From: a virus
DNA length: 53,087 bases
Reading direction: 5' to 3' (one strand)
IMG/VR virus record: IMGVR_UViG_3300032116_000283
Span: 1 to 53,087 of that record
Shown here: positions 1-53,087 of the stretch, one piece after another
How positions within the stretch are numbered: position 1 is the stretch's first letter
Layout: each line of letters starts with the position of its first letter
Notes under the pieces: generated by a model
What the model was told of the DNA's origin: nothing
The model's input: only the letters and a program-made list of their open reading frames with translations
Database searches by the model: none
Position numbers and translations under genes: made by a program

Positions 1-563
1 AATGGATATCTATCGTTAGCCGATACATATCCATTGTCTAATAAATTTAGATAATCTAAGTATGTTACTGTTGCTAGTCTATGTTCTCTAGGACGATTGT
101 TTAGACAATTATACCATTGTATTTTATCAATATCTATTTTGATCTTAGAATCTATAGTCCAACTACGTGTGCTCCAAAACCAGTTGTTATTTGAACAAAC
201 ATAGAAAACAGAATTTTTGTTTTTATTTTTTAACCACGCTTTATATTCGTTTTCTGATTCCAAATGGCCGCTAACGTAGATAACTTTTTTTTCTAACTTA
301 TTAGAAAAAACAAATTCATATACTTTATTAAAATTTAAATATGCATATCCTTCTAACGTGTCGTCTAAGAATATATAAAAATTTTTATTTTTTTTTGCTA
401 AATTGATTATTTTTTCAGGAATATAATCAATTGATTTTAAATTTTTATATTTAACTCTATAAAAATATTTTCCAATATTTTGATTTTTCCAAATATTCAA
501 GTTATTATGAGTTAGTCCAAAAATTTCTGGATTTTCATAAAGTGGAATATTTGTAAAATACAT
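1..563 (-). CDS. Partial fucosyltransferase-like family protein (3' end off window)
   Basis: An open frame starts with ATG at 561-563 and stays open to the left edge, giving about 187 residues without a stop. Its ATG shares one base with the TAA of the SDR gene upstream (TAATG), so it is probably translationally coupled. Near the visible C-terminal part the protein reads LNNRPREHR followed by LLDNGYVSAND. This matches the first conserved block (N-x-R-x-H-x2-R, then GYVSWHN) of the paralogues at 1540-2616 and 2668-3711. The second block, with a TEK motif, would lie outside the window. I infer a glycosyltransferase-like protein of the same family; the family itself is named only by motif resemblance. 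Confidence 0.7.
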   Translation of the reverse strand, partial: MYFTNIPLYENPEIFGLTHNNLNIWKNQNIGKYFYRVKYKNLKSIDYIPEKIINLAKKNKNFYIFLDDTLEGYAYLNFNKVYEFVFSNKLEKKVIYVSGHLESENEYKAWLKNKNKNSVFYVCSNNNWFWSTRSWTIDSKIKIDIDKIQWYNCLNNRPREHRLATVTYLDYLNLLDNGYVSANDRYP

Positions 564-1474
564 TATTTTAAAATATTTTTCCAATGATGTATTGTTCTAT
601 CAATACCTTCTTCATAGGAAACTTTTGGTACCCAACTGGTAAGTTGAGTTAACTTGTTATGATTACTGTTGAGCCACCAAATTTCTCCATGTCTAGGATC
701 TTTGGTATTCCAATTAATTTGTCCCGACCATTTTAGTTTTTCAGCAATATAATTGGCACAATCTTTAATCTTGCGTGGTTCGTCTGGGCCAATTGTAAAC
801 AAATGTCCTGAGCAATATTCCGGACTTTCAATTAGAGTCATCCAAGCATTTAACAAGTCGTCAATGTAAATAAAGTTTCTATAAGGCTCTGCATAACCTA
901 AATTACAAACGTCACCTTTGATCATTTGACTGATAATTTGCTCAGTGACAAAGAAGTCGTTGTCTTTTCTGCCATAGCAGTTAGTTTGACGCATAGCAGT
1001 CCAACGTAACCCATAGGCACGTTCTGCGTATTCTAAATACTTTTCACATCCAAGTTTTGCAACTGCATAAGGAGCGTTTGGATGCGGAATTGTATTTTCG
1101 TCAAATGCTACACTTTTAACATATGTTCCTGTGCGTTCTACTTCATCTGATATAGGTTGCCATCCATATACTTCCATTGTACTAGCAAATACAAAATAGG
1201 GCATCGGATCTAGTTGTCTGCAAGATTCAATTAAGTTTACAGTTCCTACGTAGTTTACTTCGCTAAAACTGACTTGCTCATAAAAACTTTTTTGTACTTC
1301 AGTTCTTGCTGCAAGGTGAACAACAATGTCCGGTGCTACAGATTTTATTTCTTCTTTTACTGAGTTGTGATCCGTTAAATCACTTGTTAAAGCATGAACT
1401 ACGCCTAATTTTTCTAAACGTGGTAAAAGATGCTGACCAATAAATCCGCTTGCACCTGTAAGTAATATTTTCAT
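563..1474 (-). CDS. NAD-dependent sugar epimerase/dehydratase (extended SDR)
   Basis: A 303-residue extended short-chain dehydrogenase, the usual length for sugar-nucleotide epimerases and 4,6-dehydratases. The Rossmann motif TGASGFIG lies at residues 6-13. The catalytic set is present: Ser98/Thr99 in FASTMEVYG, and Tyr136 and Lys140 in YAVAK. The middle region (RQTNCYGR, then YRNFIYIDDL) is typical of the NDP-sugar branch of the family. It likely acts on a nucleotide sugar in the host cytoplasm; whether it is an epimerase, dehydratase or reductase cannot be told. A late-type promoter lies 32-38 bases upstream and an AGGAAA ribosome site precedes the ATG. A copy of its first 14 codons sits at 2619-2663. 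Confidence 0.88.
   Translation of the reverse strand: MKILLTGASGFIGQHLLPRLEKLGVVHALTSDLTDHNSVKEEIKSVAPDIVVHLAARTEVQKSFYEQVSFSEVNYVGTVNLIESCRQLDPMPYFVFASTMEVYGWQPISDEVERTGTYVKSVAFDENTIPHPNAPYAVAKLGCEKYLEYAERAYGLRWTAMRQTNCYGRKDNDFFVTEQIISQMIKGDVCNLGYAEPYRNFIYIDDLLNAWMTLIESPEYCSGHLFTIGPDEPRKIKDCANYIAEKLKWSGQINWNTKDPRHGEIWWLNSNHNKLTQLTSWVPKVSYEEGIDRTIHHWKNILK
1434..1459. repeat. Direct repeat copy A (inside the SDR gene)
   Basis: This 26-base segment encodes the TGASGFIGQ region of the SDR gene and is identical to 2623-2648. The similarity extends to the ATG (1434-1474 against 2623-2663), where 38 of 41 bases match. Confidence 0.95.
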
Positions 1475-1505
1475 CTATTTTTCCTATATTAAGTGTTATT
1501 ATTGA

Positions 1506-1512
1506 TATTTAG
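1506..1512 (-). promoter_or_regulatory. Late-type promoter for the SDR gene
   Basis: Minus strand reads CTAAATA, a variant of the T4 late promoter TATAAATA recognised by gp55-RNA polymerase. With T4 spacing the transcript would start near 1500, leaving a leader of about 26 bases that contains AGGAAA. Confidence 0.5.
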
Positions 1513-1539
1513 TGAATTATTATACATTTGAATTCAATT

Positions 1540-2616
1540 TTATCTCTTTGAAAATTCTTTAAATTTATCATTGTCTTTTAAATTAAACGTTGTAAAATAA
1601 TTAAAATCCTTTTTCACTAGATTAGCATTTTCAATTAGTAATTTTACTGAGTCGCTAACTGATTGGCGTTTAACTAATTTGTATAATGCTTTGTAGTTGT
1701 GATCAATCTTTGGTTTTAGTATTTTATATAAATCGTTAGGATCATAATTTAATATTTTTTTAGTTTCATACATCATTGCTTCGCATCGTTCTTTCCCGTC
1801 ATTATACTCATCATTTGGAATATTATCAAAAGAATAATCAAATATTTCATCAAACAGTACAAATCCCTGTGTTTGTAAAAATTTATAAAAATATTGAGCA
1901 GCATAAACTATAAATGGTCTTTTGTGATAAATTGGAATATAAATCTTTTCTGTTGTTTTTAGAATTTGATCGCTTGATTCAGAAATAACACTAAACAAAC
2001 TTGATTTAAATTGTTTCTCCGGAGGTAGCATTATATCCAGAATTCCGTCTGTACTATTAATCCAATTTTCATCAAAATTGATAATCTTAGGTTTCCAGTA
2101 TTTGAACTTATACGAGTAGTCCCAATTGTCAGCGTTGTGCCAACTTACATAACCGTGATTAAATAGTCCTTCCTTGTACATAGTATCAACAAACATACAT
2201 CTCCAATTGTGTGCTCTAGCGTTCAATGAAATAAAATGTTTATCGATTTTTTCGTTGTGTTCAAAAGGTTTTATGTTTCTTTCCATGTAGTACTGTAGCA
2301 CTTGATACGCAAAATAAGAATCCCAAAAAACAAAATTTTTTTGATTTTTGTATGGCCATAATGAATTTAATCTAGAATCTTCTACAGCTGATGTTAGAAT
2401 AATATGTTCTTTGTTTAATCTTTTTAATTCTGTTGCAAGGTCTTTGTATTGACCTAGATTAGTAAAAAAATTAGCAAATTCATGTTCTTCAGGACCAAAA
2501 AAAACAATTCTCTTTATTTCTGGTATCGAATTAACCGCACACATCAAATCTTCTTTTTCTTCGGGTCCCCAAGCAAAATAATAATAGTCAGATCCTACTA
2601 GATATTTTTTTGTCAT
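1540..2616 (-). CDS. Fucosyltransferase-like phage protein, paralogue 1
   Basis: 358 residues. It is clearly paralogous to 2668-3711: both start with a short beta/alpha region carrying FGPEEHE (residues 40-46). Both share block 1, around residues 127-161 (KHFISLNARAHNWR, then GYVSWHN), and block 2, around residues 205-264 (ISESS, then TTEK at 221-224, KRPFIVYAA, LFDEIFDYSFD). Block 2 recalls the donor-site segment of GT10 fucosyltransferases, where a Glu/Asn-Ser pair is followed by V/ITEK and a region proposed to bind the nucleotide sugar. I infer a GT-B-type glycosyltransferase; a structural comparison would be needed to be certain. No signal peptide or membrane segment is visible. It begins three bases after the SDR remnant at 2619-2663. 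Confidence 0.7.
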   Translation of the reverse strand: MTKKYLVGSDYYYFAWGPEEKEDLMCAVNSIPEIKRIVFFGPEEHEFANFFTNLGQYKDLATELKRLNKEHIILTSAVEDSRLNSLWPYKNQKNFVFWDSYFAYQVLQYYMERNIKPFEHNEKIDKHFISLNARAHNWRCMFVDTMYKEGLFNHGYVSWHNADNWDYSYKFKYWKPKIINFDENWINSTDGILDIMLPPEKQFKSSLFSVISESSDQILKTTEKIYIPIYHKRPFIVYAAQYFYKFLQTQGFVLFDEIFDYSFDNIPNDEYNDGKERCEAMMYETKKILNYDPNDLYKILKPKIDHNYKALYKLVKRQSVSDSVKLLIENANLVKKDFNYFTTFNLKDNDKFKEFSKR

Positions 2617-2618
2617 TA

Positions 2619-2663
2619 TTATTGACCAATAAATCCGCTTGCACCTGTTAAAAATATTTTCAT
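2619..2663 (-). pseudogene. Remnant of the 5' end of the SDR gene (14 codons)
   Basis: On the minus strand an ATG at 2661-2663 opens a 14-codon frame reading MKIFLTGASGFIGQ followed by TAA at 2619-2621. Apart from one Leu-to-Phe change it equals the start of the intact SDR at 563-1474, and 26 bases are identical. It ends abruptly where gene 1540-2616 begins, so it looks like a recombination scar left when that gene entered or was duplicated beside an SDR gene. It may still be translated as a short leader peptide, but it cannot be a functional enzyme. Confidence 0.85.
2623..2648. repeat. Direct repeat copy B (in the SDR remnant)
   Basis: Identical over 26 bases to 1434-1459. The two copies are 1,189 bases apart and flank the 1540-2616 gene. 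Confidence 0.95.
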
Positions 2664-2667
2664 ATTG

Positions 2668-3711
2668 TTATGTGTCCTTATTGATTAAATTTAAAAAATC
2701 TTTTGTATTACTGATATTTAACACATTTCTATAAAGATCAAATCTTTCGTGAGTGCCATTTTCAATTGTACGTCTTACTTCCTTTGGTATTAACTTTTTA
2801 TTTTCTACAATTTTTAGTAAATTATTAAAGTTATGTTCAACCTTTGTAATTGATTTTTTTCTAAGTTTTTCTATATTAGTATTACAAAGTTTTGCAACTT
2901 CTTTCATAAGCATATCACATCTTTTTTCGTCGTCGTCTACTGAGTCAAAGGAATAGTCTATAATTTCATCGAACAACATAAATCCTAAAGATTTTAAATA
3001 TTGATGTATATAAGGAGCGCCAAATATAATAAACGGCCGTTTATGATATATTGGTAGATAAGTTTTTTCTGTTACAAAAATAGTTTGTAAGTTTGATTCT
3101 GAGATAATACTAAACAGACTATCTTTAAATTCAATCGGTACTGTATACATGTCATAAAAACCATTAGATGGGTTGACCCAGTTTTTATCAAAATTTAATT
3201 TTTTAGGTGCCCACCATTTAAAATCGTATGGGTATTGCCAATTCTCAGAATTATGCCAACTTATATAACCTTTATCAAACAAATTGTACTTGTACATATA
3301 ATCAATAAACATGCATCTCCACGGATGAGCTCTTCCATTCATTGAAGTAAAATGTTTATTAATTACATTATTATGTCCATAAGGGGATGCTTTAAGATAT
3401 AAAATATGTTGAATTACAAAATTTGCAAAAAACGTATGCCATGGATTTAAATTTTTAAAATCTTTAAATTGGTATCTGTAATTTAAAATACTGTTAGTCG
3501 GTGCACCTAAAATCATTTTTAAGTTAACATTATGATAATCTAGAAATCTTTTAAACATTACAAATTCTGTGTCGTGAAATGCAAATCCTATTTCGTGTTC
3601 TTCAGGACCAAAAATTACAATGTCTGTATATGAGTTATCTTTTTCAAGTTCATTTACTATGTTTTCTAATCCAAACTCGCCCCAGACAAAATGATAAAAT
3701 GTTTTAGACAT
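2668..3711 (-). CDS. Fucosyltransferase-like phage protein, paralogue 2
   Basis: 347 residues, paralogous to 1540-2616 over its full length. It carries the same FGPEEHE near residue 36, the N-G-R-A-H-P-W-R block followed by GYISWHN, and the second block with ISESN, VTEKTYLPIYHKRPF and LFDEIIDYSFD. The conservation of VTEK and of the following Arg-Pro-Phe across all copies suggests a donor-substrate site like that of GT10 fucosyltransferases. That is inference from motif resemblance only. It is divergent from the aminotransferase-like gene at 3735, with just 23 bases between the two starts. AAAGG lies a few bases upstream of its ATG. Tandem duplication with diversification is the likely origin. 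Confidence 0.7.
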   Translation of the reverse strand: MSKTFYHFVWGEFGLENIVNELEKDNSYTDIVIFGPEEHEIGFAFHDTEFVMFKRFLDYHNVNLKMILGAPTNSILNYRYQFKDFKNLNPWHTFFANFVIQHILYLKASPYGHNNVINKHFTSMNGRAHPWRCMFIDYMYKYNLFDKGYISWHNSENWQYPYDFKWWAPKKLNFDKNWVNPSNGFYDMYTVPIEFKDSLFSIISESNLQTIFVTEKTYLPIYHKRPFIIFGAPYIHQYLKSLGFMLFDEIIDYSFDSVDDDEKRCDMLMKEVAKLCNTNIEKLRKKSITKVEHNFNNLLKIVENKKLIPKEVRRTIENGTHERFDLYRNVLNISNTKDFLNLINKDT

Positions 3712-3722
3712 ATAAACCTTTC

Positions 3723-3730
3723 TATAAATA
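3723..3730 (+). promoter_or_regulatory. Perfect T4-type late promoter TATAAATA
   Basis: An exact TATAAATA ends only four bases before the ATG at 3735. T4 spacing places the first transcribed base at or within one base of the ATG, so a leaderless mRNA is predicted. There is no Shine-Dalgarno sequence. Confidence 0.6.
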
Positions 3731-3734
3731 TATT

Positions 3735-4322
3735 ATGTTCGATATAATTAATAAATTTGAAAATAAAATTGCAAAATTCTTTGGTTCAAAATTTGCTGTT
3801 TCAACAGATTGCTGTACTCACGCAATTGAGATGTGTTTAATTTATAACAAAATTCAAAATATATCAATTCCAAATCGTACTTATTTATCAGTGCCCATGA
3901 CTGCAAAAAAATTAAACATTAGGTGGCAATGGCAAGACAATCCTTGGGAACATTATTATAAACTATCAGACAATATTTATGATGCTGCTGTATTATGGAA
4001 ACAAAATAGTTATATACCTAATACGTTTATGTGTTTGAGTTTTCAGTTTAAAAAACATTTAAGTCTTGGGAGAGGTGGAATGATTTTAACTGACAACGAA
4101 TCTGCATATCATGATTTAATAAAACTAAGTTATGATGGTAGATCTCGTGATCTACCTTGGGCGGAACAAGACATCGACAGTTTTGGGTATCATTATTATA
4201 TGACTCCAGAAACTGCTCAATTAGGCTTAGATAAATTAGATACAGCAATAAACACAATTCCAAAAACATGGAGTTGGCAAGATTATCCTGATTTAAGAAA
4301 TATGTCAATCTTCGTTCAATGA
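3735..4322 (+). CDS. Minimal DegT/DnrJ/EryC1-type PLP aminotransferase
   Basis: Only 195 residues, against about 370 for normal DegT/DnrJ/EryC1/StrS sugar aminotransferases. The conserved parts of the large domain are present. These are a start like FENKIAKFFGSKFAV with the small-residue patch STDCCTHA (residues 23-30), an Asp83 in YDAAVLW that would bind the PLP pyridine nitrogen, Lys107 in SFQFKKHLSLGRGG as the Schiff-base lysine, and the AQLGLDKLD helix at 161-169. The C-terminal domain is missing, although the frame ends cleanly. It may be a streamlined aminotransferase for a keto-sugar or a degenerate, non-catalytic copy. Its 3' end overlaps the convergent gene 4305-5084 by 18 bases. No ribosome site is visible. 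Confidence 0.75.
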   Translation: MFDIINKFENKIAKFFGSKFAVSTDCCTHAIEMCLIYNKIQNISIPNRTYLSVPMTAKKLNIRWQWQDNPWEHYYKLSDNIYDAAVLWKQNSYIPNTFMCLSFQFKKHLSLGRGGMILTDNESAYHDLIKLSYDGRSRDLPWAEQDIDSFGYHYYMTPETAQLGLDKLDTAINTIPKTWSWQDYPDLRNMSIFVQ

Positions 4323-5084
4323 AGGATAATTTCTTATAGAAAAAAGTTTTTTGTAATTTAATTTCATTAAGACAGTAATTTTGTCAAGTACTTGTTGAAA
4401 ATTATCAGTTTCTTTTATTGAATTTTCTATGTCGTGCTGTAGACGTATAAATGTATTTTTTGTTTTATCTTTAATTGTTAAATCTAAGTCTTTGTATATT
4501 CGAGTTGCTAAATTTAGATGTCCTAAAACATCAGGATGCGAATCTCGTACTATTTTAAACGAATTTTTTTTAGTTTCACAAGGAATAACTGTTAAGTTGG
4601 GTAATTCGTTTTTATAAAGATTAATAATATTGCCATTCCTGTGTTTAGTTAAATTGAGTCCTTCGGTAGTAAAAAATTCAAATGCACTTGCTTGCCATGT
4701 GATAAAATTTTTAAATAAACGATTTGTTGTTATTATAGCAGTAGAGTTTTTAACAACATCGTTATCAAAATCCCAATATTTTTTAAGAAACGATTTATCA
4801 TAATGATGACTGTTATAAGTTAATACCGATCCACGGCCAATCCATGCCGCATCTTTAACTCTATCTTCTCTACTCCAACTTGACCATAAAATAAAAATTT
4901 CGTCACCGTCTTGAAATTTGTGTTTTAGATCTGCCTCTAAAATTCTGTGAGCAATACCAACATTTCCTAACCCTGCAATCGCATAATTGTAGTATTCTAC
5001 ATCTTTGTCGTATGCAATTATATCTGCCCATGTTGGCCAACCATATTGTGTGAAACTACAACCAAATGTGAAAAGACGAGACAT
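4305..5084 (-). CDS. SGNH/GDSL hydrolase-like protein 1
   Basis: 259 residues. It begins with FTFGCSFTQYGWPTW, the block I type of SGNH hydrolases with Ser10 as candidate nucleophile. A GLGNVG segment (38-43) could supply the oxyanion-hole Gly/Asn, and the C-terminal catalytic pair is in RDSHPDVLGH (Asp181, His183). SGNH enzymes are esterases that often add or remove acetyl groups on glycans, and that would fit the neighbourhood; the substrate is unknown. A strong AAGGAG ribosome site and a perfect minus-strand TATAAATA (5110-5117) precede the start. It converges with and overlaps the 3735-4322 gene by 18 bases. Confidence 0.72.
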   Translation of the reverse strand: MSRLFTFGCSFTQYGWPTWADIIAYDKDVEYYNYAIAGLGNVGIAHRILEADLKHKFQDGDEIFILWSSWSREDRVKDAAWIGRGSVLTYNSHHYDKSFLKKYWDFDNDVVKNSTAIITTNRLFKNFITWQASAFEFFTTEGLNLTKHRNGNIINLYKNELPNLTVIPCETKKNSFKIVRDSHPDVLGHLNLATRIYKDLDLTIKDKTKNTFIRLQHDIENSIKETDNFQQVLDKITVLMKLNYKKLFSIRNYPSLNED

Positions 5085-5092
5085 AAAAACTC

Positions 5093-5100
5093 CTTAAATA
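5093..5100 (+). promoter_or_regulatory. Late-type promoter CTTAAATA, leaderless geometry
   Basis: CTTAAATA ends four bases before the ATG at 5105, the same spacing as at 3723-3730. A leaderless transcript is predicted; no ribosome site exists for this gene. Confidence 0.4.
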
Positions 5101-5104
5101 TTGT

Positions 5105-6085
5105 ATGAGTATTTATAGCACCAACGAGTGGGATCCACTCAAAAAAGTAATTGTCGGAGTTCCCGAATATGCACAAATTCCTACAATGGATAAAAGCTTA
5201 CGGGTAGTAAATTATGCAGATAAAAAATCTGTTGATACTGTAAAATCCAGGCCTTATCCAAAACAAGTTGTAGAAGAAAGCAACGAAGATTTAGACACGT
5301 TTGTCAATTTTTTAAAAGGCGAAGGGGTAGAAGTTAAACGCCCAAACAGAGTTCCAACAGGATACTACAATTATTGTCCTAGAGACAGTGTGTTTGTTTA
5401 TAAAAACACTGCACTAGCAACTCCAATGAGTTTACGTGCTAGAGAACAAGAATTTTTACATATTGTTGAACATCTTGGTAACAATTTTACAATAGCAGAA
5501 AATTATCAAAAAGACGACATGTATAACGAAGATTGCATCGGCGATCCTGATCAACTTGCATTAACTGAAATTGCTCCTAAGTTTGATGCTGCAAATGTCA
5601 TACGTGCAAACGACCAGTTGCTTTACTTAGTAAGTAATAGTGGAAATAAAGCAGGTGCAAAATACTTACAAGAATTTGTAGGAAACGATGTTAAAGTTCA
5701 TACATTAGAAAAAGTTTATTCTTATATGCATATTGATAGCACTGTTGCATTTTTAAGAGAAGGACTTTTACTTGCAAATCCCAGTAGAATTAAAAATCGT
5801 GATATGTTACCTGCGCCGTTTAATAAATGGGACATCGTATGGGCACCAGAACCTGTTGATGTAGGTCATTATCCAGGATTGTGCAATAGCAGTATTTGGA
5901 CTTGGAATGTTAATCTGTTTAGTGTAAATCCCAATCTAGTAGTATTAGAAAAACATCAAGAACCCACACGCAAAGCATTAGAAGCACACGGTATAGAATG
6001 TGCTATGCTACCGTTACGTCATGCTAGAACGCTCGGAGGTTGTTTCCATTGTTGCACGTTAGATCTTGTACGTGAAGTTGGGTAA
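5105..6085 (+). CDS. Glycine/inosamine amidinotransferase family protein
   Basis: 326 residues of the arginine:glycine amidinotransferase family, which moves the amidino group of arginine onto an amine. It starts with NEWDPLKKVIVGVPE, the classic family start, and has PRDSVF (92-97), Asp161 in KFDAANVIR, His209 and Asp211 in MHIDST, and the nucleophilic Cys316 in GGCFHCCTLDL. These match Asp254, His303 and Cys407 of the human enzyme. The chain stops 10 residues after the Cys, slightly shorter than most members, but nothing essential seems missing. The acceptor could be glycine, another amine, or an amino-sugar/inosamine as in streptomycin synthesis (StrB1). The last possibility is attractive because a DegT-type gene lies just upstream. 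It overlaps the convergent 6059-6850 gene by 27 bases. Confidence 0.87.
   Translation: MSIYSTNEWDPLKKVIVGVPEYAQIPTMDKSLRVVNYADKKSVDTVKSRPYPKQVVEESNEDLDTFVNFLKGEGVEVKRPNRVPTGYYNYCPRDSVFVYKNTALATPMSLRAREQEFLHIVEHLGNNFTIAENYQKDDMYNEDCIGDPDQLALTEIAPKFDAANVIRANDQLLYLVSNSGNKAGAKYLQEFVGNDVKVHTLEKVYSYMHIDSTVAFLREGLLLANPSRIKNRDMLPAPFNKWDIVWAPEPVDVGHYPGLCNSSIWTWNVNLFSVNPNLVVLEKHQEPTRKALEAHGIECAMLPLRHARTLGGCFHCCTLDLVREVG
5110..5117 (-). promoter_or_regulatory. Perfect T4-type late promoter for the SGNH gene
   Basis: The minus strand reads TATAAATA inside the first codons of the divergent amidinotransferase gene. Predicted start near 5104 gives a leader of about 20 bases containing AAGGAG for the gene starting at 5084. 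Confidence 0.65.
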
Positions 6086-6850
6086 TTTCATTATTTCTAA
6101 TAACTGTTCTGCTGTACCTCTATGAAATTCCGGACCGTCGTGTCCGTTGTCTCTGGCCTTGTCAAGCGTATCTGGTACGATAGCCCATATTTTATATTTA
6201 CTTCTCTTTAATATAACTTCTAAATCATCGTCGTCCCAGGTAAAGTTTAGTACTGGAACGTTCATGGATTGCCATATATTATTAAAATTTTCAAACCACA
6301 TAAAGTTGTTTAAGTACATTTCACCTACATCAAGCAGATATCTACGCCCCCACCATACTCCATCTTTGGTCGATGGCGACGTCATGTCTCGCAATTCAAT
6401 ATGGTCATGTCTGTGAAGGCCAAATTGTTTTCTAGCTTTTTGAGGCCATTGTACAATAACCAATTTTGGAATAGGAAGTTTACTGTTTTTCCATAATGTT
6501 GCATTATAATATTGCACATCCATACCGCTTGCTTCTAAAGCACAATTGTATAAATCTAATTTGAGATCTTTAGAAACTCGATCATTCCAGATTTTATCAG
6601 TGTTTAGTCCGACACCTTCGGTATAACTACACCCAAATGTTAATAAAAAGTCTCGATTTAGGTCGCTGATTTCTTTTGTTCTATGCCCCAGACTGTTAAA
6701 TTTATAAACAATTTCGTGTTCATGATTTTTTTTAAAATCTTTAGATTGTTGTTTAAACAGGTCTTTTGAATCTGTAGAATACCAATTTAGTGTTTTATTA
6801 ACTAATTCACTTCGAAATAAAAGAGGTTTGTCATTATAAAATTCTATCAT
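6059..6850 (-). CDS. SGNH hydrolase-like protein 2
   Basis: I start this at ATG 6848-6850 (263 residues). The frame is open further upstream, but that part overlaps the divergent 6900-8249 gene and looks like its shadow. FLLTFGCSYTEGVGL (residues 68-82, Ser75) is the nucleophile block. KLVIVQWPQKARKQF is a typical middle strand, and GHDGPEFH (Asp238, His243) supplies the likely Asp-x4-His pair near the C-terminus. The family resemblance to 4305-5084 and 8218-8985 is clear in the Gly-Cys-Ser block and weak elsewhere. It probably acts on an ester-linked group of a glycan; the substrate is unknown. The 3' end overlaps the convergent amidinotransferase gene by 27 bases. Confidence 0.68.
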   Translation of the reverse strand: MIEFYNDKPLLFRSELVNKTLNWYSTDSKDLFKQQSKDFKKNHEHEIVYKFNSLGHRTKEISDLNRDFLLTFGCSYTEGVGLNTDKIWNDRVSKDLKLDLYNCALEASGMDVQYYNATLWKNSKLPIPKLVIVQWPQKARKQFGLHRHDHIELRDMTSPSTKDGVWWGRRYLLDVGEMYLNNFMWFENFNNIWQSMNVPVLNFTWDDDDLEVILKRSKYKIWAIVPDTLDKARDNGHDGPEFHRGTAEQLLEIMKLPNFTYKI

Positions 6851-6860
6851 ATTATACCTA

Positions 6861-6868
6861 CATAAATA
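6861..6868 (+). promoter_or_regulatory. Late-type promoter CATAAATA
   Basis: CATAAATA on the plus strand predicts transcription from about 6874, giving a 26-base leader. AAGGAG at 6887-6892 lies seven bases before the TTG start at 6900. Confidence 0.6.
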
Positions 6869-6899
6869 ATTTAAATTATTTAATGTAAGGAGTTTAATT

Positions 6900-8249
6900 T
6901 TGTTAACAAATTGGTTTTCATCTTTGGTTTTTTCTGCACGAGGAAAGATATTACCAATTGTTATAGATTCTAATGGCACAAAACACAATTTTTTAGAAAT
7001 TAAAAATTGTGAAGGATTAAGACATTTACTTAATGAATCTTTTTTAAAAACTGAAAAAAATCCATTTATAATATACAACGGTACACACTATATAACGCAG
7101 TTAGAAAAATTACTAGAAAAAGACCATTTTAGAAAAATTATCAGCAACGAAGAAGTTAGTTTTTATTTCTTTGAACCGCTGACTCATTACATATATAATC
7201 CCAAACGTAATCCACTATACGAACCTCATATTTTAAAAATTGACAACGAAGATCACGAAATAGAAAAAATTCGTTGCTTAGAATTAGATAGTATAGAACA
7301 TTGGGCAAGAAAAAATAATATTAAAAATTTAAAAGTATATTGCACAGATTATAAATGCTGGGAATATTATCAAAAAATATATCCTTCGCTAACATTACTT
7401 TCAATGGACTTGTTTGTTGTATGGTATTCTCAACGTCTAGGTTTAATAGAAAACAGAACTAGAATGTTCTGTTTATATAAACATGTAAACATTAAACCAA
7501 ATTTAATAACTAAAAAGTTTTGGAGCGGTGCTTGGAGGTATGATCCAAGCAGACATTTTATAACTGCATTTTTAGCAGGAAAAAATTTAATAAACAACAA
7601 CAATGTTAGTTTTTATTTTAAATTAAGCAACGAGGACATGATTTCACGTTTTTGGTTTAGTTGGAAAGAATTTTCTTTAAAATATCCTACACTATCAAAA
7701 ACATTGTTAAACGGGAATACACTGTTGCAAGAGATAGTTCCATTATCTATAGAGATTGCAAATCCAAAAACAATAGGCGAAAACGGAACCGATCCTGAAT
7801 ATGATGCTCCAGGATTTAACATTAGAAAAAGTCAAGACCCTGTGGACTCGTATTATGAAAGTTTTTGTGCTATTGTACAGGAATCTCGAGTTACACAACC
7901 GTGGCCAAATATTAGTGAAAAAACTCTCAATGCAATTAAAAATTATAGACCATTTTTAATGTGTGCTGCACCAGGAACATTACAAATGTTAAAAGATATG
8001 GGTTTTAAAACCTTTGATGCATACTGGCCAGAAGACTACGATAATATTAAATCAAACAAAGATAGGCTAGCAAGAATATGCGAAATTATTGAATATATCG
8101 ATACATTTACTATAGAAGAATTACAAAAAATGTATACCGATATGATTCCTATACTAAAACATAATAACGAAAATCTATACAATTTAAACAAATTTTACAA
8201 TGAATTAAATTCACAACTTATAGAAAATTCTGATCGTACAAACGGCTAG
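6900..8249 (+). CDS. Fucosyltransferase-like phage protein, divergent long form
   Basis: 449 residues from a TTG start, chosen because AAGGAG sits seven bases upstream and a late promoter lies just before it. The C-terminal half carries the same second block as the paralogues at 1540-2616 and 2668-3711: CAIVQESR, then SEKTLNAIKNYRPFLMCAAPG, then GFKTFDAYWPEDYD. The TEK motif is replaced by SEK. The first block is much altered, with the region around LITKKFWSGAWRYDPSRHF occupying its place. I infer a glycosyltransferase-like role by the same weak motif argument. It overlaps the convergent SGNH gene 8218-8985 by 32 bases. Confidence 0.65.
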   Translation: MLTNWFSSLVFSARGKILPIVIDSNGTKHNFLEIKNCEGLRHLLNESFLKTEKNPFIIYNGTHYITQLEKLLEKDHFRKIISNEEVSFYFFEPLTHYIYNPKRNPLYEPHILKIDNEDHEIEKIRCLELDSIEHWARKNNIKNLKVYCTDYKCWEYYQKIYPSLTLLSMDLFVVWYSQRLGLIENRTRMFCLYKHVNIKPNLITKKFWSGAWRYDPSRHFITAFLAGKNLINNNNVSFYFKLSNEDMISRFWFSWKEFSLKYPTLSKTLLNGNTLLQEIVPLSIEIANPKTIGENGTDPEYDAPGFNIRKSQDPVDSYYESFCAIVQESRVTQPWPNISEKTLNAIKNYRPFLMCAAPGTLQMLKDMGFKTFDAYWPEDYDNIKSNKDRLARICEIIEYIDTFTIEELQKMYTDMIPILKHNNENLYNLNKFYNELNSQLIENSDRTNG

Positions 8250-8985
8250 CCCAATAAGTATGAGCATCTTTTCTGTGGTGCCAATACCGTTGTCCTTCAA
8301 CACTAAAACCTGCTGCGATGCAATGTTCGAAAAATGATTCTGAAACGTCGTCAAATTTATAAAAGTTATTTGCATTAACTTTTGTTTGATAATAAGCGTA
8401 TCTATTACCAACAGCACAACTTTGAAATCCATTTCTAAAAATGTAAGGTATTTGATGTGCTTCCAAAATTGTTTGCAAGTTAATTATGTTTAGGTATCTG
8501 TTTATTTCCCAGTGTTCTTCGTTGACAAACATATAACGAGAGAGTGCATCAAGTACGTGCTTTTGTTCTTGCGGGAATGTCGGAGCATAATGATCTGCAT
8601 GAACATGTCCTACATTTCGATCAGGTACATAAGGAACAAAATGCCAATAGTGTTCAGTGTTTGCACTATTAAAAAAGATTTCAGATCTCGAACTACCAGT
8701 CCAGTGTATTAAAAATAGTGACTGCTTTGCCAACTCTAAATTATCTAAAATCCAATGAGTCGAAGATCTATTAATGTAATCATTACTGCCGCCGGGTAAA
8801 GCAATATTAGTATAATCAACACCAAGTTTATAAGCCAACTGAGCACCAAAACAGTTTTCTCTGTTATAGTTGCCTTCACCTATACCGCTACCCTCGATTT
8901 CGCTGCCAGCACTATGACTGCAACCGTTAACAAAAAGATGAGAAAAATTATATTTTTTCTTTAGGAATGATGATATCGGTACCAC
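8218..8985 (-). CDS. SGNH hydrolase-like protein 3
   Basis: 255 residues if started at GTG 8983-8985, the only reasonable start codon before the essential FVNGCSHSAG block (Ser23). AGGA lies about 11 bases upstream. The start overlaps the radical SAM gene upstream by 38 bases. The catalytic Asp/His pair may be Asp240 and His242 in RKDAHTYWASRL. PGGSNDYINR (around residues 64-73) could supply the Asn of block III. It is the last gene of the sigma70-driven minus-strand operon. The acyl group or glycan it acts on is unknown. Confidence 0.65.
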   Translation of the reverse strand: MVPISSFLKKKYNFSHLFVNGCSHSAGSEIEGSGIGEGNYNRENCFGAQLAYKLGVDYTNIALPGGSNDYINRSSTHWILDNLELAKQSLFLIHWTGSSRSEIFFNSANTEHYWHFVPYVPDRNVGHVHADHYAPTFPQEQKHVLDALSRYMFVNEEHWEINRYLNIINLQTILEAHQIPYIFRNGFQSCAVGNRYAYYQTKVNANNFYKFDDVSESFFEHCIAAGFSVEGQRYWHHRKDAHTYWASRLYDQNFL

Positions 8986-9910
8986 AGTGACAGTGTTCCT
9001 TGCTACAAATTACAGGGTTTAGATTAAACTTTAAATTTTCATTTAAGATATTTCCGTGGTTGTTTCCAACTCCACAACTAGCACTGCTAATTTGTCCAAT
9101 TGGATTGATAAACAGTGCATCATCAACCGAACAGCGCCAGCCTGCAAAAAAGTTTTGTCTTGCTGAAATAATCTTATTACTATTTACTGGCTCTACAGAA
9201 TCTGTATAATGTGCTAAACTAATTGCTCGATTTGTTCTGTAAGGTTTGGTTTTACGCATTACAGTTTCAAACTGTGCTTCTCTTAAAAACTTTTCTTTAG
9301 CAGGATCAGAGTATTTCCACGGTCCTGCATTAACACTCATTTCGTCAAATAAAGGTGTCCACTCTAAATTATAGTTCAGCACTTCATTTCTTACACGATT
9401 ACCAAATTCAACAACTTCCCAAAAGCGTTCTTCATGCATTAGCATTTTTGTGCAAAGATAATCTACTTTGTCACACAAAAATGCTGCGTTTTCAATGTAC
9501 CTATCAGGTTTAACATATTCAATATGAAAACTTGCAACTATGTCATCAAATAGATGATAGTGTTGTTCCCAATATCTCAAAGGACGACTTAGATTTGTAT
9601 TAACTGCAACAGTTAAATTATCACCTAATTCCGCTTTTAAGTATTCTGTTAGAGGAATAAAGTTTTCCCAATGTGTGGGCTCGCCGCCGCTGTAAAATAT
9701 TTTAAAATATCTGTAACCTCTGTCTTGATATTGTTGAAAGATATTTCTTACATTACGCTTATAAGAATCTAGATTACCATTGTTACGTGATGTACCACTC
9801 CAATTACCTGGGTTACAATAACTACACTGATAGTTACAAAAATTGTTTACTTGCCAAGTAAGACTCATATACTTGTCTTCGATCGGTGTTATTTTAAATA
9901 GTTCACTCAT
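8948..9910 (-). CDS. Radical SAM protein with C-terminal SPASM-like cysteines
   Basis: 320 residues. CNYQCSYC places the [4Fe-4S]/SAM ligands at Cys25, Cys29 and Cys32, and FYSGGEPTHWENF is the SAM-binding GGE motif. The C-terminus holds extra cysteines in GWRCSVDD, SASCGVGN and CSKEHCHCGTD (Cys302, 307, 309), resembling the auxiliary cluster of SPASM/twitch enzymes. In its three upstream neighbours the extra cysteines lie at the N-terminus instead. The reaction is not known; relatives modify peptides, sugars or cofactors by radical chemistry. It overlaps the preceding gene by 8 bases. Confidence 0.85.
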   Translation of the reverse strand: MSELFKITPIEDKYMSLTWQVNNFCNYQCSYCNPGNWSGTSRNNGNLDSYKRNVRNIFQQYQDRGYRYFKIFYSGGEPTHWENFIPLTEYLKAELGDNLTVAVNTNLSRPLRYWEQHYHLFDDIVASFHIEYVKPDRYIENAAFLCDKVDYLCTKMLMHEERFWEVVEFGNRVRNEVLNYNLEWTPLFDEMSVNAGPWKYSDPAKEKFLREAQFETVMRKTKPYRTNRAISLAHYTDSVEPVNSNKIISARQNFFAGWRCSVDDALFINPIGQISSASCGVGNNHGNILNENLKFNLNPVICSKEHCHCGTDIIIPKEKI

Positions 9911-11186
9911 ATTGTTTTAACCATGACATTTCAGGAAATACTGCCCAAAAGTTTTCTTTTCTATATCGATCAAGATTATTATTGTTTTCAATAAACTGCT
10001 TTAACTTTTCTTTATTCTCTGTTCCAGTATTCATAAACTGAACTACACTATCAATCTTTCCAATTACATCTTTAATTATTTCTGGCTTGTTCTTTGCTCG
10101 ATCTTTTATTTTTTCAAATGCCCAAGATTTATAATCAAGATATTTTGCTCTTAATTCGATTTTAACACTTTCCGGAACGTTGTCAATTCTCATAAAGTCT
10201 GGTCCAGTAAGCATATTAAGTCTGCAATTTTCAATATCAACTAATCCACGCTCAACCCAATCCATGTGAAAGTCCGGCCAGTTCCAGGCATTATAAAGAC
10301 TGACTGTGGGTGTTAGTTCGAAATGTACGTGAGGTACACGTTCTAACATTTCTTGTCTGTTACGTTCAATTGTATTCCATACTGTTCCGTGTCTAGAATA
10401 TTCTGCTCTATAACCATTACAGTCAAGGCTTGCGCTGACTTGAATGTCTGAAAATTCTTGCCAATAGTCTATAATAGACTTTTGCTTGTATCTAAAATTA
10501 CTAAAGTTAGTTGTATATCTTAGACGAACATCACGCTTGTTATTTTCTAGCCAATAGTCAAGAATTTGATAATGTTCGTCTGTGATAAGTGCTTCTCCGC
10601 CTGCAAAATATACTTCTTCAATGTCAGGCAAATACTTTGTTAAGTCATTCCAAAAGTTATTTTCTTTAGCAATATTAACTACAATCTTGCCATCGTTTTT
10701 TAGCATACGAGCAAGTTCGTGTTCTCCATACAAATCTTTAAATTCTTTGGCATGTTGACTGCTTAGTTCAGGTCCACAACTGCGACACTTCATATTACAG
10801 ATATTTGAAAAACGTATGTCTAAGTATGCCATGCGAAATTCATCAATACTGCCGTCGTCTTTTGTTTTTTCTACCAAGTCAAAGTGTTTTTCACCAAACC
10901 AATGGTTGTGATTTTTTCTTAGCGTCCAAATATAAGTACTATCTTCGAGTTCATAACAACGGCTACATACATCAAGTTTTTTGCCTTCCAGCATCGCCAA
11001 ACGCAATTCTTTGTATTTTTCGCTGTTCCAAACTTCTTCAATACTGTTGTCTTTTAAGTTTCCAAACGGTTGTGTACTATCGGAAATACAGCAAGGCATT
11101 GCGTTGCCATTTGGCCATACGTGCATGTGAATCCAAGGTAAAATACAAAATGCCCGATTCTTCTTTAATAATTCTTCTTTATCCAT
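9903..11186 (-). CDS. Radical SAM protein with N-terminal twitch/SPASM-like region, copy 1
   Basis: 427 residues in the reversed order seen in phage 'twitch-domain' radical SAM proteins. An N-terminal cysteine region comes first: CILPWIH with Cys14, PCC at 32-33, FGNLKDNSIEEVW, then CSRC at 74-77. The core motif follows, CNMKCRSC (Cys130, 134, 137), with YFAGGEALITDEHY as the GGE motif. It closely resembles the next gene upstream (11179-12405), with all cysteine spacings equal. The overlap of 8 bases at the upstream junction is formed by ATGGATAA. The substrate is unknown; clustering with glycosyltransferases suggests a sugar, lipid head-group or protein modification. Confidence 0.87.
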   Translation of the reverse strand: MDKEELLKKNRAFCILPWIHMHVWPNGNAMPCCISDSTQPFGNLKDNSIEEVWNSEKYKELRLAMLEGKKLDVCSRCYELEDSTYIWTLRKNHNHWFGEKHFDLVEKTKDDGSIDEFRMAYLDIRFSNICNMKCRSCGPELSSQHAKEFKDLYGEHELARMLKNDGKIVVNIAKENNFWNDLTKYLPDIEEVYFAGGEALITDEHYQILDYWLENNKRDVRLRYTTNFSNFRYKQKSIIDYWQEFSDIQVSASLDCNGYRAEYSRHGTVWNTIERNRQEMLERVPHVHFELTPTVSLYNAWNWPDFHMDWVERGLVDIENCRLNMLTGPDFMRIDNVPESVKIELRAKYLDYKSWAFEKIKDRAKNKPEIIKDVIGKIDSVVQFMNTGTENKEKLKQFIENNNNLDRYRKENFWAVFPEMSWLKQYE

Positions 11187-12405
11187 TTAACATTTCACTC
11201 AATTCTGGAAACACACTTGTAAAACTTTCTCCACGAATTTTATCACGTCTTTGTGTATGATGTGTAAACTGTTCGCGTTCTTTATCCCATTCGTCTGTTT
11301 GATTTGTAAATCTAATAGCATCTTGAATATGCATTGCTTGATACCAATCTCCAGCAATCATAAAATCATGCAAATCATTTAATTTGTCTGTTCCAAATTG
11401 CTTGATAGATTTTGGTAAAATTGTTGCAGCATAATAAGAAGGAGTTAACGCTCTATAGATGCTAATCATGTCTTTTTTACGCAACAGATCTTTTTCAATA
11501 AGATAGTTATAAAATTGATCGAGTGTTGCATAATTAAAAACACTTAGTACTGTGTTGTACTGATAGTCAATGTAATCTAAGTCTCTAATAGACTTTAAAT
11601 TAGATTCTACAACAGCCCAGTCTGTTCCGTGACGTATATATTCAGCACGTTCTCCGTAGTGATCAATACTTGCTGAGATTTCTACACGCTTAAATCTACT
11701 CCAAAGATCAAGTACGTTGTATTTTTTATATTTAAAATTACTCATATTAGTATTGTAACGAAGTGTAATATTTTTGTTTACACCTTTGCGAATCATTTCT
11801 TCAAGAATTATATAATGTTCTTCTGTAATTAGTGGCTCGCCGCCAGCAAAGTATGCTAGATCAATATTTTCAACTTGATTTTTAATTTCTTCTAAAAGTT
11901 GACCTGTACTATCGGCGTGATTTATAATTCTATAATCTTTGCTAACTGCTTCGTGTTGCTTCATTTCTTGAGCCCATTGGCTGGAAAATTCTGCACCACA
12001 AGTACGACACTTCATGTTACAGATGTTAGAAAATCTTACATCAAAGTATTTCATAGAAAATTGTGGCATACTTCCGTCACTGTTTGTTAAAGTAACTAAC
12101 TCATCAAAGTCTTTGCCAAAGTGTTCTATACTATATTTCCTAAAACTAAACGGCGAACTTTCTTCGTGTTTGTAGCAGTATGTACAAATTTTATTATTTT
12201 TGTCAGACAACATATCTAAACGCAATTGCTTCATTCGGTCATTATTAAAAATTTCAGCAAGTGAAGCATCTTTAACGTTAGCAAAAGGATCTGTATAATC
12301 AGAACTACAGCAAGGATAAACATTACCTAGCGGAGTAACATTGAGATGTATCCACGGAAACATGCAAAACGTTTTGCTCTTGTTTAATAAGTAATCTTTA
12401 TCCAT
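11179..12405 (-). CDS. Radical SAM protein with N-terminal twitch/SPASM-like region, copy 2
   Basis: 408 residues, a clear tandem paralogue of 9903-11186. Cysteines 14, 32, 33, 74 and 77 form the N-terminal metal-site region (CMFPWIH, PCC, CTYC). CNMKCRTC gives the radical SAM ligands at 129, 133 and 136, and YFAGGEPLITEEHY is the SAM-contact motif. Both copies end with a motif like SFTSVFPELSEML that recurs in the four-gene set (FPEMSWL, FPEMNDF). Its start overlaps the stop of the gene before it by the same 8-base arrangement, ATGGATAA, suggesting that the junction was duplicated along with the gene. Confidence 0.87.
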   Translation of the reverse strand: MDKDYLLNKSKTFCMFPWIHLNVTPLGNVYPCCSSDYTDPFANVKDASLAEIFNNDRMKQLRLDMLSDKNNKICTYCYKHEESSPFSFRKYSIEHFGKDFDELVTLTNSDGSMPQFSMKYFDVRFSNICNMKCRTCGAEFSSQWAQEMKQHEAVSKDYRIINHADSTGQLLEEIKNQVENIDLAYFAGGEPLITEEHYIILEEMIRKGVNKNITLRYNTNMSNFKYKKYNVLDLWSRFKRVEISASIDHYGERAEYIRHGTDWAVVESNLKSIRDLDYIDYQYNTVLSVFNYATLDQFYNYLIEKDLLRKKDMISIYRALTPSYYAATILPKSIKQFGTDKLNDLHDFMIAGDWYQAMHIQDAIRFTNQTDEWDKEREQFTHHTQRRDKIRGESFTSVFPELSEMLNG

Positions 12406-13780
12406 TTGCTGCTTGCTTACACAGTTGGAAAAAATCGTTCATTTCAGGAAAAGTAGATTCAAAATCTATGTTACGTCTACGATCTTGTTCTTTAAAGAAA
12501 TTCCAAAAGTCTTTTCTACCTTCGTGTATTTTTTCAGGAGCATATTCTGTGCTACGCATGTAATCAACTACACGTCTAAACTTTTCATATTCAAGTTCAC
12601 TAAAATGAACTTTGCTACCTTCTTGAACGTTGTCTTTGATAAACTGTAGATGCTGTTCCATATACTGCATATATCGTTCTTTAGGAAGAATATTGATGTC
12701 GTATTGTAGAGGTTCTTTTAAATAAGGTGTATCAAAATGAATACGCTGCCAACGACTGCTTTCAACATCGTTGTATTTACGACGCCATTCGAGAATTTTT
12801 TCAAGCAGAGTTTGAAACGTAGTTACACTAAAAATATTAAACGTAATCATAAATGTAACTGGAGCAGTTGTATTACGCAAAAAATAATCTAAGTTTCTTT
12901 CAAATACTTCTATGTCAAGGCCATCACGAATGTATTCAGCACGTTCATTCCAAGTGTCAACACTTGTAAATAACTTAAATTGTTTAATCTTATTTTGAGA
13001 TAGCAAACTGTTTACAGCATCAGTAAACTTTTCAAGTTGACGTTCTTTGCCGCCAAGGTTGCTGTTGACGTTTAGTTCGAGATTGGGCTTAGGATCTTGC
13101 TCTAGTAAATCAAATAGTTTGTATGTACTTTTTTGAATTGTTGGTTCGCCGCCAGTAACACGTAAAATGTTCAGAGTTTTACTAACCTCCGGCCACCATT
13201 TCCACCAAGCATGAAGATAAGGATTGTTATCTTCATCATAGACTTTAAACCAGTCAATGTCACAGCGATGATTGTTTACCATATCATACGGACCGTGCTG
13301 TCGTATTTCATTGTGAAAGCGGCTACTGGCCTTAGGATGGCAATATCCACAACGGAAGTTACATTCGTTACCAAATGAAATTTCAATATACTCAGGATTT
13401 ACGTTAAAGTCCCAAGGATTAAATTTAATTTCTTGTAGACGTTGTTCGTTATAGATACTAGCACTGCGTATGTGTCTATCACTTACGTAGTCTTTGCCCA
13501 TATTTTCAATGTTCCAGCAATATTGACAACCTTTTGGTTGTTTGCCCTCGAGCATTTCTCTACGCTCTTGCTTTTTTTGCTGTGTATTGTGTAATGCACT
13601 AGGATTGGTTAACAATTCATCTACTGAAATTTTGTGAGGGGCAGGATGATAACAACTGTGTGTTTCTCCAGTTTGCAAATAAATTGTTGTATGATGCCAT
13701 TTAGCAAAACAAAATGTTGGGCTAAAATGTCGTGTAGTAACGTCGTTTACATTTTTAATGTAATCCTGTGTTTTTGACAT
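12398..13780 (-). CDS. Radical SAM protein, divergent long copy
   Basis: 460 residues. The N-terminal region keeps single cysteines (Cys24 in CFAKWHH, Cys43 in HSCYHPAP) and CQYC at 85-88, but the PCC pair of its two neighbours is replaced. The core is CNFRCGYC (Cys140, 144, 147) with RVTGGEPTIQKSTY as the GGE motif. It has a longer inserted segment before the GGE (an aromatic stretch LHAWWKWWPEV) that may form a distinct substrate pocket. Like its neighbours it ends with a FPEM motif (residues around 445-448). Its ATG shares one base with the TAA of the glycosyltransferase gene upstream. Confidence 0.85.
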   Translation of the reverse strand: MSKTQDYIKNVNDVTTRHFSPTFCFAKWHHTTIYLQTGETHSCYHPAPHKISVDELLTNPSALHNTQQKKQERREMLEGKQPKGCQYCWNIENMGKDYVSDRHIRSASIYNEQRLQEIKFNPWDFNVNPEYIEISFGNECNFRCGYCHPKASSRFHNEIRQHGPYDMVNNHRCDIDWFKVYDEDNNPYLHAWWKWWPEVSKTLNILRVTGGEPTIQKSTYKLFDLLEQDPKPNLELNVNSNLGGKERQLEKFTDAVNSLLSQNKIKQFKLFTSVDTWNERAEYIRDGLDIEVFERNLDYFLRNTTAPVTFMITFNIFSVTTFQTLLEKILEWRRKYNDVESSRWQRIHFDTPYLKEPLQYDINILPKERYMQYMEQHLQFIKDNVQEGSKVHFSELEYEKFRRVVDYMRSTEYAPEKIHEGRKDFWNFFKEQDRRRNIDFESTFPEMNDFFQLCKQAANG

Positions 13781-14709
13781 TAATCTTCTCTATCTATGAA
13801 CTGCTGATTAGTAGTTCTTGCTGGGTTTTGATAAACGGTTTTAAAGAATTTACTTTGATCTGCTTCTAGTGGATATGCTGCAATCGGCAAATCTAGAACT
13901 GGAATAAGTACGTCTGCTAAGTCTTCACACTTACGAACAAGATTTTCTTCGTCTACTTTTTTAGTAACAGTGTTTTCCCAATACTCATTTAGCCAATCAA
14001 AGTCACGAACATTTACATAATCCCAGTCAGTAAGCATGGTTTTATAAAGGCCTTCTCTAGCACCGTATATGCCCCACATACCGTTCTCAACATCTGCGCC
14101 AACCATGAGCCAAATATAAAGTCTGTGTAGATTTTTCCAATGATTCTTTTTAAATGCTTCTACAGTCGGCTTGACACCACGGTCCAGTGCCATTTTAACA
14201 CCTTCTCTAAATCCTGCACGCCATGCTTGTTGCGGTGTAGCGTTGTTGTAGATTTCACTATAACAACTGTTCATTTGGATATATTCAAGATCCCAGCAAA
14301 AATCTACCTGTGCATGTGGATTGTTAGGATCTGCGTTTTCGTGTGTACGCATGTTCAAAACATATTCTTTTGGCCAACATTTTAGGCCGCCATTGCCATA
14401 CATTAATCCATTAATTGTATTACGGGCAGTCCAACTAATAACACACTTTTCTAGATCTCTGTTTTCGTCAAAATCAAATTCTTTTGTAAGAAATTCTTGG
14501 CTGATAACATTATCGCCGTCGACTGTGATGAATCTGTCAGTTTCGCTTAGTCTAGCACAGGCTTTGTGTGCAGCATCACTGCCTTTGACACCATGTACAC
14601 GTTTTGCCCATGGAATTTTTTTACACAAGTCTGCATAATTTTTTTCAGCGTTTGGCTCGTCATATGACAAATAAATTATATCATAGTCAAGCACTCTAAA
14701 TTTACCCAT
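13780..14709 (-). CDS. Glycosyltransferase-like protein (GT-A, DGD motif)
   Basis: 309 residues. The N-terminal half looks like a GT-A nucleotide-sugar fold: DIIYLSYDEPNAE at 10-22, an amphipathic stretch ending KGSDAAHKAC, then RFITVDGDNVI with Asp64-Gly-Asp66 as the metal/nucleotide DxD motif. ISWTARNTINGLMYGNGG follows, a signature I associate with phage proteins annotated as glycosyltransferases. The C-terminal half is helical and unassigned. There is no membrane segment. Its start overlaps the 194-residue gene by 8 bases (ATGGGTAA). It likely transfers a sugar in the same pathway as the adjacent GT8-like genes; acceptor and donor are unknown. Confidence 0.72.
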   Translation of the reverse strand: MGKFRVLDYDIIYLSYDEPNAEKNYADLCKKIPWAKRVHGVKGSDAAHKACARLSETDRFITVDGDNVISQEFLTKEFDFDENRDLEKCVISWTARNTINGLMYGNGGLKCWPKEYVLNMRTHENADPNNPHAQVDFCWDLEYIQMNSCYSEIYNNATPQQAWRAGFREGVKMALDRGVKPTVEAFKKNHWKNLHRLYIWLMVGADVENGMWGIYGAREGLYKTMLTDWDYVNVRDFDWLNEYWENTVTKKVDEENLVRKCEDLADVLIPVLDLPIAAYPLEADQSKFFKTVYQNPARTTNQQFIDRED

Positions 14710-15286
14710 TTAATACCTCATGCGAATATGTTTCTAGACGTTTTATAGTATATACACTTAATGCGTTTGGGTCAAGTTCTATTTGGTTTTCAAAGTCAAT
14801 ATGTAAATCTTGTTCAATTAGTGAATTCAATTCTATAGTTAAAAACTTTTCCAGTTGATGTGGGTCGTTGTATCGTGTAAAACTAAAGTTAAGAGATTTT
14901 GTAAAAATCATCTTTTTAGATTTAAAATTATCTCTAATGATTTCATCTAACACAATTGTCCATTTTTTATTAGGGATGTCTTGTATGATTTTGATATCAG
15001 TTCTTGCACTACTATTAGGAATTTTATATATTTGATTGTTTACATCAAACGTAAAATCTTCTTCGTTAAGTTTATGTTTTAATACATAACTTTTAGAAAC
15101 AGTATCAAACGCTACATAATAATGAAAAAAGTGTTCTTTACCAGTAATTAAATTTGCAATGTCTGCAAATTCAACTTCGACATAGTTACCTGGCTCAGTA
15201 TTAACATTTGATACCGCAGTTAAATTACCATCTTCGTCGAAGTAGACATATCGTTTAGTTGAAACATAAAGAATACTTTCAAACAT
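14702..15286 (-). CDS. Unrecognised 194-residue protein inside the modification operon
   Basis: I do not recognise this protein. It is predicted beta-rich, contains no cysteine and has no signal peptide or transmembrane segment. The first third reads like short beta strands with turns (YVYFDEDGNLTAV), and the last third is acidic and more helical. It lies between two glycosyltransferases with 8-base overlaps on both sides, so its translation should be coupled to theirs. Plausible roles are an accessory subunit, a carrier or recognition protein for the enzymes, or the substrate itself; none is supported by a motif. Confidence 0.8.
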   Translation of the reverse strand: MFESILYVSTKRYVYFDEDGNLTAVSNVNTEPGNYVEVEFADIANLITGKEHFFHYYVAFDTVSKSYVLKHKLNEEDFTFDVNNQIYKIPNSSARTDIKIIQDIPNKKWTIVLDEIIRDNFKSKKMIFTKSLNFSFTRYNDPHQLEKFLTIELNSLIEQDLHIDFENQIELDPNALSVYTIKRLETYSHEVLNG

Positions 15287-16118
15287 TTAAATATCTTTCA
15301 TAAATTTTTATAACATCATCTGTAACAAAATCTTTTTCTGTATAATGAAATATTCCGTTTTGCTTGTAATTTCCAATTTTTAGATCAAGATCATTATCTA
15401 AGTATACACCTACTTTGTCTTGCCACCGTTCACTGGTTAAGATTTTCCAATCTTGTGTATGGATCTTCATATGAGTAAAATGCGGATATGTTGCTTTGCT
15501 TGTAACACGCTCCTCACAGTCTAGTATCTTAGTTACAATTGCAGCACTAATATCTACACTGGCAAATTTTTGAAAATACTTTCCACCTGCATATTGTCCA
15601 TAAAACAGTTCCCAGTTGTTCATCACTAACTCAAGCCATTTATAAAAGTTGTGTGCTTCGTCGCTTTTTTCAAAGTAATGAAATCCACTGTATAGATTGG
15701 GCAGTTGATGATTTCTAAATGCTTTACGATAATAGATGCTAGTTAAAGGAGTTCCTCTATAGGTTTTTACGTTAGTAGTAAAAAATATCTTATAGTTTTT
15801 TAGAAAATTCCACCAATGCTCGACATTTTCAAGTACTAACATATCAGTATCTATCACAATTGTACGGTCATACGGTGTAGCATGATAAATTTTCCACCGA
15901 TTTTCTACTTTCCATTCTGATGACTGTGCAGAATCTTCCCAAGGAATACTAACAATATCATCGAACACTGCTGAATGTTTTTTGTCAAGTGTGTCGTTGG
16001 TAATAAGACAAATTTTACTGTCAGGATTGGTAGCACGAATACTTAATGCACACAAGTATGCTTGTTTTACATAGTTGTGTGTGCTGTTCTGTGCAAGCAT
16101 TGTAAAATTAACTGTCAT
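15279..16118 (-). CDS. GT8-like glycosyltransferase, copy 1
   Basis: 279 residues. YVKQAYLCALSIRATNPDSKICLITND at the N-terminus and RTIVIDTDMLVL (Asp90-Thr-Asp92) match the nucleotide-binding half and DxD motif of GT8-type (glycogenin/LPS galactosyltransferase-like) enzymes. LYSGFHYFEKSDEA and a late HFTHMKIHTQDW segment fit the acceptor half and the metal-binding His. It is paralogous to the next gene upstream (16108-16956). It probably uses a UDP-sugar in the cytoplasm. The start overlaps its neighbour by 11 bases. Confidence 0.78.
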   Translation of the reverse strand: MTVNFTMLAQNSTHNYVKQAYLCALSIRATNPDSKICLITNDTLDKKHSAVFDDIVSIPWEDSAQSSEWKVENRWKIYHATPYDRTIVIDTDMLVLENVEHWWNFLKNYKIFFTTNVKTYRGTPLTSIYYRKAFRNHQLPNLYSGFHYFEKSDEAHNFYKWLELVMNNWELFYGQYAGGKYFQKFASVDISAAIVTKILDCEERVTSKATYPHFTHMKIHTQDWKILTSERWQDKVGVYLDNDLDLKIGNYKQNGIFHYTEKDFVTDDVIKIYERYLNV

Positions 16119-16956
16119 TGTCTATTACTCTACCAAGACTAAACTTATTCATAACATGAACGTTGCTGTTTTTTATTTTTGTAGGAAAGTATTTTCCTGC
16201 TTCGTTTTCTTTTTCTAATAAAATTAAAAAATTTTCATTGTTGATTTCAACTAACAAGTCTCTGTCAATTGAATAATACATTGTACCCGGCATTGGTTTA
16301 GCAAAGTCACCTGCTTGAAATCCGTTCATCATATGAATTGCTATACTAAAAGCATGATCATTTCTAAAAACACTTGTGCGTATTTGATAAAGATTTCGAT
16401 AATGTAACCAATTTTCTTGTATGTGTTTTATTAAGTTAAAAAAAACTTTATTAGTTTCTGTTTTTCTAAAAAAAACTGCTGTTGCCCAGTAAAAATTTGG
16501 ACCAACTTCGCTGATAGAGTTAAATTCTGATACATCTCTCCATCCGGCTAAATCAAACGCATCTTGATAAATTAAAAAGTCATGTGCTTGTGTAAAACAA
16601 TTAGACAATAAATTATTTGCAATTATAAAATCTGTATCAAGTAGGAGTGTTTCGTTGTAAGGAGTTAAATCAAATACACTGCTTCTACTTGTATTTTTAA
16701 ATTCAAGATTTTTTCTAGTCCAAGATCCGTCGTAGTATTTTTTATATGTATATGAAGATTCTTTTTCTAGTTCAATAACTTTATCAAACACAGACATTGA
16801 ATCTGTGTATCTTTCATTAAGATATTGTACATTGTCTGTTATAATACTAACCGGTAAGTTTAAGTAATTTTTAATACGCTTTGCCGAAAATACTGCTTGT
16901 TTTACATAATCAACTTCGCTGTTATTTCTTGCGATAAGCAAAACACCTTTGCTCAT
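16108..16956 (-). CDS. GT8-like glycosyltransferase, copy 2
   Basis: 282 residues. It shares with 15279-16118 the opening DYVKQAVFSAKRIKNYLNLPVSIITDN and the DxD block NETLLLDTDFII (Asp107-Thr-Asp109). A later NVHVMNKFSLGR near the C-terminus supplies a candidate metal-binding His. Overall similarity to copy 1 looks moderate, so the two may use different donors or acceptors. It overlaps the 115-residue gene by ATGA. Confidence 0.76.
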   Translation of the reverse strand: MSKGVLLIARNNSEVDYVKQAVFSAKRIKNYLNLPVSIITDNVQYLNERYTDSMSVFDKVIELEKESSYTYKKYYDGSWTRKNLEFKNTSRSSVFDLTPYNETLLLDTDFIIANNLLSNCFTQAHDFLIYQDAFDLAGWRDVSEFNSISEVGPNFYWATAVFFRKTETNKVFFNLIKHIQENWLHYRNLYQIRTSVFRNDHAFSIAIHMMNGFQAGDFAKPMPGTMYYSIDRDLLVEINNENFLILLEKENEAGKYFPTKIKNSNVHVMNKFSLGRVIDNDS

Positions 16957-17300
16957 AAATCGATTATACCTTCAACTGTTCTGTTGCTTTTTAATTTGTT
17001 GTATTCAATTAAATATTTGTTGGTTGCTGCAAAGTAAACACCAACGATACTTTTGGTAAATTCAAACAACTCTTCAATTTCTACTGGTATTCCGTTATCA
17101 TCAACTAGGATTGTTTCAGTTTGCTTTAAAGCAATAAGTGCTTGACAGAAACTAACTAACTCTTGTTTTACTGTAAACTGGCCACCGTTGAAATAATATA
17201 CAATATCATTTTGATATTGTTCTTTTAAAACACGTTTTTGATTGTTTAGTGTGATCATATAATTACTAAAATCAAGTGCTTGTTTTAGTTTTTCGTCCAT
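16953..17300 (-). CDS. Conserved small phage protein, first gene of the operon
   Basis: 115 residues, mostly helical with a short beta hairpin (IVYYFNGGQFTV, then ETILVDDNGIPVEIEEL). The pattern of N-terminal helix, YYFNGG turn, helix, DDNGIPV hairpin and helix with a terminal acidic Ile-Ile-Asp-Leu resembles a small protein I have seen widely in marine T4-like phages, without a known function. It is the first gene after the sigma70 promoter, with AGGAGT five bases before its ATG, so it should be the most strongly expressed member of the unit. Role unknown. Confidence 0.8.
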   Translation of the reverse strand: MDEKLKQALDFSNYMITLNNQKRVLKEQYQNDIVYYFNGGQFTVKQELVSFCQALIALKQTETILVDDNGIPVEIEELFEFTKSIVGVYFAATNKYLIEYNKLKSNRTVEGIIDL

Positions 17301-17322
17301 AGATTACTCCTATCGTATTGAT

Positions 17323-17351
17323 ATAATACGACATTTTTTAATATTTGTCAA
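17323..17351 (-). promoter_or_regulatory. Consensus sigma70 promoter of the accessory operon
   Basis: On the minus strand TTGACA (17346-17351) and TATTAT (17323-17328) are separated by exactly 17 bases. The transcript should start near 17316, giving a 16-base leader with AGGAGT at 17306-17311. This marks the 8218-17300 genes as readable by unmodified host polymerase, so probably early. Confidence 0.88.
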
Positions 17352-17357
17352 ATAATT

Positions 17358-18386
17358 TTAAGCAGGAGGAGTTAAATTGTCACTGGTAAGTGCAATTGCT
17401 GTTGCTAGTGTCGGGGCTGCCAAACTAACTGCGGTATACGATGCTGAGTTATATATAAACGAACTGTTTGGTCTACCAGTGTTAACTGTGCTAGTTGTTG
17501 TACCAGTTACTGGTTCGTCAATTGGAGTTCCACCAACTGGACTTCCTGCATTAGTACCAGTATCACCGTCATTGAATTCAATTCTAAATCTCAATGTTGA
17601 TCCAGAAAGTAACCCAGATATAGTATAATCGTTGTCTGCATATACTCCAGATCCTGCTTTAATAAACAACTGTCTGTAACTAGATGTTAAACTGCTAAAA
17701 CCGCTGCCTCCAGAACCAGCCGGAGTTGGGGTACCAGATGATGCTGTTATTCTAAATTTATTAAATGTAATAGTACCCATTGCACTTAGCAAACCTTGCC
17801 AGTCTGTGTCTTTTGATCCACTGCCGCCAGTTAGACTAGCAGTAAAACGTATTTCACCACCTGCATTAAAATAAAAATTCATTGCGTTAACAGTAGGAAA
17901 TGTTACAGTTACTACATGATAAATGCTTTCAACCTGGCCTGTGCCGCCCCACTGAGTACTTCGTGAACTGTTAAGCGGTGTTCCTGGGCTAAAACTAGTT
18001 ATTGAAAACCCAGTTACACTAGGATCAAAGTTACTCACAGTGTTTATTAACGACTCGTAATCATTAATACCTTGTATTGTACCGTCAGCCGGTGTTGCTT
18101 TTGCACCTGTAGTTTGGTTAAAAGTTTGAGACTGATTTGCACCAACAGTTTGTCCTGTTGGCGGTACTGCAACAGTGGTGCTTACACTACCAACTTGATG
18201 CACATACGTTCCTTGTGCATCGAGAAATAGATCTAGCATCTGTTCAGAGGTAACCGAGTCAACTGTGGCTGCAACTGTTGTAGACCTCATGGTCTGTCCA
18301 TATTGTGTTGCATAGATACTGGACAAAGTACTTCTGATTGAATTATAAGAACTAGCTGTTAAAGAGGATCCGGTTGATACAGGCAT
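17358..18386 (-). CDS. Virion structural protein, paralogue A
   Basis: 342 residues, rich in Ser, Thr and Gly and low in charge, as in fibrous virion proteins. It is paralogous to 18424-19353. The shared elements are an N-terminal helix of the type SYNSIRSTLSSIYATQYGQ, the YVHQVGS motif, and a central block NAGGEIRF followed by DTDWQGLLSAMGTI and ITASSGT. Proteins of this kind lie beside tail fibres in marine T4-like phages and are detected as structural. The exact location is unknown. AGGAG precedes its ATG. It is the last gene of the leftward late block. Confidence 0.7.
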   Translation of the reverse strand: MPVSTGSSLTASSYNSIRSTLSSIYATQYGQTMRSTTVAATVDSVTSEQMLDLFLDAQGTYVHQVGSVSTTVAVPPTGQTVGANQSQTFNQTTGAKATPADGTIQGINDYESLINTVSNFDPSVTGFSITSFSPGTPLNSSRSTQWGGTGQVESIYHVVTVTFPTVNAMNFYFNAGGEIRFTASLTGGSGSKDTDWQGLLSAMGTITFNKFRITASSGTPTPAGSGGSGFSSLTSSYRQLFIKAGSGVYADNDYTISGLLSGSTLRFRIEFNDGDTGTNAGSPVGGTPIDEPVTGTTTSTVNTGRPNSSFIYNSASYTAVSLAAPTLATAIALTSDNLTPPA

Positions 18387-18423
18387 TAGTTTTTCTCCTA
18401 GTACTTATATATAGTTTCTGTCA

Positions 18424-19353
18424 TTACAAACTTTGTATAGTTTGATATGCAGGAGAAGGCACTGACACATAAGAACCAGTTGCTCTGTATTGAGATATCG
18501 AACTTAACAACGTACCTTCGACTGGCTCGTCAACGTTGTTACTTAGATCATCGGTGAATTCAACTAAGAATGTAACAACTCCTGATGTTTGATCGCCCTT
18601 GGCTTTAACTACAAATGTGTTACCTGTATAAACACTTGTACCAGATTTTGTATAAAGTGTTTGATACGTACTTGTTAAGTCAAAGTTACCTAAACTAGAC
18701 GATATACCAGAACTTGCAGTAACAGTTGTATAGTTAAATCTCAAAGTTCCAATTGACTGTAATAGATTTTGCCAATCAATAAATTTTGAAGTAGACGAAG
18801 GAGGGCTGGAAATTGATGGTACAATTCTTATTTCGCCGCCGCTGTTAAAGAAATGTCTTCTGTGATCTGCGGCAGTGGCTGTACCCGATGTTCCATCCGA
18901 ATTTATAACAGTATAACCACCAGTAAATGTTACAGTAAATTCATGACGCACTGTTTGAGGTTGCGATGCGCCACCCCACGCTGATGTACGCTGACTACTT
19001 AACTTATTTTCTACTGTTGCTTGTGACGAGTCTAATGCAAATCTATTAATTTCTGCATAAACAAACGTTGAAATATTTTCGTATTGAGCATAAACTGTAT
19101 CTGTTATTTCGTCTGCGGAAGCAACAATACTCGTTAGGGTAGGAAGACTTCCTGTTTGGTGTACATATGCTTTTTCTAAATCAGATTTTAAATTTTGCAT
19201 GTGTAGAGCATTAACAGTATTTGTTGTTGCTACTGTTGTGCTAACTGGTCTTTGTCCATATCCTAAATTTCCGCTGCCGTTGCCTAAAACAGCAATTGCC
19301 TTTGCTTGCATACTATTGTATCGCGCTGCGGTAATTATCTCTCCAACTGCCAT
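18424..19353 (-). CDS. Virion structural protein, paralogue B
   Basis: 309 residues, sharing with 17358-18386 the start AARYNSMQAKAIAVLG, the AYVHQTGS motif, and the central NSGGEIRI, then IDWQNLLQSIGTLRF and VTASSG. Ser/Thr-rich beta-type sequence suggests a trimeric or fibrous assembly. It has its own perfect late promoter (19380-19387), consistent with a late structural role. Tandem duplication is evident. I cannot say whether it belongs to the fibre, baseplate or neck. Confidence 0.72.
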   Translation of the reverse strand: MAVGEIITAARYNSMQAKAIAVLGNGSGNLGYGQRPVSTTVATTNTVNALHMQNLKSDLEKAYVHQTGSLPTLTSIVASADEITDTVYAQYENISTFVYAEINRFALDSSQATVENKLSSQRTSAWGGASQPQTVRHEFTVTFTGGYTVINSDGTSGTATAADHRRHFFNSGGEIRIVPSISSPPSSTSKFIDWQNLLQSIGTLRFNYTTVTASSGISSSLGNFDLTSTYQTLYTKSGTSVYTGNTFVVKAKGDQTSGVVTFLVEFTDDLSNNVDEPVEGTLLSSISQYRATGSYVSVPSPAYQTIQSL

Positions 19354-19379
19354 TACTTATTCCTATAAACTGCTAGTTT

Positions 19380-19387
19380 TATTTATA
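19380..19387 (-). promoter_or_regulatory. Perfect T4-type late promoter
   Basis: Minus strand TATAAATA overlaps the stop codon of the tail-fibre gene upstream. A start near 19374 gives a 21-base leader containing AGGAAT for the gene at 19353. Confidence 0.75.
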
Positions 19388-20837
19388 CTTTAAGAACACA
19401 CTCGACTAACTTTTCGTCAGTTGAATCGTTGGTCTCTAATGCTACTCCAATTAATGCAGTTGTTGCCATTGTAGTGCAAACGCCTGCATCCCAAGCATAA
19501 ACTGCTTGACCTTTTTTAACTGGGCCTACTATTCTTACCGGTACACGACCTTTAAGTGCAATTGCTTGGCCGTTCTCAAGTTCGCTATTCATCAAGTATG
19601 CAGGCTTTTCGGAAATTACACCGATTGCTAAATCACTTGCTGTAGCCGGACAAGTTTCGTGTTCACTGTGTTTGCAAACTGCCATTGCTGTTCCAACTGG
19701 CCATTCTTGTTCTGTTGTATACTTTTCTGCAAGGTCAGCGTATCTGGCTTTAGTTGCAGTACCATTAAACACAACTGCTGTCAAGTTACCGCTGCTGTCT
19801 CTTGCTGCAACGGTGTTTGCAGTTGCAGAGGTTGATGCAGATCTTCCTGTGCCACCCACTGTTAACAATCCTGCTTCAGTTGCAGTACCTACAAGGTTAG
19901 TAGCATATACATTTGCCCATGCATTACCCGAAGCACCTAAATTAAATGTATTATTTGCGCCCGGTGCTATTCCAGTGTTGGTAATTGTAGATACTAGCAC
20001 ATCAGTGCTAGATCTAAAACGTAATGCATTTCTAACTAATTTTATTTGCGGAGTTGAAGTATCCGAGTCGATGTTAACAATTAAATCATCGTCGTTGCCT
20101 AATGTATATCCTACGTCGCCAAACTTAACAATCCCAGTAAATATAACATTGTCGGTTGTTAAATAATCCGACGCAGGACGTCCTGCTAATCTCAACGCAT
20201 TTGAAGCAGTGCCCCAATATCTATGATCAGATGTTGTTACACCATTGGTTGATGCTTTTGTATTAATTAAGGTAAGACCTTTTTTAACCGAGTCAAATCC
20301 TTCGATTGTATCTGCTAGTGATATAGTAAATTCGTCTTTGCTGATAATGTAAACAACCTCATCATCGACTGTTGCTAGGATAATTGCATGTTGCACCCCG
20401 AGTGTATCTGTAACTGTTAAACTTCTCATTTGAGTTACACCGGTACCTGCACTTTGCGGTCCTACTAACACCCACTCGTTTGATGAATTTCTAGCATAAA
20501 GTTGATTTGTAGAACTGTTCCACCAAAGGTCGCCTTCGACTAATCCAGTTGGTGCAGTACTACTAACTTCTGAGCCGCCTGTGGTTTTCCACTTTGATCC
20601 GTCATATACTTTTATTTTACTTGTTGCACTATCATACCATAGCATACCGCTGATTGGCTTTGTTGGTGCTACAGAGTTAGCAAAGTTTTCTAATAAGAAT
20701 AAAAAGTTTTCATTTTGTGATTCGCCATATCCGGCAAAATTCTTACCGACAAATTTCACTTCAGTAGTTTGATTAATTGTACCGTCTTCTACTGTAGTTA
20801 AAACTGTACCGTTGTATCTGTTAATAATATATGCCAT
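19383..20837 (-). CDS. Tail fibre protein with C-terminal G2-peptidase-like domain
   Basis: 484 residues. Residues 1-130 form a module shared with the two genes upstream: VGKNFAGYGESQNENFLFLLENFAN, GMLWYD, then a repeat of the form GDLWWNSSTNQLY ending WVLVGP. A beta-rich shaft follows. The last 120 residues (ARYADLAEKY, then IGVISEKPAYLMN, GQAIALKGRVPVRIVGPVKKGQ) are the C-terminal domain common in phage fibres and resembling the autoproteolytic G2-peptidase/chaperone type. I infer a fibre whose tip domain helps trimerisation or receptor contact. A late-type element lies upstream (20866-20872). Confidence 0.8.
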   Translation of the reverse strand: MAYIINRYNGTVLTTVEDGTINQTTEVKFVGKNFAGYGESQNENFLFLLENFANSVAPTKPISGMLWYDSATSKIKVYDGSKWKTTGGSEVSSTAPTGLVEGDLWWNSSTNQLYARNSSNEWVLVGPQSAGTGVTQMRSLTVTDTLGVQHAIILATVDDEVVYIISKDEFTISLADTIEGFDSVKKGLTLINTKASTNGVTTSDHRYWGTASNALRLAGRPASDYLTTDNVIFTGIVKFGDVGYTLGNDDDLIVNIDSDTSTPQIKLVRNALRFRSSTDVLVSTITNTGIAPGANNTFNLGASGNAWANVYATNLVGTATEAGLLTVGGTGRSASTSATANTVAARDSSGNLTAVVFNGTATKARYADLAEKYTTEQEWPVGTAMAVCKHSEHETCPATASDLAIGVISEKPAYLMNSELENGQAIALKGRVPVRIVGPVKKGQAVYAWDAGVCTTMATTALIGVALETNDSTDEKLVECVLKV

Positions 20838-20865
20838 TTATGGAACAACCCCTTTGCAACACTAA

Positions 20866-20872
20866 TATTTAC
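20866..20872 (-). promoter_or_regulatory. Late-type promoter GTAAATA
   Basis: Minus strand reads GTAAATA with T4-like spacing to a 23-base leader containing AAGGGG before the ATG at 20837. Confidence 0.4.
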
Positions 20873-20875
20873 CTA

Positions 20876-22675
20876 TTAAACACTCGAAACAAGATCTGTG
20901 TCGTAGGCCCAGTTACCTGAACCATTAACAACAAAACGCTTTAAACTTCTTGACACAGATAGTGATACTGTTTCCGTTACATTAGAAAAACTTACGTCAG
21001 CAAGTACTGACTGATTTTCTGTACCATTTTTGTCTACTGCTATAAAAGACTTTGAAATTGCATCGCTTGCATTATATTCTATAGATCCGCTGTATTGAAC
21101 ACAATGTACATAAGCATACACACCAATGTTTTTTGTAAGCGACGGTGCCAAATCATTTATAACCGATGCAATTTGACTGTTGCTTAAACCTGTAATGTCC
21201 AACGAAAGATAAACAGGTGCTTCTAAGGTTTTATCGTCAACATAGCCTTTTGTAGCAACATAATCAGGCGAATCAGAAATATCAGGAGAACCTACTCCGT
21301 ATATTTTTCTGCTGCTAGTAATGCTTATATCGCCAGCACTTGCAATTACCAACGGATTTGTAGTAGTTGTAATAGTTGCGTTGTTTAAATTGATGTTGTC
21401 TACATTTAAACTGGTTAGTGTTCCTACACTTGTTAAACTACTGTTAACAACAGATGACCCTAATCCTGTTTCTGTTAAAACAGTATTATAGCCAACTTTG
21501 TATGCATATCCGGTTGGTACGTTCCAATGTGTAGAACTATCCCAAGTATCATAGGTTAAGTTCCAAGTTATAGACTTGTCATTTCCTGTTGCTTTTACAA
21601 TTACACCTGCACCATCGAGTGAACTTTCTGGTAACAATGTACTATCTGATGTAATTGCAAGTTCGATTGTTTTATCTTCTACTCGTAAATTTGTAACATC
21701 AAAATACGATGTTGTACCGTCAACTTGTAGGTTTCCTGTAATTCTAACATTAGTATTGACATCAAATCCAAATTGAGGGTTAGATTGCCATACACCAATT
21801 CGAGAAGTACTGTTGTCAATTGTAAAATAATCAACAATTGTCGAAGATTGATTTATTTGAAACTTAACATCAGAGCCGTTTAGTTGTGCTCTGTTAACTG
21901 TGCTTATACCCTCAACTTTGATAACATAGTCACTGTCGTCACCTATTATTATTCCATTATCATTTTTTACATGCAATGATCCTGTTGCAGTATTATTTGC
22001 AGCAATCTTTAAAAAATCGTCAGGTGTAAATTCATCGCCTAAACTATCAACCAGTGATGTTGCAAACTCTGCTGTTCCTATAAATCTAAAATCAGGATAC
22101 ACAGAACTTATGTTAACGCCGGCTTGTATATTTGTTCCAAAGTTTGCTATACTTTGTGCAGCAATAAAATCTATACTGCTGATTAGTGCAACCGGTGCAC
22201 CGCCTATCATTAATCTTGCAACTGTTCTTGGATTTCCAAATCTATCTACAACTGTCTGAACGTCAAATCCAGTAACGCCTTGAGCAAATGTATAGATAGG
22301 TCCTGCTAAGATAACGTTATTGCCATCACTAAACTTGATTTGTTGAGTTGCAGAATCAATCCAGATGTCGCCTGCTAACAACTCAGGCTCGGTTGCAGAA
22401 ACTACTGTAGTATCTGTTGATCTAAAAATAGTACCGTTGAATATTTTTAGTCTACCTTCGGATGTGTCGTACCAAAGTTGACCTTCTAGTGGATTTGCTG
22501 GTGCGGCAGTATTTGCAAAGTTTTCAAGTAGTTTTATAAAATTTTCATTAAATCTTTCACCATACCCTGTATAGTTACGTCCTACAAGAGTTAAGTCAGT
22601 TGTGTCAATGTCTATTCTTCCATCAACCAGATCAACTAATAATGCGCCATCGGTTTTATTAATTTTATAACTCAT
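20876..22675 (-). CDS. Tail fibre protein, middle paralogue
   Basis: 599 residues. The N-terminal module (VGRNYTGYGERFNENFIKLLENFAN, GQLWYD, GDIWIDSATQQIKF, LAGP) matches the genes on both sides. The shaft has phage-fibre patterns such as a segment reading VRITGNLQVDGTTSYFDVTNLRVEDKTIEL, as in long tail fibres. The last 150 residues include GYVDDKT and a Ser-rich beta stretch without a recognised tip domain. The stop shares one base with the flanking start. Likely a fibre or fibre-connector component; the receptor-binding role is not shown. Confidence 0.76.
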   Translation of the reverse strand: MSYKINKTDGALLVDLVDGRIDIDTTDLTLVGRNYTGYGERFNENFIKLLENFANTAAPANPLEGQLWYDTSEGRLKIFNGTIFRSTDTTVVSATEPELLAGDIWIDSATQQIKFSDGNNVILAGPIYTFAQGVTGFDVQTVVDRFGNPRTVARLMIGGAPVALISSIDFIAAQSIANFGTNIQAGVNISSVYPDFRFIGTAEFATSLVDSLGDEFTPDDFLKIAANNTATGSLHVKNDNGIIIGDDSDYVIKVEGISTVNRAQLNGSDVKFQINQSSTIVDYFTIDNSTSRIGVWQSNPQFGFDVNTNVRITGNLQVDGTTSYFDVTNLRVEDKTIELAITSDSTLLPESSLDGAGVIVKATGNDKSITWNLTYDTWDSSTHWNVPTGYAYKVGYNTVLTETGLGSSVVNSSLTSVGTLTSLNVDNINLNNATITTTTNPLVIASAGDISITSSRKIYGVGSPDISDSPDYVATKGYVDDKTLEAPVYLSLDITGLSNSQIASVINDLAPSLTKNIGVYAYVHCVQYSGSIEYNASDAISKSFIAVDKNGTENQSVLADVSFSNVTETVSLSVSRSLKRFVVNGSGNWAYDTDLVSSV

Positions 22676-24675
22676 TAAAAGACTCCATGATAGATGATAA
22701 AGTTGACAGTTACATAAGGCGACACTGTTGAAAACTCATCTTGTGTTGTATAATCACTAATGCCAGCAGTTCTAGTAAATCCTGTACCAGCGTTGCCACC
22801 TACTATTGAAATCGATGCAGTATTTGGTTCAGACACCGATGAATTAGTTGTTGCATAGAATTGTGTACCTGCGTCACTTTGTAAACTATGACTGTGGTTA
22901 GGCAGTTGTGAGTCTGTAATCAGTGCTGACTCAGATCCGCCTACTAAACCTACAGTATTTTCAGTTACATCAACAAATGCACCGGTTGGGTTAGGCAAAG
23001 TATTACCAGCATCATACAACCAACCAAGCAATGTTCTTCCTCTAAAATCTGGCAATTTAAAAGTAATTGACGTACCTACTCCAAAGTTTGTACCAATTAT
23101 TGCATGTAATGCCGAATAGGTTGATATCGGTCTTTCTGTACCATCACATATAAAGAACCCTGGAGGTGCTACTGTTCCACCGTATGGTAAAATTGTACCA
23201 ATTGGCATTATCGGACCTTGAGCAGTATTAGGAATTTTACTAACTAAATCTTCTTGTTCTATTTTTCGCAGACCTGTTCCTGGTCTGTTAATTAAAATTT
23301 CGTCAGTTGTTTCAACTGTAGTAACTTGAGTTTTATCTGTTAAAAATGTTGAGTTCAGTGTTGTTGTGAATGTTTTTGTACTTCCGCCAACTTGCCCGTC
23401 AAAAGTAAACGATGATGCAATTACGTCCCCAGACATTTGAAATGTAGTTGGGCTACTTAATTTGCCCGCAGTTGTAGCAGTTCCAGTTAGATTACCAGTA
23501 ACGTTTCCTACAAACGAACCGTAAACGCTGTTAGCATAGATGTTGTTGTATTTTAATGCATTGGTACCTATGTTTTTTATTCCAGTTACCGAAGGCAAAA
23601 TGTCATCTGTTGTTAAGTCGCCGCCTACAGTAATTGTTCCAGTAACAGACAAGTTTTCGCTTACTGTTGCACTGCCTGATACGGATAAGGCTGTTGCAAT
23701 TGCATCTGAATTTAATATTGTTACTGTTCCACTGGTTTTAATATTTCCAACTACATCTAATGCCTCAGTAGGTATTTTATTACTACCAATGGTAATTTTT
23801 GTATTGTTAAAAATTCTCATAGCAGTTAGAGATGTTCCGCTGCTGTTGACTTTAAAATCAATACTGCCGTCGTTTGCAATATTTCTAATTTCTGCTACAC
23901 TTCCGGCAATTGATAATGCAAGTGTTTGGTTTTCGCCAATTATTAGTCCGCCATTGTTGTTGATACGTATAGATCTGTCAAACACGTTACTGGCATTTAA
24001 TCTTGCAAACAGCGCACCTTCAGTTGGTGTTCCACTTACTAAAAGTGTTTCGGCTTTTTCGGCTGTACCATAATACTTTGCATTTGATCTTAAATTAACA
24101 CCAATTCTTATTATGCCAAATCCGCTTATAGTTAATTTAGGTGTAAACTCAGTATTGCTAATAATAGAAACTGGAATATTGTTTACATAGTTAATAATCA
24201 CTGGATTTTCAACATTAGTAGTTGAAACTACATTGACAAATTTTGCACCGGTTGATGCGCCTTCTGAATAATCCGGTCCAACTAATATCCACCCAGAGCC
24301 CGAGTAAATGTAAAGTTGTTTGTTAGCAGTATCAACCCAAAGATCGCCTAGAATACTACTAGATGCTTCGGGTTCGGAGTTTGCTTTTTTAAGGCCGCCG
24401 GCACTAACCCATTGAGTGCCATCGTAAATTTTTAACTGATCAATTCCATCGGTATTGTCGTACCAAAGTTGTCCTTCGATAGGATTTACAGGAGCAGTAT
24501 TGTTAGCAAAATTTTCTAACAAATGTAAAAAGTTTTCGTTAACTATTTTGCCATAGTTAGCAAAGTTTCTTCCAGGAAATACTAAACTAGTATCGGTTGA
24601 ATTAGTAGTTCCGTCGTCTACTATTATACTACCCTTGTTTACACTGTCAGTAAAATCTACTTGATATTCGGCCAT
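22675..24675 (-). CDS. Tail fibre protein with phage tail-collar domain (gp12-like)
   Basis: 666 residues. After the shared N-terminal module (FPGRNFANYGKIVNENFLHLLENFAN, GQLWYD, GDLWVDTANKQLYIY) and a beta shaft (GNVTGNLTGTATTAGKL type repeats), residues around 490-560 form a tail-collar domain. It reads IMPIGTILPYGG, PGFFICDGTERPIS, YSALHAIIGTNFG and LPDFRGRTLLGW. This domain is found in T4 gp12, the short tail fibre. The C-terminal QLPNHSHSLQ with two histidines is also typical of collar proteins. Its place after the baseplate genes fits a gp12 equivalent. The gene starts two bases after the preceding stop and is coupled. Confidence 0.86.
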   Translation of the reverse strand: MAEYQVDFTDSVNKGSIIVDDGTTNSTDTSLVFPGRNFANYGKIVNENFLHLLENFANNTAPVNPIEGQLWYDNTDGIDQLKIYDGTQWVSAGGLKKANSEPEASSSILGDLWVDTANKQLYIYSGSGWILVGPDYSEGASTGAKFVNVVSTTNVENPVIINYVNNIPVSIISNTEFTPKLTISGFGIIRIGVNLRSNAKYYGTAEKAETLLVSGTPTEGALFARLNASNVFDRSIRINNNGGLIIGENQTLALSIAGSVAEIRNIANDGSIDFKVNSSGTSLTAMRIFNNTKITIGSNKIPTEALDVVGNIKTSGTVTILNSDAIATALSVSGSATVSENLSVTGTITVGGDLTTDDILPSVTGIKNIGTNALKYNNIYANSVYGSFVGNVTGNLTGTATTAGKLSSPTTFQMSGDVIASSFTFDGQVGGSTKTFTTTLNSTFLTDKTQVTTVETTDEILINRPGTGLRKIEQEDLVSKIPNTAQGPIMPIGTILPYGGTVAPPGFFICDGTERPISTYSALHAIIGTNFGVGTSITFKLPDFRGRTLLGWLYDAGNTLPNPTGAFVDVTENTVGLVGGSESALITDSQLPNHSHSLQSDAGTQFYATTNSSVSEPNTASISIVGGNAGTGFTRTAGISDYTTQDEFSTVSPYVTVNFIIYHGVF

Positions 24676-24677
24676 TA

Positions 24678-25289
24678 TTATACCTCGTTAAATCCGCTAA
24701 GGCTTTGTACTCTTACAGTGTAGTCAATCTGTATAAGTCTATTCAAACTTTTTTGTACAGGGTGGAAAATAACATGAGTTAGTAATCTTCCTGATCCCGA
24801 ACTACTATAACTACGTAAACCTAATTCGTCAAAAACATATAAACCATTGGTATCTGCCGCAGTATCAAACGCATCTTGGCCATCTGGTTCGCCATAATCT
24901 AGCAAACAACTAACAAGAATATCAGTATAGTTTGTACCAGATACGTGACGTATTTCTGTTTTGTTTCTAGACGGATCAATGTTGTTAACACTTCTATCAT
25001 CAACTACTTTGTTATATGTTTGATTATACAGACTTGCATTTGTGCCAGTTGTGTTAGGAGTTAGGTATGTAATAATACCAGTTGGATCGACGTTTGTTCC
25101 ACCGTTTCCAAAACTCATTTCATATATAAATCCTTGCCCTGCATTTGATAAACTCTCTGCTAGAGCAATACTCATATTTTCGTAATGTATTGCATTTCTC
25201 TTATTAATGAAAGTTTCACCAGATATTGGATCAAAAATCTTAATATGACCTTCAACATGTATTCCATTAAAATCTTTTAAATTTGTCAT
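24678..25289 (-). CDS. Small baseplate-region structural protein in the T4 gp11 position
   Basis: I place the start at ATG 25287-25289 (203 residues) because AGGTGG lies five bases upstream; an in-frame GTG three codons earlier is less likely. The protein is unrecognised by motif: a beta-rich start (GHIKIFDPISGETF), a Gly-rich segment (MSFGNGGTNVDPTG), and a C-terminal half with FDELGLRS and TVRVQSLSGFNEV. It sits between the giant baseplate protein and the gp12-like fibre, exactly where T4 has gp11 (219 residues), and is of similar size. Identity with gp11 is therefore a positional guess. Confidence 0.75.
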   Translation of the reverse strand: MTNLKDFNGIHVEGHIKIFDPISGETFINKRNAIHYENMSIALAESLSNAGQGFIYEMSFGNGGTNVDPTGIITYLTPNTTGTNASLYNQTYNKVVDDRSVNNIDPSRNKTEIRHVSGTNYTDILVSCLLDYGEPDGQDAFDTAADTNGLYVFDELGLRSYSSSGSGRLLTHVIFHPVQKSLNRLIQIDYTVRVQSLSGFNEV

Positions 25290-25309
25290 TCTTACCACCT
25301 ATACTGTAT

Positions 25310-28300
25310 TTATTTAGGTAACTGTATTGTTGCTTCACGCAAGAATCTTGCGATGCTGTTCTCAGACGTTGTCAAAGACTCCCCAGAATCAACCCAAGTT
25401 CTTCCTAGTTTTCTAACTATTCTAATATCAACATCATTAGGAGGAGCAATTGCAAGTATAAGATTACCGTTGTTAACAGTGTATTCTGCCGGCAATACTA
25501 CATCTGCTTCGTTACTGTCTAAGTTTAATGCTGCATTATACACAGACAACGTTGTTTTTCTTAGTCTTCTACCAGCAACAAACACCTCAATTTCATTTAC
25601 ACTTTGTGGAACAAAGTTTAGAGAATATTCAGTTGTTGTTGTGCTGTCGTTGGTTCTGATAGTTTGAATCAAGAAGTTGTCATTATAGTTAACTGTCTCG
25701 TTGGGTCCTTGACCTTGTGCTATTGTCCCTGTTGCATAAATGTCTTTTACACCAGTTCCTAGTGTACCTCTACGTAACTGTAGAAGAGCATTTCCGTTGA
25801 TTTCAAAGTATTCAATTCTTTCGCCTTCAACAAAGACAACACCTGGAATATTTTGTGCTCTGTTTGGAACAAACATTCCTGTAACGTCATCTAGTAATAT
25901 TCTAACATCATACCAATTTAACGGCGATGCAAGAACATAACTGTTTTTTTGATTAAGTCTCTTGTAGTGTGTTCTGTTTAGCATATCTTTGAAAATTCTA
26001 TAACCAAATCTTTGTGTAATTGGTGTGTTACCAAATTGTATTACATCAACTACATCGTTTGCTGAAAGGCTATTAACCAGTTGTATTGCATTTTTAGATT
26101 CTACTAGAGCATAATCAACGTTAGGAGTTAACAATACTTCGTTTACTGCTACCCAAGCATAATTTGCACTAGAAATATTTCCTCTTAAAGGTATATAACC
26201 ACTGCTTATCAAATTACGCTTTATATAGTCAGGAGAGTCAATTGGTATAACTGCATCTGGCACAACGGTATATGTAATTCTTTCAAAATTGTTTATATCG
26301 TGATTGCTGAATTGATATATTTCAACTGTTTCTCCAGAACTAGGCGGAATTACAAATGTTAGATTTTTACTTAGTACATATTCAACTGTTTCAATTTGTG
26401 TTGTAATACTACTGCTTCCTACTGAAACTACAAACTCGTTATCTACTATATAAGCATCTTTGATTTCCGGCTGCTTTGATGCAAATGTAACTTCAGTTGC
26501 TTGAACAGCAATTGCTACTGCTGTATACGTATCTCCAGTAAACACCGATGTCAATTCAACTGTATCACCCACACTAATCAGCGTCGAAACGTTGCTTGAG
26601 AATACAATATTTGTATCCAAGAAATAATAAGCAGCATTTTTAACAATGTAGATATCAAGTCTACTTCCTGCTGTTGCAATATCATTTCTTAGAAGGACAA
26701 TTCTTCCGTTTACTGGATCGTATGTGAATTGTTCTTCTGTTAGTTGAACACGATCCGCAAAGACCAATACATCTGCACTATCAATTGCAGTTGTGTCATC
26801 AAATTGCCATGCTTCTATATCATATACTCTATTGCTTGTAGTAGTATAGGAGATACTGTATCCGGGCTGTAAAATTCTATTGTTGATTTTTACAACAATA
26901 TTATGAGATATCGGATCATAGTTAAATGGCTCAGATTCTAATACGTGATAATTTTCAACTCCGTCCGAAGCAAATGTTTTGTCTATAGAAACTTGACTGT
27001 AGGACTTTACTGTGCTATTATATAAACTGTATTGTACAAATGCACCTTCGGTTAAAACTGATGAATCAAATACAATCTTTATTCTATTTGCAGCGCCATC
27101 AGCAGTGGTTGATTTTACTAAACTATAATCAGAACCTAAAATCATGACTTTGCCATTAATGGTTACAAAGGACGATAGTTCATCAGTCCAAGTAATGCCG
27201 GTAAGCAACTGTGTGGTTGATCCATCAGATACAAAATAATCAGTATCTAATAAGTTAGCACCATTTGTGCCGATGGTCATAATCGACAGTGCTGACCCTA
27301 CTAACTGAGTACTGTCTTCAAAAGTTAAAGTATGATTTGCATAATCTATAACATACTGTGTTGGCATTAAGAATTGATTGTCTATCTTAACAATAACAGC
27401 ATCCTCGGACTGCGGTATCGACGGCAAGTCAAATGTATATGTTGATCCATCAATATTATAACTTGCCACACCTATAATTCCAGTACCGTCAGAAGTTCTA
27501 TGATAAACACGAATGTCTAGTGTGTCATACATTTGTCCAGGTACTAATTCTTCAGGACCTTTACTGGTTGTAGCAGTAACAAAGCCGTCACCGTCGATTA
27601 CAATATCTTCTGCTGCAATACCAGTTGCTGTTGTTCCAGCAAAGTTACCGCCGATCAACGATGTGTCAAAACTATTGTCAGATGGTTGATAACTACCATC
27701 GCTGGTAACTTTTCTAATAATAATCACATCATTGGCTATTGTAGTAATCGCTTCTTCGTTTATTATTACTGTGGTTGTAATACCATCGCCTACAATAGTT
27801 TGCATTACTGCATTGGGATTTGTAACAACACCGCTTGTTTCAAAGTTTGGATCGTCAAGTCTTACACCGTTTAGATATAGATTATACTCAACATCATTCT
27901 CAAGTGGTTGAGAAAGTTCAAACGTATTTGTGCTTCCGTCTAATACAAAAATCTCGTCTTCGTATTGATTGTCAAATGTATCCCATGGCAAAGAAGCAAA
28001 TCCTGCAGAATCAAAGCCCTGTTCAGTACCAAATCCGTAGGTGTCAATTTTAACACCACTGTATTCAATACCGTCCATCAACTGTGCTAGATCTTTACCT
28101 GCCATACCGGTTGTTGGGTTATAAAAGAAATTGATTCTGTCTGCGGCAGTTAACATTGCTACAGACTTTTCGTATCTAATTTCAACAGTTGCACCTATTG
28201 CAGGAGCATCAACAAATTCTACATAACCTATTAATCTATTATAGGTCTTTGTAGTGTCTTTGTCATTGCCAACAGTATACTTACTGCTTAGTTGTAATAT

Positions 28301-31300
28301 TCCGTTTACGTAAACTGAATACTTGTTGGTTCTTAGGTCCATCGGCCATTTTAGCACAAACTTTTCTTTTGCACCTGTTCCAGTAAATGTTTCAATTTCT
28401 GATAAATCGGTGTACAGATACGAGCCAGTAACTCTGTCAAACTTAATTACCATATGTGTAGAACGAACTTTGCTATTTCCTAAAATAGCAACTGCTTTAG
28501 CAGGTGTACCGTTTTCCTCAAGCGATCCATTGATTACAATTTCTGGAGATACGTAATACTTGTCTCCAGTATTTGTAATTTCAATTGTTGACACTGACCC
28601 TTTGCTTAGGTATGCTTTGGCTGTTGTACCGTTGCTGTTTATAATTTCAACCACAGGTGTTTCTTTGTAGCCACTGCCAGGTTCAGTTACTTCAATTCTT
28701 ACAATATCGTAGCCATTGTTGTCTAACCAACTCTTAAATGGATAGTCGACATACTTTGGAAGTAAATCTACAACTTCGCCGTTGCGTAACTTAGCATAAC
28801 TTGTTTCGATCTCTTTTGTTACATCGTTATAACTAGGAGGCAAATCAAAGTCAGTGGTCAATGAACGTGTAGGTTCCATACGATCGTAAGAACTAATATA
28901 CTCTCTTACTTTAGTATGATATGGTTTAACTTCGTTGACGTAATCTTCATAGTTTTCAAGATTGTCATTTTGGAATGTAACTTTTTGTGCTAGACTGCCG
29001 AGGTTATGCTTTGCTCTTACAAAACTAGTTTTAAATGCCCAATCAATGTTTGGTTGTTCTGCAAATGCATAACGTAGTCCTGCAAAGAATAATCTATTGT
29101 ATTCTGTTTCAAGTTCGCCTATAAAGATGTCATCACGTAGTGCTGTTAATATATTTCTTAACTCAAATACAGGTTCTCTGTCATAGAACGTAATGTCAAA
29201 TACGTTAGCATCGTATCCACTTGTCTTTGTAGCATAATCATACAATCTTGTACTTAATTGTATTGTTCCGTTTTGTCTACCAATGGTTTTATAGTTAACA
29301 GTGTAGTCTTCAGTCGGAATATTATCTATTTTTTCAAGTAGTAGCCAGCCGCCTGTTCCGATAGTGTTAATTTTTACAATTTCACCAATGTCTGCTTCTG
29401 TTCCAAACAGTTCATAACTTTGATCAACAACGTGGTCAACTGCTGTTAAAGAATTATATCCATCTGCATACCAGTCAACATAATCCCAATATCTTGTGGT
29501 GTCAAATGCTTGGTTGTCAGATCTGCTCCAAGTCTTGGTTAACTTATCCCAAACATAAATTGCCCAACGTCCGCCAATTTCACTGTCTACGTTTACTAAA
29601 GCACTGAATTTACGAACTGTAAGTCTAGTACTACCGGTGTAGTTATTGCCACTTGATCTTACAAATACACTGGTAATTTGACCTAGATTGTTGATTGTTG
29701 CTTTGAGAATTGCTCCTGTACCGCTGTTATCATCAATCTCAATGTTAGGTGCTACACGATAGCCTCGGCCTGGATCAACGATAGTAGCGCCTGTGATTTT
29801 TCCATTTACTATAATCGGTGTTAAAACTGCTTGTTGAACTTTGGCCACGCCAACAGAATCAAGTTCCAATACTGTGTCTACAACAATGTCGTACTTTCCA
29901 GTATTGATACTTGGCTTTTCGTCAACTGCTAACAAGTTTGATATATCAAAGTTATCAACAATTTGATACTGAATTAATACACTGTTGACTCTTTCAACAA
30001 ACTGCTTGACTGCTTCAAGTCTGTTTATAAACATGCTCTGTCTTGGTCTATTAAAAATGCCATACTTTTGTTTTGCTGAAAGCAATGGATCCGGTACTGT
30101 TTTATTGTTTATATCGTAACCAATTAAACTGTCGAACCACTTTTGTTCAATTTCTGAATTAATCTTACTTGTACCAAGACCTTCGGTGAGAAGTTGGTAT
30201 TCGCTGTGAATGTTGGTTTGTAATTCTGCATCTTTTAAGAATGTAAAGTGAAGTACAGTATTTGTACCTTCAACAAAGTTCTTTAGATTATAAAGTGCAA
30301 AACTGTCCTCGCCGATGATTGCGGCAAATCTATAACCCTGCCCTGCTGGGTCTGCAATCAACTGTTCAACATCAAATGCAGAAATGCTTCTTAGGATATT
30401 TGTCGGAACAATACGCTTGCTCTTAACCCAATAGTAATACTTTGTTCTAAAACTGCCAGCAACTGGATCGTATATTTTTTTAGTACTATAAACTGTGTTG
30501 TCGTACTTGGTGGTTCCACTGATGCCTTCGGCAAATCCTCGATTGGAATCTGCTCTGCTGTTCCATTCGCTAGGTGTATATTTTGTACCTACCCATTCGT
30601 AAACATCGATACTTGCACCAGGAATTAATTTGTTCCAAGTGCTAATTCTATATTGACTATCACCTTGATAAGAATTGTACCAACTTGCGGTACTTAGATC
30701 CCACCATAATTTTCCTACATTTTCTTCAGCCCAGTTACTCGAACTGTCAACTACAACCGACGGATTGTTTTCTTCGTTGTTCGAATAGATTGCTGGATCG
30801 TAAAATGTTTTCCATGTAATTTCTTGTTCTGCTGGGCCAGCAATTTTACCCTGACGTGGATCAATTAGATCAACGCTGGTTAGTATATCATTTAAGTCTG
30901 CTGAGTACAAGAATACACGTTGTATTTTTGATAGATCAGTTTTTTCAGACTGTGCTGTTAGTAGTTCCCAACTGTTTGTATTTTTAGGCGCTCTTAGATC
31001 TGCAAATACACCCAATGACGAATCTTCTGTTAGATTATAATTTCCTACCAAGTCATTGTCAAGTGTAGTAGACGGATTTAATTTTGGTAAACCAATATAA
31101 ATGTGATTGTCATTTAACTTAAAGTTACTGATGTTATTATATTTTGTATTTCTGTTATACTGTAGATCTTCGCCGTAGATATAGTAGTCGCCAATTTCTT
31201 GGAATACGCCTATTCTTCCTACGTCTTTTTCCAGTGTCATAAAAGTAGTTGTTCCAGAATCAAATGTAGTTTTGTTTGTCAACTCTGTTGAATTAGAATC

Positions 31301-34300
31301 TAATACATATCTTGAAACAATGTTGTTTCCAAGTTCATCGACCCCAACAACTGTAGGAGGTAAAATTTCAGAATAAGTGTCAAAAGTAGTTATAATTCTT
31401 CTATCACTATTCTTGCTAGAGATTGCTAACTTGTTTGAATTAAAGTCAACACCATTTCCAAATGCTTCATTCTTTTCATCAAACGGACTAGACAGTGTTT
31501 GTTGAATTTGGAATGTTGAAATATTATTAACTGTTGATTGTGCATAGACATAAACGCAACCTTTGTCAATGCCGTTGACATCGTTTGTTGGTGCACCTAT
31601 AGCAATTTTTGTACCAGCGTCGTTGATTGAAATTACATGAGCAAAATCTTCTTTGCTATCTTCTGTATCAATGGATTGGGCAAATTGCCATCTATCAAGT
31701 GGCTTTCTGTATATCGAAACACGCTCTGTTATCGCAGTTAAGTCTTCGGCAATTACACCATACTGTCCTTTTGCTGCTAATACCAAAACATCACCGTGAG
31801 CGTTAACATCAAACTTTTCACCAATGTTTTTTATGCCAAGACCAGCATCATTAAAGTCACTGTCTTGATCCCCATCGATGATGTCTGAGCGTGGAATAAA
31901 TCCTGTATATTCTACATTGTTGTCGCTTACAGTCACAGATCTTTCTAATAAATCAACTTCAGTAGTCGGTGCTATAAGATCAGAAATTATTGTTCTTAAT
32001 GTTCCGTTATAGAATACAATGTTATTTCTATAATAATTTACTGTAGTTTCATACAATCCTTTGTAGTTTCTATCAACTGTGTATGTCCATTCTCCGGATA
32101 AATTATCAATAAAATAAATTCTTCCTTTGCTTACATTTTCTTCACCAGGAGCACCTACAAACAATTTGGCATTGCCATCAAGTGTATTCTTTAGAATAAC
32201 TCGGTAGCCAAATCTTTCGTTTGTAGAAGGGTTAGGACTACAAATTGTGTGAGACAAGTTGTATGTACCAGAAGTATCTCTTTCGTACAAGTACACTACA
32301 CCCTGTGAAGTATAAGTCGACGCAGTAGCAAGTACGCTAGTTGTTGCTTCAATAAAATATGCAGATTCCCAATCTTGATTGTCATCGGTAATTGTGCTGT
32401 CTGCATTCCAGTCCAACACGTCAACTTTTGCTTTCCAAAGAGTTCCTCTATTTCTTACAATGTCACCCTGATCATAGTTCTCGCCAACAGTAATGTCTCC
32501 TCTAAATCTAGTTTGAACATTACTTGCATAAGGTGCACCAACTGCAATATATTTTCCATCGGGGCTTACACTAACACTGAATCCGTATCCACCAACGCCA
32601 GTATAAACGTCAGTTGGTTCTACTGCTTGATAAAAACTTGTAGTAAAGGATTCAATGTTTCTAGTATAGATTCTTAAAATGCCATCTCTGTCTAGTCTAG
32701 GAGATGAACTTGATATTGCAATTACAGTATTTGATGCGTTTGCATCAAAACTATGAGAGAACCCGTCGCCTTCTTCGGTTGGGTTTAGTATCTCATCTTG
32801 TACTGCAAATATGTTTTTATTTGTATATACACCCCAGTTACCGTCACCTTTGTTGTCAATCCAGATTTTGTCACTGATGTCATTTCTTAACTGTTCAATA
32901 CTTTGATTAACTGAGTTTGCATCTGCAAATCTTCTTTCAACAAATCTTGCAATTGCAACTTCTGTACTGTCTGGAGATTCGTAATCTGATGCAAAAGTTT
33001 TATCAGTTAACAAGTAAATCTTATCGGCTACTCGTTTGTGTAGTTTATAAAAACCTTTTAGATCAGTATCTGCTGTACTGATGCCAATGATTTCACCTTC
33101 GATAAAGTCTGGTGTTGGATCGATGGTTAAAGTTATGCCTTCAACAACAACTCCGTTGTCGTCACGATTAAAACCAAAAGGAATCTCGTTTTGGAAACCA
33201 ACAATGTTGTATGGTGTTCTTGCCATACGTAATACTGTCCAATCTTGATCGTAATTTGTAATCCAGAAGAAATCACCTGCTTGATACTGTTCAATATCTA
33301 GTTGAAGAATGCCGTCATAGTCGTTGACAATCTCCGAGATTTCTTGGTCTCTAACATAGCCGTTGTCGGTTGTATATGTTTTGATATCATTTAAAATAGT
33401 AAAGGGTTTATGAGTATAATCTTCAGGCTTCTGATATGCCTGGAATGGAGCAATTTCGTAAACCAAGTCTGTTCTAGTTGGAGAAATATTATTAACCAAC
33501 TCAATAATCTGTGGCTCAAGTCTATACTTGCTTTCGTCTAATAGATATTCAACTTCCACAAGGTTATCAATTGCACCGTACTGTCCTAGACGAATTGCCC
33601 ACTCTTCGTAGAATTCAAGACTATCGGTGTTTGCACTGCTCAATGCATCGAACAGTTTTGTTAATGAATTTTTAGTACCCTTGTCTTGAATAAATCCTTG
33701 ATAAAACTTGTACTGGCTTACACTATCTGTGATAATGTTTGCAAGATATTCTCTCTTCTGGTAACCAATTAAGTGTTGTGCAAGTCGTTCCTGTTCAGTA
33801 TCAAAGTTGTCTGTTTCAAGATCGTAGAAATCAGAAATCTGTGCTGCTTTGTAATCCCAGTTTGGAAGCATACGAGGTTCAGGACGTTCATCTAGTCTGT
33901 TCCAACGATTGGCATTGAAAAATTCGTCGCTAGTGTGTTTGATGTTTGAACTGTAGAAGAATTCTTTGTACTTAACTACATCGCCGATTGCATAGTCAGT
34001 GTAAGTTGACCAATTTTTTACTTTGGCGTTGTCGTAGATAAATCCAGGAATGTTTAATCCGCCGTTCCAGTTATCGGTTCTGTAACCAACAACCTTGATA
34101 CGCTCTTGTCTATAACCAGGAATCTTATCGTAGATAACGTCATTAAACACAGTTTCATTGTCAATTAAAATAACATGTTCTTTTTGAACAAGTGGTAACT
34201 TAACTAGATAAATTCCGTCGTCAATGTTAATAGGCTTAACACCAAAGGTATTTGAGTTGTCTCTAAAAATGTTTGAGAAATCTTTACTTATTTTAGATCC

Positions 34301-37300
34301 GTCGCCTGCTAAGATACTATATTCGTAGAATGAATCATATATATCATCTACTACAAAATACTGCTTTTCAAATACTACTTTGTTAGCAACAGGACTTACT
34401 ACAAGCACTGTACTATTGTCCCAATTTTGTGTTACCCAGAACATAAATTCTTTAACACAAAGTTTCATATCTTCTACTGCTTCAGTTTCAGTATTATAAA
34501 ATTCAAATTTAAAACCACTGTCGGTTAGATACTTTTCGTATCCAAGCATAAAGTCAACTACATCTTGCACAGATTCCAACAACGAACCGTATACAAGTTG
34601 CGATACTTCTGTTTCAAAGTCTCGTCTTAGTATAGCAGTTAATCCGCCAACAATTGGCAACTCGGCAAGTTTAACAAACTTTGTTGAATCAAACTCATCA
34701 GTGCTGGTGTGTGTAATTTTAGTTCTGTAATAAAAAGCGTTGTAAAGAACTACTAATCCAGAAACATAATCTTTTCCAGAATCCCATTCAACAAACTTTT
34801 CACTAATTCCACCAACTGTTATAGACGGATCTACAGTTCTGTCTTTTGGAGTATAATAATTAAAGACCGGATCTTCTTTGTCGTATCCAGAAATTACATA
34901 TCCTGATTCAGTTTTTTCAATAATAATACCACTTAGTACCGCAGTTTCTAAAGGACTGCTGGTATTAAGTATAACCTGATAGTTTTCGTCCGGCACAAAT
35001 ACGCTGCTTTTGTTAAGCGGACTTCTACTGTCTAGAACTAGTTTTAGTTTTGACTTGTCTGTGAATCCGCCTAGTTTAATTGCCAGTTGATTTGTTAGAT
35101 TGGTTAATTGTTCTTTATAGTCTGTGTATCTAATAGCAACTCTACTTGCCATATAGTTACTAACATAATTAACTAGTCCAGATGTTAGATTTAACGTGTC
35201 GTTTAACGATATAGCAGGAAATACTAAATCAGAAAGTGCAATTCTCTTTTGTGTATCTTTGTAGATAATGTTACCTGCAAGGTCACGTTCTGTTCTGCTA
35301 TAATCGTAACCAAGTCCAATTATCTTTGATGGTTGTAGCAGTATCCATGCAGTTAATAAACTAAACGGATATTCGCTGCTACGTCTCCATGCTGTTTCAA
35401 CTGGTGCTTGATCTCCAAATGTAAAGACGTTCTTTGATTCTGTTAGAATAAAGTTCTTTGCAATGTTGCTTTCTAATGGGCTTAGTAAACGACCGTACTC
35501 GTCTACTGGAATATAAGTTAATAGATCCAGTCTTTGGTATTTTTTATTTCTAATAACTGCTTTACCGGGCTCTCTAACAATACCCTGTGACAGGTCTCTC
35601 CAGAGAACAAGATTGTCCTTGGTGTACGGTGCAGCGCCGTACACTGATTCCCACCAAGTTGGTTTAATTGTAAAACCAATCATTTCCCACGGATTGGTGT
35701 GCGGTCTATCTGTGTCATAATAGAACTTGTAGATACTTCTCCAGTAACCAGTTAACGGGTTGCTGTCTTTGTCTGTGGTTCTAGAATAGTTAAAAGTAAA
35801 CGAATTCTCGTTGTTCCAAAAGTTGTGTTCTGCAAAGTTTGGATTTCCAGCGATGTCAAGCCATTGAGAAAAATCTGCTGTCATTGCACGATTTATATCT
35901 GTGATAGAAAATCCTGTTGATCTACTAATACTAGGAACAAAGTCGTTGATATCTACTAAATCAGTATTGTACTGTGTTTTAATATTATTAAAGATTCTAT
36001 ATTCAAGTTCAAGAATAAGTTCGTCTCTATAATCATCAAATGCTAGAGTAAGACTGCCATCGTGACCCTGTATCATTCGTCTTGGAGTTGCATAAGTATT
36101 ATCTTCAATGATAACAGGATGATACTTAGGATACAATCCTATTTTTGTTGGCGTAGGAGGAATATGCAACCCGTTGGTTGATTCGTATTCATAAACTTCG
36201 ATTAAGTCACCGTCTTGTAAATCAAGTGTTACATAAACAAAACTATCAGTGAATGTGTAATCTCTTTCATGCAACAACTGTTCACTGTTCAAGTAAACAT
36301 TTACTGCTTTTGTTGAAAGAGAAGTTAGATTGAAATTTTGTGATAGTGCAAAATATGCAGGACCGTTGTATTCGATAGTATGAATTGTTTTTCTTGCTGC
36401 ACCAAATCCAATCATGTCTCCAAAATAAAATGGTCTAGAAGATATAAAATCTTTTTTGATAGTGCTTAAAATTAAGTCAACATGATCTTTTACAGGTCCA
36501 TGAAATCCTGTCTTTTCTGCTTCGTATAAAAACTTTCTTTTAAATTTTGCATACTCTTTACGAGCATATCTAATACTTTTTATAATATTAGAATTTTTAT
36601 CAGTCATGTGGTACAACGAGAGATTAACAGGACCACTGTGTTGTACAAACTTTTGTCCGTATGCTGTTACGTTTCCTAAGTCTCTTAGATTGGAGATTCC
36701 AGGAAACGATCCAGTGTATTCCGCAACTTCTTCAATAATACTTTCAACGTGATCGTTTACTTCACCTAAAGTAAATGTTGTTATATTTTCATTCAATGGA
36801 TTCTTTTCAAAGTTTATAGGAACTTCGTAAAATCCTTTTGAATTTTTAGGAGCCGCACTATAACACTTTAATAAAACAATATCATCTACTGTTGCGTTTA
36901 CAGTTAAAACAACTGTTGCAAATCCATTGATGTTTTGTATTGTAAAATCTTTGTTTAGTTCTTTTCTTGTTCCGTTGATAAAGACTTTTACAAACAAGTC
37001 AGTCAAACTTCCGCTGTTATTATAAACGTCAACTCGGAAATTATTAACTTGACTCGAAACGTTGTACTGTCTAACCACAGCCTGTTTGCTGTTTGCAATT
37101 GCCTTTTTCCAACCGTTTACATATACAAAGTCTGTGCCTGCTGAATTATACTTTTTTAAATATCCTACGTCTGTAAAGATATTTGCTGCGCCCGAAGGTT
37201 CAATCTGATATTCTACTGATTCACTTAAAAGATTAAATTCAAAAACAATGTCGCCTACATTGGTAATATTTCTATAGGTTAGAGAAAACCCTAATTCAGA

Positions 37301-39178
37301 ATCTGCTGTACCTGTGCCAACTTTATAAGAAAATACTTTATTTCCTCTAAAGTTATTAGCAGGATAAACCAAGTTATCATTAAAACTATTTTCGTCTTTG
37401 TCAAATAAATCAAACGTTGGTGCTTGGTTTACACTGGTTTTTTCTTGTGACTGTTTCCACTGTGTTCCGTTGTACCAGAACATTTTTCCTTTATAGTCAA
37501 TACCATCAAGAATTAAAACTGCATCATCTGTTGCTGGTGCAGAATCTTCAGTTTCTACTAGCGAAATTTGTCTACGACCGTTGTGTGTAATAAATCGTAC
37601 TTCGTAAATTTTTCCATTAACCAAGATGTCGGTATCAGCAGCAAAAATAACACGCATGCCGTCAACTAAATCAACTTGATCAACGTTATACCCAAGCGAT
37701 CCTTCAACTGTGGAAAATACATCTGTTGTATAAGTGTCAATTAGATTTACATTTTTCTTTGCTTTTGTGCCGTGATTGAAAAGTTTCAATCCTGCTTCAA
37801 ATTCTATAATAGGACGTTTTGCTCTAGCATCTTCGTCAATTACAACCGGAAGATTATTTGCAGCAAATGATGCTTCAATTAAAGATCTATGGAACCAACG
37901 ATTGTAACGAGCCCATGGATTTCGATCGGCACTGACTCTGTTAATTACAATATAGTCCTTGGTGCCAGGAAACGATGTTGCATCTTCGTAAGGATATTGG
38001 TCAAATCCAAAGTTTTCACCGTCAAATGGAATTTCAAACAGTGTAGTAAAAATTGCAGGTACTTCGAGATCTTGTTCTGCAACAAGTTGAATAGAATTAC
38101 CCACACCTTCGACATAGAAATAACCTTCAGAATAAGTTGCCGGAGTAACCAATCCTTTGAAAGATAATTTCATACCGTTGCTTAGTTCAACGCCACTACT
38201 TGTTTTGTAAGTTTTTTTACCAACAATTTCTTTTTCAACGTCAATGAATGAATTTTCAACAATGTTGTTTACTGAAAAAATACCGCTAACGTTGACATCG
38301 TTTTTGCTTATGTAATACAATGCTTCTGGTGCATCATCAGGTACAGTAAATTCTATTACACCAGTTTCGATATACTCGTCTGTGGTTTCTATAAGATTAC
38401 CAAATACATCTCTAGTGTAAACAACTACACCTTTTTTATAAAGTGTACTTTGATTTACAAAGTCAGTTCCAACTGTAGGATCATTATCCAGGAAAGTTCT
38501 TAGTATTGCAATAGAGAACGGATGACCTAGTGTGTTAATTTCAAATCTATAAGTTTGTCCTTTGTAAAGTTTAACTGTGGGATTTCTTAGCACTGGAGCA
38601 CTTGGAAATTCATCTGTGGAAAATACATATGCAAAATTGTCTGCATCTTCAATTAACGAAACAGAATATGTGCTTACAACTTCTCTGGTTTGTCCTACAA
38701 CATCCACAGGTACTGGACCTATAGGTAGCCAATAGTATTCTCTAAAATTAGTAAACTTGTCCCAGTCTATGTGTGGATCCCAAGAATAGAATTCTTGACT
38801 GTTTAAAATACTGTGATTGCTCGCTGAACCTTTAAAGTTTTTAATTTGTCCAATATAATCATTGTAATCTTTATAAAACTCAACATTGCCTAGTTCGTCT
38901 TTGTATAAAGAAACCGGTTCAAACTGATAATTTTCTCTATCTACTGTAAAGTCAGGAAGATAACTGTCATTTGTAGTTGCTGCAACTGAGTAACGTCTAC
39001 CAACAAACGAGTTGATTTTTTCTACCACACCCGGTTGGATCATTTGATCAACAGTGCTACCTAAGAACTTTCTATTTGTATCAGTTCTAAAGTACTTCGG
39101 CAAAAATGTTGCCGAAGTTATAGAATTGTTATTTCCTGCTGGTAAGGGAAAATCTTCTTGTTCTTTATCGTATGCCAT
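25310..39178 (-). CDS. Giant baseplate/tail adhesin-like structural protein (4,622 aa)
   Basis: A single 13.9-kb frame directly downstream of gp6 (TAATG overlap), where T4 has gp7-gp10. The N-terminus (LPKYFRTDTN, then FYSWDPHIDWDKFTNFREYYWLP) recalls large structural proteins of marine T4-like phages. Modules visible by eye: repeated strands of the form V-x-V-N-G-x2-L-x4-D-Y (residues ~733, ~963, then about eight copies from ~3620 to 4600); CBM5/12-like segments with W-x3-Y-x2-G-D-V-V-x-Y (around 1469, 1724, 2236); an FG-GAP-type beta-propeller at about 2135-2700 with repeated IAIGAP or IAVGAP; GSGYKETPVVEI-type repeats near 3230 and 3510; KPYHTKVREY near 3420. These suggest a baseplate scaffold combined with glycan-binding parts. 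The role is inferred from position and modules. Confidence 0.8.
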   Translation of the reverse strand: MAYDKEQEDFPLPAGNNNSITSATFLPKYFRTDTNRKFLGSTVDQMIQPGVVEKINSFVGRRYSVAATTNDSYLPDFTVDRENYQFEPVSLYKDELGNVEFYKDYNDYIGQIKNFKGSASNHSILNSQEFYSWDPHIDWDKFTNFREYYWLPIGPVPVDVVGQTREVVSTYSVSLIEDADNFAYVFSTDEFPSAPVLRNPTVKLYKGQTYRFEINTLGHPFSIAILRTFLDNDPTVGTDFVNQSTLYKKGVVVYTRDVFGNLIETTDEYIETGVIEFTVPDDAPEALYYISKNDVNVSGIFSVNNIVENSFIDVEKEIVGKKTYKTSSGVELSNGMKLSFKGLVTPATYSEGYFYVEGVGNSIQLVAEQDLEVPAIFTTLFEIPFDGENFGFDQYPYEDATSFPGTKDYIVINRVSADRNPWARYNRWFHRSLIEASFAANNLPVVIDEDARAKRPIIEFEAGLKLFNHGTKAKKNVNLIDTYTTDVFSTVEGSLGYNVDQVDLVDGMRVIFAADTDILVNGKIYEVRFITHNGRRQISLVETEDSAPATDDAVLILDGIDYKGKMFWYNGTQWKQSQEKTSVNQAPTFDLFDKDENSFNDNLVYPANNFRGNKVFSYKVGTGTADSELGFSLTYRNITNVGDIVFEFNLLSESVEYQIEPSGAANIFTDVGYLKKYNSAGTDFVYVNGWKKAIANSKQAVVRQYNVSSQVNNFRVDVYNNSGSLTDLFVKVFINGTRKELNKDFTIQNINGFATVVLTVNATVDDIVLLKCYSAAPKNSKGFYEVPINFEKNPLNENITTFTLGEVNDHVESIIEEVAEYTGSFPGISNLRDLGNVTAYGQKFVQHSGPVNLSLYHMTDKNSNIIKSIRYARKEYAKFKRKFLYEAEKTGFHGPVKDHVDLILSTIKKDFISSRPFYFGDMIGFGAARKTIHTIEYNGPAYFALSQNFNLTSLSTKAVNVYLNSEQLLHERDYTFTDSFVYVTLDLQDGDLIEVYEYESTNGLHIPPTPTKIGLYPKYHPVIIEDNTYATPRRMIQGHDGSLTLAFDDYRDELILELEYRIFNNIKTQYNTDLVDINDFVPSISRSTGFSITDINRAMTADFSQWLDIAGNPNFAEHNFWNNENSFTFNYSRTTDKDSNPLTGYWRSIYKFYYDTDRPHTNPWEMIGFTIKPTWWESVYGAAPYTKDNLVLWRDLSQGIVREPGKAVIRNKKYQRLDLLTYIPVDEYGRLLSPLESNIAKNFILTESKNVFTFGDQAPVETAWRRSSEYPFSLLTAWILLQPSKIIGLGYDYSRTERDLAGNIIYKDTQKRIALSDLVFPAISLNDTLNLTSGLVNYVSNYMASRVAIRYTDYKEQLTNLTNQLAIKLGGFTDKSKLKLVLDSRSPLNKSSVFVPDENYQVILNTSSPLETAVLSGIIIEKTESGYVISGYDKEDPVFNYYTPKDRTVDPSITVGGISEKFVEWDSGKDYVSGLVVLYNAFYYRTKITHTSTDEFDSTKFVKLAELPIVGGLTAILRRDFETEVSQLVYGSLLESVQDVVDFMLGYEKYLTDSGFKFEFYNTETEAVEDMKLCVKEFMFWVTQNWDNSTVLVVSPVANKVVFEKQYFVVDDIYDSFYEYSILAGDGSKISKDFSNIFRDNSNTFGVKPINIDDGIYLVKLPLVQKEHVILIDNETVFNDVIYDKIPGYRQERIKVVGYRTDNWNGGLNIPGFIYDNAKVKNWSTYTDYAIGDVVKYKEFFYSSNIKHTSDEFFNANRWNRLDERPEPRMLPNWDYKAAQISDFYDLETDNFDTEQERLAQHLIGYQKREYLANIITDSVSQYKFYQGFIQDKGTKNSLTKLFDALSSANTDSLEFYEEWAIRLGQYGAIDNLVEVEYLLDESKYRLEPQIIELVNNISPTRTDLVYEIAPFQAYQKPEDYTHKPFTILNDIKTYTTDNGYVRDQEISEIVNDYDGILQLDIEQYQAGDFFWITNYDQDWTVLRMARTPYNIVGFQNEIPFGFNRDDNGVVVEGITLTIDPTPDFIEGEIIGISTADTDLKGFYKLHKRVADKIYLLTDKTFASDYESPDSTEVAIARFVERRFADANSVNQSIEQLRNDISDKIWIDNKGDGNWGVYTNKNIFAVQDEILNPTEEGDGFSHSFDANASNTVIAISSSSPRLDRDGILRIYTRNIESFTTSFYQAVEPTDVYTGVGGYGFSVSVSPDGKYIAVGAPYASNVQTRFRGDITVGENYDQGDIVRNRGTLWKAKVDVLDWNADSTITDDNQDWESAYFIEATTSVLATASTYTSQGVVYLYERDTSGTYNLSHTICSPNPSTNERFGYRVILKNTLDGNAKLFVGAPGEENVSKGRIYFIDNLSGEWTYTVDRNYKGLYETTVNYYRNNIVFYNGTLRTIISDLIAPTTEVDLLERSVTVSDNNVEYTGFIPRSDIIDGDQDSDFNDAGLGIKNIGEKFDVNAHGDVLVLAAKGQYGVIAEDLTAITERVSIYRKPLDRWQFAQSIDTEDSKEDFAHVISINDAGTKIAIGAPTNDVNGIDKGCVYVYAQSTVNNISTFQIQQTLSSPFDEKNEAFGNGVDFNSNKLAISSKNSDRRIITTFDTYSEILPPTVVGVDELGNNIVSRYVLDSNSTELTNKTTFDSGTTTFMTLEKDVGRIGVFQEIGDYYIYGEDLQYNRNTKYNNISNFKLNDNHIYIGLPKLNPSTTLDNDLVGNYNLTEDSSLGVFADLRAPKNTNSWELLTAQSEKTDLSKIQRVFLYSADLNDILTSVDLIDPRQGKIAGPAEQEITWKTFYDPAIYSNNEENNPSVVVDSSSNWAEENVGKLWWDLSTASWYNSYQGDSQYRISTWNKLIPGASIDVYEWVGTKYTPSEWNSRADSNRGFAEGISGTTKYDNTVYSTKKIYDPVAGSFRTKYYYWVKSKRIVPTNILRSISAFDVEQLIADPAGQGYRFAAIIGEDSFALYNLKNFVEGTNTVLHFTFLKDAELQTNIHSEYQLLTEGLGTSKINSEIEQKWFDSLIGYDINNKTVPDPLLSAKQKYGIFNRPRQSMFINRLEAVKQFVERVNSVLIQYQIVDNFDISNLLAVDEKPSINTGKYDIVVDTVLELDSVGVAKVQQAVLTPIIVNGKITGATIVDPGRGYRVAPNIEIDDNSGTGAILKATINNLGQITSVFVRSSGNNYTGSTRLTVRKFSALVNVDSEIGGRWAIYVWDKLTKTWSRSDNQAFDTTRYWDYVDWYADGYNSLTAVDHVVDQSYELFGTEADIGEIVKINTIGTGGWLLLEKIDNIPTEDYTVNYKTIGRQNGTIQLSTRLYDYATKTSGYDANVFDITFYDREPVFELRNILTALRDDIFIGELETEYNRLFFAGLRYAFAEQPNIDWAFKTSFVRAKHNLGSLAQKVTFQNDNLENYEDYVNEVKPYHTKVREYISSYDRMEPTRSLTTDFDLPPSYNDVTKEIETSYAKLRNGEVVDLLPKYVDYPFKSWLDNNGYDIVRIEVTEPGSGYKETPVVEIINSNGTTAKAYLSKGSVSTIEITNTGDKYYVSPEIVINGSLEENGTPAKAVAILGNSKVRSTHMVIKFDRVTGSYLYTDLSEIETFTGTGAKEKFVLKWPMDLRTNKYSVYVNGILQLSSKYTVGNDKDTTKTYNRLIGYVEFVDAPAIGATVEIRYEKSVAMLTAADRINFFYNPTTGMAGKDLAQLMDGIEYSGVKIDTYGFGTEQGFDSAGFASLPWDTFDNQYEDEIFVLDGSTNTFELSQPLENDVEYNLYLNGVRLDDPNFETSGVVTNPNAVMQTIVGDGITTTVIINEEAITTIANDVIIIRKVTSDGSYQPSDNSFDTSLIGGNFAGTTATGIAAEDIVIDGDGFVTATTSKGPEELVPGQMYDTLDIRVYHRTSDGTGIIGVASYNIDGSTYTFDLPSIPQSEDAVIVKIDNQFLMPTQYVIDYANHTLTFEDSTQLVGSALSIMTIGTNGANLLDTDYFVSDGSTTQLLTGITWTDELSSFVTINGKVMILGSDYSLVKSTTADGAANRIKIVFDSSVLTEGAFVQYSLYNSTVKSYSQVSIDKTFASDGVENYHVLESEPFNYDPISHNIVVKINNRILQPGYSISYTTTSNRVYDIEAWQFDDTTAIDSADVLVFADRVQLTEEQFTYDPVNGRIVLLRNDIATAGSRLDIYIVKNAAYYFLDTNIVFSSNVSTLISVGDTVELTSVFTGDTYTAVAIAVQATEVTFASKQPEIKDAYIVDNEFVVSVGSSSITTQIETVEYVLSKNLTFVIPPSSGETVEIYQFSNHDINNFERITYTVVPDAVIPIDSPDYIKRNLISSGYIPLRGNISSANYAWVAVNEVLLTPNVDYALVESKNAIQLVNSLSANDVVDVIQFGNTPITQRFGYRIFKDMLNRTHYKRLNQKNSYVLASPLNWYDVRILLDDVTGMFVPNRAQNIPGVVFVEGERIEYFEINGNALLQLRRGTLGTGVKDIYATGTIAQGQGPNETVNYNDNFLIQTIRTNDSTTTTEYSLNFVPQSVNEIEVFVAGRRLRKTTLSVYNAALNLDSNEADVVLPAEYTVNNGNLILAIAPPNDVDIRIVRKLGRTWVDSGESLTTSENSIARFLREATIQLPK
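25311..25317 (-). promoter_or_regulatory. Late-type promoter CTAAATA
   Basis: Minus-strand CTAAATA overlaps the stop of the giant gene. A start near 25305 leaves a 16-base leader with AGGTGG for the ATG at 25289, which supports that start. Confidence 0.55.
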
Positions 39179-42100
39179 TAGTAAATGAAGCCTCCAGTAG
39201 TAGATGTGGTATCTGTACCACTTTGTATTCCAGTATTAGTTACGTTAGACGATGTTACAATTGCACCAGAGGATCTAATTCTGTCTGCTGTAATAGCAGA
39301 TATAACTTCAACGTCGTCAACTGTTGCACTGCTTATAAAAATTTCATCTGCTTCGGATTTAACTTCATAAAGACTTCCAAATGCACTGGTTGATGCTCGA
39401 GGAACAATAATTATTGAACTTAGATCAGGTGATAACTCTTTCATAATATAAGCAGACATTTCGCTCCAATAAAATGTTTCGCCGAACTCCCAATTGTCTA
39501 AGTTAAAGAATTGATTAATTGCTGTAATAACTCTGGACTTTAGGTCATTGTCGTTTACAACTCTTTCTGTATTTTTTACAATTTTAAAAACTGCTTGCAA
39601 TGATGTCTCACTTTTGCTACCAAAAAGAATTTTATATTTTACTGGGTGATAGATAATTTCATCACTGATAGATTTGATAGCATTTATCTTTTCGCCATAA
39701 CTTCTAAATAGTTGATCGCTGCTCAACGGCAACGGAACTGAGGTTACAGTTCCGTCAAGGTATTGTCTAAAACTAATATCATACTGTTTTGTTAAAATAT
39801 AAGAATCAATGATGTTTGTACTACTTGGATCTATTCTATTATTTTCGTCGCTGGCATGAATATATTGAAATTTAATTACGTCGCGACCTGTATATGCTCT
39901 GTAATCATAAAGAGTAGTCAACGATCTTGAAGCACTGTTTAGTTGCTCAAATGTGTCTGTGGAAATTATATAAAAAATAGGATTGTTTTCTGCTGTGGTA
40001 TTAATTTCTGCTCTACTGTTAACGGTAATTATGTTTTCAGTTTCTGCGTTAACATAAACTAAAAATTCGCTATTATTGATTACCACTTTCTTATTAAAGA
40101 TGTATGTTGTTGTATTAACAATTTCATCAAATATTTGCGGATCGTCAATAACGCCGTCGTCGTCACTGTCAAAGAAGGCAACTTCAACTTTTTTACTGTC
40201 AACGTATCCGTCAGTGTCTCTATACTCTTTGGTAACTTCCCAGTCAAAATCTCTAGTTAACGGACTTGTACCTGTACCAGAATTTACATTATTATTAATG
40301 TTTAAAACTGTAATCTTGTCTTTGATAATTGTGCCGGTTTTGCTATCATATATTTTTTTTGAACTATCAAAATAGAAACGTATTTCAGCATCACTTTCAA
40401 ATACATATCTAAGTGTTCTATAAGTTACAGTATATGTAGATCCGTCAGTTTCAAATAAAACAATCCAACTGCTGTCCTGCTGTTGTCCTGTTGTATCTCC
40501 TGCAAGTCCTAAACTAAAGTCTCCAACAATATTCAAGTTTTCTTGAGTAATCACTGCCCACTGACGATTTTCTCTATCGTATCTTAAACCAAATGTTCTA
40601 TAAGCAAAAATCTGATCAATCATATCTACAATAACATCGTCGACAATATCTCTTACAAATTTTGGTTTTATCTGCACTAGTTTAGAATTGTTAGGAATTA
40701 TGTCATTGAAAATAATAGGACCTAATCCTGATGTTGTTACTGTTGTTCCATTTTCAAATACACTTACAACTTTAACCCATTTATAACTAGACGAGTTTTT
40801 AGCGTTTGGATTTGTAGTTGTAGTACCATCCGGTAAGAAATACTTGCCAGTTTCAGGAATAAACTTTACCATAGCACCTGGTTCTAAGAAACGAAGAGGT
40901 CCTTCTGTAAAACTACCTACAGAATAAACAATATCCGAAGAATCCTTGATATATCCTGTTGATCTGTTTGTGTCGGAAGTTGTTAAATTCCATTTTAAAT
41001 TAAGTTCAGCATATTCTTGATTTGGAAATTCTGCAAGATAAAAATTTCTAACATTTTTATCACCAAGAATGTCGGTGATTTGATTTTCAATTACACTTTC
41101 AATATCTGTTCTTGTTAAAAATTTAAATGTTGATTTTTCGTCAAGGTATTCTCTATAAAGAACACCGTCGGTGCCAAACATATTGGTTTTGCTGTATTTT
41201 CCAGTAGCATCCAATATATCATAATATCTACTGATTCCACTAGCAGTTCTGTTTACGGATTTTACTTTAACAATATCTTGACTTACACCAAGTGGACCAA
41301 TATTATAATCTTCGCCGGTTATAAGTCTGTTTTGTGTGTAGTATGTTGCAGGAGCATTATTTTTAATATTCTCTGACGATTCAGAACTTGCACCGTTATC
41401 AACTGCAACTTTTAGTTCACAAATAATTGTTAATGTTTCTGTTCTTCCAATTCTACTAATATAAGGAATTCTTAGTGTAACATTAGTAATACTTGCAGGA
41501 AGAATTGTAAAGTCTCTGTTTATACTTGTTCTATAATAAGAACGGAATGTTCCTTTTGGCAAGTTACCAAAAATACCATCAGAAAACACTAAACTAACTC
41601 TGTCATCAACTCTAGTTAAAACACTAAAAATATTTTTAATGTTTTTAGCAAGACTGTTGTAAACAATGTTGTTGCCTTCAACTGCTTCAACTTTTGTCCA
41701 CAACTCGGATTCGTTTCCGTTTGCATCTAACTTATAAAGCCAAACGTCTGAATCGTTGATATTAGAAATGTCAACATCAATTTTTTGATTCGGAACTGGA
41801 AAATCTATTGTAAATTCTCCACGCTGCAACGAACCTTGTCTAAAATGTAAAAAGAATCCAGTTGAATTACTGCCTGCACCTTGTCCATTATCTCTATATA
41901 AAAATGCCAATTGGTTTTCCGGCAACGGCGGCTCTTCAACAATAGAACCATTTTCAACTCCAGCACTTACTACTTCAAATTCCATCGAAGTGTTGTTAAT
42001 GGATTTTGTAAATGCATACACAGGCACTGTTGTACCTGTTCCAGCAAATCTATATTGTTCTGTTGGAATACCTGCTACACTGTCTAATTTAATCGGACGT

Positions 42101-42612
42101 CCAAAAGTATTTTGTACAGGCATTGCTGCATTTAGTATTTTAATAAACTGTTCAAACCAATCTGGATTAATGCTGTCATTCCAAACAATGCTTCTGCCAC
42201 TGATGTTAACATTATTACTATCAATTATGTTTTCTGTAGTGCTTACAGAAACTATTTTTAACAGTCCGTTAGCAGGTTGATTTCTTCTTGGGTTGTATGA
42301 AAGCAAACGTGCTAATCTTAGTACACTTTCTCTACGTTCTGCTAATTCTAAAAAGTTTTCTCTCGAATTCAAATCCACACGGAAAGCAATGTTTTGACCA
42401 AGGAAAGCAATCATATCGATCAGCGCAAGATATTCGCTTGACTCAATATAGTCATTAAAATCCTCAGGATAATTAGTACGAAGATAATCAACCATTGTTC
42501 GACGTAGATTGTCAAAGTCATATGATTTAAAATCTGCATTTTTAAAAGATTGATAAACTTTTTTCCAATCTTCGGCTAGCAATAATCTATTTTGTCTATC
42601 TGTAGAAGACAT
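39178..42612 (-). CDS. gp6: Baseplate wedge protein gp6, enlarged
   Basis: 1,144 residues from ATG 42610-42612, preferred over a GTG two codons earlier because AAGGA lies eight bases before it. The N-terminus is unmistakably gp6-like: DFDNLRRTMVDYLRTNYPEDF, YIESSEYLALIDMIAFLGQN and ESVLRLARLLSYNPRRN. The C-terminus (KNTERVVNDNDLKSRVITAINQFF, then ETFYWSEMSAYIM) is also typical. gp6 forms the baseplate wedge ring with gp7 and gp53. T4 gp6 is 660 residues, so there is roughly 480 extra, apparently in the middle. That part includes DSDDDGVIDD near residue 816, a DxDxDGxxD calcium-type loop. A CATAAATA late promoter precedes it. Confidence 0.92.
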   Translation of the reverse strand: MSSTDRQNRLLLAEDWKKVYQSFKNADFKSYDFDNLRRTMVDYLRTNYPEDFNDYIESSEYLALIDMIAFLGQNIAFRVDLNSRENFLELAERRESVLRLARLLSYNPRRNQPANGLLKIVSVSTTENIIDSNNVNISGRSIVWNDSINPDWFEQFIKILNAAMPVQNTFGRPIKLDSVAGIPTEQYRFAGTGTTVPVYAFTKSINNTSMEFEVVSAGVENGSIVEEPPLPENQLAFLYRDNGQGAGSNSTGFFLHFRQGSLQRGEFTIDFPVPNQKIDVDISNINDSDVWLYKLDANGNESELWTKVEAVEGNNIVYNSLAKNIKNIFSVLTRVDDRVSLVFSDGIFGNLPKGTFRSYYRTSINRDFTILPASITNVTLRIPYISRIGRTETLTIICELKVAVDNGASSESSENIKNNAPATYYTQNRLITGEDYNIGPLGVSQDIVKVKSVNRTASGISRYYDILDATGKYSKTNMFGTDGVLYREYLDEKSTFKFLTRTDIESVIENQITDILGDKNVRNFYLAEFPNQEYAELNLKWNLTTSDTNRSTGYIKDSSDIVYSVGSFTEGPLRFLEPGAMVKFIPETGKYFLPDGTTTTNPNAKNSSSYKWVKVVSVFENGTTVTTSGLGPIIFNDIIPNNSKLVQIKPKFVRDIVDDVIVDMIDQIFAYRTFGLRYDRENRQWAVITQENLNIVGDFSLGLAGDTTGQQQDSSWIVLFETDGSTYTVTYRTLRYVFESDAEIRFYFDSSKKIYDSKTGTIIKDKITVLNINNNVNSGTGTSPLTRDFDWEVTKEYRDTDGYVDSKKVEVAFFDSDDDGVIDDPQIFDEIVNTTTYIFNKKVVINNSEFLVYVNAETENIITVNSRAEINTTAENNPIFYIISTDTFEQLNSASRSLTTLYDYRAYTGRDVIKFQYIHASDENNRIDPSSTNIIDSYILTKQYDISFRQYLDGTVTSVPLPLSSDQLFRSYGEKINAIKSISDEIIYHPVKYKILFGSKSETSLQAVFKIVKNTERVVNDNDLKSRVITAINQFFNLDNWEFGETFYWSEMSAYIMKELSPDLSSIIIVPRASTSAFGSLYEVKSEADEIFISSATVDDVEVISAITADRIRSSGAIVTSSNVTNTGIQSGTDTTSTTGGFIY

Positions 42613-42636
42613 TAGCACTTTCCTTACTTTATACTA

Positions 42637-42644
42637 TATTTATG
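42637..42644 (-). promoter_or_regulatory. Late-type promoter CATAAATA for gp6
   Basis: Minus strand CATAAATA predicts a start near 42631 and a 19-base leader containing AAGGAAAG before the gp6 ATG. Confidence 0.68.
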
Positions 42645-42664
42645 AGATTTATAAAGTGCGTAGA

Positions 42665-43108
42665 TTAAAGTATGTTGTTTTGTCTATCAAACCTAAACTG
42701 TAAAAATTCGCTTATGCTGTAATCAAGATAGGTTAATTCGCACTGTATTTGAATACCGGATTCATAGGTATCTACACTTATTTTATCAACTGTAACACGT
42801 GGATCATAACGAACAATGTCTGTAACATTTTTAACAATTGCTTGTTTTAATGAATCTGTTAATGGTTCATAAAGAACGTCCCAGATAATAGTACCAAAAT
42901 CAGGACGTTCTAGTTTTTCACCTATTCTTATATGAAAATGGTTAATTATATCTTGTTTGATTAATCCTAGATCATAACTTTTAAAATCTTTTGTGTCAGG
43001 ATTTACAGTTGAAATACCACGATAGGCTCTACTAGCAATAGGTTTATTAACAACCTGTTGAGATTGTATTTTAAGATTTTTATAAAGATTCTTTTCTAGC
43101 GAACTCAT
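42665..43108 (-). CDS. gp25: Baseplate wedge protein gp25
   Basis: 147 residues against 132 for T4 gp25. The GPW/gp25 core is visible: KQDIINHFHIRIGEKLERPDFGT, then LYEPLTDSLKQAIVKNVTDIVRYDPRV and a final beta part VDTYESGIQIQCEL. The EKLERPDFG and YDPRV motifs are the family's conserved points; gp25 starts sheath assembly at the baseplate together with gp6 and gp53. No Shine-Dalgarno sequence is seen. GATAAATA ends five bases before the ATG, so a leaderless late transcript is predicted, in addition to possible read-through from the gene 8 bases upstream. Confidence 0.93.
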   Translation of the reverse strand: MSSLEKNLYKNLKIQSQQVVNKPIASRAYRGISTVNPDTKDFKSYDLGLIKQDIINHFHIRIGEKLERPDFGTIIWDVLYEPLTDSLKQAIVKNVTDIVRYDPRVTVDKISVDTYESGIQIQCELTYLDYSISEFLQFRFDRQNNIL

Positions 43109-43113
43109 AGTAA

Positions 43114-43121
43114 TATTTATC
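43114..43121 (-). promoter_or_regulatory. Late-type promoter GATAAATA, leaderless geometry
   Basis: Minus strand GATAAATA ends five bases before the gp25 ATG. With T4 spacing the first transcribed base is the A of that ATG. It overlaps the stop codon of the upstream gene. Confidence 0.5.
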
Positions 43122-43875
43122 GTGTGTTGCCATCTTTTGCTGTTGTGATTTCTCCAGTAACTGGTTTGTCAAAATCAGGAGGAATATCCCAGTTTCTTCT
43201 AACTTCTCTAACAAAAAGGTTTGATCCAACTTCGTTATAGTTTGTGACATTAAAGTTATCGTCTTGATTTCCTCCAGCAATTTTCCAAATTTTTGTATTT
43301 GGATCAACACTTGCTAAAAATCCAACATGCCCTTTGCTAGGATCTGCTTTTTGTGTAAAAACAACAATATCATTTTTTCTTAGCGTACTGTAACCTCTCC
43401 AATTTACTGCTTTTCCAAACGAAGCATACTGTTGCGAGGATGCAGTTTTCAAAAATTCAGTACCTGCTTTACTCAAAATGTAAGTTACAAAACACGCACA
43501 CCACGGATATGAACGTCCGTCATTTGGTATTTCTTGATTTGCTGCTATGCGCCACGAATTGGCAATGTTTGGATTTGGCGGAGTGCCATTTTCGCCCCAA
43601 CCGAGTTTTGCTGCTTCGCTTAATGCATATTCTATTGAACCAAAAATTGTATCTTTAGGTGGGGGATTTGTTGGCGATTCATATGCAACAAATCCCCCAC
43701 TGTTTCCCAAGCCTCCGTATGCATTAGAATGCCCATAAGGTATATCAGTAGGACTTGCACTGCTGTTTATAGCACCTGCTGTGGTTCTAGAATTATATCT
43801 CGATAATTCTGCTGGATCAGATACCCATCTTCTCGGCGATAATACTCTAGTTTGTGGTATAACTACTTGACACAT
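43117..43875 (-). CDS. Cysteine peptidoglycan hydrolase (CHAP/NlpC-like, TIGR02594 type)
   Basis: 252 residues. The C-terminal domain has the cysteine-amidase pattern: PWCACFV with Cys126 as nucleophile, KNDIVVF at 168-173, GHVGFL with His183, and KIAGGNQ with Asn203. This matches the TIGR02594/CHAP-like family that cleaves peptide cross-links in peptidoglycan. The first 80 residues are low complexity, Pro/Gly/Ser-rich, and probably tether it to the virion. It lies between gp5 and gp25, so it is likely a baseplate-borne lytic enzyme used at injection, not a lysis endolysin. GGAGG lies nine bases before the ATG, and the ATG overlaps the stop of the gp5-like gene. Confidence 0.85.
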   Translation of the reverse strand: MCQVVIPQTRVLSPRRWVSDPAELSRYNSRTTAGAINSSASPTDIPYGHSNAYGGLGNSGGFVAYESPTNPPPKDTIFGSIEYALSEAAKLGWGENGTPPNPNIANSWRIAANQEIPNDGRSYPWCACFVTYILSKAGTEFLKTASSQQYASFGKAVNWRGYSTLRKNDIVVFTQKADPSKGHVGFLASVDPNTKIWKIAGGNQDDNFNVTNYNEVGSNLFVREVRRNWDIPPDFDKPVTGEITTAKDGNTR

Positions 43876-46322
43876 TAAATAGGACCTCCTCCGGTATTAT
43901 TAGATGTAGTACTTGTTGACGAAACGTTTTGCAATGCAGCTCTTCCTAATGCATAATACTCGTCACCTGTTGTTCCGTATGCATCAGCACCACCTTCGCC
44001 ATTACGCCACTTTTTCATGCCTCCTGCTCCTAGTAGGTGAGAGCCAGCAAGCATACCTGAAATAGTAAGTTTGTCATCACCTTCTCTAACACCGCCAACT
44101 CTTTTTAAAGTTTTTAAATTTCTGTTAGTATAGTCAAGCATTGCTTTTTCTTGAACTGTTGTATTAGCAAGCCATGCATCTCTAGAGGTTATACCATCTT
44201 TGCCTGTCCAATTTTCTGAAATTAACAATGCATTTTTTACACTATATTTTGCAGTAGTGCCTGGCTTTAGGTATCCTAAGTCTTCTAACGCTCCATCCCC
44301 AAATTGATACTTTCCAGAGAACCCAATCGAGTTAACTGCATCATAAGCATTGTTACTTTCTCGTTTACCAATTGCTCCAAGAAACGCTGCTGTTTCTGCC
44401 TTTGTAAATCCGTCGATAACACCAACAAGCTGACTTTCTGGCAACGGTTCTCCAGGTGTACCTCTATAAGCGTTGACATTCGGACTTCCGTCAAATGATT
44501 GGAAGCCACCTTCTGTGGTAGTGCCGTCGTATTGTGGGAAGTAAGTCGAGTTAACTGTTCCTGATGGTTGTTGTCTTGTTGGTGGTAAGAAAGTATCACT
44601 AGTCGGGATATTAAAGGAATTAACTGCCTGTGATCCTGCTCTAGTTCTTTCAGGAGTATATGCTAGAGGGTTTAAATTCTCGTGCTGATACCAAGGTTCG
44701 TGATTTGGTTGTCTTGATGTTTGTAAGGCACGTTTAGGATCTAATGTATTTACTGGATCCGGAGCAGGCGGTAAAGTAGCAGGTAACGGCGACGGCGGTG
44801 TTGGTCCATTTAATTGAATGTCTGTGTTTGCTTTTAAAATAATATTTCCACCCGCATCAACACCTACTACACTTCCTGTTTTAATTAGAAAACGTTGACC
44901 TGTATCAAAGTTAATATCGCCTACAGTAGAATTATAAATTGATCCTAATGCTTTGTTATGAATATCACCGTCTGTTGATATCTTTACTGCACTACAACCT
45001 TCAATGCCAATTATTCCCGTTGATCCAATTGATACTCCTGCACCAAGTGCTGTAAAATCAGTGTTGGCTACAAGCGTTACACTAGAACCAGCATATCCTG
45101 CAATAAATTCTCCTGCTGTTTGAGATATACTATCTGCTGCATTAAGAGAATAAAAATTACCAGTTGTCATACTAATACTATCACCAGTATCTATTCTAAG
45201 TTCTTTACCAACAACAAAATTCATATTTTCGTATGCAGTGAAATTGATGTCTCTATCAGCTGTAAAATTTAAATCATTGTTTGTGTGTACACTAACACTA
45301 TCAAACGCATAGATGTCAATTTTACCGTTGGATGTTAATTCAATCCAAGCAGTACCTCTAGCATTTGATATATAAATCAAGTCTTCAGTATTATGCATTA
45401 ATATTTGATGACCGGTTCTAGTACGAAGTCTAAATAGTTCATTTGCAGGTAATGTCGGATCTCCGTCTGTTTGATTTACTTTTAAGTTTGCGTATTCCTG
45501 TGGAGTATCTTTAGCGTGACCTTTGCGAAGAATTTTTTCATCTCCGTCATCCATAACAATACTATGCCCGCCAAGTCTGCTTGAAAAAAACAATTTTTCA
45601 GAATCTACGGTGCCTCGTGGAACTTTAGGTGCATTGGATCTTTTATCTAAAGGTCCTGGTGTGCTCATACCATAAACATTGCTAGGAACTTCGCGTCTTG
45701 CACTGCTTGATGTAAGTCCTCTGACATCGTCTTCAACAAGACCTTGTTCTTCCATACGCTTTAAATAATCGTCGTTTACAGGTCTAGGATAATATGTCGG
45801 CTGTGCTTGTCCTTGTGGATCAATTAGATGTTTGTTGTATTCGCCAACTGGAAGTTTTTTACCTTTGTAATATTCAGGAACACTTCCTGTAGTGTTCGAA
45901 GTTGCTGCTCTGCCGTCAGGAATCATAAAATTCATAAAGTCGTCCTGCACACATGCAAACCAAAATCCAAAGTCTCGGCGACCTTCTACAAAAGTTACTA
46001 AAACTTTAGATCCTACATCAGGTGGAACAGCCCAAAAACCGTAACTTTTTTGAGTGTTAGAATAGTTGTCAGCGCCGCCTGCACCATATATCGGTGTTGC
46101 TCCCGAAAAAGGCGAAGCATATTGCACTGTAACAATTTCACCATCTTGAGAATCGTTATCTGCTGACGATGTTGTTCTTAAAAGTTGAACTTTTAAGCCT
46201 CCCATAAATGTTTGATCAAGATGACCAATAACTTTTGCCAAGAACGGACCAGCAGTACCTGTGTTTACCAATTCTTGTGTTGTTCTACTTGTCTTTGTTC
46301 TTATTTGACGTGGAGATATCAT
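43875..46322 (-). CDS. gp5: gp5-like baseplate spike with C-terminal lytic domain
   Basis: 815 residues. Residues ~20-130 are the OB-fold of gp5/VgrG proteins (GPFLAKVIGHLDQTFMGGLKVQ, then VPPDVGSKVLVTFVEGRRDFGFWF). Residues ~295-530 form a repetitive beta-prism (GHSIVMDDGDE, then many short repeats such as DINFTAYENMNFVVG). Residues ~640-800 look like a lysozyme/transglycosylase: FLGAIGKRESNNAYDAVNSIGFSGKYQFG with Glu near 655, and a QEKAML helix. T4 gp5 has its lysozyme between OB-fold and prism; here it is at the C-terminus, beyond a Pro/Thr-rich linker. The role is membrane/cell-wall piercing at the baseplate centre. Confidence 0.85.
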   Translation of the reverse strand: MISPRQIRTKTSRTTQELVNTGTAGPFLAKVIGHLDQTFMGGLKVQLLRTTSSADNDSQDGEIVTVQYASPFSGATPIYGAGGADNYSNTQKSYGFWAVPPDVGSKVLVTFVEGRRDFGFWFACVQDDFMNFMIPDGRAATSNTTGSVPEYYKGKKLPVGEYNKHLIDPQGQAQPTYYPRPVNDDYLKRMEEQGLVEDDVRGLTSSSARREVPSNVYGMSTPGPLDKRSNAPKVPRGTVDSEKLFFSSRLGGHSIVMDDGDEKILRKGHAKDTPQEYANLKVNQTDGDPTLPANELFRLRTRTGHQILMHNTEDLIYISNARGTAWIELTSNGKIDIYAFDSVSVHTNNDLNFTADRDINFTAYENMNFVVGKELRIDTGDSISMTTGNFYSLNAADSISQTAGEFIAGYAGSSVTLVANTDFTALGAGVSIGSTGIIGIEGCSAVKISTDGDIHNKALGSIYNSTVGDINFDTGQRFLIKTGSVVGVDAGGNIILKANTDIQLNGPTPPSPLPATLPPAPDPVNTLDPKRALQTSRQPNHEPWYQHENLNPLAYTPERTRAGSQAVNSFNIPTSDTFLPPTRQQPSGTVNSTYFPQYDGTTTEGGFQSFDGSPNVNAYRGTPGEPLPESQLVGVIDGFTKAETAAFLGAIGKRESNNAYDAVNSIGFSGKYQFGDGALEDLGYLKPGTTAKYSVKNALLISENWTGKDGITSRDAWLANTTVQEKAMLDYTNRNLKTLKRVGGVREGDDKLTISGMLAGSHLLGAGGMKKWRNGEGGADAYGTTGDEYYALGRAALQNVSSTSTTSNNTGGGPI

Positions 46323-46334
46323 TTATTTGCCTCT

Positions 46335-48719
46335 TTATTGTATTCCAAATTTAGTTGGATCACCTGGTGTAAATTTTGATGGTTGAATATTTTTTGGTGG
46401 CGCAATAGAACCGTTTTTATTAATTTGACTAGCGGCTGTTTCTGGATTGTTAACAAAACTTTCAAAACTACCAAATGTACCTTGTAATGCAGTAACTGGA
46501 TTTTTTAACTGTTGTCCGATATTTTGCGAAAGTTCGGTTAAAGAGCCTTGTGGATTTTGTAATACCGACAATGCTTGTTTAATATTAGATTGTATTTTTT
46601 GCCCTGTTTCAATTAAGTCTTGTGCTTGTCCAAATAGTTGAAAAACTTGTGTTCCTAACAATTTTTCAATGCCTGCAAGATTCAATTGTCCAATTCTTGT
46701 AAATTTTAAAAATTCTTCTGGCTTACCTTTAATAAGTGAATTAAATGCAGATTGTACGTCCTCAGATAAAACATCAATTGCGTCAGTAATAGCAGATGTA
46801 TCTAAATTACTCGAAAATGCCTGTACTAGCGAATTAGAAACTTCAACAGTTTCAGTTTGTTGATTTGGTCTACGAAGTAATGTTAGTTCTTGTGTAAACT
46901 GACCTTTACTAAACGTCGACACTAAATTAATTACTCGATATAAACCGTTGAATGCAACTACAGGGTCAATTGGCATTAGATTATTTTTTGCATAATCAAT
47001 ACCACTGTTAAAACTTAATAGCACATCGATTTCAGAACGTTGATAGTCAATTGTTTTATCAGAGTTAATATATTGACCTGCTGGACCAGCACGATAATTT
47101 CCAGCATCGCTGTCTGCTAGATAATACGGATCACCCCAGATTCGTAGTTTTAATTCAACGTTATCAACATCACTGTTTAAAACAAGCAAGTTAAACAGAT
47201 TTGCAGTACGCATTTCATTTGTGTCGATTCCAGCGCCTGCGGTTCTTGTAGTTTCTTGTGTTATAGGAGCAATTTTTTGTTGCGGTCCACTTCTTCCCTT
47301 TGATTCAAATCCTGGACCGGAACTTACATCATAGTCCTGTCTATCTCTGTTAGGAGCAACAACATATGCTGTATTAGAATCAATTCCAGATTGTAGATTT
47401 ACAAAAGGCTTAAAAAATGCACTATTAACAAAAAATTCAAAGTCAATAATGTCTGTGTTTTTTCCAGTATACGAATAGTAATATGCTTTAACACAATCAT
47501 TGATATTAGGAACGTAGTTATATGGAGTTGAGGGTTCTTGAAACTTACTACTGTGTATTTTCCAAGGAATAACATCGTAGATATATCTAAATGCTGGTTT
47601 GCCACTGTTTTGCATTTCTTCTGTGCTGATTATTTCTAACTTGGCATCTATTCTAAACCAGTCAACCATACCTTTGGCATCTGGCTGTCTTTCTAATAGA
47701 CCTTGTCCCCAAGTACTTGTTAAAATAACATCGTTAATGATTTGTTCAATTTTAGAACCTTCATTAAAGTAAAAAACTCTTGAACTTTTATCAACAGCAA
47801 AATTTTCAAACTGAACTGTCTGATCATCCATAGACACTGCTTCTAAGCCAAAAAGATTTTTACCTAATTCACTAAAATCTTTGATAATTGTACTGCTTCC
47901 GATATAGTTTGTTCCCCCGGAAACTGCACTTGTAACAGCACCCATTGATATAAAAGAAGAAACTATATCGTTTGATTTTCCGTACCCAGATGTAGTACCT
48001 TCATTTGGATCAGGAAAACGTATTACATATTCGTCCTCAACCTTTTTTTGATTTAGTACAACTTTTTCAAGTTCTTGTCTATTCAGTGTTTCGCACAAAT
48101 TATTCAGTTTAGAAGCAACTGTAAGTCCATACATTTCAACATTTGTTCTTATGTTTTGCACTTCATCAGTAAAAGCAATGTGATTATAAGGAATTGCAGA
48201 TATATTATAAACTGTACCGCCGGAATCAACTTTAAATTTACAATCAATTAATTTTATAACCAAAGTTCTTTTTTCGACTATTACAGGAGTATCAGAATCT
48301 GGTGTCCATCCAACAAAATCGCAGGTCAAAAAGAAAGGTGCTTCAAGGTATGAATTCTTTGTATATCCTCCCATCTCTGCGCCAACTACCAATGACTGAA
48401 AAAATAGACCAATACTGTAGGGTTCTGTTACTGTAAAGTCAATGCTAATTGCACTAGAAACACCTGTGGTAGGGTTAGGCGAAATCAACGATTCTATGTT
48501 AATGTCATCAATAAAAAATTCTAAATTTATTCCTAATTTATTTTCAATGTCAGTTTTAACAGGTTTGTTAGGAAGACCACCAGATTGAATTATTACTAAA
48601 TTGCCGCCTGTATCTTTATAGGTACTAGGATTTTGTAATTCACCAGCGGCTATTACCCCAAACGACCAACGATAGTTGTATGATTTGTATTGATGTAGAG
48701 GATTTTTTAATAATGCCAT
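46335..48719 (-). CDS. Baseplate hub-like structural protein (794 aa)
   Basis: I cannot assign a T4 counterpart with confidence. The position, between gp53 and the gp5-like spike, suggests a hub component such as gp27 or a fused hub protein. The N-terminal third is beta-rich (NYRWSFGVIAAGEL, INIESLISPNPTTGVSSAISIDFTVTEPYSIGLFFQ). The middle has an assembly-type DVIPWKIHSSKF and CVKAYYYSYTGKNTDI. The last 170 residues turn helical with Gln/Asn-rich stretches (LFGQAQDLIETGQKI), perhaps a tail-measuring or flexible tether part. The start is preceded by AGGAA. The gene is followed after 12 bases by the gp5-like gene. Confidence 0.72.
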   Translation of the reverse strand: MALLKNPLHQYKSYNYRWSFGVIAAGELQNPSTYKDTGGNLVIIQSGGLPNKPVKTDIENKLGINLEFFIDDINIESLISPNPTTGVSSAISIDFTVTEPYSIGLFFQSLVVGAEMGGYTKNSYLEAPFFLTCDFVGWTPDSDTPVIVEKRTLVIKLIDCKFKVDSGGTVYNISAIPYNHIAFTDEVQNIRTNVEMYGLTVASKLNNLCETLNRQELEKVVLNQKKVEDEYVIRFPDPNEGTTSGYGKSNDIVSSFISMGAVTSAVSGGTNYIGSSTIIKDFSELGKNLFGLEAVSMDDQTVQFENFAVDKSSRVFYFNEGSKIEQIINDVILTSTWGQGLLERQPDAKGMVDWFRIDAKLEIISTEEMQNSGKPAFRYIYDVIPWKIHSSKFQEPSTPYNYVPNINDCVKAYYYSYTGKNTDIIDFEFFVNSAFFKPFVNLQSGIDSNTAYVVAPNRDRQDYDVSSGPGFESKGRSGPQQKIAPITQETTRTAGAGIDTNEMRTANLFNLLVLNSDVDNVELKLRIWGDPYYLADSDAGNYRAGPAGQYINSDKTIDYQRSEIDVLLSFNSGIDYAKNNLMPIDPVVAFNGLYRVINLVSTFSKGQFTQELTLLRRPNQQTETVEVSNSLVQAFSSNLDTSAITDAIDVLSEDVQSAFNSLIKGKPEEFLKFTRIGQLNLAGIEKLLGTQVFQLFGQAQDLIETGQKIQSNIKQALSVLQNPQGSLTELSQNIGQQLKNPVTALQGTFGSFESFVNNPETAASQINKNGSIAPPKNIQPSKFTPGDPTKFGIQ

Positions 48720-48720
48720 T

Positions 48721-49023
48721 TTAAATTCCTATAATACTGCTCAACAACGAACCTTTTGGCAAATATATTTTGTTTCCAGGTACAAAGTCAAAGACAGGAT
48801 CCTTAAGAACATCCATGTTTCTAACTGCAAAGACCCACCATAGTTTAGCACTTCCATAAAGGTCAAATGCCAGTAGGTCAGGTCTGTAAGTGTACTGAGG
48901 TTGTATTTCGTACAAGATATCGTCGTCTCTTGCTGGAATATTTCTCTTGGTATAAATTCCCAAGTAGTTGTTTTGAACTATTTCTGTTTTGAACCACGGG
49001 CTGGTATTTGAATATTCAACCAT
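48721..49023 (-). CDS. gp53: Baseplate wedge protein gp53
   Basis: 100 residues, shorter than T4 gp53 (196) but with the family core: TYRPDLLAFDLYGSAKLWWVFAVRNMD, then DPVFDFVPGNKIYLP. This PDxLA-Y-x-LWW-x5-N pattern, with a C-terminal LysM-like end, is the form typical of marine T4-like phages. gp53 helps join wedges into the ring of the baseplate with gp6 and gp25. The start overlaps the stop of the tube gene by one base (TAATG), so they are translationally coupled. Confidence 0.88.
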   Translation of the reverse strand: MVEYSNTSPWFKTEIVQNNYLGIYTKRNIPARDDDILYEIQPQYTYRPDLLAFDLYGSAKLWWVFAVRNMDVLKDPVFDFVPGNKIYLPKGSLLSSIIGI

Positions 49024-49883
49024 TAGATAAATCCTCTGTCACTGCCAATGTATCCACCTTTGGCAAATTCATCAAGATTAAATTTGCTTACTTCGTCTCT
49101 GCTGTATGTTGGCGATACTGTAACGTTTAATCTGCTTAGTGTAGGAACATAGGTATATGAACTTGTTGTATTATCTGTTGATGCTCCTTCAACCACCGGA
49201 ACTTTAATATAATCAACCGAATCAGGGAGGTCCATGGAAAATAATTTTACAACCACTGGCACTCTATTAAAAATAAAGTCTCCATAGCCACTCAAATAAA
49301 CCAACGGAGGTGGCGAACCTCTGTTTGGCGATTCACCATAGAACATTTTAGTAACACTTCTTAAGAAATGTACCGATGCCATCCAGTATCTACCGTCGGC
49401 TTCGTTTTCAACTGGCCATTCAGCAGTAATAGTAATGTCTTCAACTGCACTATTTTGGTATGTAGGAAATGGATAATTAGTATGTACAGGAGCAAGTGTA
49501 TTGTAGTTTGCAGTATGGCTAACTAAAATCTGTGGAGTAGTAGGAAATACCATACTTTTGTTTGATGTTACTAGAGGAGCTAAAATTGATGACGACGAAA
49601 ATGAATCAATTTCCGGTAAATGAATTCTAACTCGCCAATCTTCGCTAGCAGTTTGTGATGCAGCACTGTAAGAACTGTACGATCTTATAGTATCATTGAA
49701 TTCTGCTCCTACTGGAAGATTACCCAGTCGATTTTGTGAAATAAACTTTGTAGGATTTGTAAAATCTTGAATTGTTCGTTTAATATTGCTTTCAAAATTA
49801 TTAACAAAGTTTATTGCACTACCAATTTTATTAGCAGTGGAACTGACTTTGTTAACTAATTTGCTTAAACCTGATAATGACAT
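49023..49883 (-). CDS. Baseplate tail-tube protein (gp48/gp54-like)
   Basis: 286 residues from ATG 49881-49883, chosen because GGAG lies nine bases before it; an ATG five codons upstream has no ribosome site. An N-terminal helical part (LSGLSKLVNKVSSTANKIGSAINFVNN) is followed by a beta-sandwich-like domain with WRVRIHLPE, MVFPTTPQILVSHTANYN, a segment VEDITITAEWPVENEADGRYW, then HFLRSVTKMFYG. These resemble the tube-cap/initiator proteins gp48 and gp54 of T4-like phages, which share a tube fold with gp19. I cannot separate gp48 from gp54. This is the first gene of the leftward baseplate unit. Confidence 0.72.
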   Translation of the reverse strand: MSLSGLSKLVNKVSSTANKIGSAINFVNNFESNIKRTIQDFTNPTKFISQNRLGNLPVGAEFNDTIRSYSSYSAASQTASEDWRVRIHLPEIDSFSSSSILAPLVTSNKSMVFPTTPQILVSHTANYNTLAPVHTNYPFPTYQNSAVEDITITAEWPVENEADGRYWMASVHFLRSVTKMFYGESPNRGSPPPLVYLSGYGDFIFNRVPVVVKLFSMDLPDSVDYIKVPVVEGASTDNTTSSYTYVPTLSRLNVTVSPTYSRDEVSKFNLDEFAKGGYIGSDRGFI

Positions 49884-49901
49884 TTTCGAATACTCCACAT
49901 A

Positions 49902-49908
49902 TATTTAG
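49902..49908 (-). promoter_or_regulatory. Late-type promoter for the baseplate unit
   Basis: Minus strand CTAAATA directly abuts the -35 of the divergent gp55 promoter. It gives a start near 49896, just including GGAG for the ATG at 49883. Confidence 0.6.
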
Positions 49909-49937
49909 TTGACAAAATTAACTACGTAGTTTAAAAT
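49909..49937 (+). promoter_or_regulatory. Sigma70 promoter for gp55
   Basis: TTGACA at 49909-49914 and TAAAAT at 49932-49937 are separated by 17 bases. The start should be near 49944. AGGAG at 49951-49955 serves the ATG at 49961. Confidence 0.82.
49920..49931. promoter_or_regulatory. 12-bp perfect palindrome in the gp55 promoter spacer
   Basis: AACTACGTAGTT is its own reverse complement and fills the spacer between -35 and -10, a position where a bound repressor would block polymerase. It may be an operator for a dimeric regulator; the protein is not identified. Confidence 0.4.
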
Positions 49938-49960
49938 AAATTATACTTCTAGGAGAAAAA

Positions 49961-50785
49961 ATGAAGAAAGTAAACTATCTTAATAACAAGGATATGCTTT
50001 TAGAAATACATAAATCAAAAAATACTTTTTCGAGTTTTGTAGAATCTGAATATGCGGATTATGATATTATACTACCCAGTATAGATAAAATAAACATACG
50101 AACCATTGCTGAAGCAAAGAAAAATAGAGCAAAAAAACTATCGTCGGAAGCATACGAAAAAGAAAAGACTGCTGGAAACAAAGTTAAACTAGCAGATGTC
50201 GAAATAGATTACAAAAAAATAGAAAAAAAAGATTTAATTTTTCGTATTACAACATATGACCATATTCCTGACGAAGCAGGTCGTAAGAAAAATCCAAAAA
50301 CCATAGCCGATGGAAAAACAAAGTTAAACTTCCCTCCATTTCAACATTGGAAATTCAACGACAACGACGAATTAATCTGTGTAGGCAAAAGTCACTGGTC
50401 TGGCGGTATGGAAAACGGACATTTTAGTAAAGATCACGGCCGTGCAACCAATAAACTTGCTCTTATGTGGATGAAACTCTGTGATAGATACGCTACACGC
50501 GGTAACGTTCGTGGTTATACCTACAACGATGAGATGAAAGGGCAAGCAATCCTGCAACTTTCACAGATTGGCCTTCAATTTGACGAATCTAAATCGCAAA
50601 ATCCGTTTGCTTACTACACTGCTGCCGTCACAAACAGTTTTGTTCGTGTTATTAACATCGAAAAGCGTAATCAGAACATAAGAGACGACATTTTAGAAAT
50701 GAATAACTTGAATCCTAGTTTTACTAGACAAAGTGCAGGCGAATTTGAAGCAGGACTCAAACGTTTTAACGACAGTCATGAATAA
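49961..50785 (+). CDS. gp55: Late-transcription sigma factor gp55
   Basis: 274 residues, longer than T4 gp55 (185). The extra part is a basic N-terminus (EAKKNRAKKLSSEAYEKEK). The sigma-like core is present: ALMWMKLCDRYATR, YTYNDEMKGQAILQL and NPFAYYTAAVTNSFVRVINIEKRNQNIRDD, with the C-terminal NPSFTRQS typical of marine T4-like phages. gp55 replaces host sigma on RNA polymerase and recognises TATAAATA at late promoters, together with the sliding clamp and a gp33 co-activator. It is read from a consensus sigma70 promoter, so it should be made before the late genes it controls. Confidence 0.93.
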   Translation: MKKVNYLNNKDMLLEIHKSKNTFSSFVESEYADYDIILPSIDKINIRTIAEAKKNRAKKLSSEAYEKEKTAGNKVKLADVEIDYKKIEKKDLIFRITTYDHIPDEAGRKKNPKTIADGKTKLNFPPFQHWKFNDNDELICVGKSHWSGGMENGHFSKDHGRATNKLALMWMKLCDRYATRGNVRGYTYNDEMKGQAILQLSQIGLQFDESKSQNPFAYYTAAVTNSFVRVINIEKRNQNIRDDILEMNNLNPSFTRQSAGEFEAGLKRFNDSHE

Positions 50786-50792
50786 AAACGTG

Positions 50793-50821
50793 TTGACAAT
50801 CAACGAGTTAGACTTTATACT
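50793..50821 (+). promoter_or_regulatory. Sigma70 promoter for gp47-gp46
   Basis: TTGACA at 50793-50798 and TATACT at 50816-50821 with a 17-base spacer. The transcript would start near 50828, 19 bases before the TTG start at 50847. Confidence 0.83.
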
Positions 50822-50846
50822 AAAAAACAATACGGAGTAATAAATT

Positions 50847-51857
50847 TTGTTTAAGAAAGCCGCTGTATTCACCGACATCCACTATGGTATGAAGGGCAAT
50901 TCGCGTGTTCATAATCAAGATTGCGAGGATTTTGTTGATTGGTTCATTAAAACTGCTAAAGAAAACGGTTGTGAAACCGGAATCTTTTGTGGTGATTGGA
51001 ATCACAACAGAAACAGTCTCAATCTAACTACTATGGACAGTGGTTTACGTTCATTGGAAAAACTTGGTCAAGCATTTGATCAATTTTTTATGTTTGCAGG
51101 CAACCATGATCTCTACTACAAAGATAAAAGAGATGTAAAGTCAACCGAATTTGCAAAACACATACCCGGAGTTACTGTGGTCAATGATGTTCTTGTAAAA
51201 GATGATGTTGCCCTAGTGCCTTGGCTAGTAGGCGAGGAATGGAAACGTATCAGCAAAATCAAAGCACGATACATGTTTGGACATTTTGAACTTCCTAGTT
51301 TTTACATGAACGCAATGGTTCAAATGCCCGATCACGGCGAACTTAAATCAGAACACTTTGTGAATCAAGACTATGTGTTCAGTGGACACTTCCATAAAAG
51401 ACAGGTTCAAGGTAAAATTCATTACATCGGCAATGCGTTTCCGCACAACTATGCCGATTCGTGGGATGATGCACGTGGAATGATGATTCTAGATCGCGAA
51501 AACAATCAGGAACCTGAGTACATCAACTGGCCAGATGCTCCAAAGTACCGTACAATTGCACTTTCGCAGTTGATTGATCAGAAAGACACACTGCTAAAGA
51601 GCAAAATGTATCTTCGTGTTACTATCGATATTCCAATTTCGTTTGAAGAAGCAAATTTTATTAAAGAAACATTTATAAAAGAATACGATTGCAGAGAAAT
51701 TACGCTTATTCCACAGAAACAACTCGACGAAATGACGTCAGACATTGATATTGCTAAGTTTGAAAGCGTAGATCAAATTGTTTCCAATGAAATTCTTGCA
51801 ATTGACAGTGACAATTTCGATAAGTCACTGCTACTAAACATCTATAGTGAACTATGA
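50847..51857 (+). CDS. gp47: Recombination nuclease subunit gp47 (Mre11/SbcD-like)
   Basis: 336 residues from TTG 50847, with GGAG nine bases upstream. All metallophosphoesterase motifs are present: FTDIHYG (Asp10, His12), CGDWNHNR (Asp50, His53), AGNHD (85-88), GHFE (145-148) and SGHFHKRQ (180-186). gp47 pairs with the gp46 ATPase to resect DNA ends for recombination-dependent replication and for processing host DNA. T4 gp47 has 339 residues, so the length fits. The 3' end overlaps gp46 by ATGA, typical for the gp47-gp46 pair. Confidence 0.95.
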   Translation: MFKKAAVFTDIHYGMKGNSRVHNQDCEDFVDWFIKTAKENGCETGIFCGDWNHNRNSLNLTTMDSGLRSLEKLGQAFDQFFMFAGNHDLYYKDKRDVKSTEFAKHIPGVTVVNDVLVKDDVALVPWLVGEEWKRISKIKARYMFGHFELPSFYMNAMVQMPDHGELKSEHFVNQDYVFSGHFHKRQVQGKIHYIGNAFPHNYADSWDDARGMMILDRENNQEPEYINWPDAPKYRTIALSQLIDQKDTLLKSKMYLRVTIDIPISFEEANFIKETFIKEYDCREITLIPQKQLDEMTSDIDIAKFESVDQIVSNEILAIDSDNFDKSLLLNIYSEL

Positions 51858-53087
51858 CCATAAAAATCAAAGACTTAACTGTTAAAAACTTTATGAGTGT
51901 GGGTAATGTTACCCAGGCTGTTGACTTTAACCGTGAACAGCTCACTCTAGTGCTTGGCGAAAACTTAGATCAAGGAGGTGACGATTCTGGTTCTCGTAAC
52001 GGTACAGGTAAAACCACAATTATCAATGGTTTATCGTACGCCCTGTACGGCCAAGCACTAACTAATATCAAGAAAAATAACTTAATTAACAAAACCAACA
52101 ACAAAGGTATGTTGATTACGTTAAATTTTGAGAAAAACGGTATAACTTACCGTATTGAACGCGGAAGATCACCTAATATTCTTAAATTCTATGTTAACGA
52201 CATAGAACAGTTTGCCGAAACTGTGGATGAAAGCCAAGGCGATAGCAGAGAAACACAAAAGGCTATCAACGATCTGCTAGGTATGAGCCATAATATGTTT
52301 AAACACATTGTTGCACTGAATACCTATACAGAACCGTTCCTTAGTATGCGAACCAATGAACAAAGAGAAATAATCGAACAACTTTTAGGTATTACACTGC
52401 TTTCAGAGAAGGCAGAAACACTAAAAGAACAAATAAAAACAACCAAAGACCTAATCACTGAGGAAACTCTTAAGATCAATGCTATCAAGTCAAGCAATGA
52501 GAAGATAACTCAGAGTATTGAAACACTTAAGAGTCGTCAACGTGCATGGAATCTTAAGAAAAATCAAGATATCGAGAAACTAAAAGAGTCTATCAACGAA
52601 CTTGAACAACTAAACATTGAAAAAGAACTCGATGCACATGACAAACTGGTAAACTGGACTGCTCTCAACGGCGAAATTGTATCGTTGAACAAACAAAAGA
52701 GTACACTAGGCTCTGCTTTGCTTCGTGCAGACTCATCTATTGAAAAAATTGCAAAAGAAATTGACGATCTTGCTGACGCAATGTGTTTTACTTGTGGTCA
52801 AGCACTTCATGCAGACAAGAAGGCTGCTATTCTTTCAGAAAAAGAAAAAGAACTGCATGAGGCAGTGCAGTATCAAGACGAAATTAGTAAAAAACTCAAA
52901 GTTGTTGAAGATTCCTTGTTTAAAATTGGTGATATCAACGGAAAGCCCAGTACTTTCTACGAAACTGCAAAAGAAGCATACGATCATAGAAGCAATGTTG
53001 ATAGTTTGAAGTCTGCACTGGGGTTGAAACACAACGAAGAAGATACTTACGCAGCACAAATCGACGATCTTGAGACCACAGCCATAC
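51854..53087 (+). CDS. gp46: Recombination ATPase subunit gp46 (Rad50/SbcC-like), partial
   Basis: The first 411 residues are visible and the frame is open at the right edge. Start MTIKIKDLTVKNFMSVGN is followed by a P-loop NGTGKTT (49-55), preceded by a Gly/Asp-rich insertion (GENLDQGGDDSGSRN) not in T4. QLLGI near 175 leads into a coiled coil, and CFTC (Cys311, Cys314) is the zinc-hook motif at the tip. The second coil, signature and Walker B lie off the window. It forms the gp46/47 end-resection complex. The ATG overlaps the stop of gp47. Confidence 0.95.
   Translation, partial: MTIKIKDLTVKNFMSVGNVTQAVDFNREQLTLVLGENLDQGGDDSGSRNGTGKTTIINGLSYALYGQALTNIKKNNLINKTNNKGMLITLNFEKNGITYRIERGRSPNILKFYVNDIEQFAETVDESQGDSRETQKAINDLLGMSHNMFKHIVALNTYTEPFLSMRTNEQREIIEQLLGITLLSEKAETLKEQIKTTKDLITEETLKINAIKSSNEKITQSIETLKSRQRAWNLKKNQDIEKLKESINELEQLNIEKELDAHDKLVNWTALNGEIVSLNKQKSTLGSALLRADSSIEKIAKEIDDLADAMCFTCGQALHADKKAAILSEKEKELHEAVQYQDEISKKLKVVEDSLFKIGDINGKPSTFYETAKEAYDHRSNVDSLKSALGLKHNEEDTYAAQIDDLETTAI

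What the first reader, a model, noticed from the sequence alone, without database searches (positions are those of the whole stretch)
8218..17300. Early operon of four radical SAM and three glycosyltransferase-like proteins: candidate undescribed modification system
Ten overlapping genes sit behind one consensus sigma70 promoter: a small conserved protein, two GT8-like and one DGD-motif transferase, an unknown beta-rich protein, three radical SAM proteins with an N-terminal cysteine-rich twitch-like region, a fourth with the cysteines at the C-terminus, and an SGNH hydrolase. Such a density of radical chemistry plus glycosyl transfer in a lytic phage, expressed without the phage late sigma, suggests alteration of the host envelope or of a protein during infection, not a virion part.
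Basis: partly seen in the sequence, partly recalled or inferred. Interest (0 to 1): 0.78.

Follow-up and report, generated by a model that had tools for sequence, protein, structure and literature searches.

The report
Tail-fibre-linked sugar and radical enzyme cassette
Uncultivated aquatic phages carry, directly behind their tail-fibre genes, a fixed set of sugar-transferring enzymes, here followed by four radical-chemistry enzymes, which probably build and remodel a sugar decoration on the phage's own fibre or on the host surface it recognises.

Summary

The operon is a composite. sml-GT1-GT2-bet-GT3 follows tail-fibre genes in 79 of 82 scorable GT1 loci, and likewise when relatives are fetched by sml or by the fibre. 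The fibre's homologue in phage PA5oct carries a mass-spectrometry note, and PA5oct lacks the module there. The radical SAM run rS1...rS4 is ordered (58 of 61 distinct rS4 loci) but accessory: only 5 of 56 GT3 loci with enough downstream sequence have it directly behind GT3, and it also occurs with GT3 alone or without GTs.

sml resembles DUF4376 tail-fibre chaperones by fold only and co-diverges with the GTs rather than the fibre. The sigma70-type promoter is conserved (77 of 119), but the last fibre gene has one too in 18 of 60 phages, so 'sigma70, hence not virion' fails.

Best reading: fibre-linked glycan building with optional radical tailoring; fibre or host receptor as acceptor is undecided. 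New variant of a known kind.

The parts
17323..17351 (-). sigma70-type promoter TTGACA-17-TATTAT
   Evidence: conserved at 11 of 12 or better in 77 of 119 relatives
16953..17300 (-). sml: 115-aa protein, predicted fold like DUF4376 (tail-fibre chaperone family)
   Evidence: AF2 pLDDT 92.8; BFVD matches; no Pfam DUF4376 match
16108..16956 (-). GT1: GT8-like glycosyltransferase
   Evidence: hhalign to GT2 E 6.7e-26; D107 and D109 invariant in 100 relatives
15279..16118 (-). GT2: GT8-like glycosyltransferase
   Evidence: profile to glycogenin E 0.0018
14702..15286 (-). bet: protein of unknown function between GT2 and GT3
   Evidence: no family match above a cut-off
13780..14709 (-). GT3: DGD-motif protein, probable GT-A-fold transferase
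12398..13780 (-). rS1: radical SAM, N-terminal twitch
   Evidence: NF033640 311 bits; clade 100/100
11179..12405 (-). rS2: radical SAM, N-terminal twitch
   Evidence: NF033640 383 bits
9903..11186 (-). rS3: radical SAM, N-terminal twitch
   Evidence: NF033640 384 bits
8948..9910 (-). rS4: radical SAM with C-terminal cysteine cluster
   Evidence: Pfam PF04055 32.0 bits; C260, C279, C302, C307, C309 invariant in 74 relatives
8218..8985 (-). DUF6071 protein (SGNH-like by motif, recalled)
   Evidence: Pfam 41.8 bits, cut-off 27
17358..18386 (-). tf1: last fibre-like gene, 29.8% Ser+Thr
   Evidence: no PHROG match
18424..19353 (-). tf2: fibre-like gene, homologue of PA5oct gp360 (record note ESI-MS/MS)
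   Evidence: no PHROG match

Best explanation
A fibre-linked glycan cassette. The small DUF4376-like protein and the transferases GT1, GT2 and GT3 (with bet) build a short glycan in connection with the receptor-binding machinery, most likely on the Ser/Thr-rich terminal fibre proteins tf1/tf2. The four radical SAM enzymes (probably with the DUF6071 protein) are an optional tailoring line, entering through GT3, that oxidises, epimerises or deoxygenates that glycan or its acceptor. Shown here: gene content, conserved catalytic residues, locking of the core to fibre genes, the ordered but separable radical run, promoter conservation. Inferred: acceptor, chemistry, timing.
For: Linkage holds in three independent fetches. 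Of 82 distinct GT1 loci with two genes upstream, 79 read fibre then sml. Of 49 distinct sml found with an sml query, 48 follow a fibre gene (the other is at a contig end) and 47 precede GT1 (two at ends). Of 11 loci found with a fibre query, 11 carry sml-GT1 behind the fibre, four of them with a fibre identical to the window's. It survives fibre divergence: mean distance of the last fibre 0.65 in 65 loci. tf1 and tf2 have the highest Ser+Thr of 34 window proteins, 29.8% and 26.2%. Sugar chemistry is next door: StrB1-like amidinotransferase, E 1e-64, epimerase and DegT.
Against: sml co-diverges with the GTs (r 0.84-0.89) more than with the last fibre (0.68; partial -0.29), unlike a dedicated fibre chaperone. 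The operon has its own sigma70-type promoter, while tf3 has late-type motifs in 82 of 96. GT3 with the radical run also occurs without GT2 or bet in front (for example L144, L146, L188, L192), and GT3-GT3'-radical SAM lies on a Bdellovibrionia contig of 493,600 bases with no fibre hit in the 19.9 kb read and no sml in that genome: GT3 and radical chemistry do not need a fibre. Only 5 of 56 GT3-scan loci with at least 6.5 kb after GT3 have the full radical run there. Fibres are Ser/Thr-rich anyway. tf1/tf2 have no PHROG match. The loci are best-scoring hits, not a random sample. The GT3 fold match has low TM-scores.
Confidence: 0.4

Rival explanations
1. Host-receptor alteration: the transferases and radical enzymes change the LPS or other surface glycan that the neighbouring fibres recognise, excluding further phages and sparing progeny from binding debris. 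Fibre and receptor-modifying genes travel together because they must match.
For: Sigma70-type promoter conserved in 77 of 119; the pelagimyophage authors favour O-chain modification for GT8 genes in their host recognition cluster (PMC7029224, passages); sugar-metabolism genes adjoin; GT3 plus radical SAM exist in Bdellovibrionia genomes.
Against: A DUF4376-like protein opens the operon, directly behind the fibre gene; the fibre gene itself can have a sigma70 promoter; no membrane or flippase-like protein among the ten (highest 19-residue hydropathy 1.41).
Confidence: 0.35
2. Modification of phage or host DNA or another intracellular target (for example hypermodified bases) by the transferases and radical enzymes.
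For: Phage glycosyltransferases that modify DNA are known (references listed in PMC12619734, passage); the operon has a host-type promoter.
Against: Locked to fibre genes; none of the ten matched a nucleotide-modifying family above a curated cut-off in Pfam or NCBIfam.
Confidence: 0.1
3. A peptide (RiPP-like) or antiviral small-molecule pathway, with sml as precursor, or the radical enzymes as viperin-like nucleotide makers.
For: Radical SAM with auxiliary Fe-S domains often act on peptides (recalled); GT3's best fold hits are glycocin transferases SunS/ThuS; partial pVip and viperin matches, at most 34.3 bits.
Against: sml is predicted well folded (pLDDT 92.8) and 115 aa long; viperin cut-off 180 bits not met; NCBIfam RiPP maturase models far below their cut-offs.
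Confidence: 0.07

Closest known systems
Pelagimyophage 'host recognition cluster' (PMC7029224; passages read)
   Same: Hypervariable island with tail fibres, GT8-type glycosyltransferases and radical SAM gene cassettes in T4-like marine phages
   Different: Read there as O-chain modification. A DUF4376-like protein, a fixed sml-GT1-GT2-bet-GT3 core, an ordered radical SAM run and a conserved sigma70 promoter are not in the passages read. The window's gp6 is nearest to jumbo phages such as Phosso, Atu_ph07, SCTP-2 and PA5oct
T4-like environmental genome with 12 radical SAM genes (PMC5332604; passages)
   Same: Many radical SAM genes in one T4-like aquatic phage
   Different: Discussed there as Fe-S metabolism; no gene order or fibre link in the passages read
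Alteromonas phage V22 gp26/gp27, fibre and DUF4376 chaperone (PMC7289586; passages)
   Same: Fibre gene followed directly by a DUF4376-type protein
   Different: sml lacks a DUF4376 sequence match; transferases follow it; co-divergence with the fibre is not seen
Mycobacteriophage virion glycosylation (cited in PMC12619734, passage read; original paper not read)
   Same: Glycans on virion proteins of phages
   Different: Capsid and tail tube there, not fibres; no radical SAM set mentioned in the passage
Pseudomonas phages PA5oct and Paride, fibre cluster
   Same: PA5oct: collinear gp25-gp6-giant protein-t206-fibres; Paride: tf2 homologue and the same gene layout by annotation
   Different: Behind the last fibre comes a convergent gene, and no sml or GT was detected in the PA5oct genes tested

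Membership tests
N_Twi_rSAM (NF033640) | score above the curated cut-off of 170 bits, rS1-rS3 | tested here: met
   311, 383, 384 bits
N_Twi_rSAM (NF033640) | same, for rS4 | tested here: not met
   37.6 bits; rS4 is filed only as radical SAM with a C-terminal cysteine cluster
Radical SAM superfamily | CxxxCxxC in all four proteins | tested here: met
   all three cysteines 100% conserved in 74 to 120 relatives per family
Radical SAM superfamily | Pfam PF04055 gathering score 29.5 | tested here: inconclusive
   rS2 43.0 and rS4 32.0 pass; rS1 29.1 and rS3 13.5 do not
GT8 glycosyltransferases | profile similarity and DxD motif | tested here: inconclusive
   GT2 to glycogenin E 0.0018; no Pfam hit; D107 and D109 invariant in GT1, of GT2's motif only D92 invariant
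GT-A fold transferase (GT3) | fold match to solved GT-A enzymes | tested here: inconclusive
   Foldseek E 5e-5 to SunS, TM about 0.3, model pLDDT 78
DUF4376 tail-fibre chaperone (sml) | fold | tested here: met
   9 of 12 BFVD hits with E <= 1e-3 are named DUF4376; the best hit is an uncharacterised protein
DUF4376 tail-fibre chaperone (sml) | Pfam sequence match | tested here: not met
   no DUF4376 match at E <= 1
DUF4376 tail-fibre chaperone (sml) | gene directly behind a fibre gene | tested here: met
   48 of 49 distinct sml, the other at a contig end
DUF4376 tail-fibre chaperone (sml) | co-divergence with the fibre | tested here: not met
   partial correlation -0.29 over 65 loci
Gtr serotype-conversion operon | membrane-embedded GtrA/GtrC-type proteins (recalled definition) | tested here: not met
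   highest 19-residue hydropathy 1.41 in the ten proteins
Prokaryotic viperin | NF038283 cut-off 180 bits | tested here: not met
   best 34.3 bits; PADLOC pVip at most 32.8 bits
Pelagimyophage host recognition cluster | position between VrlC and gp14 in a pelagimyophage genome | not tested
   the record ends before a neck gene could be placed; no comparison with a pelagimyophage genome was run

The most novel reading that the evidence does not exclude
A phage-encoded assembly line in which up to four radical SAM enzymes rewrite a glycan that three phage glycosyltransferases attach to its own receptor-binding fibre: radical-chemistry tailoring of a virion adhesin, widening fibre chemistry beyond the genetic code. 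Relatives of GT3 and the radical enzymes in Bdellovibrionia would then act on those bacteria's own surface molecules.
Probability: 0.18. Interest if true: 0.88.

Novelty: new variant of a known kind. Interest (0 to 1): 0.58.

Why it matters
Sugar-transferring and radical SAM genes are reported in aquatic phage genomes without a tested role. This analysis splits them into a defined core physically tied to the receptor-binding fibre and an ordered, separable radical run, with an isolate (PA5oct) that has the fibre cluster without the cassette. That makes the question 'fibre or receptor?' directly testable by co-expression and mass spectrometry, and it points to unexplored radical chemistry on glycans or adhesins.

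Tried and rejected
Isolate phage relatives: megablast of the operon, no match. tblastn of rS2, 23 Vibrio phage records at 22-25%; rS1, 2 records at 28.6% over 34% of the query; GT2, one partial hit; window GT3 and rS4, and the divergent sml, GT3 and fibre relatives from L033 and L067, no match.

PDB sequence searches with GT1, GT3 and sml gave nothing usable; the PDB fold search with sml gave no hit better than E 0.15. A fibre-sml fusion in PA5oct gp360 (its C-terminal extension is about the size of sml) was rejected: no sml match. Viperin and RiPP readings: see rivals. Mirror-tree correlations were meant to support the chaperone role and did not. The view that the radical quartet regularly accompanies the GT core was rejected on recount: 5 of 56 GT3-scan loci; odds for the best explanation were lowered from 0.42 to 0.40 for that and for GT3 apart from the core. 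Papers: phrases on glycosylated tail fibres, 0 papers; twitch-phage phrases, nothing on phages by title or abstract. The PA5oct paper is not held, so the mass-spectrometry statement rests on notes in the sequence record.

An expression-timing claim was rejected: a promoter is not a transcript. The 38 of 204 GT3 upstreams and 17 of 45 tf1-labelled upstreams with strong sigma70 sites: the second was followed, the first was not; they may be second GT3 copies outside the core. Family labels in synteny calls are best-hit labels of profiles built here, and paralogues (rS1-rS3, tf1-tf2, GT3 copies) can be mislabelled.
Full report
Observation. The window is a 53,087-base virus record. The ten ORFs lie on the minus strand between 17300 and 8218 and overlap end to end by 1 to 38 nt. 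The promoter is at 17351..17323. rS1-rS3 pass NF033640 (311, 383, 384 bits; cut-off 170); rS4 does not (37.6) but passes Pfam Radical_SAM (32.0; cut-off 29.5); the last ORF is DUF6071. CxxxCxxC and auxiliary cysteines are 98-100% conserved in 74 to 120 relatives per family. GT2 resembles glycogenin (E 0.0018), and GT1 is its distant paralogue (E 6.7e-26). GT3's model (pLDDT 78) hits GT-A enzymes, best SunS/ThuS, at E 5e-5 with TM-scores near 0.3, so only the fold class is suggested.

Neighbourhood. Upstream lie fibre and baseplate genes: tf3-tf5, gp6, gp25 and gp5 have tail PHROG matches; tf1 and tf2 have none. Downstream the operon meets a convergent ORF. Sugar-metabolism genes follow: an epimerase and a short DegT and a StrB1-like amidinotransferase (PDB 1bwd, E 1.1e-64). 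The nearest isolate relatives of gp6 are jumbo phages.

Relatives. Counts below are therefore on best-scoring subsets. The rS4 scan of genome contigs gave 5 loci: one Rhodobacteraceae MAG contig that carries fibre, sml and GTs and so looks like phage DNA, one Deltaproteobacteria MAG, and three Bdellovibrionia/Bdellovibrionales MAGs.

Fibre-locked core. After removing identical GT1 proteins, 107 loci remain. 21 have no gene upstream in the locus and 4 only sml. Of the other 82, 79 read fibre-sml, 2 unassigned-sml, and 1 fibre then an unassigned reverse ORF. Downstream, 83 of 107 read GT2-bet-GT3, 19 have an unassigned ORF in the place of bet, and 5 differ. The sml scan gives a fibre gene before 48 of 49 (1 contig end) and GT1 after 47 of 49 (2 ends). 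The fibre scan gives sml-GT1 in 11 of 11, four with a fibre identical to the window's.

Radical run. After removing identical rS4 sets, 58 of 61 rS4-scan loci hold a run that begins with rS1 and ends with rS4: 26 read rS1-rS2-rS2-rS3-rS4, 18 exactly rS1-rS2-rS3-rS4, 6 with three rS2, 2 with an extra rS3, 6 with one other gene inserted; two of the three misses begin inside the block. GT3 stands directly before rS1, or with one unassigned ORF between, in 52 of 61. The run is accessory to the core. In the GT3 scan rS1 is the gene after the first GT3 in 44 of 79 loci with a next gene, but only 5 of 56 loci with at least 6.5 kb after GT3 carry the whole run there. 14 of 107 GT1 loci show no radical SAM gene, with 2 to 13 kb read downstream, so some may be truncated. 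The run also occurs with other genes before it (L026-L028, L171, L175, L180, L193) and with GT3 but no GT2 or bet in front (L144, L146, L188, L192). GT3 thus links the two halves. A tree of 88 radical SAM proteins puts rS1 in one clade (100/100) that includes Bdellovibrionota; the main rS3 (19 rows, 100/99) and rS2 (27 rows, 100/100) groups are clades, with a few long-branched rows outside. The three N-twitch enzymes of the window are therefore long-separated lines, which argues for separate roles.

Empty site. The window fibre tf2 matches 4 of 50,697 phage records, all Pseudomonas jumbo phages, over 308 of 309 residues (29%, E 2e-3 to 7e-3). In the related PA5oct, gp353 to gp360 are collinear with window gp25, gp6, giant protein, t206 and fibres (best-pair blastp E 2e-13 to 1e-166; tf2 profile to gp360 E 1.5e-40). 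So the fibre relatives are virion proteins as far as a record note shows, and the cassette is an addition at the end of the fibre cluster.

sml. The model (pLDDT 92.8) has no solved-structure match better than E 0.15. Of 12 viral models with E <= 1e-3, 9 are named DUF4376. DUF4376 proteins of Alteromonas phages V22 and A5 are described as tail-fibre chaperones (PMC7289586, PMC10579305; passages). Against this, sml has no Pfam DUF4376 match, and across 65 loci its distances follow GT2, GT1 and GT3 (0.89, 0.85, 0.84) rather than the last fibre (0.68, partial -0.29). Linkage and fibre recombination confound the test, but it weakens the chaperone reading.

Promoter. Of 119 distinct sml upstreams, 77 score at least 11 of 12 (0.3% of shuffles), 76 of them with a 17-base spacer; the spacers are 39% alike. 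tf3, tf4, tf2 and t206 have 0 of 96, 0 of 106, 1 of 118 and 0 of 13; GT1, GT2, bet, rS1-rS4 and the DUF6071 gene have 0 or 1 each; GT3 has 38 of 204 and tf1 17 of 45. Late-type motifs stand before sml in 16 of 119 (8.7% in shuffles), 1 of them together with a strong sigma70 site (Fisher p 2.9e-7); 27 of 119 have neither. In 18 of 60 distinct phages the last of two adjacent fibre-like genes itself has an 11-12/12 sigma70 site. The promoter is real by conservation, but it does not separate virion from non-virion genes.

Cellular relatives. Bdellovibrionia MAG genomes G002 and G003 have 31 and 33 NF033640 matches at E <= 0.001, of which 13 over the cut-off lie within 29 kb of G003 contig C1. G003 contig C7 (493,600 bases) carries GT3-GT3'-radical SAM with no fibre hit in the 19.9 kb read, and no sml was found in that genome. 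GT3 and radical SAM chemistry can therefore serve another acceptor, which keeps the host-surface rival strong.

Verdict. Membership is met for N_Twi_rSAM (three proteins) and radical SAM by motif (four), inconclusive for GT8 and GT-A, and mixed for DUF4376. A published frame exists: glycosyltransferases and radical SAM cassettes in pelagimyophage host-recognition clusters, read as O-chain modification (PMC7029224, passages), and a T4-like genome with 12 radical SAM genes (PMC5332604, passages). I found no paper describing the fixed core or the radical run in searches (listings, plus the passages named); the library lacks most subscription journals. Most likely: glycan building with optional radical tailoring, tied to the receptor-binding fibre (0.40 with the fibre as acceptor, 0.35 with the host receptor).

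Noticed in passing
window 5105-6085 (+), 3735-4322 (+), 563-1474 (-): StrB1-like inosamine-phosphate amidinotransferase (PDB 1bwd, E 1.1e-64) near a short (195 aa) DegT aminotransferase and an epimerase: an aminocyclitol- or guanidino-sugar-like gene set in a phage, with counterparts in several relatives.
   Followed up: partly
G003:C1:738000-777000 (L291, L292): Bdellovibrionia MAG with 33 NF033640 matches, 13 over the cut-off within 29 kb, in a cluster that also holds an amidinotransferase-like gene.
   Followed up: partly
L027:5622-7841, L009:13466-15592, L019:5060-5842: A B12-binding radical SAM protein (L027, Pfam), a look-alike in L009 (judged by eye from its start) and a NeuB-family protein (L019) near the block in relatives.
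   Followed up: no
window 25310-39178 (-): A 4622-aa gene, homologous in pieces to PA5oct gp355 (3857 aa), annotated there as a virion structural protein.
   Followed up: partly
window 6059-7078 (-) and 6900-8249 (+): Opposite-strand ORFs overlapping by 179 nt, both with TTG starts in the mechanical listing; the true starts may be internal.
   Followed up: no
L008, L009, L075, L093 and 14 others: Near-perfect sigma70 promoters directly before a tail-fibre-like gene, unexpected for a structural gene of a T4-like phage.
   Followed up: partly
L162, L179, L043: The block lies in virus contigs of 364, 335 and 275 kb, so some carriers are jumbo phages.
   Followed up: no
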